NCBI RefSeq assembly: GCF_014635185.1
Contig: NZ_BMCM01000004.1
Location: 248,001-312,000 of the forward strand
DNA from: Microbacterium murale
GTDB lineage: Bacteria; Actinomycetota; Actinomycetes; Actinomycetales; Microbacteriaceae
Direction: 5' to 3'
DNA: 64,000 bases
Shown here: positions 1 through 64,000 of the stretch, piece after piece
Layout of the letters: each line of letters opens with the position of its first letter
Position numbering within the stretch: position 1 is the stretch's first letter
Position numbers and translations under genes: made by a program
Notes under the pieces: model-generated
Databases searched by the model: none
Told to the model about the DNA's origin: nothing
The model's input: the letters and a program-made list of their open reading frames with translations, nothing else

Positions 1-732
1 CATGAGGTCGGCGGCGAACACCGCATCCGTTCCGAACTGGCTCTCGATCGACATCGCCGCGGCGAGGTCGGCGGTCGTGAGCAGCATCTCGAGGTCGTGC
101 AGCGCGAGCAGCAGCATCCCCAGCATCCCGTCGGTGCCGTTGATGAGGGCGAGACCCTCCTTCTCGACCAGCACGAGAGGGTCGATGCCTGCGGCGGCGA
201 GAGCGTCGGATGCCGGGACAAGGGCACCGGATTCATCACGCACGTCCCCTTCACCGAGAGCTGCGAGCGCGATGTGCGCGAGTGGCGCGAGATCGCCGGA
301 GCATCCCAGTGAGCCGTACTCGCGCACCACCGCGGTGACGCCGGCGTTCAGCATCGCCGCATAGGTCTCCGCCACGACGGGCCTGACACCCGTGCGACCG
401 GACGCAAGCGTCTGCAGACGCAGCAGCTGCAGGGCGCGCACCACCTCCACCTCGACCTCGGCGCCGGTCCCTGCCGCGTGGGAGCGGATGAGGCTCGCCT
501 GCAGCTGGTGGCGGCGCTCTGGTGCGATGAAGGTCGTGGCGAGCGCGCCGAAGCCGGTGGACACTCCGTAGTGAGGATGCGGATCCGCGGCGAGCGCATC
601 GACCACACCGCGCGTCTCGGCGATCCGGTCGAGGGCCCCTTCATCGAGCGAGACACGGGCACCGTGACGGGCGACGGCGACGACGTCTGCGGGTGACAAC
701 GGCGCAGCACCGACGAGAACGGGTTCAGTCAT
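1..732 (-). CDS. hutH: Histidine ammonia-lyase, N-terminal 244 codons (truncated by window edge)
   Basis: The product deaminates L-histidine to urocanate, the first step of histidine utilisation, in the cytoplasm. The reading frame runs from ATG at 732 to the window edge without a stop, so the C-terminal half is missing. The segment GSLGCSGDLAPLAH carries the Cys-Ser-Gly triad that cyclises to the MIO electrophile; the C-S-G form is common in actinobacterial HAL, where others have A-S-G. The conserved HYGVSTGFG and VLQLLRLQ-like N-terminal blocks are also present. It diverges from an IclR regulator across a short intergenic palindrome, so control by that regulator is likely. A GGAA about 7 nt upstream is the only possible ribosome site. 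Confidence 0.93.
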   Translation of the reverse strand, partial: MTEPVLVGAAPLSPADVVAVARHGARVSLDEGALDRIAETRGVVDALAADPHPHYGVSTGFGALATTFIAPERRHQLQASLIRSHAAGTGAEVEVEVVRALQLLRLQTLASGRTGVRPVVAETYAAMLNAGVTAVVREYGSLGCSGDLAPLAHIALAALGEGDVRDESGALVPASDALAAAGIDPLVLVEKEGLALINGTDGMLGMLLLALHDLEMLLTTADLAAAMSIESQFGTDAVFAADLM

Positions 733-783
733 GCCTTGATTCCACACCGGGTCGATGGCGCCGGACAGTGGTCCGTGGCATCC

Positions 784-805
784 TGTGTCTGTGATCCCAG
801 ACACA
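784..805. promoter_or_regulatory. Perfect 8-bp inverted repeat, candidate IclR operator
   Basis: TGTGTCTG and CAGACACA form a perfect inverted repeat around a 6-bp spacer. It sits between the divergent hutH and IclR genes, directly upstream of the IclR ribosome-binding site. IclR-family dimers bind palindromes of about this size in divergent promoters; the specific pairing is inferred. Confidence 0.6.
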
Positions 806-814
806 AGGCGAATC

Positions 815-1555
815 GTGCAGGTACCGGCCGCCGACCATACGCTGCGCATCCTGCGTTACATGGCCGGGCGTCCGGCGCCCGTCGCGGCATCCGCGATCGC
901 CCGAGAGCTGCAGCTTCCACGATCGACGATCCACCATCTGCTGAACACGCTCAGCGCGCACGGATTCGTGCTGCACCTGCGTGAGGAGCGTCGCTGGGCA
1001 CTGGGGACCACGGCATCCGAACTCGCCGGGGGCTTCGCCCGTCAGCAGCCGCTCGCGCGGCTCGGACGCCCTCTGGTCGCGGCCCTCGCCGATCGTCTGG
1101 GCGAGAGCACTCATCTGGCGGTGCTGAGCGGCGCCGATGTCGTGTACATCGTCGAGGAGCGTGCGCCGAGGAGACCCGCTCTCGTGACGGACGTCGGTGT
1201 GCGCCTGCCCGCCCATCTCACGGCGACCGGTCGGGCGATGCTCGCCGCTCTCCCCCGCGAGCAGGTGCGCGCCCTGTATCCGGACGCCGCGGCGTTCTCG
1301 ACCCGCGCCGGGGTGCCGATGCGGCCGGCAGGTCTGCGGGAAGAGCTGCGCAGCGTGCGGGCGGCGGGCTTCGCTTCGGAGCACGGCGAGGTGACGGCAG
1401 GGATCCGATCGGCCGGAGCAGCAGTGCTCGACGCCTCCGGCTGGCCGCTCGCCGCGGTCGCCGTGACGTGGGCCGATGGGTCGGGCCCTGACGAGACGGA
1501 TGCCGCCACCGCAGTGCGCGAGACGGCGGCAGAACTCCAGCGCCGACTGCGCTGA
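815..1555 (+). CDS. IclR-family transcriptional regulator, probable control of histidine utilisation
   Basis: This 246-aa protein has an N-terminal winged helix (AADHTLRIL to LPRSTIHHLLNTL) and a C-terminal GAF-like effector domain (about residues 70-245, including LTATGRAMLAALP), the standard IclR layout. GTG at 815 is chosen because AAGG lies 6 nt upstream; the in-frame GTG at 791 has no ribosome site and would fall inside the palindrome at 784-805. Divergence from hutH suggests that it senses histidine or urocanate and controls hutH and itself. Hut regulators in actinobacteria vary, so the effector is inferred. Confidence 0.85.
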   Translation: MQVPAADHTLRILRYMAGRPAPVAASAIARELQLPRSTIHHLLNTLSAHGFVLHLREERRWALGTTASELAGGFARQQPLARLGRPLVAALADRLGESTHLAVLSGADVVYIVEERAPRRPALVTDVGVRLPAHLTATGRAMLAALPREQVRALYPDAAAFSTRAGVPMRPAGLREELRSVRAAGFASEHGEVTAGIRSAGAAVLDASGWPLAAVAVTWADGSGPDETDAATAVRETAAELQRRLR

Positions 1556-1571
1556 TCCACCGGACTCAAAG

Positions 1572-1614
1572 GTGGAGGGAGCCGCCGGGCCACCCGCCCG
1601 ACGACCCCCTCCAC
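1572..1614 (+). terminator. Possible hairpin terminator downstream of the IclR gene
   Basis: GTGGAGGG at 1572-1579 pairs with CCCTCCAC at 1607-1614 across a GC-rich 27-nt loop. It lies between the convergent ends of the IclR gene and the small basic gene. There is no clear T-run, so it is only a candidate. Confidence 0.4.
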
Positions 1615-1635
1615 AGGAACCGGTTCCTTCTCCGA

Positions 1636-1770
1636 TCAGCCGTTCGCGCCCTTGCGGGGCTTGAGGAATGTGGCCGGCTCCTGCTTCGCGCGCTTCGCCG
1701 CTCGCTTCTCCTTCAGCGATGACTGCGCAGTCTTCTTTCCTGCTTTTGCGTTGGGTGTCTTTCCAGACAT
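1636..1770 (-). CDS. Small lysine/alanine-rich basic protein, 44 aa
   Basis: ATG at 1770 opens a 44-codon frame beginning MSGKTPNAKAGKK and ending FLKPRKGANG. The protein is strongly basic with many Lys and Arg, no hydrophobic segment, and looks intrinsically disordered. A purine-rich GAGAGGGGAAG lies 7-17 nt upstream. I do not recognise a characterised family; such short basic proteins in actinobacteria often bind nucleic acid, but that is only an inference. It is convergent with the IclR gene and diverges from the AEC permease. Confidence 0.6.
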   Translation of the reverse strand: MSGKTPNAKAGKKTAQSSLKEKRAAKRAKQEPATFLKPRKGANG

Positions 1771-1914
1771 CGGGACTCGCTTCCCCTCTCGTTCGGCTGG
1801 CGGGTGTAACCCATGACCATAGCCGGTTCCACAGGGAAGTCAAATTACCCGGTGAGAAGGAAAAAACCGAAACCGGATCGCATCCGCCGATCGAGATCGC
1901 ACTACGCTCGAAGG

Positions 1915-2835
1915 GTGCTCGATACTCTCACCGGATTCGTGGTCGTGGGACTCGCGATCGCCGTCGGGTACATCGTCGGACGCATCGATCTGCTGGGCGA
2001 GCACGCACGCCACGTGCTCGGTCGTCTGACGTTCTTCGTGCTCTCGCCGTTCCTGCTGTTCACCGTGCTGGCGCAGGCCGACGCCAAGGTGCTGTTCTCC
2101 TCACTGCTGCCGGTATCGGCCATCGCGGCGGTGCTCGTGATCGCGGTCTACGCGCTGGTCGCCAGACTGATCTGGAAGCGCGACGTCGGCGAGACCGTGA
2201 TCGGCGCGCTCTCTGCCGGACAGGTCAACTCCAACAACATCGGCATCCCGCTTTCGCTCTACCTCCTGGGCAGCGCCGCCTATCCTGCGCCGGTGATCCT
2301 GATGCAGCTGCTGGTCTTCACGCCGGTCTCGCTCACGATCCTCGACGCCGTCACCAGCGGAAGGACCTCGGCATGGCGCACCTTCGTGCGCACGGCGACG
2401 AATCCGATCATCTTGGGCTCCGCCCTGGGCACGCTCGTCTCGGTGCTCGACATCGATCTGCCGCCGATCGTGATGGAGCCAGCCGTCCTCCTGGCGAACG
2501 CCTGCGTGCCGGTGCTGCTGATCAGCTACGGCATCTCGCTGCACGGTCAGCGGGTTCTCGGCACGTCGGGACACCGCCGCGACGTGCTGCTCGCCAGCGT
2601 GCTGAAGCTGCTCGTCATGCCTCTGCTCGCCTGGGTCGTCGCCCAGTTCGTGTTCGGACTGTCCGACCACGAGGTGCTGATCGTCGTCGTGCTCGCGGCG
2701 CTGCCGACCGCGCAGAACGTCTTCAACTATTCGCAGCGCTACGACATCGGTGAGTCGATCTCGCGCGACACGGTGTTCATCACGACGATCGGGTGCGTTC
2801 CGGTGCTGCTGGCTGCGACGTTGCTGTTGGGTTAG
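1915..2835 (+). CDS. AEC-family (auxin efflux carrier-like) permease
   Basis: This is a 306-aa integral membrane protein with about ten hydrophobic helices in two halves, an AEC family hallmark. The family motif region GQVNSNNIGIPLSLYLLG after helix 3 has the conserved Asn residues. Bacterial members export or exchange small carboxylates such as malate; the substrate cannot be read from sequence. GTG at 1915 is preferred to ATG at 1813 because it starts right at the first helix and a TACGCT -10 hexamer lies 6 nt upstream, indicating a leaderless start. The longer form would add a 34-residue basic leader. Confidence 0.85.
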   Translation: MLDTLTGFVVVGLAIAVGYIVGRIDLLGEHARHVLGRLTFFVLSPFLLFTVLAQADAKVLFSSLLPVSAIAAVLVIAVYALVARLIWKRDVGETVIGALSAGQVNSNNIGIPLSLYLLGSAAYPAPVILMQLLVFTPVSLTILDAVTSGRTSAWRTFVRTATNPIILGSALGTLVSVLDIDLPPIVMEPAVLLANACVPVLLISYGISLHGQRVLGTSGHRRDVLLASVLKLLVMPLLAWVVAQFVFGLSDHEVLIVVVLAALPTAQNVFNYSQRYDIGESISRDTVFITTIGCVPVLLAATLLLG

Positions 2836-2889
2836 ACCTCCCGGGTCAGAACTCTTGGGCTGAGAGCGCGAGCCTGCAAGAGTGTCAGC

Positions 2890-3774
2890 ATGAGCGCACT
2901 CCGCATCCTGCATCTCAGTGACACGCACTTCTCCGGCGACGGCGGCCGCCACTACGGCGTGGTCGACACCGCCGAGCACCTGCGCCGCGCGCTCTCGCAC
3001 GTGGCGCATCTCACGTTCGACCTGGTCGTCGTATCGGGCGATGTGAGTCAGGACGGCTCGGAGGCGTCGTATCGGCAGGTCAAGGATGCTGTCACGCCCT
3101 GGGCCTTCGCCCGGGGCGCCCGCGCGGTGTTCGCGATGGGCAATCACGATCAGCGTGACGCCTTTCGCGCCGTGCTGGGTGAAGGACAGCCGGATGCCGT
3201 CGAGCTGTCCCTGCCCGGAATCGATCTCGACCGCCCGGTGGCGTCGCTCGTCGAGCGGGACGGCTGGCGGGTCGTGGTGCTCGACAGCTCGGTGCCCGGT
3301 GCCGGCTATGGCAGCCTGGAGCCCGAACAGCTGTCATTCCTTCGGGAGGCGATCTCAGAGCCTGCCGCCCACGGAACGGTCGTGGTCGTCCACCACCCGC
3401 CGCTGCGCGCGCAGACGGCGCTACTGCAGGCGCTCGCTCTGGACGAGCACGATGCACATGAGCTCCTCGACATCGTCCGCGGCACTGACGTGCGTGTCAT
3501 CCTCGGCGGTCACTATCACCTGCCTATCACCGAGATCGTCGGGGGTGTGCCTGTGACCGTGGCCCCCGGCGTGACGAACCTCTCGCGTGCGTTCGCCGAC
3601 CCGGCGGAGGAGTCGGCGATCGACGGCTTCGGCGGGTCGGTCGTGACCATCGACGGCGACCGTGTGCGCGTCGTCCCGTTCGTCGAGCGTCTGACTCCGG
3701 ACGATGTGGTCTTCCACTACGACGCCGACGTGGTGGCGCAGATCATTCAGGATTCCGGACCGCCGGCTGAGTGA
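2890..3774 (+). CDS. Calcineurin-like metallophosphoesterase (CpdA/Icc-type)
   Basis: This 294-aa cytoplasmic enzyme shows all five metal-binding blocks of the class III cyclic nucleotide phosphodiesterase group: LSDTHF near residue 10, SGDVSQDG near 50, GNHDQR near 85, VVVHHPPL near 158 and GGHYHLP near 206. Those residues coordinate a di-metal centre. Icc/CpdA enzymes cleave 3',5'-cAMP, but close relatives act on other phosphodiesters, so the substrate is inferred. The gene ends just before a strong hairpin terminator. Confidence 0.88.
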   Translation: MSALRILHLSDTHFSGDGGRHYGVVDTAEHLRRALSHVAHLTFDLVVVSGDVSQDGSEASYRQVKDAVTPWAFARGARAVFAMGNHDQRDAFRAVLGEGQPDAVELSLPGIDLDRPVASLVERDGWRVVVLDSSVPGAGYGSLEPEQLSFLREAISEPAAHGTVVVVHHPPLRAQTALLQALALDEHDAHELLDIVRGTDVRVILGGHYHLPITEIVGGVPVTVAPGVTNLSRAFADPAEESAIDGFGGSVVTIDGDRVRVVPFVERLTPDDVVFHYDADVVAQIIQDSGPPAE

Positions 3775-3796
3775 CCGGCGCCGCAGCCCCGGACGC

Positions 3797-3828
3797 AGAA
3801 CAGGCCCCGCCGAAGCGGAGCCTGTTCT
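3797..3828 (+). terminator. Intrinsic terminator after the phosphoesterase gene
   Basis: AGAACAGGC (3797-3805) and GCCTGTTCT (3820-3828) are exact inverted arms. The loop adds a CCGC/GCGG pairing, so the stem is long. It separates the phosphoesterase from the convergent tRNA-Ala gene. Confidence 0.85.
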
Positions 3829-3847
3829 CTACTGTCTCAACACAGTG

Positions 3848-3920
3848 TGGACCTAAGGGGATTCGAACCCCTGACCTCCTCGATGCGAACGAGGCGCGCT
3901 ACCAACTGCGCCATAGGCCC
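3848..3920 (-). tRNA. tRNA-Ala(CGC)
   Basis: On the minus strand a 73-nt cloverleaf starts GGGCCTA and ends TAGGTCC plus discriminator A. The anticodon loop TTCGCAT carries CGC, reading GCG (Ala). The T-arm has GGTTCGAATCC. CCA is not encoded. Confidence 0.95.
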
Positions 3921-3974
3921 GTGAACCTCAGTTAGATTATCACGCTCGACCGGTTGACCGCGCCGCGACGACGC

Positions 3975-4835
3975 TCAGCCCGCGGCACGTCGTTCGAGAA
4001 GCTGCCGCACATGCTGCTCGATCTCCGCGTCGTCCACGAAACCCATCCGCGCGTACGGCGAGGACGCTTCCTTGGCGGCGGGCAGCGACACCGGAGCCGG
4101 CGCCGCCATCTCCTCCGCACGCTCACGAAGCGCGGCCACGCGCACGGCACGGCGCAGTGCCTGCTGGGCGTCGATCTCGGCCCTCGCGATCTGGGTGGCC
4201 GACCCGGCGACCGCTACCAGCGGTGTCGGCAGGGGCCTCGGCGTCCACGATGCTCGGCCCTGATCGTGCAGCGGCGGAGAGACACGAGCTGCGGCCGTGC
4301 TCTCGGTGACGACAGAGACGGGGCGACGAGCCGCACGTCGCGCGACGGATGCCATCTTCTGCAGCATCACCGCGGCCACCGATGAGAGGGCACCGCCGAT
4401 CCAGGCGAGCAGCTGCGTGCCTCCGGTCAACAACTGCCACACGCCGAGCCCTGCGACGATGAGTCCGGCGATCAGGAGCACCGTCGCGACCACGCGCACC
4501 CGTCGACGGGCGCGCGCCTGTCGCACGACCGGATCGGCACGGGTCGCCGCGAGCTCCTCACGGAGCCGCACGAGTTCGACCGACTCCTTCTCCGACTGCA
4601 GGCGCTTCGCGAGCTTCTGCTGGGCGTGCGCGGTGCGGGCATTGAGTTCGAGGTGCACTTCGGCCGGCGTCTCACTGGTCTCGGCGAGCACGCGCAGAGC
4701 CTGGTTCAGCCGCACCGCGTTGCGTTCGGAGGTGTTGTACTGGTAGCGACCGCGCCACGAGGGCAGCAGGTAGAGCATCCAGAGCAGCACGGCGACGAGG
4801 ACGATCACGCCCCCACTCAGCACCGGCCCATCCAT
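3975..4835 (-). CDS. Membrane protein with coiled coil, function unknown
   Basis: This 286-aa protein has one N-terminal hydrophobic segment (about residues 7-25), a charged helical stretch at about 60-105 likely to form a coiled coil, and two close membrane helices at about 113-158. A long Ala/Pro-rich C-terminal tail ends with the charged segment FVDDAEIEQHVRQLLERR. I do not recognise a characterised family, although the position beside rimJ-like and galU genes looks typical of Microbacteriaceae. A TACCGT hexamer lies 7 nt before ATG 4835, indicating a leaderless start. Confidence 0.7.
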   Translation of the reverse strand: MDGPVLSGGVIVLVAVLLWMLYLLPSWRGRYQYNTSERNAVRLNQALRVLAETSETPAEVHLELNARTAHAQQKLAKRLQSEKESVELVRLREELAATRADPVVRQARARRRVRVVATVLLIAGLIVAGLGVWQLLTGGTQLLAWIGGALSSVAAVMLQKMASVARRAARRPVSVVTESTAAARVSPPLHDQGRASWTPRPLPTPLVAVAGSATQIARAEIDAQQALRRAVRVAALRERAEEMAAPAPVSLPAAKEASSPYARMGFVDDAEIEQHVRQLLERRAAG

Positions 4836-4910
4836 AGGGTCAACGGTATGCGACCCGGTCGCTCCTGCCCCTCACTCCGGGCGCGTGTCGCGACCGGGCG
4901 AGGATGAATC

Positions 4911-5546
4911 TCAGATCGAGAGCCGGTCCGAAGGCGGAACCATCGCCGCTTCCTGAGGAGCCCGGCCGTTGATCCAGCGGGTGAGCACGCCCTCAGGGGC
5001 ATCCTCGCGCGTGAGCGCGAAGGCGTAGTGGTCGCGCCAGTCGCCGTCGATGTGGATGTAGCGACGCCGCAGTCCCTCGTAGCGGAACCCGAGCTTCTGA
5101 ACCACGCGCAGACTCGCCTCGTTCTCGGGGCGGATGCAGACCTCCATCCGGTGCAGGCCGAACTCTCGGAACGACGCATCGGTGGCGAGCGCCACAGCCG
5201 TCGGGGTGATGCCCTTGCCCGCGAACCGCTCGCTGACCCAGTAGCCGATCGTCGCCGAGCACAGCGACCCTCGTGCGACGCCCCAGATGTTCAACTGGCC
5301 CGCGATCTCTCCGTCGTGCTCCATGACGAACGGGTATCCCCCGCCGTCACGGTACTGCTGGAGCAGACGACGGATGCTGAGGCGCATGTCGAACGACGCC
5401 GACCCGTTCGGGATCGTCGCCTCCCAGCGCTGCAGCCACGAACGATTGTTCAGCAGCTCGTGCTGCAGCACGCGGGCATCGCGAGGGCGGACGAGCCTCA
5501 GCTCGACCGGACCGTGACGGTGCCCCGGCAGCAGATCCATGCGCAT
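4911..5546 (-). CDS. GNAT acetyltransferase, RimJ/RimL type
   Basis: This 211-aa protein has the GNAT fold: acceptor-side helices, the acetyl-CoA segment ERFAGKGITPTAVALAT (motif A) at about 120-136, and the motif B region RPENEASLRVVQKLGFRYEG. Family members acetylate N-terminal Ala/Ser of ribosomal proteins or other small amines; the target is unknown here. ATG at 5546 is preferred to an upstream start that would overlap galU, because GAGG sits 6 nt before it. It lies 17 bp after the galU stop and is probably cotranscribed with it. Confidence 0.85.
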   Translation of the reverse strand: MRMDLLPGHRHGPVELRLVRPRDARVLQHELLNNRSWLQRWEATIPNGSASFDMRLSIRRLLQQYRDGGGYPFVMEHDGEIAGQLNIWGVARGSLCSATIGYWVSERFAGKGITPTAVALATDASFREFGLHRMEVCIRPENEASLRVVQKLGFRYEGLRRRYIHIDGDWRDHYAFALTREDAPEGVLTRWINGRAPQEAAMVPPSDRLSI

Positions 5547-5563
5547 CCCCGCCCTCGAAACGC

Positions 5564-6451
5564 CTAGAGGCGCTCGCTGAATTCCTTCAACCACGGCCGC
5601 AGTTCGGCGCCGAGGTCGTCTCGGTCGGTCGCGAGCTGCACGATCGCCTTGATGTAGTCGACGCGATCACCGGTGTCGTAGCGCCGTCCACGGAAGACGA
5701 CTCCGATCACACCGGGGCCGTCCGAATCCGCGGCGAGCTCCTGCAGCGCGTCGGTGAGCTGGATCTCTCCGCCCTTGCCCGGCTCGGTGCGCTCCAGGAT
5801 CGGGAACACAGCGGCCGGCAGGATGTAGCGGCCGATGATGGCGAGGTTGGAGGGGGCATCTTCCGGAGCAGGCTTCTCGACGAGCCCGGTGACGCGCACG
5901 ATGTCGGTCTCGTCGGTCTGCTCGACGGCTGCGGCGCCGTAGAGGTGGATGCTCGACGGGTCGACCTCCATCAGCGCGACGACGGTCGCGCCGGTGCGCT
6001 CGTTGATGTCGATCATGGTGGTCAGCAGCTCATCGCGCTCGTCGATGAGATCGTCGCCGAGCAGCACAGCGAACGAGCTGTCGCCGACGTGCGCCTTCGC
6101 GCGCAGAACCGCGTGCCCGAGCCCCTTGGGCTCGCCCTGGCGCAGATAGTGGATGTCGGCGAGGTCGCTCGACTTCATGACGCGCTCGAGGCGGGCCATG
6201 TCACCCTTCTCGGTGAGCTTCACCTCGAGCTCCGGCACGGAGTCGAAGTGATTGGAGATCATGTTCTTGTTACGGCCGATGATCACGAGGATGTCATCGA
6301 TACCGGCGGCAGCGGCCTCTTCGACCACGTACTGGATCGCCGGCTTGTCCACCACCGGAAGCATTTCCTTCGGCATCGCCTTGGTCGCGGGCAGGAACCG
6401 CGTGCCGAGGCCAGCTGCCGGAATGACTGCCTTCATTTTCTGGTGTCCCAT
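5564..6451 (-). CDS. galU: UTP--glucose-1-phosphate uridylyltransferase
   Basis: The enzyme makes UDP-glucose from UTP and glucose-1-phosphate for cell-wall and glycolipid sugars. The 295-aa sequence carries the nucleotidyltransferase signature MKAVIPAAGLGTRFLPATK, the second block PKEMLPVVDKPAIQYVVEEA, and VEKPAPEDAPSNLAIIGRY, all diagnostic of GalU. ATG at 6451 is supported by a TAAGCT hexamer exactly 6 nt upstream (leaderless start). It diverges from the formyl-THF cyclo-ligase gene across 50 bp. Confidence 0.97.
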   Translation of the reverse strand: MGHQKMKAVIPAAGLGTRFLPATKAMPKEMLPVVDKPAIQYVVEEAAAAGIDDILVIIGRNKNMISNHFDSVPELEVKLTEKGDMARLERVMKSSDLADIHYLRQGEPKGLGHAVLRAKAHVGDSSFAVLLGDDLIDERDELLTTMIDINERTGATVVALMEVDPSSIHLYGAAAVEQTDETDIVRVTGLVEKPAPEDAPSNLAIIGRYILPAAVFPILERTEPGKGGEIQLTDALQELAADSDGPGVIGVVFRGRRYDTGDRVDYIKAIVQLATDRDDLGAELRPWLKEFSERL

Positions 6452-6457
6452 CAGGCC

Positions 6458-6495
6458 AGCTTAGCGGTGGCTCCTCACTCACCGACACGTAGACT
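6458..6495. promoter_or_regulatory. Divergent leaderless promoters of galU and the cyclo-ligase gene
   Basis: TAAGCT (6458-6463, minus strand) lies 6 nt before the galU ATG, and TAGACT (6490-6495, plus strand) lies 6 nt before the cyclo-ligase ATG. This mirrored TANNNT-N6-ATG arrangement fits two back-to-back leaderless promoters. No clear -35 is seen for either. Confidence 0.6.
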
Positions 6496-6501
6496 CGAGA
6501 C

Positions 6502-7098
6502 ATGTCCACCGATGTCGAGCAGGAGAAGCGCGCCCTGCGCGCCGAGCTGCGCGAGCGGCGGCAACTGCTCTCAGACGCGCAGCGCGAGACCGCAGCATCC
6601 GGCATCCATGAACAGCTCGACGCGCTGATCGAGGCGCATTCCGCCGAATCGATCTCCTGCTTCCTGTCGGCCACGACAGAACCCGGTACTCGGGAGTTCG
6701 TCGCCGCAGCCGTGCAGCGCGGCATCCGCGTCCTCCTGCCGGTCACGCGCGCCGACGGCCTGCTGGACTGGGCGGTCGCCGACGACTCCGACGAAATCTC
6801 CGAAGGGCTCTTCGGACTACCCGAGCCGACCGGCGAGGTTCTCGGCCCCATCGCCGTGAACGACGTCGATCTCATGATCATCCCCGCCGCTGCCGTCGAT
6901 TCCACCGGCATGCGGCTCGGCTGGGGCCGCGGTTACTTCGACAAGACCATCGGATCCATGGAGAAATGCCCTCCTGTGTACGCCGTGATCTATGATTCCG
7001 AGGTACTCGAATCCCTCCCGCGGGAGGTGCACGACCAGCCCGTCACCGGCATCGTGACCCCCACCCGCACACTCACCCTGTCGCCATCGCGACCCTGA
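6502..7098 (+). CDS. 5-formyltetrahydrofolate cyclo-ligase
   Basis: This 198-aa enzyme uses ATP to convert 5-formyl-THF to 5,10-methenyl-THF, returning folate to one-carbon metabolism. The N-terminal basic segment QEKRALRAELRERR and the signature MRLGWGRGYFDKT (GxGxGYYD-like phosphate loop) identify the family, and the length is normal. TAGACT lies 6 nt before the ATG, so it is probably leaderless. It heads a plus-strand run with FmdB and mscL, a common actinobacterial order. Confidence 0.93.
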   Translation: MSTDVEQEKRALRAELRERRQLLSDAQRETAASGIHEQLDALIEAHSAESISCFLSATTEPGTREFVAAAVQRGIRVLLPVTRADGLLDWAVADDSDEISEGLFGLPEPTGEVLGPIAVNDVDLMIIPAAAVDSTGMRLGWGRGYFDKTIGSMEKCPPVYAVIYDSEVLESLPREVHDQPVTGIVTPTRTLTLSPSRP

Positions 7099-7113
7099 TC
7101 CACCCGAGACGAT

Positions 7114-7386
7114 ATGCCCACCTATGCCTATGCCTGCACATCGTGCGGCCACAAGTTCGACGCCGTCCAGAGCTTCTCGGACGACGCGCTCGCGATCTGC
7201 CCCGAATGCGGCGGAGCGCTGCGCAAGCAGTACGGATCGATCGGCGTGACGTTCAACGGCTCCGGCTTCTATCGCACCGACTCCCGGAGTGGCGGTGGCG
7301 AGAAGACGAATTCTTCGTCATCATCGAAGTCGGAGACGTCGACGAGTTCCACCCCGGCGCCCGCGGCGGCTCCAGCCTCGACCTGA
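7114..7386 (+). CDS. FmdB-family zinc-ribbon protein
   Basis: This 90-aa protein begins MPTYAYACTSCGHKF, with CxxC at 9-12 and a second CPEC at about 30-33, the FmdB/CxxC_CXXC_SSSS zinc ribbon. After the ribbon comes GSGFYRTDSR, the family's usual closing motif, and then a Ser/Thr/Ala/Pro-rich disordered tail. The function of the family is not established; it is named for a formamidase regulator. It lies 15 bp after the cyclo-ligase gene, consistent with cotranscription. Confidence 0.85.
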   Translation: MPTYAYACTSCGHKFDAVQSFSDDALAICPECGGALRKQYGSIGVTFNGSGFYRTDSRSGGGEKTNSSSSSKSETSTSSTPAPAAAPAST

Positions 7387-7401
7387 GGTCTGCATCGACA
7401 G

Positions 7402-7821
7402 ATGGGGGTTCCCGTGTTCCAGGGATTCAAAGAGTTCATCACCAAGGGCAATGTCATCGACCTTGCTGTCGCCGTCGTCATCGGCGGTGCGTTCACCGCC
7501 ATCGTGACGGCCGTGGTGGACAGCATCATCACACCGCTCGTCGCACTGTTCTACCAGCCGGACGAATCGGGCAACATCGGACCGACGCTCACAGGCATCT
7601 ACGGACAGTCGGTCACGTTCCCTCTGGGCAACCTGATCACGGCCATCATCAGCTTCCTCGCCGTCGCGCTCGTCGTGTACTTCGTCTTCGTCGTGCCGAT
7701 GAACAAGTACAAGGAGCGTCAGGCGGCACGCAACCCCGCCGTCGAAGAGGAGACCCTGCCGACCGAGCAGGAGCTGCTCATCGAGATCCGCGATGCGCTC
7801 CGCAAGGATGCCGTGAGCTGA
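7402..7821 (+). CDS. mscL: Large-conductance mechanosensitive channel MscL
   Basis: MscL releases small solutes during hypo-osmotic shock as a homopentameric inner-membrane pore. The sequence has the N-terminal amphipathic FQGFKEFITKGN, the pore helix IDLAVAVVIGGAFTAIV and the second membrane helix NLITAIISFLAVALVVYFVFVVP, then a charged C-terminal bundle. Homologues normally start directly at the GFKEF segment, so GTG at 7414, preceded by a G-rich GGGGG, may be the true start instead of ATG 7402. The gene is followed by a strong hairpin. Confidence 0.95.
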   Translation: MGVPVFQGFKEFITKGNVIDLAVAVVIGGAFTAIVTAVVDSIITPLVALFYQPDESGNIGPTLTGIYGQSVTFPLGNLITAIISFLAVALVVYFVFVVPMNKYKERQAARNPAVEEETLPTEQELLIEIRDALRKDAVS

Positions 7822-7837
7822 CGCGATTCGCTCATCG

Positions 7838-7869
7838 AGGCCCTCATCTCCGTCGGGAGGTGGGGGCCT
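7838..7869 (+). terminator. Intrinsic terminator after mscL
   Basis: AGGCCC (7838-7843) pairs with GGGCCT (7864-7869), and the inner CATCTCC/GGAGGTG adds seven pairs including one G-U. Downstream is TCGCTGTTG, so the U-run is weak. It probably also serves the convergent minus-strand gene ending at 7900. Confidence 0.75.
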
Positions 7870-7899
7870 TCGCTGTTGTCCGTCAGCGGTGCGCGGCCG

Positions 7900-8100
7900 T
7901 CAGTAGTGCGGGGGGACGTCGTCCCGCAGGCGCGCGTCGTTGGGTCCGCGGTCGTCCACGGTCCGCTTCTCGCGGGCGGGATTCGTCACGACGTCCGGCG
8001 ACGGGTCAGTGTCCGGGGCCGGAGTGAGTCGGGCGCGCCGACTGCCGGGCACCCGCACGATGCGCTGACGGGCGGGTTCGGGCGACTTCTCGTCAGGCAT
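7900..8100 (-). CDS. Small charged protein translationally coupled to the upstream helicase, 66 aa
   Basis: ATG at 8100 lies inside the end of the helicase gene; the two overlap as ATGCCTGA, so ribosomes finishing the helicase can start here. The 66-aa product (MPDEKSPEPARQRI to RLRDDVPPHY) is hydrophilic, Pro/Arg/Asp-rich and without membrane segments. I do not recognise a family. Coupling suggests that it is made in fixed ratio with the helicase and may work with it. Confidence 0.6.
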   Translation of the reverse strand: MPDEKSPEPARQRIVRVPGSRRARLTPAPDTDPSPDVVTNPAREKRTVDDRGPNDARLRDDVPPHY

Positions 8101-11100
8101 CGCCGGGAAGGTCGATCGGCTGCGTGTCGGTGTCGGAGCGCACGGCATCCTCGGCGATGCCGAGCACCGCCGCGATACGCGACGCCGCCGTCACAGGGTC
8201 GCTGTAGAGGTCGAACGCATGCACGCGCACGTAGTGCCATCCGAGCCGGCGCAGCACATGCGGGCGGAGGCGCAGCGTCTCGCGCAGCGACTCTCCGCGC
8301 GACTCGGGATCGGACTCGATGACGACGGCCTTGCCACCGTGCTGCGCGACCAGTGGCAGCAGACCGCGGTAGTCGACGTCGACCGAGGCACCGAGCCTGC
8401 GCAGTTCACGCGCGAGCGCCAGGGTGAGAGGGTCGGCGAGATCCTCGAGACGCGAATCGCGCCCTCGTGCGGCAAGGCCGCCGAGGATCGACATGAGCGT
8501 GGATGCGCCGTGCTCCAGGCGTCCGTCGTCGAACGATGAGGGTCGGATCGACGATACGAGCACCATCGACCGGCGAGCCCTGGTCATTCCGACGGTCAGC
8601 AGCCGCTCGCCGTCGGGTGTGGACAGATCGCCGAAGTCGCTGAGCACGCGGCCGTGCTTGGTCAGGCCGTAGCCGAGCGAGAAGATGACGCGGTCGCGGC
8701 TCTCCGCCACCGACTCCTCGAGGGTGAGGACGGCGAACGGCTCCGCCGTGTCACGACCGACGAAGTCGGCGACATCCGACCGCCCGGCGAACGCGCTCGT
8801 CACCGCCGCGCGGACGCGCTCGGAATGACGGGCACTCGCGGTGATGACCATGAGCGACTCGGACGGGCGATGCACGGCGTGCTCGACCACGAGCGTGACC
8901 ACGCGGGCCACCTCGGCGTCGGGGCTCTCGACAGCGCCGGAGACCGGATCGGGCGCGCCGACACCGCCCTCGACGTAGTCGACGGTGAGGCTGCCGCGTC
9001 CGAGGTAGGAGCCGGCCCAGGGCAGCGAGATGATCTCGCCGCCGTAAAAGGCGTCATTGATGAGTTCCGCCAGGTCTTCTCCCCCGGCGCGATAGCTGCG
9101 GGTGAGCGTCATCACGGGGAGGAGCTCGGCAAGGCGCTCGAACACCGAGACGTCGTCGAACGACACCTCGGCCTCCCATTCGCGATCGGCGTCGACGGCG
9201 ACCTCGAACGGGGTCGGGCGCTGCGTGACCGGGTCTCCGAATGCGATGACCTGGCGCGCCCTGCGGATCGCGGGCGCGGCCTCGGCGAGGTTGATGGCCG
9301 CAGCATCCACCAGCATCACGGCGTCGAACTCGACCGAGTCGGGGATCTCCGGCACCTGATACGGCGACGATATCCACGCGGGTGCGAGCACGTTCATGAG
9401 CGTCGGCGCGGCGCTGATGATCTCGGCGGTCGAGGGCACACCCTGGGTGAGCGCGCGCCGCAGGTGCTGGGATTCGGTCGGTTCGTCGACGATCGCGATG
9501 CGCCACTGATTCGCCAGCTGCCACGCCAGAAGCGGACCGGCCATCGATGCGTGCGCCTCATCGACGAGGCGGAAGTCGCGCTCCAGCCGGTCGACCACCG
9601 CGGTGTTGGCGCCGAGCAGGGCACGGTCGTCCTGCAGCGCACGCTCGAGCAGGGACTGCCACCAGGCGAACTCCAGCTCCTCCGCGACCTGGTCCTCGGC
9701 GACGTGACGCACGGAGAGCTCCGCGAGCAGCGGCTCGAGCCCCAGCGTCGCGAGAGTGTCACGGATCGTCGCGCGCTCGACCAGGTTGTCGAACACATCC
9801 GAGCGCGCTGCGAGACCGGCGAGGGTGCGCACGAGCCGCTCGACCGGAAGCGTCGCCAGCGGCTCGCGCCGCCCGAGGGCGACATCGAGCTCGGCGAGCT
9901 CAGCGCTCACCCGCTGCCAGGATCCGTACACGTCGGAGAGGCCGAGCGGGATCTCCGGAGCGACACCCGCGTCGACGAAACGCTGCCACTGCGTGCGCTG
10001 CTGCTGGATGCGCAGCAGCGCCTCGTGCATCTCGGTGATGTGCACGCCTGGACGCACGTACTCCTTGGCGAGGCGGCGCAGTCGACGTCGGTTCGCGCCC
10101 GACATGCCCGGCGAGTCGCGACGTGAGCCGTGAGCCTGGATGAGTTCGCCAAGTGGGCGTTCGAACACGGTCGGGCTGAAGCGATCGAGCGAGTCGCGGA
10201 TGCCCTCGATCAGCCGCAGGTACTCCCCCAGCTCGTCGATCGTCGCGAACGGGCGCATGCGCGTCTGGGAGATGAGCTCGTAGCCGCGCTCGAGCAGGGC
10301 GGGAACGCTCGAGGCGTGCAGCCTGCCGGCGAGTTCGTGCGCGGAGCGCGCAGCCTCGGTACTGGTGAAGCTCACCCCGTACCAGGGCGAGTCGTTCGGA
10401 CCGAAGCGGAACTCACCGAGGCGCGCCGCCTGCACGAGGGCTGCAGCCGCCGCGGTGCGGTCTCCGGCGAGGCGACGCAGCGTCTCAGTGCTCAGTCGCG
10501 CCGTCGTCGAAGGCGGTGTCGGCAGCGAAGCGAGCCTGGCGAGGTGGCGTGTGGCATCCAGCACCGACACGTCGAATCCGGCCACTGGGGCCGTGAGCGC
10601 CTTGCGGTAGTCGCGCAGCACGGTGCGCAGGCGCACCAGAGCATCGTCGACGTCGCTGACCTTGGGGGCGGTCGCCTTCTCGTTGCGCCCGATCGCACGG
10701 ACCAGATCGCGTCGGATGCTCGCCGGCGACACGGCGAGACTGTCCAGCGCGATGCCCGCGAGCCTGTGACGCACCCCGTCGAGCGTCGAGCGTCGAGCGG
10801 ATACGACGAGAACGCGCTTGCCTGCGCGCACCAGTTCACCGAGTGCGTTGATGACGGTCTGCGTTCCGCCGGTTCCCGGAAGCGTGGCGACCACGAGTGA
10901 GTGCCCGGCGGTGATGCGGGCGAGCACGGATTCCTGTTCGGCGTCGGCATCGAGCAGGAGGGTGTCCGAGGCAGGTGCGCGATCGTCCGCACTCGTGATG
11001 TGCGGTTGGGGGCGGGCCGCCGTGACCTGCTCACGGTCGGCGACGTGGCCGGCGAGCGCGTTGAGGAGCGTGTGGTCGAGGGTTCTGCCGTCGCGGGTCA

Positions 11101-11803
11101 TCGCGGCGCCGACGTCGGCGAATGTCGACACGACCAGGCGCGGCAGGACGGTGAAGGTGTCGATGGACTGGGTCGCCGCGCGCAACCGGTCGATCACCGG
11201 CTGCGGCTTGAAGATGCCGCTGTCGTACGCGAGGGATGCCAGCGCATCGGCATCGATCGTGATGCCGAAGTGCTCGCGGGTGACGCGCACGAGCTCGGGG
11301 TTCACGATGAAGGCGCCCTGCAGCTTCAACTCGAAGTCGGTGTGGTGCCGACGGATGGCGAGCGGGCGCAGCAGAACGGGGGCGGCGAAGTCCGCCCCGC
11401 CGATGCGCCACCCGGCGAGTCCGACGGCAAGATGCACGGCCTCGATGCCGCGCACTGTGCGCAGTTCGGTGTGCTTCGCCGTGATGCGCTCTGCGGCGAG
11501 ACGTGCGGTGCGCAGTCCCACCTCGTCACGGAACAGGTTCGAGAGCAGAGTGGATTTGCCGGTGATGAACTGCGGCAGGCTCCCTGGGTGAGCTCGGGAG
11601 ATGTCGATGCCGCCCTCAACCGTGTCGCGGTAGGTGACCAGCGGCGATGGCCCACCGAGATCGGCGGCCTCGGCACGGAGTCTGGTGCGTTCGGCGTCGG
11701 CGATGTGTGCGACCGCGATTGCCGTCTGGTCGCCCTGCTGGTCGCCGAGAGTCATCGCGGCTTCCGCTGCCGCATCCGCGGCCTTCTCTTCACGTCGCCA
11801 CAC
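8093..11803 (-). CDS. Very large SF1-like helicase/ATPase with degenerate Walker A and nuclease-like C-terminus
   Basis: This 1236-aa protein has an SF1 (UvrD/Dna2-like) order of motifs. The Walker A position reads LPGTGGTQT without the usual Lys; motif II reads AVMLVDAAAI without Glu; then come IAFGDPVTQRP (motif III-like), LTRSYRAG (IV) and VGMTRARRSM (VI). The last 110 residues (LRRLGASVDVDYRG to HAFDLYSDP) resemble the small restriction-endonuclease-like domain found at the end of such helicases, with VVIESDP at the catalytic strand. GTG 11803 is chosen because TAGTCT lies 7 nt upstream; an ORF start at 11932 lacks any signal. The role is likely in DNA repair or defence, but ATPase activity is doubtful. 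Confidence 0.75.
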   Translation of the reverse strand: MWRREEKAADAAAEAAMTLGDQQGDQTAIAVAHIADAERTRLRAEAADLGGPSPLVTYRDTVEGGIDISRAHPGSLPQFITGKSTLLSNLFRDEVGLRTARLAAERITAKHTELRTVRGIEAVHLAVGLAGWRIGGADFAAPVLLRPLAIRRHHTDFELKLQGAFIVNPELVRVTREHFGITIDADALASLAYDSGIFKPQPVIDRLRAATQSIDTFTVLPRLVVSTFADVGAAMTRDGRTLDHTLLNALAGHVADREQVTAARPQPHITSADDRAPASDTLLLDADAEQESVLARITAGHSLVVATLPGTGGTQTVINALGELVRAGKRVLVVSARRSTLDGVRHRLAGIALDSLAVSPASIRRDLVRAIGRNEKATAPKVSDVDDALVRLRTVLRDYRKALTAPVAGFDVSVLDATRHLARLASLPTPPSTTARLSTETLRRLAGDRTAAAAALVQAARLGEFRFGPNDSPWYGVSFTSTEAARSAHELAGRLHASSVPALLERGYELISQTRMRPFATIDELGEYLRLIEGIRDSLDRFSPTVFERPLGELIQAHGSRRDSPGMSGANRRRLRRLAKEYVRPGVHITEMHEALLRIQQQRTQWQRFVDAGVAPEIPLGLSDVYGSWQRVSAELAELDVALGRREPLATLPVERLVRTLAGLAARSDVFDNLVERATIRDTLATLGLEPLLAELSVRHVAEDQVAEELEFAWWQSLLERALQDDRALLGANTAVVDRLERDFRLVDEAHASMAGPLLAWQLANQWRIAIVDEPTESQHLRRALTQGVPSTAEIISAAPTLMNVLAPAWISSPYQVPEIPDSVEFDAVMLVDAAAINLAEAAPAIRRARQVIAFGDPVTQRPTPFEVAVDADREWEAEVSFDDVSVFERLAELLPVMTLTRSYRAGGEDLAELINDAFYGGEIISLPWAGSYLGRGSLTVDYVEGGVGAPDPVSGAVESPDAEVARVVTLVVEHAVHRPSESLMVITASARHSERVRAAVTSAFAGRSDVADFVGRDTAEPFAVLTLEESVAESRDRVIFSLGYGLTKHGRVLSDFGDLSTPDGERLLTVGMTRARRSMVLVSSIRPSSFDDGRLEHGASTLMSILGGLAARGRDSRLEDLADPLTLALARELRRLGASVDVDYRGLLPLVAQHGGKAVVIESDPESRGESLRETLRLRPHVLRRLGWHYVRVHAFDLYSDPVTAASRIAAVLGIAEDAVRSDTDTQPIDLPGDA

Positions 11804-11963
11804 ACAGGACAGACTAGGCTCCGAGCCTGCGCACTCCCGGTATCCCGGGCGGGTTTCACCGGATTGACCCACTTTTCCTGCACATCCGGGTCTGAATCGG
11901 CGCTTCTCCCCCACCAGCGGTATCGAACGCACGGACGTCAGCCGCGCACGTCAGGATGGGGTC

Positions 11964-12473
11964 ATGACCTTCCGCTACGACTTCGCCCCCACTCCGTTCG
12001 GCGACGCACTCGTGGTCTTCTCCGACGAGGGGATCGTGCGCTTCGACCTTTCCGAGTCCTCCGATCCCACCGTTCCCTGGCTTCTGGAAGGCATCTCATC
12101 CAGACTCCAGGAGGTGCCGGTGCCCGACCCGGGCGCGGCCGATGAACTCGCGCATCTGCTCGACGACTACTTCGCAGGCGACCCCGTGCGCTTCGACGAG
12201 CACGTACGGCTCGACTGGCGCCTGATCGACGGATTCCATCGCACGGCGCTGCAGACGATCACATCGATCGAGTGGGGTCAGACGATGAGCTACGGCGAGG
12301 TCGCCGTGGTCGCAGGAAGCCCCGGCGCGGCGCGCGCGGTCGGCACCGCGTGCCGGCTGACGCCGTTCTCGATCATCGTGCCGGTGCACCGCGTCGTGCG
12401 CTCCGACGGCAGTCCGGGTCAGTACGGCGCTCATCCGGAGCACAAACGCTATCTGCTCGACCTGGAGCGATAG
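11964..12473 (+). CDS. Ogt/ATL-like protein: methylguanine methyltransferase homologue lacking the active-site Cys
   Basis: This 169-aa protein has the Ogt architecture: an RNaseH-like N-terminal part, then the helix-turn-helix segment YGEVAVVAGSPGAARAVG with the arginine finger. The acceptor motif that should read PCHRV is PVHRVV, with Val141 in place of the nucleophilic Cys; the codons are CCG GTG CAC CGC. The only Cys is Cys130. It therefore cannot be a suicide methyltransferase and is better called alkyltransferase-like: ATL proteins have Trp or Ala there and flag O6-alkylguanine for nucleotide excision repair. It diverges from the large helicase gene. Confidence 0.85.
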   Translation: MTFRYDFAPTPFGDALVVFSDEGIVRFDLSESSDPTVPWLLEGISSRLQEVPVPDPGAADELAHLLDDYFAGDPVRFDEHVRLDWRLIDGFHRTALQTITSIEWGQTMSYGEVAVVAGSPGAARAVGTACRLTPFSIIVPVHRVVRSDGSPGQYGAHPEHKRYLLDLER

Positions 12474-12478
12474 ACGAC

Positions 12479-12513
12479 AGGAACCCCCGAGGTGTGGGCC
12501 TTCGGGGGTTCCT
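12479..12513. terminator. Bidirectional terminator between the Ogt-like gene and the symporter
   Basis: AGGAACCCCCGA (12479-12490) and TCGGGGGTTCCT (12502-12513) are a perfect 12-bp inverted repeat with an 11-nt loop. It lies between convergent genes and can serve both. Confidence 0.9.
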
Positions 12514-12531
12514 GCTTCGACTGATCGTCCG

Positions 12532-14166
12532 TCAGTGCTCGGTCGCCTTCTCGGCGCCGAACCCGGTGAGCGAGCGGACATCCATCTCGGCCGCGAGCTG
12601 CGGCGATTCCGGTGTGCGGCTCGTGATCGTGCCGAGCCAGCCCAGGATGAATCCGAGCGGTATCGACACGATGCCGGGGTTGTTGAGCGGCCACAGCACG
12701 ATGTCGATGCTGGGGATCATCGCGGTCTCCGATCCGGAGAACACCGGTGAGAACACGATCAGCAGGATCGCCGATCCGAGACCGCCGTACATGCTCCACA
12801 CCGCGCCGCGCGTGTTGAAGCGCCGCCAGAACAGCGAGTACAGGATGGTCGGAAGGTTGGCGGATGCCGCGACCGCGAACGCCAGTGCGACGAGGAACGC
12901 AATGTTCTGCCCCTGCGCCCCGATGCCGCCGAGGATCGCGAGGATGCCGATCACGACCACGGTGCGCCTGGCGACCTTCACCTCCCCGTTCGGATCCGGA
13001 TCAGCGGCCGTTCCGTCGGAGTTCTTGCGGTTCTTCTGGATGATGTTCGCGTAGATGTCGTGTGCGAACGAGGCCGCAGCCGTGATGGTGAGCCCCGCGA
13101 CCACCGCGAGGATCGTCGCGAACGCGACCGCGGAGATGAAGCCCAGCAGGAGCGGACCCCCGAGATGCTGCGCCAGCAGCGGGGCGGCAGAGTTCACACC
13201 ACCAGGGGCTGCCATGATGACCTCTGCTCCGACGAGGGCGCCGGCGCCGTAGCCGAGCACGAGAGTGAGCAGATAGAACCCGCCGATGAGCCAGATCGCC
13301 CAGACCACCGAACGTCGCGCCTCCTTCGCCGTCGGCACGGTGTAGAAGCGCATCAGCACGTGCGGCAGGCCAGCGGTACCGAGCACGAGCGCCATGCCGA
13401 GCGACAGGAAGTCCCACGGGTTCGCGCCGTACTGGAGTCCTGGCGCGAGCACCGCGTCACCTGCGGGCGACTTGGCGACGGCCGATTCCAGGAGCGTGTT
13501 GAGGCTGAATCCGTTCAGTGCGAGAACCCAGATCGTCATGGCCACGGCGCCGGCGATGAGCAGCACGGCCTTGACGATCTGCACCCAGGTGGTGCCCTTC
13601 ATTCCGCCGATGAGAACGTAGACGATCATCAGCACACCGACGACGCCGATCACGATCGACTGGCCGATCCGTCCGTCGATGCCGAGCAGGAGCGAGACGA
13701 GCCCGCCGGCGCCGGCCATCTGAGCCAGCAGATAGAAGAAGCACACCGCCAGCGTCGTGATGGCTGCGGCCATGCGGACCGGCCGCTGCTTCAGGCGGAA
13801 GGAGAGCACATCAGCCATCGTGAACTTGCCGGTGTTGCGCATCAGCTCGGCGACGAGGAGCAGTGCGACCAGCCAGGCGACGAGGAAGCCGATCGAGTAC
13901 AGGAATCCGTCGTAACCGTTCACCGCGATCGCACCGCAGATCCCGAGGAAGGATGCTGCTGACAGATAGTCGCCTGCGATGGCGAAGCCGTTCTGCGGCC
14001 CGGTGAAGGAGCGACCTGCCGCGTAATAGTCAGCTGCAGTCTTGTTGTTGCGGCTGGCGCGGATGACGATGAACAGGGTCACCGCGACGAAAGCCGCGAA
14101 GATGGCGATGTTGAGAATGGGATTGTTGTCAGCCGTCGCAGTGGCGGCCATCGGGATGACGTTCAT
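12532..14166 (-). CDS. actP: Cation:acetate/monocarboxylate symporter (SSS family, ActP/MctC-like)
   Basis: This 544-aa solute:sodium symporter has about 13 membrane helices and the family blocks AGRSFTGPQNGFAIAGDYLS (near residue 50) and GTAGLPHVLMRFYTVP (near 265), typical of ActP/MctC acetate and pyruvate carriers. A cytoplasmic loop with QKNRKNSDGT precedes the last helices. Its start overlaps the DUF485 gene by 4 bp (ATGA), the standard actP partner order. In Corynebacterium the equivalent operon is activated by RamA, and a RamA-like gene lies directly opposite. Confidence 0.93.
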   Translation of the reverse strand: MNVIPMAATATADNNPILNIAIFAAFVAVTLFIVIRASRNNKTAADYYAAGRSFTGPQNGFAIAGDYLSAASFLGICGAIAVNGYDGFLYSIGFLVAWLVALLLVAELMRNTGKFTMADVLSFRLKQRPVRMAAAITTLAVCFFYLLAQMAGAGGLVSLLLGIDGRIGQSIVIGVVGVLMIVYVLIGGMKGTTWVQIVKAVLLIAGAVAMTIWVLALNGFSLNTLLESAVAKSPAGDAVLAPGLQYGANPWDFLSLGMALVLGTAGLPHVLMRFYTVPTAKEARRSVVWAIWLIGGFYLLTLVLGYGAGALVGAEVIMAAPGGVNSAAPLLAQHLGGPLLLGFISAVAFATILAVVAGLTITAAASFAHDIYANIIQKNRKNSDGTAADPDPNGEVKVARRTVVVIGILAILGGIGAQGQNIAFLVALAFAVAASANLPTILYSLFWRRFNTRGAVWSMYGGLGSAILLIVFSPVFSGSETAMIPSIDIVLWPLNNPGIVSIPLGFILGWLGTITSRTPESPQLAAEMDVRSLTGFGAEKATEH

Positions 14167-14510
14167 GCGTCCGCCTGCGCCTTCTCGAGTTCTTCACGGA
14201 TCTCCTGTGCTTTCGGATCCAGTTTCCGATTCGCGAACGAGACGTATCCCATCGTGATGGCGAAAGTCGTCACGAACTGGCCGAGCCCCAAGAGCAGACC
14301 GATCGTGATATCGCCCCACACGCGCTGACCCATGAATTCTGGCGCGAATGCCGCGAGCAGGACATAGGCGAAATACCAGATGAGAAAGAATGCAGCCATC
14401 GGGAAGATGAACGAACGCTGCGTCTTCTTGAGTTGCCGGAATCGCGGTGATTCTTCGACAGCGATGTAGTCGATTCCACCTGCCGATTCAGAATCGATTC
14501 GGTCGGTCAT
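14163..14510 (-). CDS. DUF485 membrane protein, partner of the acetate symporter
   Basis: The 115-aa protein has two membrane helices (about residues 36-58 and 75-98) around the DUF485 signature ESPRFRQLKKTQRSFIFP and GYVSFANRKLDPKAQEIREEL. Such proteins sit upstream of and overlap actP/mctC genes; they may assist the symporter, though the role is not established. ATG 14510 is chosen because AAGGAGG lies about 5 nt upstream; the longer frame start has no ribosome site. Confidence 0.88.
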   Translation of the reverse strand: MTDRIDSESAGGIDYIAVEESPRFRQLKKTQRSFIFPMAAFFLIWYFAYVLLAAFAPEFMGQRVWGDITIGLLLGLGQFVTTFAITMGYVSFANRKLDPKAQEIREELEKAQADA

Positions 14511-14536
14511 GGGGCCTCCTTGCCACATGTCGGGAA

Positions 14537-14559
14537 CTCGCATGGTGGCACCGTGCGAG
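14537..14559. promoter_or_regulatory. 23-bp inverted repeat, candidate operator of the acetate-uptake operon
   Basis: CTCGCATGGTG (14537-14547) and CACCGTGCGAG (14549-14559) are complementary at 10 of 11 positions around one central base. It lies 26 bp before the DUF485 start and 61 bp before the regulator gene. G/C runs resembling RamA half-sites (ACGGGGC, CACCCCC) occur nearby at about 14580-14604. Confidence 0.5.
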
Positions 14560-14620
14560 TGGTAGGGTCGACGCTACGAAACGGGGCACGGCGTCGTCAC
14601 CCCCGAAAGTAGGTACCTTG

Positions 14621-15478
14621 GTGAGCACCACGATCACACTGGATGCGGAAACAGATCTCGTCGCTCATGCAGTGCGCGAGCTGTCCCGCCGCACCCGCTT
14701 CCCCGTCGCCTTCGGTGGACTCATCGAAGACGGCGTCGTGTCGGTGACCAGCATCGTCGGCAACCGCACCCACAGCCTCGAGGGACTCCGCGTGCGCCCT
14801 GAGCGCGGCCTCGGCGGGCGTGCCATGACGGAGTTGCGTCCCCGCATGACCAGCGACTACGGCGCCTCCAGGCAGATCACGCACGATTATGACGGCTTCG
14901 TCCTCGGAGAGGGGCTGCGAACTCTGCTCGCCATCCCGATCGTCGTGGGCGGCCGCTCTCGCGGCGTGCTCTACGCCGGGGCATGGCATGAGACCCCAGT
15001 GGGCGGAGTCAGCACGGCACCGGCGATGACCGTCGCCGATTCCGTCGCATCCGAACTCCGCATCCGCGACGAGGTGGAGCGCCGCATGCGCTCGTTCACG
15101 CCGCGTCCCCAGGGCTTCTCCCCCGCTCGGCTCGAAGAACTGCGTGAGAGCTTCGCAGACCTGCGCAGCGTGTCAGCCGATGTCACGGATGCGACGTTGA
15201 GAGAGCGGCTCGCCAGGCTGGAGAGCCGGCTGCTCGACGTCGTCGGTGGCGAGCAGGATGTCATGACCGGTCCGATCTCATCCGTTCACCTCTCTCCCCG
15301 CGAGACCGACGTGCTCGCGTGCGTGGCGCTGGGAGCGACCAACTCGGAGATCGCATCCCAGCTCGGGCTGCGCGAGGGCACGGTCAAGGCGTATCTCGGC
15401 ACGGCGATGTCGAAGCTGGATGCCTCGACCCGCCACGCAGCCGTCGCTCGTGCGCGGCGGGCGGGATTGCTGCCCTGA
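14621..15478 (+). CDS. GAF-LuxR regulator resembling RamA (acetate metabolism)
   Basis: This 285-aa protein has an N-terminal GAF-like sensor (about residues 10-150: FGGLIEDGVVSVTSIVGN to LLAIPIVVGGRSRGVLYAG) and a C-terminal LuxR helix-turn-helix (LSPRETDVLACVALGATN to AYLGTAMSKL). Size, domain order and divergence from the actP operon match RamA of Corynebacterium, which activates acetate uptake and activation genes. RamA identity is therefore inferred from architecture plus context. GTG 14621 follows AAAGTAGG by 7 nt; no in-frame ATG fits better. Confidence 0.8.
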   Translation: MSTTITLDAETDLVAHAVRELSRRTRFPVAFGGLIEDGVVSVTSIVGNRTHSLEGLRVRPERGLGGRAMTELRPRMTSDYGASRQITHDYDGFVLGEGLRTLLAIPIVVGGRSRGVLYAGAWHETPVGGVSTAPAMTVADSVASELRIRDEVERRMRSFTPRPQGFSPARLEELRESFADLRSVSADVTDATLRERLARLESRLLDVVGGEQDVMTGPISSVHLSPRETDVLACVALGATNSEIASQLGLREGTVKAYLGTAMSKLDASTRHAAVARARRAGLLP

Positions 15479-15527
15479 CATTGCCCAGGCTCGCCCGGTA
15501 TTCTTGACGATGTCGCCTTCTGCGGCA

Positions 15528-15570
15528 CCGGACGAGGTGAACCAGTACCCGGAACGCGAAAAGACTGGCT
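15528..15570 (+). promoter_or_regulatory. Guanidine-III (ykkC-III) riboswitch
   Basis: The RNA begins CCGGACGAGGTG, continues with TACCCGG at 15546-15552, and has AAAAGACTGG near its 3' end. These are the conserved blocks of the guanidine-III aptamer known from actinobacteria, in the right order and at the right size (about 43 nt). CCAGT at 15542-15546 and ACTGG at 15564-15568 supply the pseudoknot. Just after it, GCTCC and GGAGC (15569-15580) can form a small hairpin that hides the ribosome site AAGGAGC. Guanidinium binding would be expected to free that site and turn the exporter gene on. Confidence 0.9.
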
Positions 15571-15585
15571 CCTAAGGAGCAGACC

Positions 15586-15912
15586 ATGTCGTGGATCATT
15601 CTCATCGTCTCCGGAGTTCTCGAAGCGGTCTGGGCGACCGCATTGGGAAAGTCCGACGGGCTTTCAAAACTCTGGCCGAGCGTCGTGTTCTTCGTCGGCC
15701 TCGCCCTGTCGATGTTCGGCCTCGCGTGGGCGATGAAGGACATCTCCACGGGCACCGCATATGCGGTGTGGGTGGGAATCGGCGCCTCATTGACGGTGAT
15801 CTACGCCATGATCACCGGAGATACGGATATCTCGTGGGTGCGAATCCTTCTTCTGCTCGGACTTGTCGGCTGCATCGTCGGTCTGAAACTCATCGACCCC
15901 GGTCATGAATAG
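15586..15912 (+). CDS. SMR-family guanidinium exporter (Gdx/SugE)
   Basis: This 108-aa protein has four membrane helices and the SMR signature: Glu13 in SGVLEAVWATALGKSDG is the proton/substrate site, and KDISTGTAYAVWVGIGA is the Gdx/SugE helix 3. Gdx proteins exchange guanidinium for protons as dual-topology dimers. The riboswitch directly upstream supports guanidinium, not quaternary amines, as the physiological substrate. The ribosome site AAGGAGC lies 5 nt before the ATG and is part of the switch. Confidence 0.95.
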   Translation: MSWIILIVSGVLEAVWATALGKSDGLSKLWPSVVFFVGLALSMFGLAWAMKDISTGTAYAVWVGIGASLTVIYAMITGDTDISWVRILLLLGLVGCIVGLKLIDPGHE

Positions 15913-15923
15913 CATCTGAATTG

Positions 15924-15952
15924 TTGTCGGTGCATTCTTTCGCGCGTATGCT
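15924..15952 (+). promoter_or_regulatory. lsr2 promoter (leaderless)
   Basis: TTGTCG (15924-15929) and TATGCT (15947-15952) are separated by 17 bp, and the lsr2 ATG follows the -10 by 6 nt. This is the clearest -35/-10 pair of the leaderless set in the window. Confidence 0.65.
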
Positions 15953-15958
15953 GACGAA

Positions 15959-16300
15959 ATGGCCCGACGTATTGTGCATCAGCTCGTAGACGACATCGAT
16001 GGAACGGTTCTGGGAATCGGAGAGGGCGAAACCGTCCATTTCTCTCTCAACAGCACGGCATATGAGATCGATCTGACTTCGGAGAACGCCGACGCATTCC
16101 GTGCGGCTCTGGAGCCATATGTCTCGGCTGCCCGTCGTGCGTCGGCCTCCGCTTCGCGCGCAGGGTCATCACGCAAGCGCGCCGCAGGCTCCCCCGAGAC
16201 TGCGGCGATCCGCGAATGGGCGAATGAGAACGGCTACACCGTCTCCGAGCGCGGCCGCATCCCCGGCACCATCGTGGACGCATATCGCGCCGCGCACTGA
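15959..16300 (+). CDS. lsr2: Lsr2 nucleoid-associated protein
   Basis: Lsr2 is the actinobacterial H-NS counterpart: it bridges AT-rich DNA and silences foreign genes. The 113-aa sequence has the N-terminal oligomerisation part ([27 protein letters not shown]), a basic linker, and the C-terminal DNA-binding domain with [19 protein letters not shown], whose RGR motif enters the AT-rich minor groove. The length is typical. It is relevant to the element at 41-57 kb, whose tail genes are lower in GC and are plausible Lsr2 targets. Confidence 0.97.
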
Positions 16301-16310
16301 CCTGCTCTGA

Positions 16311-16904
16311 TCACTCTTCTTCGGAGATCGCCCACGGCACATCGCCGAGGGCGATCTCCGTCGTCATGTCCACGAGAAACCTTCGTACGATCTCGCGCTC
16401 ATCGGACGACAGCCGCGCCGCCGCGATGAACCGGCGGGCATGCTGCCGGCCGACTGTCTCGATGGCCGACCTGCGCGTCTGCGGTGTGATCGCGATCGCG
16501 AGCGCGCGTCGATCCGACGGATGCGGTGACCGGGTGATGTGACCGCCGCGTTCGAGCCGGTCGAGCAGTTTGGTCGTCGATGCCGTCGAGATGCCGAGAT
16601 GCGCCGCGATCGCACCGGGCGTGGCCGTGGCGCCGCTGTTCTCGAGCGCGATGAGGAAATGCAGTGCCCGCATATCCGTCTGATTGAGCTTCATGTATCG
16701 AAGCGACGCTTCTGACAGTTTCTGCTCGGCGTCGCGAAGCCCACCGAGTGCCTGCATGAGATCGCTGATCTCGCGGACGTCTTCGTCGGACATGCCCCTG
16801 CGGTCGACGAGCTCGCCGTCTGGATCGCTGACGTCGACGTGATAGATCGACGGTCCGAACGCGAATGGGCGCGGGGCGGATCCGTCGGACGAAGGCATGA
16901 GCAC
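16311..16904 (-). CDS. MarR-family transcriptional regulator
   Basis: This 197-aa protein has a winged-helix domain with MRALHFLIALENSG, the recognition region AAHLGISTASTTKLLDRLERGG and the wing SPHPSDRRALAIAIT. A 35-residue N-terminal extension precedes the usual MarR core. GTG at 16904 is chosen because GAGGAG is 8 nt upstream; ATG 16898 is the alternative. It diverges from an MMPL transporter and probably represses it and itself, a common pairing in drug-response loci. Confidence 0.85.
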   Translation of the reverse strand: MLMPSSDGSAPRPFAFGPSIYHVDVSDPDGELVDRRGMSDEDVREISDLMQALGGLRDAEQKLSEASLRYMKLNQTDMRALHFLIALENSGATATPGAIAAHLGISTASTTKLLDRLERGGHITRSPHPSDRRALAIAITPQTRRSAIETVGRQHARRFIAAARLSSDEREIVRRFLVDMTTEIALGDVPWAISEEE

Positions 16905-16907
16905 GAT

Positions 16908-16925
16908 GATATCTCCTCGAATATC
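16908..16925. promoter_or_regulatory. Inverted repeat in the MarR/MMPL intergenic region
   Basis: GATAT (16908-16912) and ATATC (16921-16925) flank an 8-bp spacer just upstream of the MarR start. The A/T-rich palindrome in a GC-rich setting suits a MarR dimer site. The short arms make this tentative. Confidence 0.4.
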
Positions 16926-16973
16926 TTCATGCTAAGCTTTCTTCTCGCCAGGCTAGCTAAATCGAGGACGTTC

Positions 16974-19148
16974 ATGACTGACGACAGCACACCGCCGAAA
17001 CGCGTACGCACCCGCCGCCGCTCGTGGGCCCGCGTACTCATCCCCGTCGTGCTGATCCTCGCCTGGCTCATCGGCGCGGGACTCGGCGGGCCGCTGTTCG
17101 GCAAGGTCGACGAAGTCTCCTCCAACGATCAGACGAGCTACCTCCCCTCCTCTGCGGACGCCACCAAGGTGCAGGCGCTGCTCGGCGAGTTCAACGACGG
17201 GGATGCGATCCCTGCCATCGCGGTGTTCGTGGGGGCGGATGAGCTCACCGAGGCCGAACTCGAGACGATAACGGATGCCGTGGCCGATGCGCCGTCGCTC
17301 GAAGGCATCAGCGATGAGGTCTCCCCTGCGATCGCATCGGATGACGGCATGGCCGCTCAGGCGTTCATCCCCATCGAGAGCGATGCCGAACTCGCCGACA
17401 CTGTCGAGGCGCTCGGCGCACAACTGCGCGCGGATGCGCCGGACGGCGTCACTGTCCACATCACCGGGCCGGCCGGTTTCAGCGCTGATCTGGTGGCCGG
17501 GTTCTCTGGTATCGACGGCCTGCTGCTCGGCGTCGCCCTTCTCGCCGTGTTCGTGATCCTGATCCTGGTGTACCGCTCGCTGCTGCTGCCGATCGTGGTG
17601 CTGTCGACGAGCCTGTTCGCGCTCTGCGTCGCGCTGCTGACCGTGTGGTGGCTGGCGAAGGCCGGGGTGCTGCTGCTCAGCGGGCAGACGCAGGGCATCC
17701 TGTTCATCCTCGTGATCGGAGCCGCCACCGACTACGCGCTGCTGTTCGTCGCGCGGTTCCGGGAAGAGCTGCGCGTCTCACACGACAAGGGCGCCGCGGT
17801 ACTGGCCGCATGGAAGGGCGCCTTCGAGCCGATCCTCGCCTCAGGCGGAACCGTGATCGCGGGGCTCCTCTGCCTGCTTCTGAGCGATCTGAAGTCGAAC
17901 AGCACGCTCGGCCCCGTCGCCGCGATCGGCATCTTCTTCGCGATGCTCTCCGCGCTGACGTTGCTCCCGTCGATGCTCCTCCTGTTCGGCCGGGCGGTGT
18001 TCTGGCCACGTCGCCCCGCGTTCGAGCCGGACGTCGTGGCGGCAGAGAACGGCATGCCGACGAAGGGCCTCTGGGCGAAGCTGGCCGCGCTCATCAAGAG
18101 GCGCCCCCGTCTGATCTGGATCGCGACCACACTCGTGCTCCTGGCGGGAGCTGCCGGCGTCACACAGCTCGATGCCGTCGGCGTTCCGCAGTCCGACCTC
18201 GTGATCGGCGCGTCCGAGGCGCGCGACGGGCAGGTCGCGCTCGGCGAGCACTTCCCCGGCGGCTCCGGAAGTCCCGCCTATGTGGTCGTCGACGAGGATT
18301 CTCTGCAGGACGTCGCCGACGTGCTGCTGGAGCACGACGGCGTGGATGCTGTCAGCGTCACCGCATCCGACTCCCCCAGCGGCACCGCGACCGTGACGGC
18401 CAACGGCATCTCCGCCGTTGGCCCGCCTGGCACTCCTGCGCCGGATCCCACGGTAGTCGACGGTGACGTCATGCTGCAGGCCACGCTGACGGATGCCGCG
18501 GACTCCTCTGCCGCAGCATCCACGGTTCGAGACATCCGCACCCAGCTCGCCGACCACGACGCCCTCGTGGGCGGTGTCACGGCGACCGCGGTGGACACGA
18601 ATGATGCCTCGATCCATGACCGCAACCTGATCATCCCGGTGATCCTCGTCGTGATCATGCTGATCCTGATGCTGCTGCTGCGCTCGATCCTCGCGCCGGT
18701 GCTGCTGATCCTCACCACCGTGCTCTCCTTCGGCACGGCGATGGGTGTCTCCGCGCTCGTCTTCAACGGGATCTTCCACTTCCCCGGCGCGGATCCTGCG
18801 GTGCCGCTCTACGGCTTCGTGTTCCTGGTCGCGCTCGGCATCGACTACAACATCTTCCTCATGACCCGTGTGCGCGAGGAGTCGATCGCGCACGGTACCA
18901 GGCAGGGCGTGCTCCGAGGACTCGCGATCACCGGCGGCGTGATCACATCGGCGGGTCTGGTTCTCGCAGCGACCTTCGCGGCGCTCTCTGTGATCCCCAT
19001 CCTCTTCCTCGTGCAGCTGGCGTTCATCGTCGCCTTCGGAGTGCTGCTCGACACGTTCATCGTGCGCTCCCTGCTGGTGCCCGCGCTGAGCTACGACATC
19101 GGCCGCAGGATCTGGTGGCCCTCGAAGCTGGGGCGCGGCGAGGACTGA
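16974..19148 (+). CDS. MMPL/RND-family membrane transporter
   Basis: This 724-aa protein has two similar halves, each with one helix, a large extracytoplasmic loop and then a five-helix block. Family blocks visible are IGAATDYALLFVARFREE near residue 250 and LGIDYNIFLMTRVREE near 625, where Asp-Tyr pairs act in proton relay. MMPL proteins export lipids or drugs across the membrane. ATG 16974 is preceded by GAGGAC at 5-6 nt. Divergent MarR control suggests that it responds to a toxic small molecule; the substrate is unknown. Confidence 0.88.
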   Translation: MTDDSTPPKRVRTRRRSWARVLIPVVLILAWLIGAGLGGPLFGKVDEVSSNDQTSYLPSSADATKVQALLGEFNDGDAIPAIAVFVGADELTEAELETITDAVADAPSLEGISDEVSPAIASDDGMAAQAFIPIESDAELADTVEALGAQLRADAPDGVTVHITGPAGFSADLVAGFSGIDGLLLGVALLAVFVILILVYRSLLLPIVVLSTSLFALCVALLTVWWLAKAGVLLLSGQTQGILFILVIGAATDYALLFVARFREELRVSHDKGAAVLAAWKGAFEPILASGGTVIAGLLCLLLSDLKSNSTLGPVAAIGIFFAMLSALTLLPSMLLLFGRAVFWPRRPAFEPDVVAAENGMPTKGLWAKLAALIKRRPRLIWIATTLVLLAGAAGVTQLDAVGVPQSDLVIGASEARDGQVALGEHFPGGSGSPAYVVVDEDSLQDVADVLLEHDGVDAVSVTASDSPSGTATVTANGISAVGPPGTPAPDPTVVDGDVMLQATLTDAADSSAAASTVRDIRTQLADHDALVGGVTATAVDTNDASIHDRNLIIPVILVVIMLILMLLLRSILAPVLLILTTVLSFGTAMGVSALVFNGIFHFPGADPAVPLYGFVFLVALGIDYNIFLMTRVREESIAHGTRQGVLRGLAITGGVITSAGLVLAATFAALSVIPILFLVQLAFIVAFGVLLDTFIVRSLLVPALSYDIGRRIWWPSKLGRGED

Positions 19149-19222
19149 CAGCACGTCCCGAGGAAACACTTCGGCAACACGACCGACGCGGCTGCGCAAA
19201 GAAGAGCGCCCAGGATGAGGGT

Positions 19223-19960
19223 GTGTCCTCGTCCGCCCGCCGCGTCGCCGTTCTCCATCTTCGAACCAGACGACCGAGCAACGTGCGGTATCAGCACGAG
19301 CTCGACATGCTGAACGCCGCCACTGTGAGCACGATCGAGTCGCTCGGCTGGAGAGCTCAGGTGGTGGCCAGCGCGGAGAGCTCCGGGATCGAGAGCCTCA
19401 CCGCCGCCCGAGAGGCCGACGTCGTCGTGCTCATGGGTGGTGAGGATGTCGACCCGCGCCTGTATGGCGACAGCGCCGCCTATCCGGGTTCCGGACACCA
19501 CGAACCACGCGCAGACAGCACGCAGATCGCCGTCGTCCTGGAGGCGATGCAGCAGGGTAGGCCGCTTCTGGGGATCTGCCGCGGCATTCAATTGATCAAC
19601 GTCGCACTCGGCGGCACGCTCGTGCAGCACCTGTCGAACAGCGCCGCCCACCGGGGAGCCCCTCAATCCGGCAATGCCTTCGTCACGAACCTCGTCGCCA
19701 TCGAACCTGTCTCCGATCTCGATCGCGACGTGGATGCTGCTGATCCCGTCATGTGCACTCATCACCAGGCCGTCGATGTACTCGGCAACGGCCTCATGGT
19801 CGCGGCGCGCGCCGCGGATGGCGTGATCGAGGCGGTCGTGCACGAATCGGCTCCGATCACCGGCGTGCAGTGGCATCCGGAGCATCCGGAGTCGGCAGCC
19901 CGGCAACTACGCGCACTGCTGCTGCGACTCGAGCGGCAACTCACTGCCAGCCGCGTCTGA
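19223..19960 (+). CDS. Class I glutamine amidotransferase-like hydrolase (PuuD type)
   Basis: This 245-aa enzyme has the peptidase C26 triad: nucleophile Cys119 in LLGICRGIQLINVALGG, and His and Glu in GVQWHPEHPE near residue 220. The early motif GGEDVDPRLYG and CTHHQAV fit gamma-glutamyl-GABA hydrolase (PuuD), which frees GABA or related amines from gamma-glutamyl conjugates in polyamine breakdown. No other puu gene is nearby, so the substrate is inferred. GTG 19223 follows a purine-rich AGGATGAGG closely. Confidence 0.85.
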   Translation: MSSSARRVAVLHLRTRRPSNVRYQHELDMLNAATVSTIESLGWRAQVVASAESSGIESLTAAREADVVVLMGGEDVDPRLYGDSAAYPGSGHHEPRADSTQIAVVLEAMQQGRPLLGICRGIQLINVALGGTLVQHLSNSAAHRGAPQSGNAFVTNLVAIEPVSDLDRDVDAADPVMCTHHQAVDVLGNGLMVAARAADGVIEAVVHESAPITGVQWHPEHPESAARQLRALLLRLERQLTASRV

Positions 19961-19971
19961 GCCCGCTCGGT

Positions 19972-20352
19972 TCAGACGAGCGCAGGCAGGAACGAGACGA
20001 CGAACCCCACGGTGCCGGCGATCGTGAAGATGATGCCGAGCGTGAGCAGGAGCCGTCGTCCCATCGGCGGATGGACCCTGGCGTTCTCCGGGTTCCTCGT
20101 GCTGACGTAGCCGTTGTGCCAGTCGTCCGCGGTCAACTCGGATTCGCGCAACGGCCGCTCATGGAAGTCGCCGCGAGCGAACCAGCGCCCGATCGCGACG
20201 CCGTCACGCTCCACGATGGCGATGTCGACGCGCTCCCAATGTCCTTCGGCGAGCGCGACCATGCCTGCGAGGACGAGCAGAGGGATGCCGATGCCGAGCC
20301 CGATCCATGACATCGCCTCGCCCACCGCAGCGAGGGTGTCGATGATCTGCAC
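19972..20352 (-). CDS. Small membrane protein, function unknown
   Basis: This 126-aa protein has one N-terminal helix (about residues 15-35) and one C-terminal helix (about 103-123) around a charged, probably cytoplasmic core containing WERVDIAIVERDGVAIGRWF. I do not recognise a family. GTG 20352 is chosen because a TACGAT hexamer lies 6 nt upstream, matching the leaderless pattern of neighbouring genes; upstream in-frame sequence has no start signal. It is convergent with the hydrolase gene. Confidence 0.65.
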   Translation of the reverse strand: MQIIDTLAAVGEAMSWIGLGIGIPLLVLAGMVALAEGHWERVDIAIVERDGVAIGRWFARGDFHERPLRESELTADDWHNGYVSTRNPENARVHPPMGRRLLLTLGIIFTIAGTVGFVVSFLPALV

Positions 20353-20465
20353 GTGCTCATCGTATTGCGTATAACGCGCGGCATCGCTCCGGTCAACCGG
20401 GTCGTGTCGTGCGCTTCCTGGTTCTAGGGTGACTGGTTCAGATCGATCGAGAGGATGGACGACTG

Positions 20466-20726
20466 ATGAGCGGCATCGAGGATCAGGGCCTGCGCCCGGA
20501 GAAGGTCGAACCGGCACCCGCCGACGAATCCGAGACCCCTTCGGCGAGCGAGCAGGAGAACGCGGACGAGCCGTCGACGCAGGACCTGAAGGAACCGAGC
20601 ACGGAGAAGGAACCGGGCGAAGAGCCGAAGGCGCCTGAAAGGTCGGAACCGGAGCCCAGCCATGAAGCTGTCGGAATCGGCATCGTCGGTCGACCTCAGA
20701 CCGAGATGGAGGAGGAGACCGACTGA
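20466..20726 (+). CDS. Acidic low-complexity protein, 86 aa
   Basis: The product is about one third Glu/Asp with many Pro and Ser and no hydrophobic core, so it should be intrinsically disordered and cytoplasmic. A conserved-looking patch, SHEAVGIGIVGRPQ, precedes the acidic end. AGAGGATGG lies 6-14 nt upstream of ATG 20466. I recognise no family; the gene ends 28 bp before tRNA-Arg. Confidence 0.55.
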   Translation: MSGIEDQGLRPEKVEPAPADESETPSASEQENADEPSTQDLKEPSTEKEPGEEPKAPERSEPEPSHEAVGIGIVGRPQTEMEEETD

Positions 20727-20754
20727 TTCCGTCGGCGACGACCACGAGACAAGG

Positions 20755-20826
20755 TGCCCCTGGAGGGACTCGAACCCCCAACCGTTTGCTTAGGACGCAA
20801 CTGCTCTTCCATTGAGCTACAGAGGC
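20755..20826 (-). tRNA. tRNA-Arg(CCT)
   Basis: On the minus strand a 72-nt cloverleaf starts GCCTCTG and ends CAGGGGC plus A. The anticodon loop GTCCTAA carries CCT, reading AGG. The T-arm is GGTTCGAGTCC. CCA is not encoded. Confidence 0.93.
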
Positions 20827-20865
20827 TGGCCGGTCCAGTCTATCCGCCCCGACGGCAGGACGATG

Positions 20866-21363
20866 TCACGCCGCCAGTGCGAGATACGGCTCCCAGCAGG
20901 GATCGCTGCGCTCCGTGCCGCGGACCGTCCACGCCGTGCCGTGTGGTGGACGCGGGGTGAAGCGCAGCTCCCACCGCATCTCCTGCGGCGTGCGGTCGCT
21001 CTTGACGTTGTTGCAGCGCAGGCAGCAGGCGACGAGGTTCTCCCACGAGTCCGCTCCCCCGCGCGATCGGGGCAGCACGTGATCGATCGTCGATGCGGAC
21101 TTGCCGCAGTATCCGCAACGGTGGTTGTCGCGGCGCAGCACTCCACGCCGAGTGACAGGTACGCGTCTGCTCATCGGCAGCCGCACGTATCTGCGGAGGA
21201 TGATGACGGCCGGACGGTCGTAGGGCCCGCGTGCGCCCCAGACGGGATCGTCTTCCACCCGTTCGATCACGGTCGCCTTCTGATTCATCACGAGCACCAG
21301 GGCTCGTTTGAAGGACACCACCGCGAGCGGCTCGTACCCGGCATTCAGAACAAGTGTGCGCAT
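20866..21363 (-). CDS. HNH endonuclease
   Basis: This 165-aa protein has an N-terminal domain (MRTLVLNAGYEPLAVVSFKRAL) and a C-terminal HNH nuclease. The latter has two zinc pairs (CGYCG and CLRCN) and the catalytic core STIDHVLPRSRGG followed by SWENLVACC. Chromosomal HNH proteins of this type are widespread in actinobacteria; the substrate is not known. ATG 21363 has GAGAGG 6 nt upstream, while the in-frame ATG two codons earlier overlaps that site. Confidence 0.87.
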   Translation of the reverse strand: MRTLVLNAGYEPLAVVSFKRALVLVMNQKATVIERVEDDPVWGARGPYDRPAVIILRRYVRLPMSRRVPVTRRGVLRRDNHRCGYCGKSASTIDHVLPRSRGGADSWENLVACCLRCNNVKSDRTPQEMRWELRFTPRPPHGTAWTVRGTERSDPCWEPYLALAA

Positions 21364-21452
21364 CGTCATCCTCTCGATCCGCCGGGACGGCTTCCCGGCA
21401 CTCTCGAATCACACGACGTCACTCGGACAGCAGAATCTACGCAGGGACGAAA

Positions 21453-21481
21453 AAAGGCGCCGTCTCAGAGACAGCGCCTTT
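21453..21481 (-). terminator. Intrinsic terminator with U-run on the minus strand
   Basis: AAAGGCGC (21453-21460) and GCGCCTTT (21474-21481) are exact arms, with GTCTC/GAGAC extending the stem inward. On the minus strand the stem is followed by TTTTTT. It ends a transcript coming from the M23 peptidase side and includes the stop codon of a 36-aa ORF. Confidence 0.88.
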
Positions 21482-21575
21482 CGCACACGACAACATCGGT
21501 GCATCCCTGCGGGCGATGCCGAAGGACGTAACGACCGAGCGCATCCATGGTGCGGATGCTCGGTATTCGTTCCAT
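21465..21575 (-). CDS. Candidate 36-aa small protein, or a short RNA, ahead of a terminator
   Basis: In the 326-nt gap between the HNH and M23 genes, ATG 21575 opens a 36-codon frame (MERIPSIRTMDALGRYVL to CERRCL) with GGGAGA at 5-10 nt upstream. A TAATCT hexamer at 21607-21612 could start a transcript of about 130-150 nt ending at the terminator. The stop codon lies in the terminator stem, as in some leader peptides. No family is recognised; the transcript could equally be non-coding. Confidence 0.4.
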   Translation of the reverse strand: MERIPSIRTMDALGRYVLRHRPQGCTDVVVCERRCL

Positions 21576-21689
21576 CGGCTTCTCCCGTCCGTGCGACGAC
21601 GGGTACAGATTAGCCCATCGCACCGACGGATGAGGAAACGGAGAGTGAACGCTCAGACGTGTGTCGCGTGCGTGCGACGATCAACCGTG

Positions 21690-22538
21690 TCAGCCGGCGT
21701 TCGCGGCGAGCCATGCGTACGGCTCGAGGATGCTGCCGTTGACGTGCACCTCGAAGTGAAGGTGGTTCGCCGTGGAGCTGCCGGTGCTGCCGACTGCGCC
21801 GATGAGCTGCCCTGCAGCCACCGTCTGGCCTGCCTGCACCTGGCGGGATCCATACGTCATGTGACCGTAGGTCGTCGAGACGCTCTGTCCGCCGATGACA
21901 TGGTCGATCGTGATTCCGACGCCGTACCCGTAGTAGCTCTCCGTCGAAATGCGAACGACACCCGCCGCCGCGGCGTAGATGGGCGTGCCTGCCGGTGCCA
22001 GCATGTCTGCACCGTCGTGGCCGCCACTGTCCGCGCCGACAGTCGTGCGCCCCTGCGTGTAGGAGCCGGCCGGAAGCGGGTAGCGGACCTCGCCGGATCC
22101 GGGAGAGACCAGCGCGTAGCTGCCGATGTCGATGCCGCCGCCGGATGAGGACGCTGCGGATGCGGACGCGGCCGTCGCGGCGGCTGCTGCGGCTGCCGCA
22201 GCAGCTTCTTCGGCCTTCTTCTTGTCGATCTCGTCCTGCGTGGTCGCACTGTACGTGGATCGGTTGAGCGGAGAGGCGGTGGCTTCGGATGCCACCACGA
22301 GGGACTGAGCGTCACCTGCCGCGACCTGCTGAAGCGTGGCGGCGGCGTCGACCGGCGTCGACGAGGCTGCGTACGCAGGCAATGCGACAGCGGCGACGAG
22401 CGCGCCGACGGCGCCGAAGATGGCGATCGACCTCATGGGCTTGATCATCTTGCGCGCGACGTCGCGGGGCGCTGCACTGCTGCTTCGCTTCAGAGACTTT
22501 TCAGATGTGTTCGCGGTCGGTTCGATATCTGCGGCCAA
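21690..22538 (-). CDS. Secreted M23-family peptidoglycan endopeptidase
   Basis: This 282-aa protein has a hydrophobic signal segment (RSIAIFGAVGALVAAVALPAYA, about residues 33-55) after a basic N-terminus, an Ala-rich coiled linker, and a C-terminal LytM/M23 domain. Zinc-site residues are visible in GGHDGADML (H, D) and ANHLHFEVHVNG (HxH). M23 enzymes cut peptide cross-links of the cell wall. The start is taken as TTG 22538 because GGAGGA is 6 nt upstream; no ATG lies before the signal segment in a better context. The leader upstream is long and structured. Confidence 0.85.
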   Translation of the reverse strand: MAADIEPTANTSEKSLKRSSSAAPRDVARKMIKPMRSIAIFGAVGALVAAVALPAYAASSTPVDAAATLQQVAAGDAQSLVVASEATASPLNRSTYSATTQDEIDKKKAEEAAAAAAAAAATAASASAASSSGGGIDIGSYALVSPGSGEVRYPLPAGSYTQGRTTVGADSGGHDGADMLAPAGTPIYAAAAGVVRISTESYYGYGVGITIDHVIGGQSVSTTYGHMTYGSRQVQAGQTVAAGQLIGAVGSTGSSTANHLHFEVHVNGSILEPYAWLAANAG

Positions 22539-22741
22539 AAGGGAATCCTCCAGTGCCTCGACGCTTCGGGTGCGCTGGCTCGTCTGCACTCTGCTACTCG
22601 TGCCACTTGTCGGGTGACATTCTGTGCGGATTGTCCGCGGAGAGGACGAGCCGGTGAGGCGATCTTCGCGGGAATGCCGCCAGCGGGCTTCTTCACTGAC
22701 GACCTGACCGAGGTTACCGGAAGATAACGATTCTGTCACCC
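22539..22741 (-). promoter_or_regulatory. Structured 5' leader of the M23 peptidase gene
   Basis: An exact 8-bp pairing, GGGTGACA (22741-22734) with TGTCACCC (22619-22612), closes a domain of 114 nt. Inside it GCGGA and TCCGC (22626-22638) form a hairpin. Structured leaders, including c-di-AMP riboswitches, often precede cell-wall hydrolases in actinobacteria, but the conserved c-di-AMP core was not found here. The region also reads as open frame, so it may be only untranslated leader. Confidence 0.35.
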
Positions 22742-22797
22742 TGAGACACTGGCAATCTCCCGAACGCGTCGTCCGAGCGGTGCGGTGCGAGCAGAGA

Positions 22798-23499
22798 TCA
22801 GGCCGGATCGCCCACCAGGAAGATGTGCGACGCGAGCTCGACGGGCAGCTCGAGCCCCTCCTCCACGCCGTCCATCTGGATCAGCACATATCCCTCGTTG
22901 AAACGGTAGTTGCCTCGTGCACCCGGCACGACGCCGGCATCGCGCAGCTGCTCGAGCAGCTCGGGATCGACCTGGGCAGGCTCCGCCAGTCGGCGCACAG
23001 TGCCCTCGATCGGCTCGTTAGCCGCGTTGAGCTTCTTCACGAGGCCGATCACGCCCTCATCGAAGGTGCGCGCGGGAATGTCGCCCAGCTGATCGAGGCC
23101 GGGGATCGGATTGCCGTACGGCGACTCCGTCGGATGGCCCAGCAGCTCGACGAGGCGACGCTCCACCTGCTCGCTCATCACGTGCTCCCAGCGGCAGGCC
23201 TCTTCGTGCACGAAGGCCCAGTCCAGGCCGATCACGTCCGAGAGCAGACGCTCGGCCAGACGGTGCTTGCGCATCACATCGACCGCCTTGCGGCGACCCG
23301 CGTCAGTGAGCTCGAGCGTCCTGTCCTCCGAGACGACGACGAGGCCGTCGCGCTCCATCCGCCCGACCGTCTGAGAGACCGTCGGCCCTGAGTGCCCGAG
23401 GCGTTCGGAGATGCGCGCGCGCAGCGGCACGATGTTCTCCTCCTCGAGTTCGAGGATGGTGCGGAGATACATCTCCGTGGTGTCGATCAAGTCCGTCAT
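22798..23499 (-). CDS. DtxR/IdeR-family iron-dependent repressor
   Basis: This 233-aa protein has an N-terminal winged helix (SERLGHSGPTVSQTVGRMERDG), a dimerisation and metal domain, and a C-terminal SH3-like domain. Metal ligands match DtxR: Met10, His79 and Glu83 in KHRLAERLL, His98, and Cys102/Glu105/His106 in HEEACRWEHVMSE. The Cys at position 102 points to Fe(II) sensing, not Mn(II) as in MntR. GGAGG lies 6 nt before the ATG. A palindrome at 23518-23531 suggests autoregulation. Confidence 0.92.
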   Translation of the reverse strand: MTDLIDTTEMYLRTILELEEENIVPLRARISERLGHSGPTVSQTVGRMERDGLVVVSEDRTLELTDAGRRKAVDVMRKHRLAERLLSDVIGLDWAFVHEEACRWEHVMSEQVERRLVELLGHPTESPYGNPIPGLDQLGDIPARTFDEGVIGLVKKLNAANEPIEGTVRRLAEPAQVDPELLEQLRDAGVVPGARGNYRFNEGYVLIQMDGVEEGLELPVELASHIFLVGDPA

Positions 23500-23517
23500 T
23501 AGGCCCTCCGGGTCTTC

Positions 23518-23531
23518 TTAGGCAAGCCTAC
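23518..23531. promoter_or_regulatory. Candidate iron box upstream of the DtxR gene
   Basis: TTAGGCAAGCCTAC contains the inverted arms TAGGC and GCCTA around two bases and resembles half of the DtxR/IdeR box (TTAGG...CCTAA). It lies 18 bp upstream of the DtxR-family start and 70 bp upstream of serC, so it could control either gene. Confidence 0.55.
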
Positions 23532-23591
23532 ATTCTCCCGGGAGTGCGGGTACGGGTCACACGGGGAAATCGCTGCGCTCCGCGGCCCTAG

Positions 23592-24713
<1,122 letters not shown>

Positions 24714-24736
24714 CGCGGGCAGGCGCTATCTTACAT

Positions 24737-24776
24737 TTCGGCAGTCGCCGCATCGATCGATGTAGCGACTGCCGAA
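24737..24776. terminator. Bidirectional terminator between serC and the DUF3027 gene
   Basis: TTCGGCAGTCGC (24737-24748) and GCGACTGCCGAA (24765-24776) are a perfect 12-bp inverted repeat; the 16-nt loop contains the palindrome CATCGATCGATG. It serves the convergent genes. Confidence 0.9.
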
Positions 24777-24795
24777 GCGTGTAGCGCGAAAGAGA

Positions 24796-25359
24796 CTATT
24801 CCTCTTCGTCGTCCTCAGCGGAGTCGTCGAGCTCGTCGATGTCGACGCCGTCGAGGTCGCCGGCGTGCAGGGTGCGCGGCTCGGACGGGTCATCGTCCTC
24901 GTCGTCTTCATCATCCAAGTCATCGTCATCGTCATCGTCGATGTCCGCATCGAAGTCGTCGCCGCCGTCAGCGTCGGACCCCGAAATCACGGCATCCGCC
25001 GCCTCGCCTGCCTCCGCCGCGAGAGCCGCGGCCTGCTCGGCGAGTTCGACCTGGTGCGCACGGTAGTCCGCGAGACGTTCTGCCCACGGCACCCATTCCG
25101 GTGCCAGGAGCGCGCCGTCGGTCGGCATCAATTCCACCTCGAGCACGGTCGGCTCGGCGTCCTCGACACGGGCGACCGTGACGGTCCAATACCACCCCGG
25201 GTATCCCGGCAGCCGGTTCTCGAAACGCAACGACACCGAACCGTCGTCCTCGACGAGGTAGCCCGCTGCGGGGCCGACCGTCGAGGCGGGGGTGATCTCG
25301 TGCAGCGCCGCGAGCGCGAGATCGTGCGCGCCGATCAGACGTGCGTCGGCATCAGGCAT
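24796..25359 (-). CDS. DUF3027-family acidic protein
   Basis: The 187-aa protein has an N-terminal globular domain (ARLIGAHDLALAALHEIT, RLPGYPGWYWTVTVARV, LAPEWVPWAERL) typical of actinobacterial DUF3027, followed by a tail rich in Asp/Glu with runs of eight acidic residues. The function is unknown. ATG 25359 overlaps the end of the cold-shock gene as ATGCCTGA, so translation is coupled. The conserved pairing with a cold-shock protein suggests a joint role in RNA handling, which is only an inference. Confidence 0.85.
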   Translation of the reverse strand: MPDADARLIGAHDLALAALHEITPASTVGPAAGYLVEDDGSVSLRFENRLPGYPGWYWTVTVARVEDAEPTVLEVELMPTDGALLAPEWVPWAERLADYRAHQVELAEQAAALAAEAGEAADAVISGSDADGGDDFDADIDDDDDDDLDDEDDEDDDPSEPRTLHAGDLDGVDIDELDDSAEDDEEE

Positions 25360-25732
25360 CGAGATCCTCGGCAACCTTTCGCAGCATCGCCGCGATCTTG
25401 CGCCCGTGACCGGAAGAGGGATAGCGTCCGCGGCGGAGGTCCCCGCCGATGCTGTCGAGCAGCTTCACGAGGTCTTCGACGATGATCGCCATGTCGTCTG
25501 CAGGCTTGCGCTTCGCCTTCGAGAGGCTGACGGGAGCCTCGAGGACCCGCACCGAGAGGGCCTGGAGTCCGCGCTTGCCGTCGGCCACGCCGAACTCCAC
25601 GCGGGCACCTTGCTTGACTGCCGCGCCTGCAGGCAGAGCGGAGGCGTGCAGGAAGACGTCCTGGCCATCATCGCTGGCGATGAAGCCGAACCCCTTCTCG
25701 TCGTCGTAGAACCTGACCTTGCCGGTGGGCAT
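25352..25732 (-). CDS. Cold-shock domain protein with C-terminal extension
   Basis: This 126-aa protein begins with a cold-shock domain, PTGKVRFYDDEKGFGFI (RNP1 KGFGFI) and DVFLHASALP (RNP2), which binds single-stranded RNA and DNA. About 55 extra residues (KAKRKPADDMAIIVEDLVKLL to AAMLRKVAEDLDA) form a helical C-terminus seen in the actinobacterial long form. ATG 25732 has GAGG 6 nt upstream; an earlier in-frame start lacks one. It is the first gene of the pair with DUF3027. Confidence 0.9.
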   Translation of the reverse strand: MPTGKVRFYDDEKGFGFIASDDGQDVFLHASALPAGAAVKQGARVEFGVADGKRGLQALSVRVLEAPVSLSKAKRKPADDMAIIVEDLVKLLDSIGGDLRRGRYPSSGHGRKIAAMLRKVAEDLDA

Positions 25733-25826
25733 GGAGAACCTCGCTGTGTGATGGTGCCGGTGTGAAGGCGCGCGCATGCGCGCCCACCCCCAGCCTACCG
25801 GTGTTCAAGGGACTAAGCTGAGACGG

Positions 25827-26102
25827 ATGAGCACGCAGAATTCCGGACCGGACGTTCCCGTCCGCCGCCTGGATCGCATCCTCGCCTTTACGGCATTGAC
25901 GCTCGCCGCACTCTCGGTGATCTGCTTCTTCGCGATCATCATCGGCAGCGCATCCGGCATGACGCAGAAGTCCTTCTCCGATGGCATCTGGCCGCTCGTC
26001 ATCGCGATCCCCCCGTACGGTCTGCCGCTCGCGTTCGCGATGATCATCGCGCTGCTGGTGATGAGCTTCGTGAGGAAGGGACGCGCAGCCAAGCGCTCCT
26101 GA
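25827..26102 (+). CDS. Small two-helix membrane protein (DUF2530-like)
   Basis: This 91-aa protein has two membrane helices (about residues 17-38 and 53-80) and a basic C-terminus (RKGRAAKRS). The size and two-helix layout resemble the actinobacterial DUF2530 group; the function is unknown. TAAGCT lies 7 nt before ATG 25827, supporting a leaderless start. Its stop is 2 bp before the helicase-associated gene, so they are cotranscribed. Confidence 0.65.
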   Translation: MSTQNSGPDVPVRRLDRILAFTALTLAALSVICFFAIIIGSASGMTQKSFSDGIWPLVIAIPPYGLPLAFAMIIALLVMSFVRKGRAAKRS

Positions 26103-26104
26103 CG

Positions 26105-27865
26105 ATGAGCACGCATGCCCGCCCGCTCGCTGTATGGCTGGCTGCTGCGAGCGACTCGCAGCTGGCCGCCCTCTTCGAGGCGCACGGCGTGCGCACGGAT
26201 TCGTCCTGGTCCGACTTCTTCGATGCTGCGGAAGCGCTCCTCGAGCCGGCATCCATCGAGCGGATGCTGCCGCGCCTGACCCTGTCGGAGGCGACGGCGC
26301 TGCGCCGCGCCGTGGACAGCGCGGCCGGCGGCATCGGCGACCCGACCGATGCATCGACCGACGGATCGTCGGCGCTGATCGCACTCGCACTGCTGCGCCC
26401 CGACGGCATCCCTTCACCCCCTGTCGTCGACGCCGTCATGACCCGCGCTGTTCTGCCCGGGGTCACCGCCGTAGCCGCAGCGCCCGCGTCGGAGATCGCC
26501 GAGGCGCACGCCGCAGAGCGCGCCTTCACGAGTGTCGCGGCCCTCGCCGATCTGCTCATGATGGCGAGGGAGACGCCGCTGGCGCTTCTGACCAGCGGGA
26601 ATCTGGCTGCCGGGGAGAAGCGGCGACTGGCGGATGCTGGGCTCCCCGTCGACATCATGGACGCGCTCATCGCGCTTGCCGGCGATGCGTCGCTCGTCAC
26701 CACCACCCATCGCCAGCTCCGCACCACTTCTCTCGGCGACACCTGGCTGCGCCTGACGGCGTCCGAGAGATGGACCCGGCTCGCGGAGGCCTTCCGCCGC
26801 GCGCTCCCCCGCGGGCTGCACACGGCGTCGGGCGGGTGGCTCCCGGTACCGCTGTGGGAGCACCAGCATCCGTGGGATCCGTCGTGGCCGGAGCGCTGCG
26901 CCGCCATCCGCGACCGCGCGCGAATTCTCGGCCTGATCGCCGAGGGCGACAGCGAGCCGGCCTGGGCGGTGCCGATCCGCGAAGGACATGCGCCCGACGT
27001 CTCCGCTCTTCAGCGGCTCCTTCCGGCAGAGGTGGATCGGATCTTCCTCCAGAACGACCTCTCCGCAATAGCTCCCGGCCCGCTCGCGCCGGCTCTGGAC
27101 GTCCGCCTGCGGGCGATCGCGGCCCGCGAGTCCGCGGCCCAGGCCTCGTCGTACCGATTCACCGCCGAGTCCGTCTCGCATGCCCTCGCATCAGGAGAGA
27201 CGGCGTCGTCGATCCTCGATTTCCTCGCGCAGCTCTCGCTGACGGGGATTCCGCAGCCGTTGGAGTACCTCGTCACCCAGACGGCGCAGCGCCACGGCCT
27301 GGTGCGCGTGTTCGCCGAGGCGGGTTCCGGGCGCACCCGAGTGAGCAGTGCAGATGACACGCTGCTCGACGCGATGGGCGTCGATCAGTCGCTGCGTCCG
27401 CTCGGTCTGTCGCGGGATGCTGCCGGACTCACCTCGCGCGTCGGCCGCGACACCGTGTATTGGGCGCTGACGGATGCGCGCTACCCCGCGACCATCGTCG
27501 GCGCCGACGGGCAGCCAGAGGTCGTGGATCGCAATCCAGCGCCCGCGGCTGCGGAGGCGAGCGCCGCGTCCTACGAGGCCCTCATCGCACGTCTGCGCGC
27601 TCACCAGGGTCCTGACGCCGATGCGGCGTGGCTCGACCGCGAACTCGAAGCCGCCGTGCGCGCCAAGGCGGTGCTGCTGGTCGAGGTGGGCATGCCGGAC
27701 GGGTCGACGCGCGAACTGCTGCTGGAGGCGAGCGGCTTGGGCGGCGGCCGTCTGCGCGGCCGCGATCGCGCAGCGGATGTGGAACGCACGCTTCCGGTCA
27801 GGAGCATCCGCTCCGCCCGGGTGTTCGACCCTTCGCTTCCCCCGCCCACGACGGCGAGCCCGTGA
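26105..27865 (+). CDS. Helicase-associated domain protein, partner of XPB
   Basis: This 586-aa protein has an N-terminal helical part (AVWLAAASDSQLAALFEAHGV) and a C-terminal domain (residues about 340-450, including ESVSHALASGETASSILDFL and IPQPLEYLVTQTAQRHGLVRV) of the XPB/Ssl2-like helicase-associated type. No Walker motifs are present, so it is not itself a helicase. Actinobacteria keep this gene directly upstream of the XPB helicase; the two probably cooperate in DNA repair or transcription-coupled unwinding, though its exact role is not known. Confidence 0.8.
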   Translation: MSTHARPLAVWLAAASDSQLAALFEAHGVRTDSSWSDFFDAAEALLEPASIERMLPRLTLSEATALRRAVDSAAGGIGDPTDASTDGSSALIALALLRPDGIPSPPVVDAVMTRAVLPGVTAVAAAPASEIAEAHAAERAFTSVAALADLLMMARETPLALLTSGNLAAGEKRRLADAGLPVDIMDALIALAGDASLVTTTHRQLRTTSLGDTWLRLTASERWTRLAEAFRRALPRGLHTASGGWLPVPLWEHQHPWDPSWPERCAAIRDRARILGLIAEGDSEPAWAVPIREGHAPDVSALQRLLPAEVDRIFLQNDLSAIAPGPLAPALDVRLRAIAARESAAQASSYRFTAESVSHALASGETASSILDFLAQLSLTGIPQPLEYLVTQTAQRHGLVRVFAEAGSGRTRVSSADDTLLDAMGVDQSLRPLGLSRDAAGLTSRVGRDTVYWALTDARYPATIVGADGQPEVVDRNPAPAAAEASAASYEALIARLRAHQGPDADAAWLDRELEAAVRAKAVLLVEVGMPDGSTRELLLEASGLGGGRLRGRDRAADVERTLPVRSIRSARVFDPSLPPPTTASP

Positions 27866-27892
27866 CACCCGAGGGCGGTAGACTGGTCAGCT

Positions 27893-29536
27893 ATGTCTGA
27901 TGGCCCACTGATCGTCCAGAGCGACCGCACCGTCCTGCTCGAAGTCGCGCACGCGGACGCCGAGAGCGCCCGCCACGAACTGGCGATCTTCGCCGAACTG
28001 GAGCGTGCTCCAGAGCACATCCACACGTACCGGATCACCCGGCTCGGCCTGTGGAATGCACGTGCCGCAGGGCACACCGCCGAGGACATGCTGGAGACCC
28101 TCGAACGCTGGTCGCGTTTCCCCGTGCCGCCGTCGGTGTCGGTCGATCTTCGTGAGACCGTGAACCGATACGGCCGCCTGGTGATCGAGCGCGACGAGGA
28201 TGGCGTGCTGATCCTCAGTTCGAGCGACCCTGCGGTGCTCGCCCAGGTGGCGAACAACAAGCGCATCCAGCCGCTGCTGATCGGGCATCCGGCTCCTGAC
28301 CGCTACGCGGTCGATGCGTGGGCGCGCGGTCAGATCAAGCAGGAGCTGCTGAAGATCGGCTGGCCGGCCGAAGACCTCGCCGGGTACACGCCGGGAACGC
28401 CGCACGAGATCGATCTCGCCGAAGACGGCTGGCACGTGCGCCCCTATCAGCAGGATGCCGTGGACGCGTTCTCGAAGGACGGCTCCGGAGTGGTGGTGCT
28501 GCCCTGCGGTGCGGGAAAGACCATCGTCGGTGCCGGCGCCATGGCCGCGACGAAGACGACGACCCTCATTCTGGTCACCAACACGGTCTCGGCCCGGCAG
28601 TGGCGCGATGAGCTGCTCAAGCGCACCAGCCTCACCGCCGAGGAGATCGGCGAGTACTCAGGTCAGGTCAAGGAGGTCAAGCCGGTCACGATCGCGACCT
28701 ACCAGATCCTCACCGCGAAGCGGAAGGGCGAGTATGCGCACCTCGCGCTGCTGGATGCTCTGGACTGGGGCCTCATCATCTACGACGAGGTGCACCTGCT
28801 GCCCGCTCCGGTCTTCAAGCTGACCGCAGATCTCCAGGCGCGCCGCCGCATCGGTCTCACGGCGACGCTCGTCCGCGAAGACGGCCGTGAGGGCGACGTG
28901 TTCAGCCTGATCGGCCCCAAGCGCTTCGACGCGCCGTGGAAGCAGATCGAAGCGCAGGGGTTCATCTCCCCCGCCGCCTGCTACGAGGTGCGCGTCGACC
29001 TGCCCGCCTACGACCGCCTCGAGTATGCGGCCGCGACGGACGACGAGCGCTATCGCCTCGCGGCATCCGCTCCGGCGAAGATCGATGCGGTCAAGGAGCT
29101 CATCGCGAAGCACCCAGGCGAGCGCATCCTCGTGATCGGCCAGTACCTCGATCAGCTAGAGACCCTTTCAGAGGCCCTGAACGCCCCGCAGATCACCGGC
29201 GCGACCCCTGTGGATGAGCGCGAAGAGCTGTACCAGCAGTTCCGCGAGGGCAAGATCGAGCTGCTCGTGGTGTCGAAGGTCGCGAACTTCTCGATCGACC
29301 TGCCGGAGGCATCCGTCGCGATCCAGGTGTCCGGTTCGTTCGGCTCCCGCCAGGAAGAGGCCCAGCGTCTCGGCCGGCTGCTGCGCCCGAAAGAATCCGG
29401 CCACACGGCCAGCTTCTACACGCTCATCGCCCGCGACACGGTCGACCAGGACTACGCGCAGAACCGCCAGCGCTTCCTCGCCGAGCAGGGCTACAGCTAC
29501 ACGATCCTCGACGCTGACGCCCTCGCATCGGTCTGA
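27893..29536 (+). CDS. XPB-type DNA repair helicase
   Basis: This 547-aa SF2 helicase has an N-terminal damage-recognition-like region, then Walker A LPCGAGKTIV near residue 205, motif II YDEVHLLP near 298, motif III GLTATLVRED near 322, and motif VI QRLGRLLRPK near 500. The DEVH box and spacing match bacterial XPB, which unwinds DNA 3' to 5' with ATP. TAGACT lies 8 nt before the ATG. It follows the helicase-associated gene by 27 bp. Confidence 0.93.
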   Translation: MSDGPLIVQSDRTVLLEVAHADAESARHELAIFAELERAPEHIHTYRITRLGLWNARAAGHTAEDMLETLERWSRFPVPPSVSVDLRETVNRYGRLVIERDEDGVLILSSSDPAVLAQVANNKRIQPLLIGHPAPDRYAVDAWARGQIKQELLKIGWPAEDLAGYTPGTPHEIDLAEDGWHVRPYQQDAVDAFSKDGSGVVVLPCGAGKTIVGAGAMAATKTTTLILVTNTVSARQWRDELLKRTSLTAEEIGEYSGQVKEVKPVTIATYQILTAKRKGEYAHLALLDALDWGLIIYDEVHLLPAPVFKLTADLQARRRIGLTATLVREDGREGDVFSLIGPKRFDAPWKQIEAQGFISPAACYEVRVDLPAYDRLEYAAATDDERYRLAASAPAKIDAVKELIAKHPGERILVIGQYLDQLETLSEALNAPQITGATPVDEREELYQQFREGKIELLVVSKVANFSIDLPEASVAIQVSGSFGSRQEEAQRLGRLLRPKESGHTASFYTLIARDTVDQDYAQNRQRFLAEQGYSYTILDADALASV

Positions 29537-29608
29537 TCCGCGGGGCGCCTGAGCGGCGCTCCGGCAAATGATCAGCCACTGCATGGGCATTGTCACCATA
29601 ATGGGGAC

Positions 29609-30295
29609 ATGACTGATGCGCGCATCCTGGTCGTCGACGACGAGCCGAACATCCGCGACCTGCTCTCCACAGGTCTCAGCTTCGCCGGATTTCAGGTGAA
29701 GACGGTCGCCAACGGCGCCGCCACGATCTCCGCAGTGCTCGAGGAGGAACCCGACCTCATCATCCTCGATGTGATGCTGCCCGATATGAACGGGTTCAGT
29801 GTGACCAAGCGCCTCCGCGGCGCTGGTTTCACCGCACCGATTCTGTTCCTCACCGCAAAGGACGACACGCAGGACAAGATCGAGGGCCTCAACGCCGGGG
29901 GCGACGACTACGTCACCAAGCCGTTCGCGCTCGATGAGATCGTCGCCAGGGCCCAGGCCATCCTCCGCCGCACGATGCAGGCCGACGAGGAGTCGATCAT
30001 CCGCGCGGGCGAACTGTCGATGGATCAGGACACGCACGACGTGTTCGTCGGCAAGGAGCCCATCGAACTCAGCCCGACCGAATTCAAGCTGCTGCGCTAC
30101 CTCATGCTCAATCCCAACCGTGTGCTCTCGAAGGCGCAGATCCTCGACCATGTGTGGGAGTACGACTTCAACGGCGATGCCGGCATCGTCGAGAGCTACA
30201 TCTCCTACCTGCGCCGCAAGATCGATCCGCACACCGAGGAATCGGTGATCCAGACCAAGCGCGGCTTCGGCTACATGCTGAAGGTGGGCAAGTAG
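29609..30295 (+). CDS. OmpR-family response regulator
   Basis: This 228-aa protein has a receiver domain with acidic pocket Asp10/Asp11, phospho-acceptor Asp54 (LIILDVMLPDMNG) and Lys in VTKPFALDE, followed by a winged-helix output domain (ELSPTEFKLLRYLMLNPNRV, AGIVESYISYLRRKID). It resembles actinobacterial TcrA/PhoP-type regulators. CATAAT lies 6 nt before the ATG. The cognate kinase follows by 18 bp. The signal and target genes are not evident. Confidence 0.92.
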   Translation: MTDARILVVDDEPNIRDLLSTGLSFAGFQVKTVANGAATISAVLEEEPDLIILDVMLPDMNGFSVTKRLRGAGFTAPILFLTAKDDTQDKIEGLNAGGDDYVTKPFALDEIVARAQAILRRTMQADEESIIRAGELSMDQDTHDVFVGKEPIELSPTEFKLLRYLMLNPNRVLSKAQILDHVWEYDFNGDAGIVESYISYLRRKIDPHTEESVIQTKRGFGYMLKVGK

Positions 30296-30313
30296 CCCTC
30301 GAAAGGGACCCGC

Positions 30314-32026
30314 ATGGGGCAGCAGCCTGACGCGGTCACCGGGTGGTGGCGGCGGATCAGCCTTCGCGCGAAGGTCACCGGCGTCACGGTCGCGGTGCTC
30401 GCGTTGGGGCTCGTCGTCGCCGGCATCGGCACGGTGCCGCTGCTGCGCAACTCCCTGATCAGCAATATCGACGCGCAGCTTCCGTCGCTCGTGACGAGCG
30501 ACCTGGCCAGTCGCTGGTTCGACATGGAACTGGTCGACGGTGTCCTCGTCCTCTCCGATCTGGAGAACACGCCCCGCTCGTCGGAGTACTTCTTCGCGGT
30601 CTATGCCGCTGACGGCACCCTGCTGGAGGAGGCAGGCGGTCCCGTGGACGCGGTGCGGCCGGTCTTCCCGGAGACGATGACGATCGCCCAGGCCCATGCC
30701 AGGGAGGAGGAAGACGCCATCCCGCTGCAGGGCACGGACGGCAGCGCCTTCCACGGCTCGGTCGTGGTCAGCGACGGCCCCGGCGGCACCCTCTACGTCC
30801 AGTTCGTCGCGCTCCCGCTGGAAGAGGCCGACCACATCATCGCCACGTACTTCGGCGTGTACACCACGGTCGCCCTGGTGACGATCCTGATCGCCGCGCT
30901 CCTGATCCGCGGCCTCGTGACCCTCACGTTCCGCCGTCTCGGTCAGGTCGAGTCCACCGCGATGCTGATCGCGTCCGGCGACTTCAGCCAGCGGCTCACA
31001 GACCTGGAGCCGACGACCGAGGTCGGTCGTCTCAATTACGCGATCAACACGATGCTCGAGCGCATCGATCACTCCATCGCTGAACGGGACCGCACCGTGC
31101 AGCACATGCGACGCTTCATCGGCGACGCGAGCCATGAGTTGCGTACACCGCTGGTGAGCGTCCGCGGTTACGCGGAGCTGTATCGGATGGGCGCGATCCG
31201 CGGCGAGGAGGACACCGCGAGGGCGATGGAGCGCATCGAGAAGGAGGCGATCCGGATGGGTGTGCTCGTCGAAGATCTGCTCGCCCTCGCGCGCCTCGAT
31301 GAGGAGCGCGAGCCCGAGATCGCGCCGCTCGACCTGCGTCCGGTCGCCAGAGACGCCGCGCTCGACGTGCGTGCGGCCGCTCCCGGTCGCACCGTCACCG
31401 TCGTGGACCGGACGGCGGATGCTGTCGCCGGTGCCCCGCAACTCCCGCACCCGACGCATCCCCAGACATCGAGCACACCGACCGGCAGGGTCCGCACCGG
31501 CGCTCTCGCCCGGCTTCGCCGCCGGCCCCGAGGCCCAGAGCCCGAACGACCGGAGATCGACTTCAGTGAAGTCGAGGATACCCCGGTGCGCACTCCTCCG
31601 ATCATCCTCGGCGAGGAGAACAAGGTGCGTCAGGTCGTGGCGAACCTGCTCGGCAACGCCCGCAGATTCTCCAGGGACGACAGTGCGATCGAGATCGTCG
31701 TCGACTCCGATCGCGCTGCCGGCACCGGCAGCATCGCGGTCGTCGACCACGGCGACGGCATCCCGCCGCAGATCCGCGAGCAGATCTTCGAGCGCTTCTG
31801 GCGTGCAGACACCTCGCGGGCGCGCGAGACCGGAGGATCGGGTCTGGGGCTTGCGATCGTCGCCTCGATCGTGTCTGCACTGCATGGCAGCGTACGCGTC
31901 GACGAGACCCCTGGCGGCGGGGCGACCTTCACCGTGACGCTCCCGCTGGCGCCTGCACACGCGACGCCGGAGCATCTGCTGGAGGACACCCAGCCGCTGG
32001 AGCGTCTCGACCTCGACAGTCTCTGA
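30314..32026 (+). CDS. Sensor histidine kinase with an insertion before the ATPase domain
   Basis: This 570-aa kinase has two membrane helices (about 22-42 and 185-207) around an extracytoplasmic sensor of about 140 residues, a HAMP region, a dimerisation helix with His274 in FIGDASHELRTPLVSVRGY, and an ATPase domain with N box VRQVVANLLGNARRF and G boxes DHGDGIPPQ and GGSGLGLAIV. Between H box and N box lies a Pro/Arg-rich stretch of about 60 residues (PQLPHPTHPQTSSTP, RLRRRPRGPEPERPE) that looks disordered and interrupts the usual ATPase start. It partners the regulator just upstream. Confidence 0.92.
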   Translation: MGQQPDAVTGWWRRISLRAKVTGVTVAVLALGLVVAGIGTVPLLRNSLISNIDAQLPSLVTSDLASRWFDMELVDGVLVLSDLENTPRSSEYFFAVYAADGTLLEEAGGPVDAVRPVFPETMTIAQAHAREEEDAIPLQGTDGSAFHGSVVVSDGPGGTLYVQFVALPLEEADHIIATYFGVYTTVALVTILIAALLIRGLVTLTFRRLGQVESTAMLIASGDFSQRLTDLEPTTEVGRLNYAINTMLERIDHSIAERDRTVQHMRRFIGDASHELRTPLVSVRGYAELYRMGAIRGEEDTARAMERIEKEAIRMGVLVEDLLALARLDEEREPEIAPLDLRPVARDAALDVRAAAPGRTVTVVDRTADAVAGAPQLPHPTHPQTSSTPTGRVRTGALARLRRRPRGPEPERPEIDFSEVEDTPVRTPPIILGEENKVRQVVANLLGNARRFSRDDSAIEIVVDSDRAAGTGSIAVVDHGDGIPPQIREQIFERFWRADTSRARETGGSGLGLAIVASIVSALHGSVRVDETPGGGATFTVTLPLAPAHATPEHLLEDTQPLERLDLDSL

Positions 32027-32137
32027 CTCCCACTGCACAGACCGGAGATCTGGGAGACCGTCCACCGATGCGGTGTTCTCGGTGTTCATCGGCGGCGTCG
32101 CGCTCGTATCGTCAGAGCTCCGATGAGAGGAGTTCCC

Positions 32138-32425
32138 ATGTCCGTCTACACCGTCGACACCGAAGCGGTCTTCGCCGCCACAGGTGCCGCCCGAGCAACC
32201 ATGGAACGGCTGCGTAGTGAATCACTCGCTCTGAAGGCGCAGCTGACCCAGCTGCAGTCGTCCTGGACCGGCACCGCGTCCGTCGCGTTCCAGGGGTGCA
32301 GCGATCAGTGGAGTGCCGCGCAGCTGCACGTCGAACAGGTGCTGGAGTCGATCAGCGGCGCACTGGGCTCCGCCGCCACGCAGTACTCGGACGCCGATCA
32401 GTATTCCGCGAGCCTGTTCCGCTGA
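32138..32425 (+). CDS. WXG100-family (ESAT-6-like) protein
   Basis: This 95-aa all-helical protein carries the turn LQSSWTGTASVAFQG near residue 43, where WTG replaces the usual WxG, between two amphipathic helices. WXG100 proteins form helical-hairpin dimers secreted by type VII (ESX) systems. No ESX component is visible in the window, so this is a stand-alone copy. ATG 32138 follows GAGAGGAG; an in-frame upstream ATG at 32123 is possible. Confidence 0.88.
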   Translation: MSVYTVDTEAVFAATGAARATMERLRSESLALKAQLTQLQSSWTGTASVAFQGCSDQWSAAQLHVEQVLESISGALGSAATQYSDADQYSASLFR

Positions 32426-32457
32426 CCCCCAGCCTGTTCCGTCCCCCCGCGGAACGC

Positions 32458-32489
32458 AGAAACGCCCCGGCCGAGGCCGGGGCGTTTCT
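32458..32489. terminator. Bidirectional terminator between WXG100 and groEL
   Basis: AGAAACGCCCCGGCC (32458-32472) and GGCCGGGGCGTTTCT (32475-32489) form a perfect 15-bp inverted repeat, with loop bases from the inner pairs. Both ends carry T-rich flanks, fitting use in both directions. Confidence 0.93.
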
Positions 32490-32504
32490 GTCAGTGCTCT
32501 GGAC

Positions 32505-34160
<1,656 letters not shown>

Positions 34161-34187
34161 TTAGCACTCAGGGTATGCGAGTGCTAA
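34161..34187. promoter_or_regulatory. CIRCE operator (HrcA site) of groEL
   Basis: TTAGCACTC (34161-34169) and GAGTGCTAA (34179-34187) are an exact inverted repeat with the canonical 9-bp spacer. This is the consensus CIRCE element, bound by HrcA to repress chaperonin genes until heat stress. Confidence 0.97.
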
Positions 34188-34234
34188 CGCCATTCTGGCA
34201 CTCGACCCCATCGAGTGCAAGCCGCGGGCGACGT

Positions 34235-34810
34235 CTATTCGGCGGGAGGCTCTTCGGACTCGGGCGCGACTGTCGAACGATCGGTGCCGATGACGATCAC
34301 GAGCTGCTTCTGCTCCGGGTCGTTCGGGTCCGCATAGAAATCGTCCTGCACGACCTCTGCCCCACCGATGACGTCCGCGAGACCGATCGCCGCCAGCTCA
34401 TCCGCTTCGGAGACGTAGTAGACGGTCGTGTCCGCGAAGTCCTGCGAGCCGGCGGTGCCGTAACTCACCGAATCCGCGGGCCAGCCGTTGTTCACGATCG
34501 TCTCGCGCATCTGGACATCCAGCCCGTCCTCACCGGTGGCGTTGAGCACGAGCACGGAGTAGGTCGGGTCGATGATGCCTGTCTCCTCGGGCGTCGGAGC
34601 GATGGTCGGCTCCGCCGCGGGGAACAGGTTGATGCGTCCCATCAGCACGAGAGCGACGAAGATCCCGACGACGATGAGGATGAGCGCGGCGACGAACGAC
34701 CACAGCAGCACGACCCAGCCGTTCATCCCAGGCGCTTCGGCGCGATGCGCTCCCACACGTCCCGAGGCATGGGCGACATCATCGAAACGGTCTCTGACGG
34801 ATTTGGACAC
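34235..34810 (-). CDS. Membrane-anchored LytR_C-domain protein
   Basis: This 191-aa protein has a cytoplasmic N-terminus, one membrane helix (about residues 30-57: VVLLWSFVAALILIVVGIFVAL) and an outside LytR_C domain (YSVLVLNATGEDGLDVQMRETIVNNGW to QLVIVIGTD) like those at the end of LytR-CpsA-Psr proteins. The catalytic LCP domain itself is absent. A role in the cell envelope is inferred. GTG 34810 has TAGCAT 6 nt upstream, so it is likely leaderless. It follows the DUF3263 gene in the same direction. Confidence 0.8.
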   Translation of the reverse strand: MSKSVRDRFDDVAHASGRVGAHRAEAPGMNGWVVLLWSFVAALILIVVGIFVALVLMGRINLFPAAEPTIAPTPEETGIIDPTYSVLVLNATGEDGLDVQMRETIVNNGWPADSVSYGTAGSQDFADTTVYYVSEADELAAIGLADVIGGAEVVQDDFYADPNDPEQKQLVIVIGTDRSTVAPESEEPPAE

Positions 34811-34869
34811 CCGTCGATGCTATCTGCCCGCTGCCGAGAATCCACTCACAGTCGGTGCGCGCCGAAGCC

Positions 34870-35127
34870 TCAGCCGGCGAATCCGCGCATCCTCGCCACC
34901 CGCTGGTCGGTCCTGTTCTCACGCAAGCGGCGCAGGCGACGGACCAGCAGCGGATCGTGCTCGAGCGCCTGCTCGGTGTCGATGAGTCGGCCGAGCAACT
35001 GGTAATAGCGCGCCGGACTCATGCCGAGCGAACTGCGGATCGCCTCTTCCTTGGCCCCGCCGTGCCGCGGCCAGCGCGCCTCGAGCGCGAGGATCGCGCG
35101 GTCGCGATCGGTGAGGTCTCCGAGCAT
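34870..35127 (-). CDS. DUF3263-family helix-turn-helix protein
   Basis: This 85-aa protein (LTDRDRAILALEARWPRHGGAKEEAIRSSL, SPARYYQLLGRLIDTEQAL) matches actinobacterial DUF3263, a small helical domain with a helix-turn-helix look. The function is unestablished. TAGCCT lies 6 nt before ATG 35127 and overlaps the stop of the upstream DUF2332 gene, so it probably has its own leaderless promoter. It precedes the LytR_C gene, a frequent actinobacterial order. Confidence 0.85.
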   Translation of the reverse strand: MLGDLTDRDRAILALEARWPRHGGAKEEAIRSSLGMSPARYYQLLGRLIDTEQALEHDPLLVRRLRRLRENRTDQRVARMRGFAG

Positions 35128-35136
35128 GGGTCCAGG

Positions 35137-36129
35137 CTAGGCGCGAAGACCGCTCGTATCGGTACGCCACTCCCACCAGCGTCCCAATGGATCTGCAGCC
35201 GCACGCACATCGCCGTCGAGCGCGACGACGAAATCCGGCCACGTGCCGGCATCCACCGGCGGACGCCATGCGTCGTGCAGCGACGGAGCGTCGATCGTGA
35301 TCCAGCGGGCGGGAAGCGCCTGCACCCTGGCGATGAGCGCCCGTCGCTCCGCCCACGGGATGTGCGCGAGCACACCGGGCGTCGTGATCACGAGCGTCGC
35401 ATCTCGAGGTGCGGATGCGGCGACGGACTCGATGTTCGTGCCGGCATCGCCGCGCACGAGCACGGGCGGTTCGGCGGCGGCGATGTCGAGCGCGGCGGTG
35501 ATGCGGTCCTCCCGCCCCGTCTCCCCCGGCCACACGAGACCCCGCAGCCACGCACGATCACGCGGATCGCGCGCGTCGAGCGGATCGAGGTCGATCCCCG
35601 CGCGCCAGACGATCTGCGGCATCCGGACCGGCGGCATGTCACCTCGGACCTCACTGACCAGCGTGACCTGCGAGGCCCCGTCGTCCGGGTCGAGTGCCGC
35701 GCGCACTTCACCTCGCGCGTCGACGAAACGGTAGGAATAGCGGTCGGGGTACAGGCAGAGACCGGCGGATGCTCCGATCTCCAACAGGGCGATGGGGCCG
35801 TCGATCTCGGAGAGCACCGGCAGCAGCGGAGCGAGCCGCAGCGGTTCGTTGGTCTGCACGCGGCGGGCCGCGCACTCGGCGACGATCTCGTCGGCGTGTG
35901 CGAGCAGGAAGGTGCGCCACCGATCGAAACCGGTGAGAGGGGCGCCCAGCATCCTGGTCACCGCGAAGACGAGCGGCGGCTGCCGGTGCGTCGCCGGAAT
36001 GCGCGCGAGCACGGCTTGCGCAGCGGCGTCGCGTTCGATCCCGAGCGCCCAATCCGCGTAGATCGCCGAGCGTCCTGGCGCCTCGTCCCTGCCGAAACGT
36101 CCGAAGCGTTCGCGCACAGCATCCGTCAT
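35137..36129 (-). CDS. DUF2332-family protein
   Basis: This 330-aa cytoplasmic protein contains LLEIGASAGLCLYPDRYSYRF near residue 128 and RAGIDLDPLDARDP near 180, both diagnostic of DUF2332. The GASAG segment followed by acidic residues resembles the SAM-binding turn of methyltransferases, so a methyltransferase-like fold is possible; no activity is established. ATG 36129 is preceded by GGGGAG; an earlier in-frame start would overlap the msrB ribosome site. It diverges from msrB. Confidence 0.82.
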   Translation of the reverse strand: MTDAVRERFGRFGRDEAPGRSAIYADWALGIERDAAAQAVLARIPATHRQPPLVFAVTRMLGAPLTGFDRWRTFLLAHADEIVAECAARRVQTNEPLRLAPLLPVLSEIDGPIALLEIGASAGLCLYPDRYSYRFVDARGEVRAALDPDDGASQVTLVSEVRGDMPPVRMPQIVWRAGIDLDPLDARDPRDRAWLRGLVWPGETGREDRITAALDIAAAEPPVLVRGDAGTNIESVAASAPRDATLVITTPGVLAHIPWAERRALIARVQALPARWITIDAPSLHDAWRPPVDAGTWPDFVVALDGDVRAAADPLGRWWEWRTDTSGLRA

Positions 36130-36214
36130 CTCCCCATTCTCATGCCGGGCATCGCGTAACCGCGACGCCACGGGTGCGCAGGAGAGGCAGAATGGAAGTG
36201 ACTCAGGAGGCACG

Positions 36215-36625
36215 ATGGACTACAGCGTGAAGAAGACCGAAGAAGAGTGGCGCGCAGAACTCGGCGACGAGCAGTACGCGGTGCTGCGTCAAGCTGCCAC
36301 CGAACGTGCGTGGACAGGTGAACTGCTCGACGAGAAGCGCGGCGGGCTGTACACCTGCGGGGCGTGCGGCGTCGAACTGTTCAAGAGCGGCACCAAGTTC
36401 GATTCCGGGTGCGGATGGCCGAGCTTCTACGAGTCGATCCGACCTGAAGCCGTGCAGCTCATCGAGGACACCACCCTTGGCATGCAGCGCACAGAGGTGC
36501 GCTGCGCGAACTGCGGCTCGCACCTCGGCCACGTGTTCCCCGACGGGTTCGGCACTCCCACGGGTGACCGCTACTGCATGAACTCCCTCGCGCTGAACTT
36601 CACCCCGGGCGACGTCGAGGAGTGA
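36215..36625 (+). CDS. msrB: Peptide-methionine (R)-S-oxide reductase
   Basis: MsrB repairs methionine-R-sulfoxide in proteins. The 136-aa sequence carries two structural zinc pairs (CGAC near 49 and CANC near 95), the substrate region FDSGCGWPSFYES, and the catalytic Cys in DRYCMNSLALNF near 120 (many homologues have RYCINSAAL). AGGAGG lies 4 nt before the ATG. The next gene overlaps its stop. Confidence 0.96.
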   Translation: MDYSVKKTEEEWRAELGDEQYAVLRQAATERAWTGELLDEKRGGLYTCGACGVELFKSGTKFDSGCGWPSFYESIRPEAVQLIEDTTLGMQRTEVRCANCGSHLGHVFPDGFGTPTGDRYCMNSLALNFTPGDVEE

Positions 36626-37182
36626 GCGCGCTCGACGCCGTCAGGGCGCGGCATTCCTGGTCGAAGGTCACAGACGACGCTCCGACCCGTGAAGAACTTC
36701 TGACGCTGGTCACCGCCGCAGGTCGCGTGGCCGATCACTCGTCACTGCGTCCGTGGCGTCTGATCGAGATGCGGGGCGACGATCGCCTGATCCTCGGGAA
36801 GGCGATTGCCAAAGCCCAGGGCGATAAAGACCCCTCGTCCAAGCCGATGCGCGCGCCTCTGCTCATCGCGGTGGTCGCGAGTCTCCGCAAGAGCGGCAAA
36901 GTGCCGCGCTGGGAGCAGGAGGCAGTCGCCTCCGGCATCGCGCACACGTTGAGCCTGCTGCTCGACGAGGCCGGTTGGGGCGTCTTCTGGCGCACCGGCG
37001 AGTACACGCGTTCGAAGGCGGTCGCAAAGGCGCACGGACTGCACAAGGATGAAGAGCTCCTCGGCTGGCTGTACGTCGGCGGCAAGCCGGCGGGCAAGAA
37101 GCCGGGACGCCGCAAGAGCGTCGATGCCCGCGCGATGCTGACCCGGATGCCTGCGAAGACGAAGAAGAAGTCGACGAAGTAG
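36622..37182 (+). CDS. Nitroreductase-family protein
   Basis: This 186-aa protein has the FMN-binding N-terminal RHSWSKVTDDAPTREELLTLV and AGRVADHSSLRPWRLIEM, the central APLLIAVVAS, and LLDEAGWGVFWRTG, fitting the short nitroreductase fold. These flavoproteins reduce nitro or quinone compounds with NAD(P)H; here the C-terminus is unusually Lys-rich (PGRRKS, TKKKSTK). GTG 36622 overlaps the msrB stop (GTGA), so the two are coupled, which suggests a joint redox-stress role. Confidence 0.85.
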   Translation: MSALDAVRARHSWSKVTDDAPTREELLTLVTAAGRVADHSSLRPWRLIEMRGDDRLILGKAIAKAQGDKDPSSKPMRAPLLIAVVASLRKSGKVPRWEQEAVASGIAHTLSLLLDEAGWGVFWRTGEYTRSKAVAKAHGLHKDEELLGWLYVGGKPAGKKPGRRKSVDARAMLTRMPAKTKKKSTK

Positions 37183-38127
37183 TCAGCGCCGACGACGGCG
37201 CCAGGGCAGCGCCACCACGACGGATGCCACGGCGACGGCGACCATCACGGCGAGTTGCCAGTGCGCGGGGCCGGATGCCGGAGGCCAGAGCAGATCGATG
37301 ACCACTGAGGCCGTCAGCTGCCCGAGCACGGAGCCGAGGCCGAGCAGCAGCACCCCGGTGTGCGCGACGATCGCCGCGCCCAGCAGGATGTAGGCGAAGC
37401 CCAGGAGCCCGCCGAGATACAGCCACGGTTCGACGGGGAGCGCCTCCGGCATCCCCCGCACCGCCACGCTGACCGAAGCCGCGACGATGAGCACCGCGGT
37501 ACCCGCGACGAAGCTCATCAAGGTCGCCGTCATAGGAGAGCCCACGCGCTGCGCGAGGCGTCCGTTCGTGGCCGCCTGCCATGCGATGCCGACGCCGGCC
37601 GCGAACGGCAGCAGGAGAAGCCAGAGCGGCGTACTCGCGATGACGTCGCCGCTCAGCGAGACGCCCACCGCGGCGAGCGCGAAGGCACCGCCGAGAACGC
37701 GCCCGGGTGTCACCGCGACGACTCCGGCGGGCCCGAACCCGATCCTGTCGAGGACCAGCCCGTGCACCGTCTGCCCTGCGACGACGCCGACGGTGAAGAG
37801 CGAGACGCCGAGGACGCCTGCCGTGACGCCCTGTGTCGAGACGGTGAGCGCTCCGCAGGCGCCGCCGAGCAGCATCCAGTTCGGGATGGTGCGCGAGCGG
37901 ATGCCGCGCCAGAGGCGTGCGGCGCCGGCATGCGCCGACGGCAGTGCGAGCGTGACGACGATGAGGACGACGAGTCCCACGCCGAAGGAGACGAGCCCTG
38001 CGACGATGCCGTCATCCAGGCGAACGCCGAGCACCCCGTTGATGCGCGCCTGGATCGCCGTCATGGCGCCGATCGCGACGGCACCGCCCAGTGCGAGGGG
38101 CGCGGGAAGACTTCGGGTCGCGGTCAC
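37183..38127 (-). CDS. DMT-superfamily permease, YdcZ/DUF606 tandem
   Basis: This 314-aa protein has ten predicted membrane helices in two DUF606 (YdcZ) halves: one begins LALGGAVAIGAMTAIQARING, the other LLPFAAGVGIAWQAATNGRLAQ, sharing the Gln/Asn-rich first helix. The substrate is unknown. GTG 38127 is preceded by TAGTGT at 6 nt, so a leaderless start is likely. It abuts the nitroreductase gene tail to tail and diverges from the SRAP gene. Confidence 0.85.
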   Translation of the reverse strand: MTATRSLPAPLALGGAVAIGAMTAIQARINGVLGVRLDDGIVAGLVSFGVGLVVLIVVTLALPSAHAGAARLWRGIRSRTIPNWMLLGGACGALTVSTQGVTAGVLGVSLFTVGVVAGQTVHGLVLDRIGFGPAGVVAVTPGRVLGGAFALAAVGVSLSGDVIASTPLWLLLLPFAAGVGIAWQAATNGRLAQRVGSPMTATLMSFVAGTAVLIVAASVSVAVRGMPEALPVEPWLYLGGLLGFAYILLGAAIVAHTGVLLLGLGSVLGQLTASVVIDLLWPPASGPAHWQLAVMVAVAVASVVVALPWRRRRR

Positions 38128-38190
38128 CCGAGCACACTACCCGAGCGGTCGCCCCTGCTCGAAGTCGCCGGTCGGCGCTACTCTTGCGGC

Positions 38191-38817
38191 ATGTGCGCGA
38201 GCTACGGACTGGATCCCCGATTCACTGATGCCGAGCTGCTTGCCGAAGCGGATGCCGATGTCATCGAGGGGCTCCGGAACTGGGCAGAGCAGAACGCGGG
38301 CGAGACCCTGCGCCCCACCGGCAAGAACCTGCGCAATCTGAATCCGCTGGTCGTTCCAGACGGCGACGCCGTGACGCTGGAGCCGGCGTGGTGGGGTTAT
38401 CTCGTGAACGGCGAACCGGCGAAGTTCCCCTCGATCAACACCCGCTCCGAACGTTTGCAGGAGCGTCCGGGTGGACTCAAGACCCGCGCGATCGTGCCGT
38501 CGACCGGGTGGTTCGAGATGCAGAAGCCGGCCAGGCTCTGGCACGAGTTCGCCCTCGACAACCAGGCGCTGTTCGGCATGGCCGCCGTCACGCAGCGCGG
38601 ACGCACCCCGGACGGAGAGTGGATCACGTGCTACTCGATCGTGATGGCTCCGGCCGCTGATCACCTGAAGGAGTTCCACGACCGGATGCCGGTTCTCATC
38701 CCGCCCGGAATGAGTCAGGAGTGGTTGACGGGCCCGCCCAGCCGAGAGCTGATCGACGAGGCGATCCTCGCCTCGGGTGAACTGGCCGAGCGCATCACCG
38801 TCTCGGCACGTCCTTAG
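38191..38817 (+). CDS. SRAP-family (YedK/HMCES) abasic-site DNA-crosslinking protein
   Basis: SRAP proteins form a thiazolidine crosslink with abasic sites in single-stranded DNA to shield them at forks. The 208-aa sequence starts MCASYGLD, exposing Cys2 after Met removal, and has the conserved INTRSERLQERPG (Asn and Arg contacts), STGWFEMQK (Glu) and FHDRMPVLIPP (His) blocks. TACTCT lies 6 nt before the ATG, consistent with a leaderless start. The CPA1 antiporter follows by 9 bp. Confidence 0.93.
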   Translation: MCASYGLDPRFTDAELLAEADADVIEGLRNWAEQNAGETLRPTGKNLRNLNPLVVPDGDAVTLEPAWWGYLVNGEPAKFPSINTRSERLQERPGGLKTRAIVPSTGWFEMQKPARLWHEFALDNQALFGMAAVTQRGRTPDGEWITCYSIVMAPAADHLKEFHDRMPVLIPPGMSQEWLTGPPSRELIDEAILASGELAERITVSARP

Positions 38818-38826
38818 GCGTCGGCC

Positions 38827-40095
38827 ATGCCGCACCTCGTCCTGATCGGGCTCGCCGCGATCCTGCTCTGGTCGCTGATCGCGCACCGCTTCGAGCGCTG
38901 GGGCGTCGCCGGGCCGATCGGTTTGCTGCTGCTCGGAGCCGTGACCGTCGTCTGGGACGTCGACTCCTTCGGCTCCGCGATCGACTCCCCGATCTCGGAG
39001 AAGATCGTCGAGGTGATCCTCGCGATCCTGCTCTTCGCCGATGCCACCGAGGTCAAGGGCGGCATCTTCGGTCGCGAGGGAAGGGTGATCGCTCGCCTCG
39101 TGCTCATCGCGCTGCCGCTGTCGATCGTGCTGACGGTTGCGGCGGGCGTACTGCTGATCCCCGACACCGGTCTGCTCGTGCTTCTCGTCGTGGCGTGCGT
39201 GATCCTGCCGATCGATTTCGCGCCGGCCGCATCGCTGCTTCGCAATCGGCGGATCCCTGCGCGACTGCGCCAGATCCTGAATGTGGAGAGCGGCTACAAC
39301 GACGGGCTGATCTCCCCCGTCTTCGGAATGTCGCTGGCGCTGGCCGTCATCTGGTCGACGATCGTGCACACGCCGGAATCCGACATCACCGAAGACGCTC
39401 TCGACGGCCCGGTGACTCAGTTCCTCGAGGCATTCGTCAACGCGGTGCCGGCGATCGCCGTCGTGATCGGCATCGCGCTGGGCACCGGAATCGGATACCT
39501 CGTGCGCATCGCGCGTGCACGCTTGATCGCGGATGCACTCGGCGCCCGCTACGTCATGCTGATCCTCCCGCTCATCGCCTACGGTGTGGCCAGCATCCCG
39601 GTGTTCAACGCGAACGGCTTCGTCGCTGCCTTCGTGGCCGGGATCGGATACCGGTTGACGCGTACAAGGGGTCATCGATCCGAAGGAATCGACCACAGCG
39701 AACTACTTCTCGTCGAGGAGGTGGGCGCGCTGGCGGCGAACTTCGTGTGGTTCGTGCTCGGCGGAGCCATGCTGCTGGTGGTCACCTCGGGGATCGACTG
39801 GTGGATGCTGCTGTTCGCCGTGCTCGCGCTGACTGTGCTGCGCGTCATCCCGGTGTATCTGTCGCTCATGCGCAGCTCTGTGGGCAGGCGCGACCGGCTT
39901 CTCATCGGCGCTCTCGGCCCGCGAGGCACAGCGTCGATCGTCTTCGGGCTGCTCGCCTACAACGCGCTCCCGGAGGACGAGGGCGTCATCGTGCTGACGA
40001 TCATGGTCGCCACCGTGGTCGGCAGCATCCTGCTGCACGGGCTGGCCGCGCCGTTGCTCCTGAATCGGCGAAAGCTCGATGAGGAGATCGTCTGA
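38827..40095 (+). CDS. CPA1-family sodium/proton antiporter
   Basis: This 422-aa protein has about 12 membrane helices. Family blocks include ILLFADATEVKGG near residue 72, LPIDFAPAASLLRNRRIP near 128 and NVESGYNDGLISPVFG near 157, where the Asn-Asp pair is the cation site. It should exchange Na+ or K+ for H+ at the inner membrane. Ion choice cannot be read. It lies 9 bp after the SRAP gene and is probably cotranscribed. Confidence 0.88.
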   Translation: MPHLVLIGLAAILLWSLIAHRFERWGVAGPIGLLLLGAVTVVWDVDSFGSAIDSPISEKIVEVILAILLFADATEVKGGIFGREGRVIARLVLIALPLSIVLTVAAGVLLIPDTGLLVLLVVACVILPIDFAPAASLLRNRRIPARLRQILNVESGYNDGLISPVFGMSLALAVIWSTIVHTPESDITEDALDGPVTQFLEAFVNAVPAIAVVIGIALGTGIGYLVRIARARLIADALGARYVMLILPLIAYGVASIPVFNANGFVAAFVAGIGYRLTRTRGHRSEGIDHSELLLVEEVGALAANFVWFVLGGAMLLVVTSGIDWWMLLFAVLALTVLRVIPVYLSLMRSSVGRRDRLLIGALGPRGTASIVFGLLAYNALPEDEGVIVLTIMVATVVGSILLHGLAAPLLLNRRKLDEEIV

Positions 40096-40107
40096 GACCG
40101 CTTCGCG

Positions 40108-40828
40108 TCAGACGGTGCGGCGAAGCAGCGCCTCTCGCAGCTGATCGCGCACGGCATCGTCGACGCCCGCCCTCTGCAGGTAGGCCAGGGCCCCACCGTG
40201 TTCTCGGTCGAGCCAGTCGAACGTGCCGCTCAATACCGCGACCGGGGATCCCGTCAGCACCTCCATCAGGTTGTCCGTCATCGGCACGCGGAAGCGCCGG
40301 ATCTTGCGCAGCATCCGCTCCGTCCCCCGACAGGTTCGCAGCGGTGGCCGAGTAGTCGGCGAGGATGATGTCGCGATCGATCTCGAGCGCCGAGAGGATG
40401 AGCGCCACGACGAGCCCGGTACGGTCCTTGCCTGCCGTGCAGTGCACGAGGACGGGCCCGTCGGCGGACGCGACTGCGCGGATGACGCGTCCGAGATCGC
40501 TCTGATGACGGCTGAGCACCGTCTCGTAGATCTCCTGCAGGGTGAGTGTGCGGGGATCGAATGCGCGCGGAGCACCATCGATCGGCACGGCCAGCCGTGT
40601 CGCACCCGTCCCACGGAGCCGGTCGCGCCCGCCGATGCGCCGGTCGAAGGTCGAACGAAGATCTATGACCCGCCGGATTCCGAACTCCCCCAGCTTCCTG
40701 CGTCCCTCGCGAGTGAGCCGGTGCAGCGCATCGGAGCGGTACAGCATCCCAGGTGCCAGCACGCCGGGCGCCACCTCGCGGAAGTTGTGCGTGCCCGCGA
40801 GATCGAGGCGGTTGACGGGCTCATCCAT
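40108..40828 (-). pseudogene. Tyrosine-specific protein phosphatase (frameshifted)
   Basis: ATG 40828, with TAGCAT 6 nt upstream, opens a frame with FREVAPGVLAPGMLYRSDALH and the P-loop VLVHCTAGKDRTG (Cys nucleophile and Arg), typical of the Tyr_phosphatase3/MptpB-like group. After SATAANLSG the frame derails; the family-like end (RKIRRFRVPMTDNLMEVLTG to REALLRRTV) continues in another frame to a stop at 40108. Removing one base from the five-C run at 40324-40328 (plus strand) rejoins the two parts. It is either a recent pseudogene or a sequence error. Confidence 0.8.
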
Positions 40829-40895
40829 GCGGTCATGCTATCTGCGGCGCCGCGGCTGTGAGTTATCGTGAGGCTTCACACACGGAGGAGTTCCC

Positions 40896-41201
40896 ATGTC
40901 ATCTGAAGCGAGCGGTTCCCGTCCTCGTGCGCTGCGCGACGGCACCGTGGAGCCTCGCTTCGCCGCCCGCTACGCGACGATCGATGAGGTCGCAGAGCTG
41001 CTCGGAGTCACACCTGTGTCGCTTCGTCAGACGATGCGCCGCCGCGACTCAGGTGATGCGTCATCGGCCAGCGACGCGTTCATCGATCCGATCGGGAACG
41101 TCTCCGGCTACCTCTGGGATCGTGACGATCTCACGCCCGAGGCGATCGCGGCCTGGCACGATCGGCCGAGGCGCGGAAGGAAGCCGAACAGCGCGCGATA
41201 G
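40896..41201 (+). CDS. Small helix-turn-helix-like protein, 101 aa
   Basis: The protein contains RYATIDEVAELLGVTPVSLRQTMRRRD, a MerR/excisionase-like DNA-binding helix pair, followed by FIDPIGNVSGYLWDRDDLTPEAIAAW, which looks like the wing of such domains. The termini are Arg-rich and disordered. GGAGGAG lies 6 nt before the ATG. I do not recognise a named family. It is the last host gene before the tRNA-Thr integration site. Confidence 0.6.
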   Translation: MSSEASGSRPRALRDGTVEPRFAARYATIDEVAELLGVTPVSLRQTMRRRDSGDASSASDAFIDPIGNVSGYLWDRDDLTPEAIAAWHDRPRRGRKPNSAR

Positions 41202-41220
41202 GGCGCCGGGTCACAAGGAA

Positions 41221-41296
41221 TGGAGCCGACTACGGGATTCGAACCCGTGACATCCTGTTTACAAGACAGGTGCTCTACCAGCTGAGCTAAGTCGGC
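41221..41296 (-). tRNA. tRNA-Thr(TGT), rebuilt by the integrated element
   Basis: On the minus strand the cloverleaf starts GCCGACT and ends AGTCGGC, discriminator T and encoded CCA. The anticodon loop CTTGTAA carries TGT, reading ACA. Positions 41259-41296 (5' half to anticodon loop) belong to the 42-bp repeat that recurs at 57462-57503, so the 5' half and promoter now come from the element while the 3' half is original host sequence. Confidence 0.95.
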
Positions 41297-41300
41297 GAAC
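41259..41300. repeat. attL: 42-bp direct repeat
   Basis: It begins TTACAAGACAGG and ends GTCGGCGAAC, spanning the anticodon loop to just past the 5' end of tRNA-Thr. It is identical to 57462-57503. The integrase gene lies 72 bp inside the element. Confidence 0.95.
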
Positions 41301-41304
41301 CGCG

Positions 41305-41310
41305 AAATTA
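41305..41310 (-). promoter_or_regulatory. Element-derived -10 for tRNA-Thr
   Basis: On the minus strand TAATTT lies 8 nt before the tRNA 5' end, inside element DNA. It takes the place of the host TAAACT now stranded beside attR. No good -35 is seen. Confidence 0.45.
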
Positions 41311-41352
41311 CGCGGATTCTCTGAAGTCTGACGGTATCAGGTGGTACCCAAT

Positions 41353-41374
41353 CCCGCATAAACCCCGCACATTC
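41353..41374. repeat. Candidate integrase arm-type site (left)
   Basis: This 22-bp sequence, CCCGCATAA then ACCCCGCACATTC, matches 57336-57357 at 20 of 22 positions in the same orientation. It overlaps the integrase stop codon. Placement beside both ends fits arm-type binding sites of a tyrosine integrase. Confidence 0.6.
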
Positions 41375-42536
41375 AAACCTGCCGAACGTGCATAGCCAAG
41401 TCTAGAGCTTCTGCTGCCCTGCTACCGCCCACAGTCTTTGACATGTAGGTGCGCATCGTGACGTGCGGATCGGTGTGACCTAGGTACTCTGCGATGTCTC
41501 GCGCCGAGAGTCCCGCCTGATCCAACGCCGTCGCTACAGTCTTCCTGAAGCTGTGGAATGAGTACTCCCCCAGCTCGAGCCGCTCGCGTGCTTCCTGCCA
41601 ATCCGCAGACGTGTTGTTCCGATCGCGCCGTTTGCCGAGCGGCGTCGGGAACAGCGGCCCCTCCCCCAGCGGACGCGCCGCAAGCATGACGGCAACACTG
41701 GACGGCACAGTGAGGCGCCTTACCCCGGCATCCGTCTTCGACTTCCGCACGGTCACCACCGCGCCGATCGTGGGAATGCCGGCCGGCGCAGTAATCCCCA
41801 CGTCCGGTCCATCAAGGTCGATCGCTTCACTGATCCGTACGCCCGTACCTGCGATGAACTCAACCAGGTCAGCCATGTCCTGAATCCGCAATTGCTTGTC
41901 GCCGCTGACAGCCTCGAGAATGCCGGGGAGGTCGCCCAACGGGACCGGCTTCGCCCCAACACGCTTGCCCTCAATTGGTGCGAGATCACGCACCGGGTTA
42001 CGCTCCATCGCGTCCGACCGCACCGCAAGCCCCATGATGCCCGACAGGACGGCCCGCGTGTTCTTCGCTGTACCAGTGCCGGATTCCTCAACGATGACGT
42101 CCAAGAGCCGCTGAAGCCGTTCTGCAGTCACCTCGGAGATAGCGAGATCCCCGATCCTCGGATTGATCACCCGCTCGATGAGGTCGCGGTAACCCTCGAC
42201 CGTTCGCGGTGCCCGATTCGCCTTCGACGCTAGGAACCGGGCGCCCAGATCCTGCATCCGCGTCTCACGCTTCACCTCAGATCGGGTGCTCTCCTGAATA
42301 GACGTCAGCGCCTTCCTCAGAGCCGCTTCAGCCTTAGCGGCCGAGACATCGAACCGCTCGACCTGACGCAGCTTGCCGGATGGGAACCTGTAGCGCGTTC
42401 GAGCCCGCCAGTAGCCGTGCCTCTTCTCTGGCGTCTTGACGACCACGAGTCGTCGTCGCGATTCACCCTCGACATACTCGACCGCATCGACACTGATGCG
42501 CCCGTAACTACTGAGCGGGGTCCGGGGGCGGGGCAT
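41373..42536 (-). CDS. Tyrosine-type site-specific integrase
   Basis: This 387-aa recombinase has an N-terminal arm-binding part (KRHGYWRARTRYRFPSGK), a SAM-like core-binding domain and a catalytic domain. Catalytic residues visible are Arg in GTGVRISEAIDL, HSFRK (His-x-x-Arg), His in LGHTDPHVTMRTY and the nucleophilic Tyr of TYMSKT. ATG 42536 is chosen because AGGAGG lies 6 nt upstream; it overlaps the repressor gene end by 29 bp, so both are cotranscribed. It acts on the tRNA-Thr attachment site 72 bp downstream. Confidence 0.95.
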   Translation of the reverse strand: MPRPRTPLSSYGRISVDAVEYVEGESRRRLVVVKTPEKRHGYWRARTRYRFPSGKLRQVERFDVSAAKAEAALRKALTSIQESTRSEVKRETRMQDLGARFLASKANRAPRTVEGYRDLIERVINPRIGDLAISEVTAERLQRLLDVIVEESGTGTAKNTRAVLSGIMGLAVRSDAMERNPVRDLAPIEGKRVGAKPVPLGDLPGILEAVSGDKQLRIQDMADLVEFIAGTGVRISEAIDLDGPDVGITAPAGIPTIGAVVTVRKSKTDAGVRRLTVPSSVAVMLAARPLGEGPLFPTPLGKRRDRNNTSADWQEARERLELGEYSFHSFRKTVATALDQAGLSARDIAEYLGHTDPHVTMRTYMSKTVGGSRAAEALDLAMHVRQV

Positions 42537-43245
42537 CGTAGGCCTCCTCTCCGCTCGCGATTCGGTACAAGAGATTGCCATACTCCGAGAGCGTCTCGAA
42601 CGTGAGGTACTTCGGATTCAGTTGACGACACCACTTGATCACCGGGTCCGCCTCATCCACGGTCACCCCGCGCTCATCGAATCCTTTGAGGAAGTGTCTG
42701 CATTCGGTAAGTGCGACGATTGCCTGCCCCAGCAGAGCCTCGGGTGAATCTTGAACCGTCACGTTACCCGCATAGTCCGAGTGAAGGAACGCTGTCGCGA
42801 ACGTTACGTTTCGGAATTCTGCCAGCGCTCGATCGAACGAAGCGAACTCATCCAGCGCGTGTACGACTCGCGCGGAAGTCTCACTGCTACTCGCAGGCGT
42901 TCCGCTCCCCACCGCTTCGTGCCATGCCGCGAGCGTGTCGACTTCACCGCGAAGGACATTCGCCATGTTGCCACCATCCAAGACCGGCACAAGCAGAGCG
43001 ACGATCGGTACACCAAGCACCTTCGCGAACACCGCAAGCTCGGCAGCCGCTATGTTCTTCCTCTTGCCAGCGAACAGCGCTTGCATCGTGTTCGCCCGGA
43101 AAGATCCTGGAATCCCGACCATCCGGTCACACGCGTCCGCGAATTGATTGAGCGTCATGCCGGAGTGCTCCCGGATCGACGTTATGTTGCGGGCGATCGC
43201 CGCGGTGTAGCGCTTCTCCCAGTCGTCTTCTGTCATAGAAATCAT
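42508..43245 (-). CDS. XRE-type phage repressor-like regulator
   Basis: This 245-aa protein has an N-terminal helix-turn-helix (TSIREHSGMTLNQFADACDRM, NTMQALFAGKRKNIAAAELAVFAKVLGV) and a C-terminal region with no LexA-like protease motif that I can see. Its position upstream of integrase and divergent from the excisionase-like gene fits an immunity repressor for an integration-dependent or simple immunity circuit. GGGGG is close before ATG 43245; ATG 43236, with TAAGAT 7 nt upstream, is an alternative. Confidence 0.8.
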   Translation of the reverse strand: MISMTEDDWEKRYTAAIARNITSIREHSGMTLNQFADACDRMVGIPGSFRANTMQALFAGKRKNIAAAELAVFAKVLGVPIVALLVPVLDGGNMANVLRGEVDTLAAWHEAVGSGTPASSSETSARVVHALDEFASFDRALAEFRNVTFATAFLHSDYAGNVTVQDSPEALLGQAIVALTECRHFLKGFDERGVTVDEADPVIKWCRQLNPKYLTFETLSEYGNLLYRIASGEEAYDAPPPDPAQ

Positions 43246-43360
43246 CTTACCCCCTTCGATTATGAGTTTTTCGCCACAAAGTGGCCCCGAGTCGTGCTAA
43301 GGTGAGATTATCGCCAGCGACAACCGCTGATAGTGAGAAATTCTAACGATAGGAGATGGG
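43246..43360. promoter_or_regulatory. Divergent early control region of the element
   Basis: Between repressor and excisionase-like genes are two inverted repeats: GCCAC-AAA-GTGGC (43273-43285) and CAGCG-ACAAC-CGCTG (43315-43329). Each is preceded by TCGCC and an A/T-rich stretch (GATTATGAG, GAGATTATC). They look like repeated operator sites for the XRE regulator. Confidence 0.5.
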
Positions 43361-43558
43361 ATGACCGCTACCGCCGAACTACCAGACCTCGCCACACGGC
43401 CTCAGGTCGCCGAGTACACGCAGACCAGCATTCCAACGCTCTCGCGCTGGGCGGCGGAAGGCCGGGGTCCGCGCTGGGTCAAATTGGGCGCTGGCGCCGT
43501 CCGCTACCGGAAGGCCGATGTACTCGCCTGGCTCGACTCTCTCGCGGAGGCCGGGTGA
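43361..43558 (+). CDS. Excisionase-like HTH_17 protein
   Basis: This 65-aa protein has the MerR-like excisionase fold: RPQVAEYTQTSIPTLSRWAAEGRGP then WVKLGAGAVRYRKADVLAWLDSL. Phage Xis proteins of this size bend attachment-site DNA and steer integrase toward excision; some are instead regulators. TAGGAGATGGG precedes the ATG. It is the first rightward gene after the control region. Confidence 0.8.
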   Translation: MTATAELPDLATRPQVAEYTQTSIPTLSRWAAEGRGPRWVKLGAGAVRYRKADVLAWLDSLAEAG

Positions 43559-43848
43559 GCATTCAGCTTCCAGCCGATCCGGTTGCTTCGGGCCCGGATC
43601 TCTCCCGCCTCTGGTACGCCGACCCGACAGGTCAGGCGGCGGTGCACAACATCATGGTCGCGTCTCGACCCGACGACTACGCACTTGTCGACGTCCGAGG
43701 AAACGTGTTGTTCCGCATCAAGCCGCATGTTCTCGCTGACGTGCTGCCGATGCTCAACTTCACCCACACACGACGCGGACGGGGAACCATCCGTGCTCAC
43801 AAGAAAAATGCCCTGGCCGGTGCTGGAACACCAAGCCAGGGCGAGTAA
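43555..43848 (+). CDS. Uncharacterised element protein, 97 aa
   Basis: GTG 43555 overlaps the stop of the excisionase-like gene (GTGA), so translation is coupled. The protein (SIQLPADPVASGPDLSRLWY, NIMVASRPDDYALVDVRGNVLFRIKP) looks globular in its first 75 residues and has a basic tail HTRRGRGTIRAHKK. I recognise no family. Confidence 0.6.
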   Translation: MSIQLPADPVASGPDLSRLWYADPTGQAAVHNIMVASRPDDYALVDVRGNVLFRIKPHVLADVLPMLNFTHTRRGRGTIRAHKKNALAGAGTPSQGE

Positions 43849-43873
43849 TCCCAACCTGAGAGAAGGAAAAACT

Positions 43874-44083
43874 ATGCCAATTCAGACTATCGCACCGGCC
43901 ACCGACACTCACGACGGGCCGACCATCACGGAAGCAGTGATCTTCGCCGGTCGCCTCGGCGTCGATCTGAGCGACTTCATGACAGCCTGCGTACGCCTGA
44001 TCGGTGAGGCTCGCGACAGAACACCCCGCGAGCTTCGACGCGATCCGGAAGCAACGATCGAACTGATGGAGCGTGACGCGTGA
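43874..44083 (+). CDS. Uncharacterised element protein, 69 aa
   Basis: ATG 43874 follows AGAAGGAAAA by 3 nt. The 69-aa product (TITEAVIFAGRLGVDLSDFMTACVRLIGEAR) appears helical and acidic. No family is recognised. The next gene's GTG overlaps its stop. Confidence 0.55.
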   Translation: MPIQTIAPATDTHDGPTITEAVIFAGRLGVDLSDFMTACVRLIGEARDRTPRELRRDPEATIELMERDA

Positions 44084-44538
44084 GTGCCGTGTTGGAACGC
44101 GATCTTACGTTCGTCGTTGGCAGGACTAGATCCGTGCAGGACATTGATGAGCAGATCGAAGCACTTCAGGCGCGGCGTCAGAACGAACTCAACAACCTCG
44201 TTGATGACCTCGAGTTCATGGAAGTGCCCCTCAAGCGCGTCTCACTGATCTTCGGCGGAGGCAGCGACACACATCACGGCGATGTCGTCCACCTGATGCA
44301 TCAGCGGCACGAAGGAGACCCCACCCGGTCCTCTTACTGGGTGCACCCGGCCGGCGAGTGCGCTGGGGACATGTGGTGTCGAGGAGGCAAGGACGGCGAG
44401 TACCGGGCCTCACGCGGCGCCGGACGCAGAGGGACAAGACTCGTCCACGCGCGCATCGGGACGTTCGTCTGCCTCTCTGCTGCACCCGATGGTCGAGAGC
44501 ACGTATTTGCTGAGTTGAAAGCGGGACAGACACGGTAG
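44080..44538 (+). CDS. Uncharacterised element protein, 152 aa
   Basis: GTG 44080 overlaps the previous stop (GTGA). The N-terminal 50 residues form a likely coiled coil (SVQDIDEQIEALQARRQNELN), and the rest contains SYWVHPAGECAGDMWCRGGKDGEYR and TRLVHARIGTFVCLS with three Cys and several His that might bind metal. I recognise no family. Confidence 0.55.
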   Translation: MSAVLERDLTFVVGRTRSVQDIDEQIEALQARRQNELNNLVDDLEFMEVPLKRVSLIFGGGSDTHHGDVVHLMHQRHEGDPTRSSYWVHPAGECAGDMWCRGGKDGEYRASRGAGRRGTRLVHARIGTFVCLSAAPDGREHVFAELKAGQTR

Positions 44539-44540
44539 GT

Positions 44541-44960
44541 GCTTCGAGGCCCGCACCCGATGGGGTCGGCCTCGAGCGTCTCCGCATTAGCGCGGAGGCG
44601 TCCCGCACGATCGACGCATGGTCGTGGCGGCTTGCTGACGGCTCACTAGGGCTCCATCAACTCCCCGATGCCCTGGCGACCCTGTTCACGATCGCATACG
44701 AGCAGGGGCGCGCATCTCGCGAGGACGAAGTGCGCGCCGCGAAGCTCGATGCCGACCGCCTCTGGTTGCGTTCTTTCGGACCGAAGGATCAGCAGGACTA
44801 TCTGCTGTCTCGCCTCGATCGAGCCGCGGAGATTGTCGCGGATACCGGGAACATCGAGCACCACATGGACGAGGCGTGGCGGCTCTATGTCGCATCACTC
44901 GACAACATTCGTGAGCCCATCACGATTCACAAGACAACACAGATGAAGGAGGTCGCATGA
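44541..44960 (+). pseudogene. Element ORF with no start codon (possible frameshift), about 139 aa
   Basis: One frame from 44541 reads as a natural protein (PAPDGVGLERLRISAEASRT, AWSWRLADGSLGLHQLPDAL, WLRSFGPKDQQDYLLSRLDR) to the stop at 44958-44960, yet no ATG or GTG opens it before an internal GTG at 44730. A GTG at 44539, directly after the previous stop, is one frame off; one missing base just after it would join the two. Starting at 44730 would give only 76 aa. It is probably a broken start or a sequence error. Confidence 0.55.
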
Positions 44961-46213
44961 ATCAGCGGCAACTACTTCTCACACCAGCCAGCCACTTCAA
45001 GACTGAACGCCAACGGTGGCTCTCGCAAGATCGCGTCCCGCTTGGCACTCCCACACTGTTCGGTGGTCGCGGGGGTGAAGGCAAGTCCACGTTCGCGCTG
45101 CACGTTGGTGCACAGGCCACACGCGGCACCCTCGAGGGCGATATGAAAGGCACGCCGAAGAGCGTCCTGATCATCAGCCACGAGGACGACTGGGGCATGG
45201 TCATGAAGCCACGTCTGATCGCAGCCGGTGCTGACCTGGATCGTGTTTTTCAGGTCGCGGTCAGGTGGCAGGAGGACGAGATTACGGGAGAGTCCACGCC
45301 GACACTGCCATTGGATCTCACCATCATCCGCCAAGCGATCGAAGAGACCGACGCCGGGTTACTGATCATCGACCCGCTCGCATCGACCATGGGCGGCGAC
45401 CACTACAAGGTGATCGATGTCCGACGTGCACTCGATCCGCTGGCGCAACTCGCCCAGGAAATGGGAATCGGCGTCATAGGAATCATGCACTTCAACAAAG
45501 GCGTCGGTAATGCATCCGACAAGTTGAGCGGCTCCCACGCCTTCCGTGACGCCGTGCGCTCCGTACTGCTGTTCGCCACGGACGAGGAAACCGGGCGCCG
45601 GATCGTGAGCGTTGATAAGTCGAACTACTCGAAAGCCAAGGGGCAGTCGTTCGCATTCAATCTCGTGTCAACACCCGTTGCTACGGACGACGGGGAGATT
45701 GCGGAACTCGCTCGCGTCGAAGAACTCGGAGAATCCGACATCAGCGTGAGCGACATCATCAACCGGATGCCGAGCGAAACCGAGGGCGACGGAGAAGACG
45801 CGGAATCGTGGCTCAAGTCATTCATGGCAGAAAGCGGCGGCACGGCGGCAGCCAAGCAGATCATGAATGCAGCGCTCGCGGACGGGTTCGCGAAAGCCAC
45901 GATCCAGCGGGCAGGCAAGAAGCTCTGCGACAAAAGTTCGGGCGGATTTCAGGGGTCGTGGACGTGGACGCTGCGCCAAGGTTCTCATCAAGGTTCTCAA
46001 GGTTCTCACCTCTCAGAACGTGAGAACTATGAGAACGATGGTGAGAACTATGAGGCGTCATACCTCGAGAGCCGACCAGCGATCGTGGAACGTGCCGACA
46101 TGCTCTGCGTTGTCTGTAGCGATCCGGTCGGGACGATCCATCTGGGCTACTGCGACAGCGGTGACCTCGCACACGCGAACGCCCGAGCAGACGCGGCCGC
46201 GGTGATCGCATGA
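44957..46213 (+). CDS. RecA-fold ATPase, RepA/AAA_25-like
   Basis: This 418-aa protein has Walker A GGRGGEGKSTFALHVGAQA near residue 37, Walker B GLLIIDPLAST near 134, and IMHFNKG with a sensor-like His/Asn, as in hexameric RepA-type helicases and AAA_25 ATPases carried by plasmids and phages. The C-terminal 150 residues include a winged-helix-like SWLKSFMAESGGTAAAKQIM, a Ser/Glu-rich linker and a CVVC pair. A role in element replication is likely. ATG 44957 overlaps the previous stop (ATGA). Confidence 0.8.
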   Translation: MNQRQLLLTPASHFKTERQRWLSQDRVPLGTPTLFGGRGGEGKSTFALHVGAQATRGTLEGDMKGTPKSVLIISHEDDWGMVMKPRLIAAGADLDRVFQVAVRWQEDEITGESTPTLPLDLTIIRQAIEETDAGLLIIDPLASTMGGDHYKVIDVRRALDPLAQLAQEMGIGVIGIMHFNKGVGNASDKLSGSHAFRDAVRSVLLFATDEETGRRIVSVDKSNYSKAKGQSFAFNLVSTPVATDDGEIAELARVEELGESDISVSDIINRMPSETEGDGEDAESWLKSFMAESGGTAAAKQIMNAALADGFAKATIQRAGKKLCDKSSGGFQGSWTWTLRQGSHQGSQGSHLSERENYENDGENYEASYLESRPAIVERADMLCVVCSDPVGTIHLGYCDSGDLAHANARADAAAVIA

Positions 46214-46332
46214 GCGCTTGCCCAGACTGCAACGCCGAACTCCGGCTAGTCGAGATCCAGCCGCATGTACACGTCGCACAGATCTTCCATGACGACACAT
46301 GCCCGATGCTCCGGGCCATGGAGAAGCGATGA
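46210..46332 (+). CDS. Very small CxxC protein, 40 aa
   Basis: ATG 46210 overlaps the ATPase stop (ATGA). The 40-aa product begins MSACPDCNAEL and later has FHDDTCPML, giving a C-x2-C and His/Cys pair that could bind one zinc ion. Its stop overlaps the next start, so three small genes are coupled. Confidence 0.55.
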   Translation: MSACPDCNAELRLVEIQPHVHVAQIFHDDTCPMLRAMEKR

Positions 46333-46508
46333 TCCATCAGCCCGTGAACATCGCGCCAGCTCAATGCCCGACCTGTGACGCGTGGGTTCGCTGGACAAGA
46401 ACCGGCTCAGGCGCACACGTACGCCAGGAGCTACACGAAGACCGCTGCACCGTCCATCCGCGAATGCAACGAAACGACGCCGCACACGCGGCAGGAATGA
46501 GCACGTAA
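46329..46508 (+). CDS. Small zinc-finger-like element protein, 59 aa
   Basis: ATG 46329 overlaps the previous stop (ATGA). The product has CPTCDAWVRW, then HEDRCTVHPRM, a CxxC...H...C pattern resembling its neighbour's and suggesting a related fold. No named family is recognised. Confidence 0.55.
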   Translation: MIHQPVNIAPAQCPTCDAWVRWTRTGSGAHVRQELHEDRCTVHPRMQRNDAAHAAGMST

Positions 46509-46511
46509 CTG

Positions 46512-46688
46512 ATGTCCATTCGTAGCTGCATGATCTGCGACCACCCCGACTGCGAGAACGTCTACGACGCCGGGGAACGCACACACCATCGTGACCTCAC
46601 CGCACTGGCCCACTCGGAAGGTTGGTCATCCACCTTCGCGAACGGCGGCTGGACGAACACCTGCACAGATCACGAGGGGGCCGCGTGA
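46512..46688 (+). CDS. Small Cys/His-rich element protein, 58 aa
   Basis: ATG 46512 opens 58 codons (SIRSCMICDHPDCENVYDAG, GERTHHRDLTALAHSEGW, GWTNTCTDHEGAA) with CxxC, CxxxxC-like and His residues. It is the third Cys/His-rich small gene in a row. No ribosome site is strong; translation may be coupled to the gene ending 3 bp upstream. Confidence 0.5.
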   Translation: MSIRSCMICDHPDCENVYDAGERTHHRDLTALAHSEGWSSTFANGGWTNTCTDHEGAA

Positions 46689-46812
46689 GCGAACCCATTG
46701 CAGACACCGCAGAACGACGGAAGGAGAAACCATGAGCGGATCTAGTACGCAGAAGCGAAAGCCCATAAATTATCGGCTCATGACTGGATGGGTCCGGACG
46801 ATGCCGATTGAT

Positions 46813-47382
46813 CTAGCGCCCGAACAACGCATTGAGACGATCGAAAGCCTCAGGATCCAGAGCAACCTGCAGGTACAGCTGCTCCCTCTTGAGCGACTCA
46901 ACTTTCTCGACGCCTGTATCAGCGGCGCGCGCAAGGATCGCCTTCTGCATGAGGGTAGTGAGCGGCTGTCCTATAGCGTCGCGGAAGTTGAAACCGAGGA
47001 GTTGCAGAACATTCGCGGTTTCGACGGACAGCAGCGGGCGAAGCGCGTTGGCGAGCTTTTCGAACTCCTCGGCTTTCTCCGAGCCCATCCCATCCGCAAT
47101 CTTCTGAAGCGTCGGCACAACGGTGTCAGCGATGTATTGAAGGTCGCCAGGAGCCAGACGCTGCGACACCAACTCCGCCTGATAGGCCTGTGCGATCCGC
47201 GTGATCTCGTTCTTGTCGTCCACAAGTTCGGACACGAGCTGCTCGAGCCCGGAGATTATCTCCTCTTGCTTGCCCGACTTGCGGAGAGCGCGCACCTTAT
47301 CTGTCACGAGTGCCGCCCCGTTACGGGCGGTTGCACCCGCGAGCTGCGCGCCGAGACTCACAAATTCCGGAGGCACGTCCAT
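46813..47382 (-). CDS. Uncharacterised helical protein on the opposite strand, 189 aa
   Basis: This 189-aa protein (MDVPPEFVSLGAQLAGATAR, SGLEQLVSELVDDKNEITRI, SVETANVLQLLGFNFRDAI) is largely alpha-helical with coiled-coil character and no membrane segment. AAAGGA lies about 7 nt before ATG 47382. It is opposite to all surrounding early genes and has its own divergent promoter region at 47383-47422, like a phage moron expressed in the integrated state. No family is recognised. The 124 nt at 46689-46812 hold only a 16-codon GTG frame. Confidence 0.65.
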   Translation of the reverse strand: MDVPPEFVSLGAQLAGATARNGAALVTDKVRALRKSGKQEEIISGLEQLVSELVDDKNEITRIAQAYQAELVSQRLAPGDLQYIADTVVPTLQKIADGMGSEKAEEFEKLANALRPLLSVETANVLQLLGFNFRDAIGQPLTTLMQKAILARAADTGVEKVESLKREQLYLQVALDPEAFDRLNALFGR

Positions 47383-47422
47383 GTGATGAGTCCTTTCAAT
47401 CGTTATGAGAGGAGTCAACACC

Positions 47423-47809
47423 ATGACGCGGCGTGTCGAGAATGCAGTCATCCTGACCGGAGCAGACGCCGCACTGCTCTACACCTCCGCGCACCTCCGC
47501 GAACTGCGCATCGCCGCACGCGGAAAGTCCGACCGCCTGTACACCCTCCTCACCGACATCACCTCCGCAGCCTTCGCACACCATGCTTCCCTCGACGGAA
47601 CAAAACCCCAGGACGTGACGGAAAAACACGAGACTGAAAGTGCAGGAATCGTAACAGTCCGACAAGTCGCAAGAGAGGCCGGGATCACACCAAGAGCAGT
47701 CCGAAACCACATAGGACTAGGACTACTCGAAGCAACACAACAAGGCCGCATCTGGATCATCACAGCCCACGCGGCAGAACAATACATCGCCGGCCGAAAG
47801 GCCGCGTAA
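47423..47809 (+). CDS. MerR-like helix-turn-helix protein, 128 aa
   Basis: The C-terminal half, IVTVRQVAREAGITPRAVRNHI then GLLEATQQGRIWIITAHAAEQYI, is a MerR/HTH_17-type DNA-binding domain. The N-terminal half (ENAVILTGADAALLYTSAHLREL) is helical and may mediate dimerisation. ATG 47423 follows GAGAGGAG. It is the last regulator-like gene before the structural part and might control late expression. Confidence 0.65.
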   Translation: MTRRVENAVILTGADAALLYTSAHLRELRIAARGKSDRLYTLLTDITSAAFAHHASLDGTKPQDVTEKHETESAGIVTVRQVAREAGITPRAVRNHIGLGLLEATQQGRIWIITAHAAEQYIAGRKAA

Positions 47810-47822
47810 GAGAGGAAACCCG

Positions 47823-48443
47823 ATGGCACTCACTGAACTCGGACTGAAGATCGACACAATCCGTGACCGCATTCAACCCATAAGGAACACGCTCACCTCG
47901 GCTATCGAGAGCACCCGATCCAACGGGCGCATCACCCAGCCGACGAAACGCCAAGAGATTGCACAGCACTACCTCACCGCCAAGAAGAACCTCGAGCTGC
48001 TTCTCGAAGACGAACGCCGCGCCACACAGGCCAAACGTTCAGAACTCGAACGCGCCATCTTCGGGAGAAAGAACAACGGCGCCACCGAAATCATGGCGTA
48101 CCGTGACGCACAGGAGCGTGCCCTTCAGTTCGGACCCGATGACGAGGAACAAGCATCAGAGCTGTTCCACATTGCAGAGATCAACGACGACGAATCTCTC
48201 GTGTCGGCGCTACTTGCACGATCGTTGCATTTCCAGTGGGAAGCGATCATCGCCAAGCACGCAGCCGCATACCCAGAACGACGCGAACACCTCACCGACC
48301 TCGCTGACATTGACCGCTGGACAACGCAGCACGAAGACGACGGGTTCAACGGCTACCAAGGTATCTACTCGATCCCAGTACCGAAGGAAGTCAGCGGGTT
48401 CATCAACGACGCAGGCATTCAGAAGATCGCCCAGGGCGACTAG
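47823..48443 (+). CDS. Uncharacterised element protein, 206 aa
   Basis: This 206-aa helical, charged protein (LTELGLKIDTIRDRIQPIRN, HYLTAKKNLELLLEDERRAT, VKEVSGFI-like end region PVPKEVSGFINDAGIQ) has no membrane segment. GAGAGGAAA precedes ATG 47823. Codon use resembles the early genes, not the tail genes that follow. No family is recognised; it stands where head genes would begin in a complete phage. Confidence 0.6.
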   Translation: MALTELGLKIDTIRDRIQPIRNTLTSAIESTRSNGRITQPTKRQEIAQHYLTAKKNLELLLEDERRATQAKRSELERAIFGRKNNGATEIMAYRDAQERALQFGPDDEEQASELFHIAEINDDESLVSALLARSLHFQWEAIIAKHAAAYPERREHLTDLADIDRWTTQHEDDGFNGYQGIYSIPVPKEVSGFINDAGIQKIAQGD

Positions 48444-48452
48444 CCAGGCCAG

Positions 48453-48482
48453 CCCGTCCGCATGACGAACCCCACGGACGGG
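48453..48482 (+). terminator. Hairpin after the 206-aa gene
   Basis: CCCGTCCG (48453-48460) and CGGACGGG (48475-48482) are exact arms with a 14-nt loop, just after the stop at 48443. There is no T-run directly behind; TTTTTTT occurs at 48540-48546. Confidence 0.6.
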
Positions 48483-48720
48483 TCACCCCGGCCCTCTGTC
48501 ACATCGGTCTCCGGGTTTACGAACGATCTCTCCCCGACCTTTTTTTCCACGGGGACATGGCGGCAGTAGGGGTGGCTCCCACCCCTAAAGGGGGGTCATG
48601 CCGGTCGGTCTCCTGGGCGGCGACCTTTCTCTCCCCAGTGAAAAACCGAGTGCATTTTGGGGTTCTACGTGCCTCGCGGGCCACTCACCAATTCGAGTTT
48701 CAGACAGTGAAGGAAAGACT
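48483..48720. other. Gene-poor junction between early genes and tail genes
   Basis: This 238-nt stretch holds no convincing gene. A short frame from 48557 (MAAVGVAPTPKGG) soon becomes unnatural. Base composition changes across it, from GC-rich early genes to T-rich tail genes. In a complete siphophage the terminase, portal, capsid and major tail genes would lie here, so this marks the place of a missing module. Confidence 0.5.
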
Positions 48721-49194
48721 ATGGCTATTGATATTGATGCGTTGATTGCAGAGCAGAAGAAGTACTTGGAGTCGATTGAGCCGGTTGATGTACCGGTGAT
48801 GTTGGGTGGCGTGCTGGTGACGGTGCGTATCCCGTTCGTCATGCCGCCCGTTTTTACGGAGCTGACGGATAAGTACCCGGCTGTGCCTGGTGTGGCGGCT
48901 GACATGTCGTTGTGGTTCTCGCTGACGAACGTGACGCGGAACTATCCGGACATCTCGCTGATTGTTGGCGACGATGAGGACGACCTGCTGGTCGTGCGTG
49001 ACAAGGCCGTGTTCTACAGGTGGACGGAGATCTACGATTCGCTGTCCGATGAGGACAAGTCGAACCTGCGGGCTGCGGTGTGGGGAATGCACATCTGGGA
49101 ACCGGCGCAGAAGGCGAAGGCGGCTGCGAAGGCTCTGCCGAAGGATCTGCCGCTTAGTGATCTCGTTGACGCTGCTGTGGCGGGGGTGGTCTGA
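48721..49194 (+). CDS. Probable tail assembly chaperone-position protein, 157 aa
   Basis: This 157-aa protein (AIDIDALIAEQKKYLESIEP, VPVMLGGVLVTVRIPFVMP, SDEDKSNLRAAVWGMHIWEP) lies directly before the tape measure gene, the conserved place of tail assembly chaperones. I see no slippery heptamer and no second frame, so the usual frameshifted long form is missing. GAAGGAAAG precedes ATG 48721. Its stop overlaps the tape measure start. Confidence 0.65.
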   Translation: MAIDIDALIAEQKKYLESIEPVDVPVMLGGVLVTVRIPFVMPPVFTELTDKYPAVPGVAADMSLWFSLTNVTRNYPDISLIVGDDEDDLLVVRDKAVFYRWTEIYDSLSDEDKSNLRAAVWGMHIWEPAQKAKAAAKALPKDLPLSDLVDAAVAGVV

Positions 49195-51944
49195 TGGCTG
49201 AGCGTGTTACGCGAGTACGCCTTGAGGCGAACATTGCCGGTTTCGCGAAGGCAATGGAAGAGGCGGCGAAGAAAACTGCGGCGGTGGGTACGGAGGGTGA
49301 GAAGCTGGCGCAGCAGCGTGAAGCGTTCAACCAGCTCGGTACTGCGGGCCTGGCGATGGGCACTCTGCTTGCGACGGGTGTCGGGTTCGCTGTGAAGCGG
49401 TTCGCGGATTTCGATGCGGCGATGAGTTCTGTGCAGGCGGCAACGCATGAAACTGCGGGGAACATGGACCTGCTTCGCCAGGCCGCTCTGGATGCCGGTG
49501 AGTCCACCGTGTTCAGTGCGACGGAGGCTGCCGGGGCGATTGAGGAACTGGCGAAAGCGGGCGTCTCAACGGCTGACATTCTCGGGGGCGGTCTGGCTGG
49601 GTCTTTGGATCTTGCGGCTGCTGGTGAGCTTCAGGTGGCCGATGCGGCGGGTATCGCGGCGACGGCACTCAAGCAGTTCAACTTGCAGGGCGATGACATG
49701 TCACATGTCGCGGATCTTCTGGCTGCTGGTGCAGGTAAGGCGATGGGTGACGTGTCGGATCTGTCGCAGGCTCTCAATCAAGCGGGTCTGGTCGCGAACC
49801 AGACGGGCCTGAGCATCGAGGAGACAACAGCGGGACTGGCAGCGTTCGCTGAGCAGGGTCTGATCGGTTCTGATGCGGGTACGTCGTTCAAGTCGATGTT
49901 GCAGCGGATGGTTCCGACGTCGGGTGAGGCTGCGGCGAAAATGAAGGAACTGGGGATCTCGGCGTACGACGCGTCGGGGAACTTTGTGGGGCTGGCTGAG
50001 TTCGCCGGCAACCTTCAGGGCGCGTTGAGGGATCTGTCACCTGAGCAGCGCAATGCGGCAATGGCGACGATCTTCGGGTCGGATGCGGTGCGCGCGGCTG
50101 GGGTGATCTACCAGCAGGGCGAGGAGGGGATTCGGGACTGGATCTCGGCCGTCGATGACCAGGGGTACGCGTCGAAGACCGCATCCACACGGCTGGACAA
50201 CCTCAAGGGCGACATCGAGGCACTGGGCGGTGCATTCGAGACAGCGCTGATAGATACGGGCGGTGCAGCGAATGACACGCTGCGGACCATGGCTCAGGCG
50301 CTCACAGGGCTGATCGGGATGTACAACGATCTTCCGGCGCCGGTTCAGGCTGGGATTCTCGCTGTGGGTGGCGCTACGGCTGCTGTGGCGCTCTCGGGCG
50401 GTACGGCGCTGGTCGCTATCCCGAAGTGGTTGCAGTTCAAGGCAACGGTGGAAGCGTCGAGCCTGTCGATGAAGGGCATTTCGCTGACGGCGGGGATTGC
50501 CGGTCTCGCACTGGGTGGACTGTTCGCGGTCGTGGGCACGCTTGCTGCGAAGCATCAGCAGGCTGAGCAAATGGCGCAGGCATACGCTGACGCACTCGAG
50601 AGTGGGGCGGATGCGGCTCGGAATGTCGCTGCGGATGCTGCTACGGCTGAGCAGTCGTTCCTGTGGCTCTCTCGTGGCTCTGCGGCTGATGCTGCGGAGA
50701 AGCTGGGTCTGAGTCTTGATCTTGTGGGTGATGCTGCGACGGGTAGCAGTGCCGCGCTCACGGAGGTCAATGCGGCCATTGAGAAGGCGTTTGGGCCGGC
50801 GAACACGAAGGCCGCTAAGGATCTCACTCAGCAGGAGAACGAAGCGGCTGCGGCGGCTCAGGAGCTCAAGGGCTTCATCAACGAGCAGACGGCCGCGTAT
50901 GAGAACGGGACGAAGAAGCTCGAGCAGAAGAACGCGATGACGGCCGATTCTGTCGAGGCATCCGGTACGGCTGCTGAGTCGTACATTCAAGAAGCGGATG
51001 CGGTTGCTGATCTGAACTCGGAACTCACCGACCTGATCGACAGGATCAATGAGGCGAACGGGATCGCACAGGACGCGGTGACGACGAACGCGCGATACCA
51101 GGACGCTCTGGCTGGTCTGTCTGAGCAGGTTGAGAGCAACGGGACATCGCTGGATGAGAACACGGCTTCTGGTTCTGCGAATGCCGCGGCGATGGCTGAC
51201 CTGGCCGGGGCTGCTCAGACTGCGGCTCAGGCGCAGCTTGAGCAGGATCTCGCCACGATGTCGGCTGACGAAGCGGCGATCAAGTATTCGGGCACTCTCG
51301 CAGCGCAGAAGCAGGCGTTCATCGATTCTGCGGTGTCTGCCGGCTACAACGCCGACGAGGTGAAAGCGCTCGCTGATCGCATCTTCCAGATGCCGACTGA
51401 GAAGGAGTTCGAGGCGATCGTAGACACCGCGACCGCGCAGGCAAACCTGGACAACTGGATCTACACGAACTCGGGTCGCCAGATACGCGTGCAGGTCATC
51501 GCGGATGGTGCGGCAATGCAGATGGGCTCGTACACGGTCGAACCGGGCATGGCGTCCGGTGGCCCCGTGTATGGGCCAGGACCGAAGGGCAAGGACTCCG
51601 AGCTGCGGATGCTGGCACCAGGTGAGCACGTCCTGACGGCTGCGGAGGTTGATGCGGCGGGCGGGCACGGGGCGATCCAGAAGTGGCGGTCGGAGATGAT
51701 GTCTGGCAGCCCGTACGCCCTCAGATCGGAACCCGAGACTCGTTGGGCGGCAGCAGGACCGACGTACACGGCAGCAACACCCGCACCTCAGATCGTCTAC
51801 GCCGGCATCCAGCCGGGAGACTCCCTCAGCCTGGTCGTAAACGGGCAGGAGTTCACCGCGTTCGTTGACACCCGCGCGGAAGGAAGGGTGCACGCGCACG
51901 ACGAAGCCGCACAACGCACAACGCGTGGCGGCGTACGACCCTAA
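49194..51944 (+). CDS. Phage tail tape measure protein
   Basis: The 916-aa protein has a coiled N-terminus, a TP901/PhageMin_Tail domain (about residues 85-330: STVFSATEAAGAIEELAKAG, LSQALNQAGLVANQTGLSIE, TIFGSDAVRAAGVIYQQG), a hydrophobic stretch (AGILAVGGATAAVALSGGTA, SLTAGIAGLALGGLFAVVG) and long Ala-rich helices. The end MASGGPVYGPGPKGKDSELR and PGEHVLTAAEVDAAGG is typical of siphophage tape measures. At about 0.15 nm per residue it would set a tail of about 135 nm. T-ending codons are more frequent than in host genes. Confidence 0.93.
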   Translation: MAERVTRVRLEANIAGFAKAMEEAAKKTAAVGTEGEKLAQQREAFNQLGTAGLAMGTLLATGVGFAVKRFADFDAAMSSVQAATHETAGNMDLLRQAALDAGESTVFSATEAAGAIEELAKAGVSTADILGGGLAGSLDLAAAGELQVADAAGIAATALKQFNLQGDDMSHVADLLAAGAGKAMGDVSDLSQALNQAGLVANQTGLSIEETTAGLAAFAEQGLIGSDAGTSFKSMLQRMVPTSGEAAAKMKELGISAYDASGNFVGLAEFAGNLQGALRDLSPEQRNAAMATIFGSDAVRAAGVIYQQGEEGIRDWISAVDDQGYASKTASTRLDNLKGDIEALGGAFETALIDTGGAANDTLRTMAQALTGLIGMYNDLPAPVQAGILAVGGATAAVALSGGTALVAIPKWLQFKATVEASSLSMKGISLTAGIAGLALGGLFAVVGTLAAKHQQAEQMAQAYADALESGADAARNVAADAATAEQSFLWLSRGSAADAAEKLGLSLDLVGDAATGSSAALTEVNAAIEKAFGPANTKAAKDLTQQENEAAAAAQELKGFINEQTAAYENGTKKLEQKNAMTADSVEASGTAAESYIQEADAVADLNSELTDLIDRINEANGIAQDAVTTNARYQDALAGLSEQVESNGTSLDENTASGSANAAAMADLAGAAQTAAQAQLEQDLATMSADEAAIKYSGTLAAQKQAFIDSAVSAGYNADEVKALADRIFQMPTEKEFEAIVDTATAQANLDNWIYTNSGRQIRVQVIADGAAMQMGSYTVEPGMASGGPVYGPGPKGKDSELRMLAPGEHVLTAAEVDAAGGHGAIQKWRSEMMSGSPYALRSEPETRWAAAGPTYTAATPAPQIVYAGIQPGDSLSLVVNGQEFTAFVDTRAEGRVHAHDEAAQRTTRGGVRP

Positions 51945-51957
51945 CGAAAGAAGTGAA

Positions 51958-52134
51958 ATGACTGAATCGACGTTCGAGCGAGACCCGAACTTTCCGCGGC
52001 TGATTGTGCCAACTCGAGATTCTGTGAGGTCCGCCCCGGGGCTGTACACAACTGTTGCGTTGACCGCACCCGAACCCGGGCTGTACGCGTTTGAGGACGC
52101 GGATCGAGACAACAATGGAGGAATCAATGACTAA
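51958..52134 (+). CDS. Small protein between tape measure and tail spike, 58 aa
   Basis: ATG 51958, preceded by GAAAGAAG, opens 58 codons (TESTFERDPNFPRLIVPTRD, GLYTTVALTAPEPGLYAFED). It overlaps the spike gene start by 8 bp. No family is recognised; the place fits a minor tail or spike-attachment protein. Confidence 0.5.
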   Translation: MTESTFERDPNFPRLIVPTRDSVRSAPGLYTTVALTAPEPGLYAFEDADRDNNGGIND

Positions 52135-53773
52135 TCGTCTAGTAGCAGTAGATGATGCAGACTACCGTCTGCCCGAACCCGTGTTGGGCGCCCTTGCGTC
52201 CGACATGATTGACGAGGGTAACACGCTCGGCGCCCAGCTAAGCACCACGTTCGCGCGAGGCGTCAGCGTCGAATCGTTCGGCGCAAAGGGTGACGGGGTA
52301 ACCGACGACACTGCGGCAGTACAAGCCGCTATAGACAGCGGCGAGTCGGTTTACTTCCCGCCTGGGACATACGTCGTTTCAGGGCTGACCGTCCGTTCGG
52401 GCATGCGGCTGTACGGTTCTTCGCGTTCATCGGACGTGACGGGCGCGGGGCGCTCCCGGCTCCGCACGCTCTCCGGAACCATGTTCCTCTCCCCGGCGTA
52501 CACGTGGGGTGTCGTCTGTCAAGACCTCACGTTTGATTCATTCACTGGCGGGGGCCACATTTTCACGGGCAAGTATTCACAGAGCAAGTTCGACAGTTGT
52601 GCCTTCACTCAGTACAACGACGGATTTTCGGCCTTCGATATTGTCGGATGGATTGACGTTCTCTCGGTGAACTGCTCGTACACGCACACTCTCACGGCGA
52701 CCGTTCCGACGTTCAAGGGTGTCACTTCTACGGGTGAACTGGCGCAGTCCACGTTCACTTCTTGTCGCTTCACGCACACCGGCAACTACGGGATCTGGCT
52801 TGAAGGGCAGAACGGCTCCATCCCTATCAGTTTTGCGATCCGCGACGTGAACTTCGAGATTCCTGTTGGCGGTGCGGTGAAACTGCTGTCGTGTCGGAAC
52901 GTTGTGATCGAGAACTGTGGCCTTTGGGACTTCCATGATGGTGGGGCAACCCGCGACCTGGTATATATAGGCAAATCGGCTACGGTTGGCGCGGAGTCAA
53001 ATTCGATCACCGTTGAGAACCTTATCCGTGACGCCTCAGACGCGCCAGAAGCAGGGGTGGTCGATATCCGTGTGGCACCAGCATCGGCCACCAACGTCAA
53101 TGTCATTGAGTGCCGTCACCAAACCTCGGGACGGCTGGCTGTAGATATGGGCAGCGTTACGGGGCGCGTGACAGGTGGCAGGGTGACTGTCACTAACGGC
53201 GGTCTCACCACGAACAACGCGGCACCGTTTCCGGGGCGACGATTGGGGGCACGCCTGCCCCTGGCCTGCTATCCGGCCGCAATGACGTACGGCGTGTCGG
53301 CCGTGAGTATGCTTCCGGACGCATGGCGGTTCATGCCACTGACGTTGGACCGACCTATCGCGCTGTCTGGACTTGCGGTCATACTCGGGACGGCTGCGGC
53401 TTCCGGCACGGCGGCGATGAGGTTCGGCCTATGGTCGATTGACTCGACGGGTCGCCCGTCTACTTTGGTGATCGACTTTGGGGCGTTGGCAACACTGGAC
53501 CTGACGGGTGCGACTGCGGAGCGAACGATGAGTTTCGCCACGCAGACCATTGCGGCCGGGGACTACTTCGTCGGCTGCGCATGGTCGGGCACGGCAACGA
53601 CGCATCCATCTTTGGTCGGGTTCGCTGGCACGCACCCATCGATTTCGAGCAATGCGGCAAGCACAACAACGTCGGCATACACGCAGGCTGTTTCGGGTGC
53701 GACAACACCATCGGCGCCGTCGACAGCGTTGGCTCCTGCTGCTGGGATTGCAGTGTGGGGGATCAATGCCTAG
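52127..53773 (+). CDS. Tail spike with pectate-lyase-like beta-helix
   Basis: The 548-aa protein has the classic start of a right-handed beta-helix depolymerase, SFGAKGDGVTDDTAAVQAAI near residue 46, then SVYFPPGTYVVSGLTV, followed by about 250 residues of short Ser/Thr/Asn/Val-rich coils. A different C-terminal domain (residues about 370-548) looks like a beta-sandwich for binding or trimerisation. Such spikes bind and may cleave surface polysaccharide. GGAGGAATCA precedes ATG 52127. It gives the host-range function of the element or its parent phage. Confidence 0.85.
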   Translation: MTNRLVAVDDADYRLPEPVLGALASDMIDEGNTLGAQLSTTFARGVSVESFGAKGDGVTDDTAAVQAAIDSGESVYFPPGTYVVSGLTVRSGMRLYGSSRSSDVTGAGRSRLRTLSGTMFLSPAYTWGVVCQDLTFDSFTGGGHIFTGKYSQSKFDSCAFTQYNDGFSAFDIVGWIDVLSVNCSYTHTLTATVPTFKGVTSTGELAQSTFTSCRFTHTGNYGIWLEGQNGSIPISFAIRDVNFEIPVGGAVKLLSCRNVVIENCGLWDFHDGGATRDLVYIGKSATVGAESNSITVENLIRDASDAPEAGVVDIRVAPASATNVNVIECRHQTSGRLAVDMGSVTGRVTGGRVTVTNGGLTTNNAAPFPGRRLGARLPLACYPAAMTYGVSAVSMLPDAWRFMPLTLDRPIALSGLAVILGTAAASGTAAMRFGLWSIDSTGRPSTLVIDFGALATLDLTGATAERTMSFATQTIAAGDYFVGCAWSGTATTHPSLVGFAGTHPSISSNAASTTTSAYTQAVSGATTPSAPSTALAPAAGIAVWGINA

Positions 53774-53778
53774 TCACG

Positions 53779-53812
53779 GGTGTACTTGATCCATTCTCGG
53801 ATCAAGTACACC
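53779..53812 (+). terminator. Long perfect inverted repeat after the tail spike gene
   Basis: GGTGTACTTGATCC (53779-53792) and GGATCAAGTACACC (53799-53812) are perfect 14-bp arms with a 6-nt loop, 5 bp after the spike stop. It is a strong hairpin without a U-run and most likely ends the tail transcript. Confidence 0.8.
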
Positions 53813-54076
53813 CCGCAGGCGATCCTGATCCCCGGATATCAAAACCGGGGGACGTGCGTCGGAAACACTTTGGCGCGCTCAACCCGCGTGGCTGCTCGCG
53901 TCAATGAGTACGGTTTGCGCACGGGTGCTGCCGGGGCGGTTGCGAACACATCTGATGCGGGTTCGATGATCGTTCGCCCCGATGTTACCGGCTCGCGCGG
54001 TGGCAACGTGGCGCTCGGGTCTTTGATAGCGCAATTGGCCGCGAACTACATCGTGAAGGACAGCACGACCGCCTGA
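53780..54076 (+). CDS. Possible residual tail protein fragment, up to 98 aa
   Basis: A frame from GTG 53780 ends TAA-free until 54074 and reads plausibly in its later part (NTLARSTRVAARVNEYGLRT, VTGSRGGNVALGSLIAQLAA). The start lies inside the hairpin arm, so a true start may be missing, and the product may be a remnant of a larger minor tail gene. The following 54077-54395 contains only short frames, one reading LTLGINDAKVAIYLANKARS, also remnant-like. Confidence 0.35.
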   Translation: MYLIHSRIKYTPQAILIPGYQNRGTCVGNTLARSTRVAARVNEYGLRTGAAGAVANTSDAGSMIVRPDVTGSRGGNVALGSLIAQLAANYIVKDSTTA

Positions 54077-54395
54077 CCGCGGTTGCTGTCCCGCTGGCGC
54101 CTAACGCCGCAAAGCCGCCGGACAGCAACTAGCTCCGCTACGCACGCCGAACGAAGGCGCCCCTATTCAACCTGTTACGGGTCGAGTGGGGGCGCTTTCG
54201 TCGTACCCTCCTGGCATCCCGTGAGCAGCGCCGCAGGCGTGGCCGGTCGCGGGCCGCGATCTGACTCTCGGAATCAACGATGCGAAGGTCGCGATCTATC
54301 TGGCGAACAAGGCGCGCTCGGTAACGCCGCTACTGATCCGGTCCTCGCGCAGTTCCCGAACTTGATATACGCCGCAATGGCTCTACTGTGTTCGC

Positions 54396-54620
54396 ATGGA
54401 ACCAACCACCGAGTCACCAATAGCGAAGTACCTGACAAGCACGGAGCTAGCGCGCGTGCTCCAATGTTCCGTTGACAAGGTATATCGCATGGCCCGCAAC
54501 CGCGAGATCCCGTCTGTCCGCGTTGGTCGATCGTGGCGCTTCGACCTCGATGCGGTCAAGGACGAGTTGAGCAAGCCCGCCGATTCGTGGGCGCTACCAA
54601 GTCGGCAGAGGAGACTCTAG
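54396..54620 (+). CDS. Second HTH_17 excisionase-like protein, 74 aa
   Basis: The 74-aa protein (YLTSTELARVLQCSVDKVYR, MARNREIPSVRVGRSWRFDL) is a textbook helix-turn-helix 17 domain of the excisionase/plasmid regulator type. TACTGT lies exactly 6 nt before ATG 54396, so it is likely leaderless and expressed on its own. It may regulate the cargo genes to its right or act in excision with the first such protein. Confidence 0.8.
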   Translation: MEPTTESPIAKYLTSTELARVLQCSVDKVYRMARNREIPSVRVGRSWRFDLDAVKDELSKPADSWALPSRQRRL

Positions 54621-54799
54621 GTCGTCTCGAGAGATGACGGGCTCGACGCCGATTAGTTGTAGGAGCGGTGTACGTGCCAGCCGTCTTCGGCTTTGTACAC
54701 GTCGAACACGAACGAGTCGCCGCCATCGTTGGTCCCTTGGAAACGCCACCCGTACAGCCCGTGGTGTGGCTCGAGTGGTGCTGTCCAGGAGGTGCCGGT

Positions 54800-55148
54800 G
54801 TGGGATCGAGTAAGAGGCTTGCAGCCCTGTATGACATGTACGCGGATGAGAAGGCGCTTGCACGGATCGCGAAGACTGCTGGGCCGTTGCAGACGCTCAG
54901 TTCGGAGGAGCTTGAGTTGGAGCGGATGCCGGTGACGGTCTATCCAAAACCGCAGGGTGTGAGGGCGTGGGTGAGGTTCGGGCCGCAACATGTCCGTGTG
55001 GGGGCGTTGCTTATGCGCACCACAGAGACGGCCGCGGGCATCGAGTTCACCCATCGGGGAGAAAACCTACCGGTGCTGGGTGTGGGGCAACGCGGTCACG
55101 ATGGTCGCGGACGGTCGTATGACTACTGAGGCAACGGCTTCTCGATGA
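54800..55148 (+). pseudogene. Frameshifted small protein of unknown function
   Basis: GTG 54800, with AGGAGG 7 nt upstream, starts RLAALYDMYADEKALARIAK, ERMPVTVYPKPQGVRAWVRF and TAAGIEFTHRGE. After this the frame gives LPVLGVGQRGHD, while the next frame gives TYRCWVWGNAVTMVADGR, a far more natural end, to a stop at 55146-55148. Dropping one A from the four-A run near 55062-55065 joins them. The overlapping minus-strand frame is less convincing. Either a pseudogene or a sequence error. Confidence 0.6.
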
Positions 55149-55998
55149 TTTCGCGGATCTCTGCGGCGATCTGGTCGGATTTCTTGGACCGGATTCGGGA
55201 GAGTTGATCCAGCGCCGGCAACACGGCGAGAACTAGTTCGACATGTTGCTGCCGTAGCGCCAGGTAATTCTCCCTGAGACCCGGCTGATCCTGATCAATC
55301 CACTGCTTCAATATCTGTCGAGCATCTTTCCCGAGCTTCACCCAGCGCCGCGCCCTCAAGGCGTACCGGTCATCGTTGAGAGACGAGTCGAGGTACCAGG
55401 GTGGGCTCAGGTCGCTCGCGAGTTCCTGCTCTCGAATCTCCCGCTCGCGCTCGTCTATGTACTCGATGATCGGCTGTGGGTTACGTCGGCACAGTGCAAT
55501 CGCGACTTGTTTCATGCTCGGCCACGGCAGATACGTAGCGTCGCTGTCCCGAATAGTCGCCGAATGTGAAACAAGCTCCGCCGCGGTCATCCCTGTCGCG
55601 TCTGCGAGGCCGTCCAGATCAAATACTTCGAGCGTCGCTCTGCCGCCATGTTGAGGGAAAGCAATCGACACCGATAGGACCTTCGTTATGGCGATTTCAG
55701 CAGCTTCAGTAAAAGCGTCATCCTCCGGCGCGTGAGAGTAGAGATCATCCCATCGGGTGTTCGTGGCGAAGTATTCCTCGCGGAGTCCCCACGGGACGCG
55801 ACAACGCCCGATCGGCACCCACTCAGCCTTGCCCTTCATCTCACGGTCGAGATGTTGGACGCGAACGCGTTGGGCGTCCTCTGGAACAACCATCAGCGCT
55901 ACCCGATACCACCTCTTCGTGGGCGGCTCGTAGTACAACCAATCGTCCCCCTCCTCGGCGGGGACCGGTTTGCGTTCGTAAACGAATCCACCGTCCAT
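55123..55998 (-). CDS. Uncharacterised cargo protein, 291 aa
   Basis: The protein (FVYERKPVPAEEGDDWLYYE, KRWYRVALMVVPEDAQRVRV, SDLSPPWYLDSSLNDDRYAL, then a helical charged C-terminus ending AAEIREIIEKPLPQ) has no membrane segment or motif that I recognise. TAGGGT lies 6 nt before ATG 55998, so it has its own leaderless promoter. It is in the minus-strand cargo group with AbiF, next to attR, a usual place for defence or fitness genes. Its end overlaps the pseudogene at 54800-55148 tail to tail. Confidence 0.65.
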   Translation of the reverse strand: MDGGFVYERKPVPAEEGDDWLYYEPPTKRWYRVALMVVPEDAQRVRVQHLDREMKGKAEWVPIGRCRVPWGLREEYFATNTRWDDLYSHAPEDDAFTEAAEIAITKVLSVSIAFPQHGGRATLEVFDLDGLADATGMTAAELVSHSATIRDSDATYLPWPSMKQVAIALCRRNPQPIIEYIDEREREIREQELASDLSPPWYLDSSLNDDRYALRARRWVKLGKDARQILKQWIDQDQPGLRENYLALRQQHVELVLAVLPALDQLSRIRSKKSDQIAAEIREIIEKPLPQ

Positions 55999-56070
55999 CA
56001 CAGCACCCTACGACGGTCCCCGGCTACCCTCTACCGCTGTGACAAAAGCCGCGCTGAACGTGGTGCCCGT

Positions 56071-56232
56071 CTAGCCGCCGTGAAGCCCCGGCAGGTCGTC
56101 TACGCTCGCGGGCCGCTTGATGTCGGGATATGGCTCCACGCGAGCGCACAGAGGGCATTCCAGCCCCGTCTCACCATCACGCAGCAGAACGCCGCAGTCT
56201 GGGCAGGTCAGCGGGTCGGGTATGCCGTCCAT
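56071..56232 (-). CDS. Small zinc-ribbon protein, 53 aa
   Basis: ATG 56232 opens 53 codons: MDGIPDPLTCPDCGVLLRDG, ETGLECPLCARVEPYPDIKR and so on. Two CPxC pairs 14 residues apart make a compact zinc ribbon. CAGACT lies 6 nt upstream of the ATG, close to the leaderless -10 pattern. It sits between AbiF and the 291-aa gene and may be a partner of either. Confidence 0.55.
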   Translation of the reverse strand: MDGIPDPLTCPDCGVLLRDGETGLECPLCARVEPYPDIKRPASVDDLPGLHGG

Positions 56233-56302
56233 CTAGATAGTCTGACACCCGACGAGTGATCAACGCGTAGATAGAGGTCGAAAAAGGCGGGACGATCTGT
56301 AC

Positions 56303-57181
56303 CTACTTGGTACTTGGCGAGATTAGGCCGTCCCAGTAGATGCCGCTCCGTGGCACTAGGGTCGAAACCTCAGCAGAGAATCCGTTGTGCCCCCTGACTC
56401 GATTCACGAAATCGACCACCACAGAGATCACTCCCCAAGGCGTTTTGTCGTAGTTCATCCGAATCAGCGACTTCTCCACGAGAAACGGGAGGATCTTCGG
56501 GACGTCCTGTGCGATCGTTCGATTCCATATCCGCCCGTGATGCGCGCACACGTTGCGGAAGACTGAGACGGCACGAAGGTTCGTACTGAAGTCGTTCGAC
56601 GAGGTGTAGCCGAAGCGCTTTGCGATGAAGTCGCGCTGAGCCTGGTCGGCCAAAAGCCCATACATCCGCGAGAGAACTCCGAAGGAGAGTGCCTCAGTGG
56701 CTACCCAGAGAGGCACCGCCGTTCCCTTATCTCTGTGGTGCCTCACGTGACGCTCTTTGGAGCGGTCAATGTCGCTGTGTATGTCCCTCAGTAGCGCGTT
56801 CGTGAGCGAGTTACCCTTCGCGTCGTAGGCTGCGTCGTACGTTTTCGGGTCCAGATACTCATCGCCGCTGCCGCCCGCTTTACAAAGCTTTGCGACGAGC
56901 ACCGCCCGCGCAGCAACCTCGACTTCAGCGAGCCCCTCCATGAGGAGATTCCTCAAGGCTGCGTCGGAGTGATAGCAGTCCATGATCGACGCGATGTTTG
57001 CTCCCGGCTCGAAGCGGTTTACCCCCTGGGACGGCTGGACCTGGAAGTACCGCCAATAACCCGAGAGTCGAAAGTACCCAACGCTAGCTAGAGCGCGGTG
57101 AAGCGCAGGAGGAGTGTCCGCGAGCCCGAGGAGCGTGATCTTCGCGTGCTGATCGGCTATCGACAATGAGGGTTTGCCCAT
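56303..57181 (-). CDS. AbiF/Abi_2-family HEPN abortive-infection protein
   Basis: This 292-aa protein matches Abi_2 along its length: MGKPSLSIADQHAKITLLGL, ASVGYFRLSGYWRYFQ, VPLWVATEALSFGVLSRMYG, and the HEPN RNase motif R209-N-V-C-A-H214 within VFRNVCAHHGRIWN. HEPN RNases of this kind cut RNA during phage infection and act as toxins. Published work proposes that AbiF pairs with a small RNA antitoxin and is ancestral to Cas13. ATG 57181 has TATGCT 7 nt upstream, so it is leaderless, starting right after a strong terminator. The start matches the family N-terminus. Confidence 0.9.
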   Translation of the reverse strand: MGKPSLSIADQHAKITLLGLADTPPALHRALASVGYFRLSGYWRYFQVQPSQGVNRFEPGANIASIMDCYHSDAALRNLLMEGLAEVEVAARAVLVAKLCKAGGSGDEYLDPKTYDAAYDAKGNSLTNALLRDIHSDIDRSKERHVRHHRDKGTAVPLWVATEALSFGVLSRMYGLLADQAQRDFIAKRFGYTSSNDFSTNLRAVSVFRNVCAHHGRIWNRTIAQDVPKILPFLVEKSLIRMNYDKTPWGVISVVVDFVNRVRGHNGFSAEVSTLVPRSGIYWDGLISPSTK

Positions 57182-57199
57182 GGCTGGAAGCATAGGTGC

Positions 57200-57258
57200 A
57201 AAAAAAGGCCCCCCGGCGAGGTGTTGCGCGAGGCGCCACCTCCCGGAGGGAACTGTTA
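57200..57258 (-). ncRNA. Candidate AbiF-associated small RNA ending in an intrinsic terminator
   Basis: On the minus strand, TAGGAT (57269-57264) could start a transcript near 57258. It runs into a 14-bp hairpin (arms 57250-57237 and 57223-57209, one bulged base at 57217, 13-nt loop) followed by GG-CC and seven T at 57206-57200. This is a textbook intrinsic terminator that ends 19 nt before the AbiF ATG. The result would be an RNA of about 58 nt directly upstream of AbiF, the reported position of the AbiF RNA antitoxin. Transcription is inferred. Confidence 0.45.
57209..57250 (-). terminator. Strong Rho-independent terminator upstream of AbiF
   Basis: CCCTCCGGGAGGTG pairs with CACCTC-g-CCGGGGGG, then U7. 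It isolates AbiF from upstream transcription, so AbiF must use its own promoter (TATGCT at 57194-57189). Confidence 0.9.
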
Positions 57259-57296
57259 CAGGTATCCTAACACGATCGCGCCCGTCGGCAGGGTCA

Positions 57297-57320
57297 CGTC
57301 GTGGACTTCGAGTCACGACG
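57297..57320. repeat. Hairpin-forming inverted repeat upstream of the candidate small RNA
   Basis: CGTCGTG (57297-57303) and CACGACG (57314-57320) are exact arms; GACT/AGTC inside extends the stem around a 3-nt loop with one bulge. It could be part of a longer AbiF-linked RNA if transcription starts further upstream. Confidence 0.5.
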
Positions 57321-57335
57321 CGTTGATAGCCATAC

Positions 57336-57357
57336 CCCGCATTTACCCCGCACATTC
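57336..57357. repeat. Candidate integrase arm-type site (right)
   Basis: This 22-bp sequence matches 41353-41374 at 20 of 22 positions in direct orientation. A related block, ATACCCCGCGATAACCCCTG, lies at 57424-57443 nearer the core. Confidence 0.6.
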
Positions 57358-57461
57358 TCCGATCAGCAACGATCGCGAGTGATACTTCGTGAGCAAATGG
57401 GAGTAAGGTGACGGGGAGATTTGATACCCCGCGATAACCCCTGATTTCGGCGTGAACCGAA

Positions 57462-57503
57462 TTACAAGACAGGTGCTCTACCAGCTGAGCTAAGTCGGCG
57501 AAC
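57462..57503. repeat. attR: 42-bp direct repeat with orphaned 5' half of tRNA-Thr
   Basis: It is identical to 41259-41300. The sequence inside the element no longer completes the anticodon stem, so only the tRNA 5' half remains. Just outside, TAAACT at 57510-57515 (minus strand) is the likely original tRNA -10, now driving a truncated transcript into the element. Confidence 0.93.
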
Positions 57504-57544
57504 GTGTCCAGTTTAGCGAGAGTGGAGCACGTCTCTGAACCGGG

Positions 57545-58498
57545 CTACTCCGCCGGCGTCTCTGTCGTCGTCGGAGTGGGCGTCGGCGCCTGCGTCGCGT
57601 CGGTCTCGCTGGCGACGGTCAGGACGAACTGCGAGAACTCGGCAGGATCCTTCAGGGATCCGACATAGGCCTCGCCGTTCACGACGATCATCGGAGCGCT
57701 CGTGAGCACCAGGTCGTCGGAGCCGACCAGCGGGCCCTCGAGGGCGCGCGAGGTGGCGTCCTTCGCCCATGACGCGAAGTCTTCTTTCTCGATACACCTG
57801 CGAACGACCTTGGGATCGTCGACACCGACCGCCTGGGCGAGATCGGCGAGCTCGACGTTGGACCGGCCGTTGGTGTCGACCTCGGGCTGGTCGACCAGCA
57901 GTTCATGGTTGAACGCGTAGAACTGCGTCGGAGAATACGTGGACACGCACGCTGCCGCAGCAGCGGCACGCAGTGAGTACTTCGTGCCGTTGGAGCTCGC
58001 GGTGAGCATCGACACCGGGTGATACGTCACGGTGACGGCATCCTCATTGATCCAGCCGGCCAGCTGGCGCGCGTTGGCGCGCTCGAATTCCCCGGCTCCC
58101 GGCGAGAGGTAGTCGACGTAGATGTGCACATCTACGACAGCCGTCGACGCCGTCGGCTCCGGCGTCGGAGCAGGCGTCTCGGTCGCGCCGGACGCGGTCT
58201 CCTCCGGCGCCGGCGTCTCCGCCACTTCCTCGGCGCCGACGCTCGGAGCGGTGTTCACGGCGATGCCGTCGGAGTCCATACCGCTCGGGCTCATGGTCGG
58301 CTCCGAGACCGACGAGGTCACCGCCATCGCCACAGCGGTGCCGATGGCGCCGACTGCGACGACGGCGACGGCACCGACGATGATCCGTCGCATGATGCGC
58401 GCCCTGGACTGCTTGGCGTGCACCTGCTGGGCCTTTTCCCGAACCGCCTCACGGGAACTGCGAGGGGAGGGGACGTTCGGCGTTTCGTCGCTCGACAT
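57545..58498 (-). CDS. Membrane-anchored DsbA-fold protein lacking the CXXC active site
   Basis: The 317-aa protein has a basic N-terminus, one membrane helix (about residues 38-61), a Pro/Thr/Glu-rich linker and a thioredoxin-like domain from about 122. Where homologues read DYxCPxCxEF it reads DYLSPGAGEF, so both redox cysteines are replaced (Ser132, Ala135). The cis-proline loop TSAPMIVVNGEAYVG and the helical insert are kept. It cannot make or exchange disulfides and is more likely a binding or chaperone-type relative. AAGAGGAAC precedes the ATG. It was the tRNA-Thr neighbour before integration. Confidence 0.85.
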   Translation of the reverse strand: MSSDETPNVPSPRSSREAVREKAQQVHAKQSRARIMRRIIVGAVAVVAVGAIGTAVAMAVTSSVSEPTMSPSGMDSDGIAVNTAPSVGAEEVAETPAPEETASGATETPAPTPEPTASTAVVDVHIYVDYLSPGAGEFERANARQLAGWINEDAVTVTYHPVSMLTASSNGTKYSLRAAAAAACVSTYSPTQFYAFNHELLVDQPEVDTNGRSNVELADLAQAVGVDDPKVVRRCIEKEDFASWAKDATSRALEGPLVGSDDLVLTSAPMIVVNGEAYVGSLKDPAEFSQFVLTVASETDATQAPTPTPTTTETPAE

Positions 58499-58714
58499 CG
58501 TTCCTCTTGAAAGTCATGGTGGGGACGGGCTCCCCGGTGTCCTCTTCACAAGCAGGACCACAATCGATGTTAACGAGTCAGGCTGGGAAATACCCAGGTG
58601 CGGCGGCTCCGTGCCATACTTGACTCGGCCCGATGGCGGGCCAGGGTGGCTCATACCCACCGCATCCATCACAACGGATCGTCCGGCACGTACCTGCCGG
58701 TGAAGGAGAAAACA

Positions 58715-59821
<1,107 letters not shown>

Positions 59822-59832
59822 GTTCCATCGCA

Positions 59833-59869
59833 CACGGCGCGGGCTGACCTTCGGGTCACCCGCGCCGTG
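59833..59869 (+). terminator. Intrinsic terminator after the sugar ATPase gene
   Basis: CACGGCGCGGG (59833-59843) and CCCGCGCCGTG (59859-59869) are perfect 11-bp arms; TGACC/GGTCA extends the stem into the loop. TCGTTTCCCC follows. Confidence 0.92.
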
Positions 59870-59888
59870 TCGTTTCCCCTGGAGTCAC

Positions 59889-61193
59889 ATGCAGGACGCA
59901 CTGCGCATCACCGCCAGCAAGGTCAACCCTGAGCTGCTGTCTCTGCCGTGGTCGACTCCGCTCGCGAAATGGCCGTCCGAGCGCATCGTCTCGCTGCCAA
60001 AGGGACTCTCCCGGCATCTGGTGCGCTTCGCCGATCTGTCCGGCCGTGTCGTCGCCGTCAAGGAGACCACCGCCGAGATGGCGCAGCGCGAGTACGACAT
60101 GCTCGGCAATCTCGCGAGGCTCGACGTGCCATGCGTGGATCGCGTCGCCGTGATCGCCGGACGCTCGGATGCCGCGGGCACCCCGCTCCCGGCCGTACTG
60201 GTGACATCGCATCTGCGCTTCTCGATGCCGTACCGGGCGCTGTTCACTCGCGTTCTGCGTCCAGACACCGCTACCCGGCTCGTCGATGCCCTGGCGCTGC
60301 TGCTCGTCCGGGTGCACAATGTCGGCTTCTACTGGGGTGACGTCTCCCTATCGAACACTCTCTTCCGTCGCGACGCCGGCGCCTTCGCCGCCTATCTGGT
60401 CGATGCCGAGACCGGCGAACTGCACGAAGAGGGCCTCACAGAAGGACAGCGCCTCTACGACCTCGACCTCGCCCGCACGAACATCGCCGGCGAGATCATG
60501 GACCTCGCCGCCGGCGGGCGCCTGGAGCATGGGGTGGATGCTGTCGCCATCGCCGACGGCATCGTGTCGTCGTATCACTCGCTGTGGGCGGCGCTGACCG
60601 CCGAGGAGTCGTTCTCGGCGAACGAGACCTGGCGCATCACGGAGCGCGTCGAGCAGTTGAATGCGCTCGGCTTCGACATCGATGAGATGTCGATGACGAC
60701 CACCGGAGATGGAACCGTCGTCGAGATCCAGCCGAAGGTCGTGGATGCCGGTCATCACCAGCGCCGTCTCATCCGGCTCACCGGGCTCGATGTCGAAGAG
60801 AACCAGGCGCGTCGGCTGTTGAACGACCTCGATGAGTTCCGCGCACGCTCCAAGAAGGAGTGGGCGGACGAGGAGATGTACGCGCACGAGTGGCTCACCC
60901 GGGTGTTCGAGCCCGTCGTGCGGGCGATCCCCTACGAGCTGCGCGCCAAGCTGGAGCCGGCAGAGGTCTTCCACCAGGTCCTCGAGCACCGCTGGTATCT
61001 CTCGCAGGCGAACGGCCGCTCGGTGCCGCTGGCAGAGGTCCTCACCTCGTACATCAACGATGTGCTGCGGCACCGCCGCGACGAGGCCACCATCATGGGC
61101 CCGCCGACCGAGACCATGTCGCTGCCGGTGATGACCGGCGCCGTGTCGGTCGCCGACGACACCGGTGAGGTCGACTGGCGTGACCTCGTCTAG
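59889..61193 (+). CDS. DUF4032 kinase-fold protein
   Basis: The 434-aa protein has a lipopolysaccharide-kinase-like N-terminal half: VVAVKETTAEMAQREYDML (beta-3 Lys and helix-C Glu), RVHNVGFYWGDVSLSNTLF (catalytic loop with Asp), and AYLVDAETGEL (DFG-like Asp). The DUF4032 C-terminal half (NALGFDIDEMSMTTTGDGTV, HEWLTRVFEPVVRAIPYELR) follows. The phospho-acceptor is unknown. GGAG lies 6-9 nt before the ATG. It faces the oxidoreductase gene with a 3-bp gap and no visible terminator. Confidence 0.82.
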   Translation: MQDALRITASKVNPELLSLPWSTPLAKWPSERIVSLPKGLSRHLVRFADLSGRVVAVKETTAEMAQREYDMLGNLARLDVPCVDRVAVIAGRSDAAGTPLPAVLVTSHLRFSMPYRALFTRVLRPDTATRLVDALALLLVRVHNVGFYWGDVSLSNTLFRRDAGAFAAYLVDAETGELHEEGLTEGQRLYDLDLARTNIAGEIMDLAAGGRLEHGVDAVAIADGIVSSYHSLWAALTAEESFSANETWRITERVEQLNALGFDIDEMSMTTTGDGTVVEIQPKVVDAGHHQRRLIRLTGLDVEENQARRLLNDLDEFRARSKKEWADEEMYAHEWLTRVFEPVVRAIPYELRAKLEPAEVFHQVLEHRWYLSQANGRSVPLAEVLTSYINDVLRHRRDEATIMGPPTETMSLPVMTGAVSVADDTGEVDWRDLV

Positions 61194-61196
61194 CGG

Positions 61197-61835
61197 TCAG
61201 TAGCCGACGGCGAAGTTCTCGCGGTGATGCTTCGGGTTCTCGATCTCGTCGACGAAGGCGACGCCGAGATCACGTCCCGAGATGAACGATTCGCCCGCGG
61301 CATCCGTCAGCATGACCGGCCCGCCGTCGCGGTACGTCCCGGTGCGCTCGCCCGGCGCCCAGTTGCCGAATCCGCCGGCCGGGTGCACGAAGAACCAGTC
61401 CTTGTCCTCCGGCGAATTCTGGAGGTCCTCCAGCACGCCGACGGCCTCCATGGCTTCGGCTTTGAACTCTTCAGGGAAACCCGCATCCACGAGCCGCGGG
61501 CCGTCCGGTGCGACCAGGCTTCCGCCCGCTCCCCCGACGACACCGAGACGCACGCCATCGGGCAGCGCCGCGAACAGCTCGGCGGTCGCCGGACGGACCT
61601 TGCCGACCATGTCCCCACGCGGCGAAAGCGCCTGGATGACGACGTCGACCTCTTCGATCTGAGTCAGCAGGCCTGGCACGTCGAGGATGTTCCCCTCGAC
61701 GTACACGGCGCCTTCCACCCGCTCGGTCGGCACGGAACGCGCCACCGAGACGACAGAGTGTCCGCGTGACACGGCCTCTGCGACGATGTTCGAGCCGGCG
61801 TACCCGGTTCCTCCGATGACGGCGATGCGCACCAT
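61197..61835 (-). CDS. NAD(P)-binding oxidoreductase-like protein (atypical SDR)
   Basis: The 212-aa protein starts VRIAVIGGTGYAGSNIVAEA, the GxxGxxG Rossmann motif, then VDVVIQALSPRGD and VHPAGGFGNWAPGERTGTYR, as in NmrA/YwnB-type NAD(P)H-binding proteins. No catalytic Tyr-x3-Lys is evident, so it may be a reductase of unknown substrate or a redox sensor. GGGAAATC precedes ATG 61835. It lies 10 bp after rlmB and is probably cotranscribed with cysS and rlmB. Confidence 0.85.
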   Translation of the reverse strand: MVRIAVIGGTGYAGSNIVAEAVSRGHSVVSVARSVPTERVEGAVYVEGNILDVPGLLTQIEEVDVVIQALSPRGDMVGKVRPATAELFAALPDGVRLGVVGGAGGSLVAPDGPRLVDAGFPEEFKAEAMEAVGVLEDLQNSPEDKDWFFVHPAGGFGNWAPGERTGTYRDGGPVMLTDAAGESFISGRDLGVAFVDEIENPKHHRENFAVGY

Positions 61836-61845
61836 GATTTCCCGG

Positions 61846-62856
61846 CTACTTTCCGGCGAGCTGCGCGCGCACCGTCGACACCTGATACAGCGCGACGGAT
61901 GCCGCGATGCCGGCGTTCAGCGATTCGGTGGCCCCCGAGATCGGGATCGACACGATCTGGTCGCAGTTCTCGGTGACGAGACGCGAGAGCCCCTTGCCCT
62001 CCGACCCGACGACGATCACCACTGGGCGATCGGCGAGTGCGAGGTCGGGCAGTGACACATCGCCACCGCCGTCGAGGCCGATCACGAACACGCCCTGCTT
62101 CTTGAATTCCTTGAGCTGCGTGGTCAGGTTCGTCGCCATCGCCACGGGGATGCGTGCAGCGGCACCGGCGCTCGTCTTCCAGGCTGCGGAGTTCACACCG
62201 GCCGAGCGACGCTGCGGCAGGATGATGCCGTGCCCGCCGAAGGCGGCCGTCGAGCGGATGATCGCACCGAGGTTGCGCGGATCGGTGATGCCGTCGAGCG
62301 CGACGAACAGCGGCAGCTCACCGCGACCGATGACCTGCTCGAGCAGATCCTGTGGGTGCGCGTACTCATAAGGAGGCACCTTGAGCGCGACGCCCTGGTG
62401 CACACCGTCGAAACCGGCCATGCGGTCGAGTTCCTGCCGCGTGACCTCCATCACGGGAATCCCTCGATGCGTGGCGATCGACAGCATCTCCTTCACGCGG
62501 TCGTCCATCTCGACGCGCTGCGCGATGTAGAACGCTGTCGCGGGGATCTTGGCCCGCAACGCCTCCAGCACGGAGTTGCGTCCCGTGACGTTCTCGGTCT
62601 CGTCGCCGGCCTTCGCCTTGGACGAGCGGTTCTGGTTACTCGCGTTGTTCGGACGCCCACCGGGCCTGCCCTTGCCGCCGGAGGCCGCAAAGCGTTCGGC
62701 GGCAGCCTTGCGCTTGCCCGCGGGGTGCCAGGCTCGATCCTCCGCCTTCGGGGTCGGCCCGCGGCCCTCGAGCGATTTCCGCCCGAGTCCGCCGGTGCCC
62801 TTGAGAGGGCCCTTCTTCTTGCCGTTGTTTGCGCCGGGGCGCTGTGGCTTAACCAT
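61846..62856 (-). CDS. rlmB: 23S rRNA (guanosine-2'-O)-methyltransferase RlmB (SpoU/TrmH family)
   Basis: The 336-aa protein has a basic disordered N-terminus (about 90 residues, Gly/Lys/Arg-rich), the SpoU substrate-binding domain (GRNSVLEALRAKIPATAFYI) and the trefoil-knot SAM domain with ALDGITDPRNLGAIIRSTAA, VIVVGSEGKGLSRLV and IPISGATESLNAGIAASVAL. RlmB methylates G2251 of 23S rRNA; the long basic N-terminus is usual in actinobacteria. ATG 62856 has GGAG 5 nt upstream and overlaps the cysS stop by 8 bp. Confidence 0.93.
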   Translation of the reverse strand: MVKPQRPGANNGKKKGPLKGTGGLGRKSLEGRGPTPKAEDRAWHPAGKRKAAAERFAASGGKGRPGGRPNNASNQNRSSKAKAGDETENVTGRNSVLEALRAKIPATAFYIAQRVEMDDRVKEMLSIATHRGIPVMEVTRQELDRMAGFDGVHQGVALKVPPYEYAHPQDLLEQVIGRGELPLFVALDGITDPRNLGAIIRSTAAFGGHGIILPQRRSAGVNSAAWKTSAGAAARIPVAMATNLTTQLKEFKKQGVFVIGLDGGGDVSLPDLALADRPVVIVVGSEGKGLSRLVTENCDQIVSIPISGATESLNAGIAASVALYQVSTVRAQLAGK

Positions 62857-64000
62857 CAATACTCCAATGAGTTCCGTCTGCTGTGTCTTCAAGAGCGATG
62901 CCGGCCGCCGCGATCGCGTCGCGGATGCGGTCGGCCGTCGCCCAGTCCTTGTCGGCCCGTGCTTGGGCGCGTTGCGTGATCATGGTCTGCACGAGCGCGT
63001 CGAGAGCGGATGCCTCGGCGCCGGTCCCACCTGCTGCCAGAGGCGCCTCATCCAGGCCGAGCACGCCGATCATCGCGCGCACCTCGTACCACGCCCGTTC
63101 AGCGGCCGCGTCGTCGCCGTCGTCGAGAGCCTGGTTCCCCCGCCGCACACGATCGTGCACCACCGCGAGCGCCTGCGGCACGCCGAGGTCGTCGTCCATG
63201 GACGACGCGAACTCTTCGGGGATCAGCGGGATGTACTCCACGGCCTCGTCGTCCGAGTCGCGCCCACGACGCCGTGTCCCGTTCCGTTCGACTGCGCGCC
63301 CCGCCCGCTCGACGAACGAGTGTATGCGCCCCAGTGCGGCATCTGCCTCGGTCCACGACGACTCGGTCAGATCGAGGCTCGATCGGTAGTGCGCGGCGGC
63401 GAGCGCGTAGCGCACGACGAGTGGGTCGTGCGCGGCGAGCACGTCGGCGGCGAGTGTGAAGTTGCCGAGCGACTTAGACATCTTCTGCCCGTCGACGGTC
63501 ACCAGGCCGTTGTGCACCCAGTACCGCGCGAACCCCTCGCCCGCCGCCGTCGATTGCGCGAGCTCGTTCTCATGGTGCGGGAAGCGCAGGTCGAGCCCGC
63601 CGCCGTGGATGTCGAATTCCGATCCGAGGTAGCGCCTGGCCATGGCAGAGCACTCGATATGCCAGCCGGGTCGGCCGGCGCCCCACGGCGATGCCCAGAT
63701 CGCGTCGGCGGGCTCATCGGGCTTGGAGCCCTTCCACAGGGCGAAGTCCTGGGGGTTGCGCTTACCGCGGGGATCCGCATCTTCCGCGGCTTCCATCGCG
63801 TCGACTGACTGATGCGTGAGCGCACCGTACTCCGGCCACGACCGCACGTCGAAGTACACGTCGCCCGAACCGTCCGGCGCGGGGTACGCGTGCCCGCGCT
63901 CGATCAGAGTCTGGATGAGCTCCTGCATCTGCGGAATGGATGCCGTCGCACGCGGCTCATACGTCGGAGCGAGGATGCCGACGCCGGCATACGCCGCCGT
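62849..64000 (-). CDS. cysS: Cysteinyl-tRNA synthetase, C-terminal part (truncated by window edge)
   Basis: The frame is open to the window end and covers 383 codons of the C-terminal side. It has the catalytic-domain segments [20 protein letters not shown] (zinc-site Cys), [18 protein letters not shown] (zinc-site His pair) and KMSKS in [15 protein letters not shown], then the helical anticodon region ending [12 protein letters not shown]. The N-terminal HIGH motif lies outside the window. It is followed by rlmB, the usual actinobacterial order. The Arg-rich insert [13 protein letters not shown] is unusual in length. Confidence 0.95.

Follow-up and report, generated by a model that had tools for sequence, protein, structure and literature searches.

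AbiF and the Integrated Element that Carries It

The window, by which we mean the whole 64,000-nucleotide stretch of Microbacterium murale DNA under analysis, carries on its reverse strand an intact open reading frame for a 292-aa AbiF/Abi_2 HEPN protein (Table 1). This assignment is based on the Abi_2 domain (PF07751, E = 1.2e-43, 150 bits against a Pfam cut-off of 25.6), on the AbiD model of PADLOC (7.8e-44), and on the PDB, in which the sole phmmer match up to E 0.1 is 8vz6 (1.9e-19), the structure of PbAbiF with its ncRNA according to PMC12737573. A first-pass annotation had read a complete R-x4-H HEPN motif in this protein, and that reading is borne out: the catalytic motif R209-N-V-C-A-H214 is unbroken, and R209, N210, C212, A213 and H214 are invariant in alignment A3 (23 rows), V211 being the exception. 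By analogy with its homologues the protein is probably an RNase toxin, and it is the only Abi_2 match in the host genome. Translation might also begin at ATG 57193, which lies within a TATGCT sequence, or at 57355; the starts of homologues favour 57181.

The gene lies in a stretch of about 16.2 kb (41259-57503) flanked by a 42-bp repeat that consists of GTTC and the first 38 nt of tRNA-Thr, with the intact tRNA-Thr located at the integrase end. Among the relatives with loci, a thioredoxin-like gene followed by an intact tRNA-Thr is present in 10 of 11, and the remaining locus (L174) has no intact tRNA there because a related element is inserted. This element, in the eleventh relative (G094), is of about the same size as that of the window and encodes an integrase 63% identical to it; by eye it contains a tape-measure-like protein and a different gene at the position of abiF. 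Blastn matched the DNA past the tRNA in one of four relatives, so that support for the empty site is weak on its outer side; the tRNA order is clear. Hence att repeats at both ends, an integrase and an uninterrupted site in relatives uphold the earlier view that abiF is cargo of a tRNA-integrated, phage-like element. The proteins of the window element include the integrase, an AAA/primase-like protein, a tape measure and a tail-spike-like protein; several others gave no match, and the matches obtained include no capsid, portal or terminase. The existence of two related elements of about equal size suggests a stable satellite-like element as opposed to a decayed prophage. In the G094 element (L311, about 1-2700), other ORFs, one of them of 265 aa, are found beside the att site, perhaps marking a cargo slot. 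Elsewhere in the window, Rfam matches comprise an msiK RNA at 58657-58715 (+) and a guanidine-III riboswitch at 15507-15574 (+).

Table 1. Features of the abiF locus and of the ends of the element, in window coordinates.
Feature	Position	Strand	Basis
AbiF / Abi_2 HEPN protein, putative RNase toxin, 292 aa	56303..57181	-	PF07751, PADLOC AbiD, PDB 8vz6
HEPN motif R-N-V-C-A-H, residues 209-214	56540..56557	-	Invariant except V211 in 23 aligned rows
Candidate leaderless -10 TATGCT of abiF	57189..57194	-	Spacing 6-7 nt in 9/20 class H/B genes; not significant over 98
Predicted abiF-type antitoxin RNA, about 58 nt, class H	57200..57257	-	Likeness to L095, L096, L099; covariation; start inferred from -10
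Terminator U7 tract	57200..57206	-	Sequence
RNA hairpin, 14 bp + one bulged G + 4-bp inner stem; doubles as intrinsic terminator	57209..57250	-	Fold
RNA -10 box TAGGAT	57264..57269	-	TANNNT at 9-15 nt in 85/97 AbiF loci with hairpin
Second hairpin, probably outside the RNA	57297..57320	-	Fold z -3.8; upstream of -10
42-bp att repeat, remnant of the 5' half of tRNA-Thr	57462..57503	-	Identical to 41259-41300
att repeat at integrase end, overlaps intact tRNA-Thr	41259..41300	-	Repeat comparison
tRNA-Thr(TGT), intact copy	41221..41296	-	ARAGORN, Rfam
Tyrosine integrase of element	41373..42581	-	PF00589 2.1e-14, phrog_1 3.3e-46

A Predicted RNA Ends Upstream of abiF

Read toward abiF, a TAGGAT box, six bases, A57257, a hairpin, CC, a U7 tract, 18 bases and the ATG follow one another. 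The arms of the hairpin pair CCCUCCGG with CCGGGGGG and GAGGUG with CACCUC, giving 14 bp with one bulged G, around an inner stem of GCGC/GCGC. For the predicted RNA of 58 nt the computed folding energy is -32.3 kcal/mol (z = -4.0), a value that none of 200 shuffles reaches. A TTGACA-like -35 element is absent before TAGGAT, and a generic promoter and terminator scan returned no site at the window RNA, the bulged stem lying outside the rules of that scan. The first-pass annotation had taken the -10 box, the 14-bp hairpin and the U7 tract to yield an RNA of about 58 nt, and this stands as a predicted RNA, the three signals commonly occurring together ahead of AbiF genes and seldom ahead of other ORFs. 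A longer RNA that takes in the second hairpin had been considered as well; it is disfavoured because the usual position of the -10 box in relatives sets the start near 57257, downstream of that hairpin. The second hairpin is a strong inverted repeat and may be a regulator site or an att-arm site.

Predicted Hairpin RNAs Precede Most AbiF Genes Examined

For comparison, 152 loci were taken, of which 149 yielded AbiF by tblastn and 124 were retained after removal of near-duplicates, short proteins and loci with less than 140 nt upstream. Within the 140 nt upstream of the start, 97 of the 124 non-redundant AbiF genes have a hairpin that folds at -12 kcal/mol or lower and is accompanied by a T-tract, as compared with 24/212 other long ORFs of the same loci and 17/124 dinucleotide shuffles. 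Within the window's genus (window excluded) it is present at 36 of 39 loci. The automatic test gave no strong hairpin at 27/124 loci, some of which, uncounted, show one by eye that was overlooked owing to a misplaced start or a weak T-tract. At 85 of the 97 loci the hairpin is preceded by a TANNNT box whose end lies 9-15 nt away, in most cases 12-14 nt and in the window 13 nt, versus 2-7 of 97 in equal intervals farther upstream and 4 of the 20 hairpins that precede control ORFs. Transcription of such an RNA thus probably begins some 6-7 nt ahead of the stem and stops at a terminator of its own.

The hairpins are also kept where their surroundings are not. Over 96 loci, mean alignment scores of the hairpin and of the flank (DNA of equal length, 40 nt farther upstream) are 0.80 vs -0.01 at a protein distance of 0-1 and 0.70 vs -0.04 at a distance of 1-2. 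Likeness of hairpins declines modestly with AbiF distance (rho = -0.20), a value as low being reached in 0/500 permutations and, for the flank control, in 420/500; past a protein distance of 3 the hairpins are scarcely similar (scores 0.02-0.09). Judged by sequence, the large majority of the examined AbiF genes thus have a predicted structured RNA with its own promoter and terminator directly upstream, in many sequence classes, and the window RNA is an AbiF-associated RNA in this broad sense. The conservation of the upstream region among AbiF homologues, on which the first-pass annotation had staked its proposal, is accordingly found among near relatives.

The Window RNA Belongs to a Class Outside RF03085

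The Rfam abiF RNA, RF03085, does not match the window, either at the gathering score or up to E 5. The window RNA shares with RF03085 its place before AbiF and a hairpin with a terminator tail, but the AAGCCUCUC...GCUCAAA core is missing. Its nearest AbiF proteins, all from the same family, are those of L095 (55% identity), L096 (52%) and L099 (52% over its first part); a quick tree groups the window with L095 and L096 at an SH-aLRT support of 100, L099 being too short to enter. Common to these four loci is an RNA that we call class H, AAYAGUUCCCYYCGGGR...GRGGGGCCUUUU. It should be noted that the AbiF of L099 has an internal deletion that spares the HEPN motif and lies beside a complete class H RNA; this locus was nevertheless kept in the class.

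Class H shows covariation: the 12 named pairs are standard in all four rows and five pairs have changes on both sides, a signal equalled on three measures by 1 of 500 shuffles and lost when the strands are slid, with the reservation that four sequences enter and that the structure was named from those very sequences. The count of further pair types falls within the shuffle range (116/500). The RNAs of three relatives fold with z-scores of -2.2 (L095), -3.0 (L096) and -0.25 (L002, no better than shuffles), and stability by itself would therefore not prove an RNA class.

A covariance model (R1) trained on class H alone was searched against 45 chosen sources. Beyond its own four sequences it finds L002/L097 (one sequence, class B; 5.9e-5) and, weakly, the RF03085 locus L043 (E 0.01), and 18 of its 19 matches up to E 10, its own four included, are located within about 75 nt of the chosen AbiF start. 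These matches suggest that class H is related to the abiF RNA, though diverged from it and outside RF03085 as Rfam defines it. By eye, a CAAA element on the 3' side that is common in class A and B RNAs is missing from class H, so the contact with AbiF may differ. Of 398 genomes of the family, 13 contain R1 matches up to E 1. Six of the matches score below 1e-9, and four of these are the training sequences. The remaining two class H RNAs, L157 and L158, represent one locus of another genus, where nearby AbiF matches are at chance level only, and the genome of L157 (G682) encodes an AbiF of another class elsewhere (L108). The neighbours of L157/L158 appear by eye to be a gene of RelE type and the 3' portion of a glycosidase-like gene.

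When 15 RNA classes are placed on the AbiF tree, 17 label changes are required, compared with a mean of 73.7 and a minimum of 66 in 500 shuffles; these labels were assigned by pattern after the sequences and the tree had been seen, for 102 of 123 tree rows (21 dropped), and the hairpin and flank alignment scores over 96 loci are the automatic counterpart. As read from these labels, RNA classes follow AbiF clades.

AbiF is encoded by 44/367 genomes of the genus, 66/398 of the family and 92/396 of the order (the last with an alignment query). At E 0.1 and with stricter filters, RF03085 is detected in 13 of these 367 genomes of the genus, in 8 cases above the cut-off, and in just 10 of the 44 genus genomes that carry AbiF. 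AbiF RNAs are thus not new to the window's genus, and the pair appears from its sequence to be of a known defence kind with an RNA type that is unmatched by Rfam. One RF03085 RNA of a same-genus genome (L312, 6528-6563 (-), the same as L074) has no AbiF match and is located in what looks by eye like a phage-like region.

These comparisons bear on the simplest reading of the hairpin, namely that it is a mere intrinsic terminator insulating abiF and that no trans-acting RNA exists. A strong hairpin with U7, placed between the tRNA promoter of the host and a gene that may encode a toxin, is what insulation would call for. However, a terminator needs neither the near-fixed promoter box that distinguishes AbiF hairpins (85/97) from those of control ORFs (4/20), nor conservation beyond that of the flanks, nor covariation, and we regard this reading as very improbable. 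The interpretation of the RNA as an antitoxin, put forward in the first-pass annotation, instead gains support from the 97/124 hairpins, the box, the covariation among four sequences and the classes that follow AbiF clades.

Expression of abiF

The TATGCT hexamer 7 nt ahead of the ATG had been interpreted as a leaderless promoter. A simple search found no Shine-Dalgarno sequence before the window abiF. The leaderless signature does not reach significance when 98 actinobacterial AbiF genes are taken together (20/98 vs 15/120, p = 0.14). Among the genes of classes H and B, a subset picked after looking and with some starts probably misplaced, 9 of 20 have a spacing of 6-7 nt, against 13/120 control ORFs (p = 0.0007); the nine include each of the three class H genes placed on the tree. 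We retain the leaderless promoter as a moderately supported candidate. As an alternative route, abiF may be expressed by read-through from the RNA promoter, as described for C. difficile (PMC12373285), in which case a leaderless promoter may be unneeded.

Read-through also underlies the suggestion that the RNA is a cis attenuator only, with stress read-through making AbiF and no neutralisation of the protein by the RNA. According to PMC12373285, the terminator of RCd22, the RNA upstream of the C. difficile abiF, lowers abiF expression, no second promoter is predicted there, and the leader of AbiD1 is structured. The same source reports that RCd22 also acts in trans by binding the protein, and in the window, as in its class, the terminator is followed by a candidate second promoter; attenuation as the sole role therefore seems to us quite unlikely, and we return to the antitoxin interpretation.

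A Probable RNA Antitoxin and AbiF Toxin Pair

In our judgement, held with good confidence, the locus encodes a type III-like toxin-antitoxin and abortive-infection pair that consists of an RNA antitoxin and the AbiF toxin. The sequence contributes to this view a gene with its motif, a predicted RNA with promoter and terminator, their co-inheritance, and a mobile element. In published AbiF systems the ncRNA is described as a protein-binding antitoxin (PMC12373285; review PMC12737573), and it has been proposed that Cas13 descends from AbiF and that guide RNAs arose from the AbiF RNA (PMC12165695, PMC12737573). By analogy with RCd22-AbiFCd and PbAbiF-ncRNA, the RNA of the window pair most likely binds an RNase toxin and silences it.

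The AbiFCd/RCd22 pair of C. difficile phi027, as described in PMC12373285, likewise comprises an Abi_2 HEPN toxin carried as prophage cargo and a hairpin ncRNA directly upstream with its own promoter and terminator. RCd22, however, is about 100-132 nt in length and has two RF03085 motifs, whereas the window RNA is a single hairpin of another class and about 58 nt; moreover, AbiFCd is read through from the RCd22 promoter, in contrast to the candidate separate leaderless promoter of the window. PbAbiF, whose complex with its ncRNA (8vz6; Zilberzwige-Tal et al. 2025) is the homologue detected at 1.9e-19, has the same R-x4-H motif and, per the review PMC12737573, a single structured ncRNA per protein. 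Its source is a Prevotellaceae bacterium, and the Prevotellaceae loci L010 and L012, compared here in place of the PbAbiF ncRNA itself, have a CCCACGCUUCCC...CAGCGCACC core that is missing in the window. A single-stranded bulge of the PbAbiF ncRNA is reported to inhibit the RNase (PMC12737573), whereas the predicted fold of the window hairpin has as bulges one G and one AA and nothing else.

Under the toxin-antitoxin model, the hairpin RNA would be transcribed from its own promoter and stop at its own terminator hairpin. As we infer from the homologues, it would then bind AbiF, a HEPN RNase that is presumably homodimeric when active, and keep it inactive. The same hairpin may shield abiF from upstream transcription, including that from the host tRNA-Thr promoter, which would now read into the element. 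AbiF would be made at a low level, either from the leaderless promoter just downstream, presumed to be weak, or by read-through. Should host transcription or RNA stability collapse, for which infection by another phage or loss of the element are our presumed triggers, the RNA pool would drop, AbiF would be freed to cut cellular RNA, and growth would stop.

The same biochemistry could have been selected as addiction that stabilises the 16-kb element and not as phage defence. The pair is situated at an att end of a small integrated element, the related G094 element has another gene at that place, and the C. difficile AbiF is likewise prophage-borne (PMC12373285), all of which would suit addiction. 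On the other hand, Abi_2 genes outside prophages are reported to sit in defence-enriched surroundings (PMC12373285), lactococcal AbiD/F give phage resistance (cited in PMC12373285), and phage abiF RNAs without AbiF may point to an arms race. Addiction as the selected role is consequently a rather unlikely option in our view, with defence by the RNA-AbiF pair being preferred.

Free-Standing abiF RNAs on Phages

The class H RNA pattern was not found in the viral_contigs set, and the DNA of the window RNA gives partial matches only to named phages (best E 0.2). With the window protein as query a single AbiF relative was detected in viral_contigs (L038, 32% identity), and with a three-row alignment as query none. 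Two patterns for the RF03085 core, by comparison, match at least 120 and 8 stretches of viral_contigs. Among the matches listed, an outer stem of at least 5 bp is present in 77 of 126 usable stretches, where about 23 would be expected from shuffled flanks. Of these 77, also among the matches listed, one lies within 2.5 kb of an Abi ORF, 62 are followed by 1.2 kb or more of sequence in which no Abi ORF occurs, and 14 have less sequence; the 62 AbiF-less stretches amount to 52 distinct cases. No Abi_2 was found in 40 whole viral records drawn from the 52, which are linear and many of them probably fragments. All 12 viral RNAs that were picked score over the abiF cut-off of Rfam. Blastn with one such RNA matches 74 named phage records, some weakly; eight named records were inspected, seven of them from this blastn set and one from another search. 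Of the eight, seven are over the Rfam cut-off and Arthrobacter phage Mimi is not, and Abi_2 was found in 0/8. The loci concerned are L183-L310 (viral_contigs) and L314-L321, the phages Redno2, Acj61, CGphi29, PZL-Ah8, S-SZBM1, Mimi, Lolly9 and RHEph21. One such RNA, of cyanophage S-CREM1, has been published as an sRNA (PMC9964418).

Among the matches listed, a T-tract follows the stem in 17 of the 52 cases and a TANNNT box occupies the expected stretch in 19/52, versus 9/52 in a control stretch, so that by these signs most viral copies do not appear to be stand-alone transcription units. Viral abiF RNAs are found within 500 nt of a tRNA gene in 18 of the 52 cases, among the matches listed, against 3.9 expected.

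We tentatively propose, as a possibility somewhat short of an even chance, that AbiF and RNA classes (15 labelled) are matched as lock and key, that phages answer with abiF RNAs acting as decoy antitoxins, that the window pair is the host-side half of this contest, and that L157/L158 reflect the same strategy or a trace of it. The copies adjacent to tRNA genes would then look as if spare tRNAs and a decoy RNA were supplied together against a tRNA-cutting toxin. The decoy proposal is made less likely by the fact that most viral copies are without their own promoter box and T-tract, and the plain reading is a role in the processing or termination of tRNA-array transcripts. In the portions of the literature on RF03085, on abiF RNA and phage, and on RNA mimics that were accessible to us, no decoy proposal for phage abiF RNAs was found; the Cell 2025 paper may discuss one.

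If phage abiF RNAs are decoys, phage-host warfare over RNA antitoxins would become directly testable. In addition, the many RNA classes with their AbiF partners would provide cognate and non-cognate combinations, already at hand, with which to study how the protein chooses its RNA.
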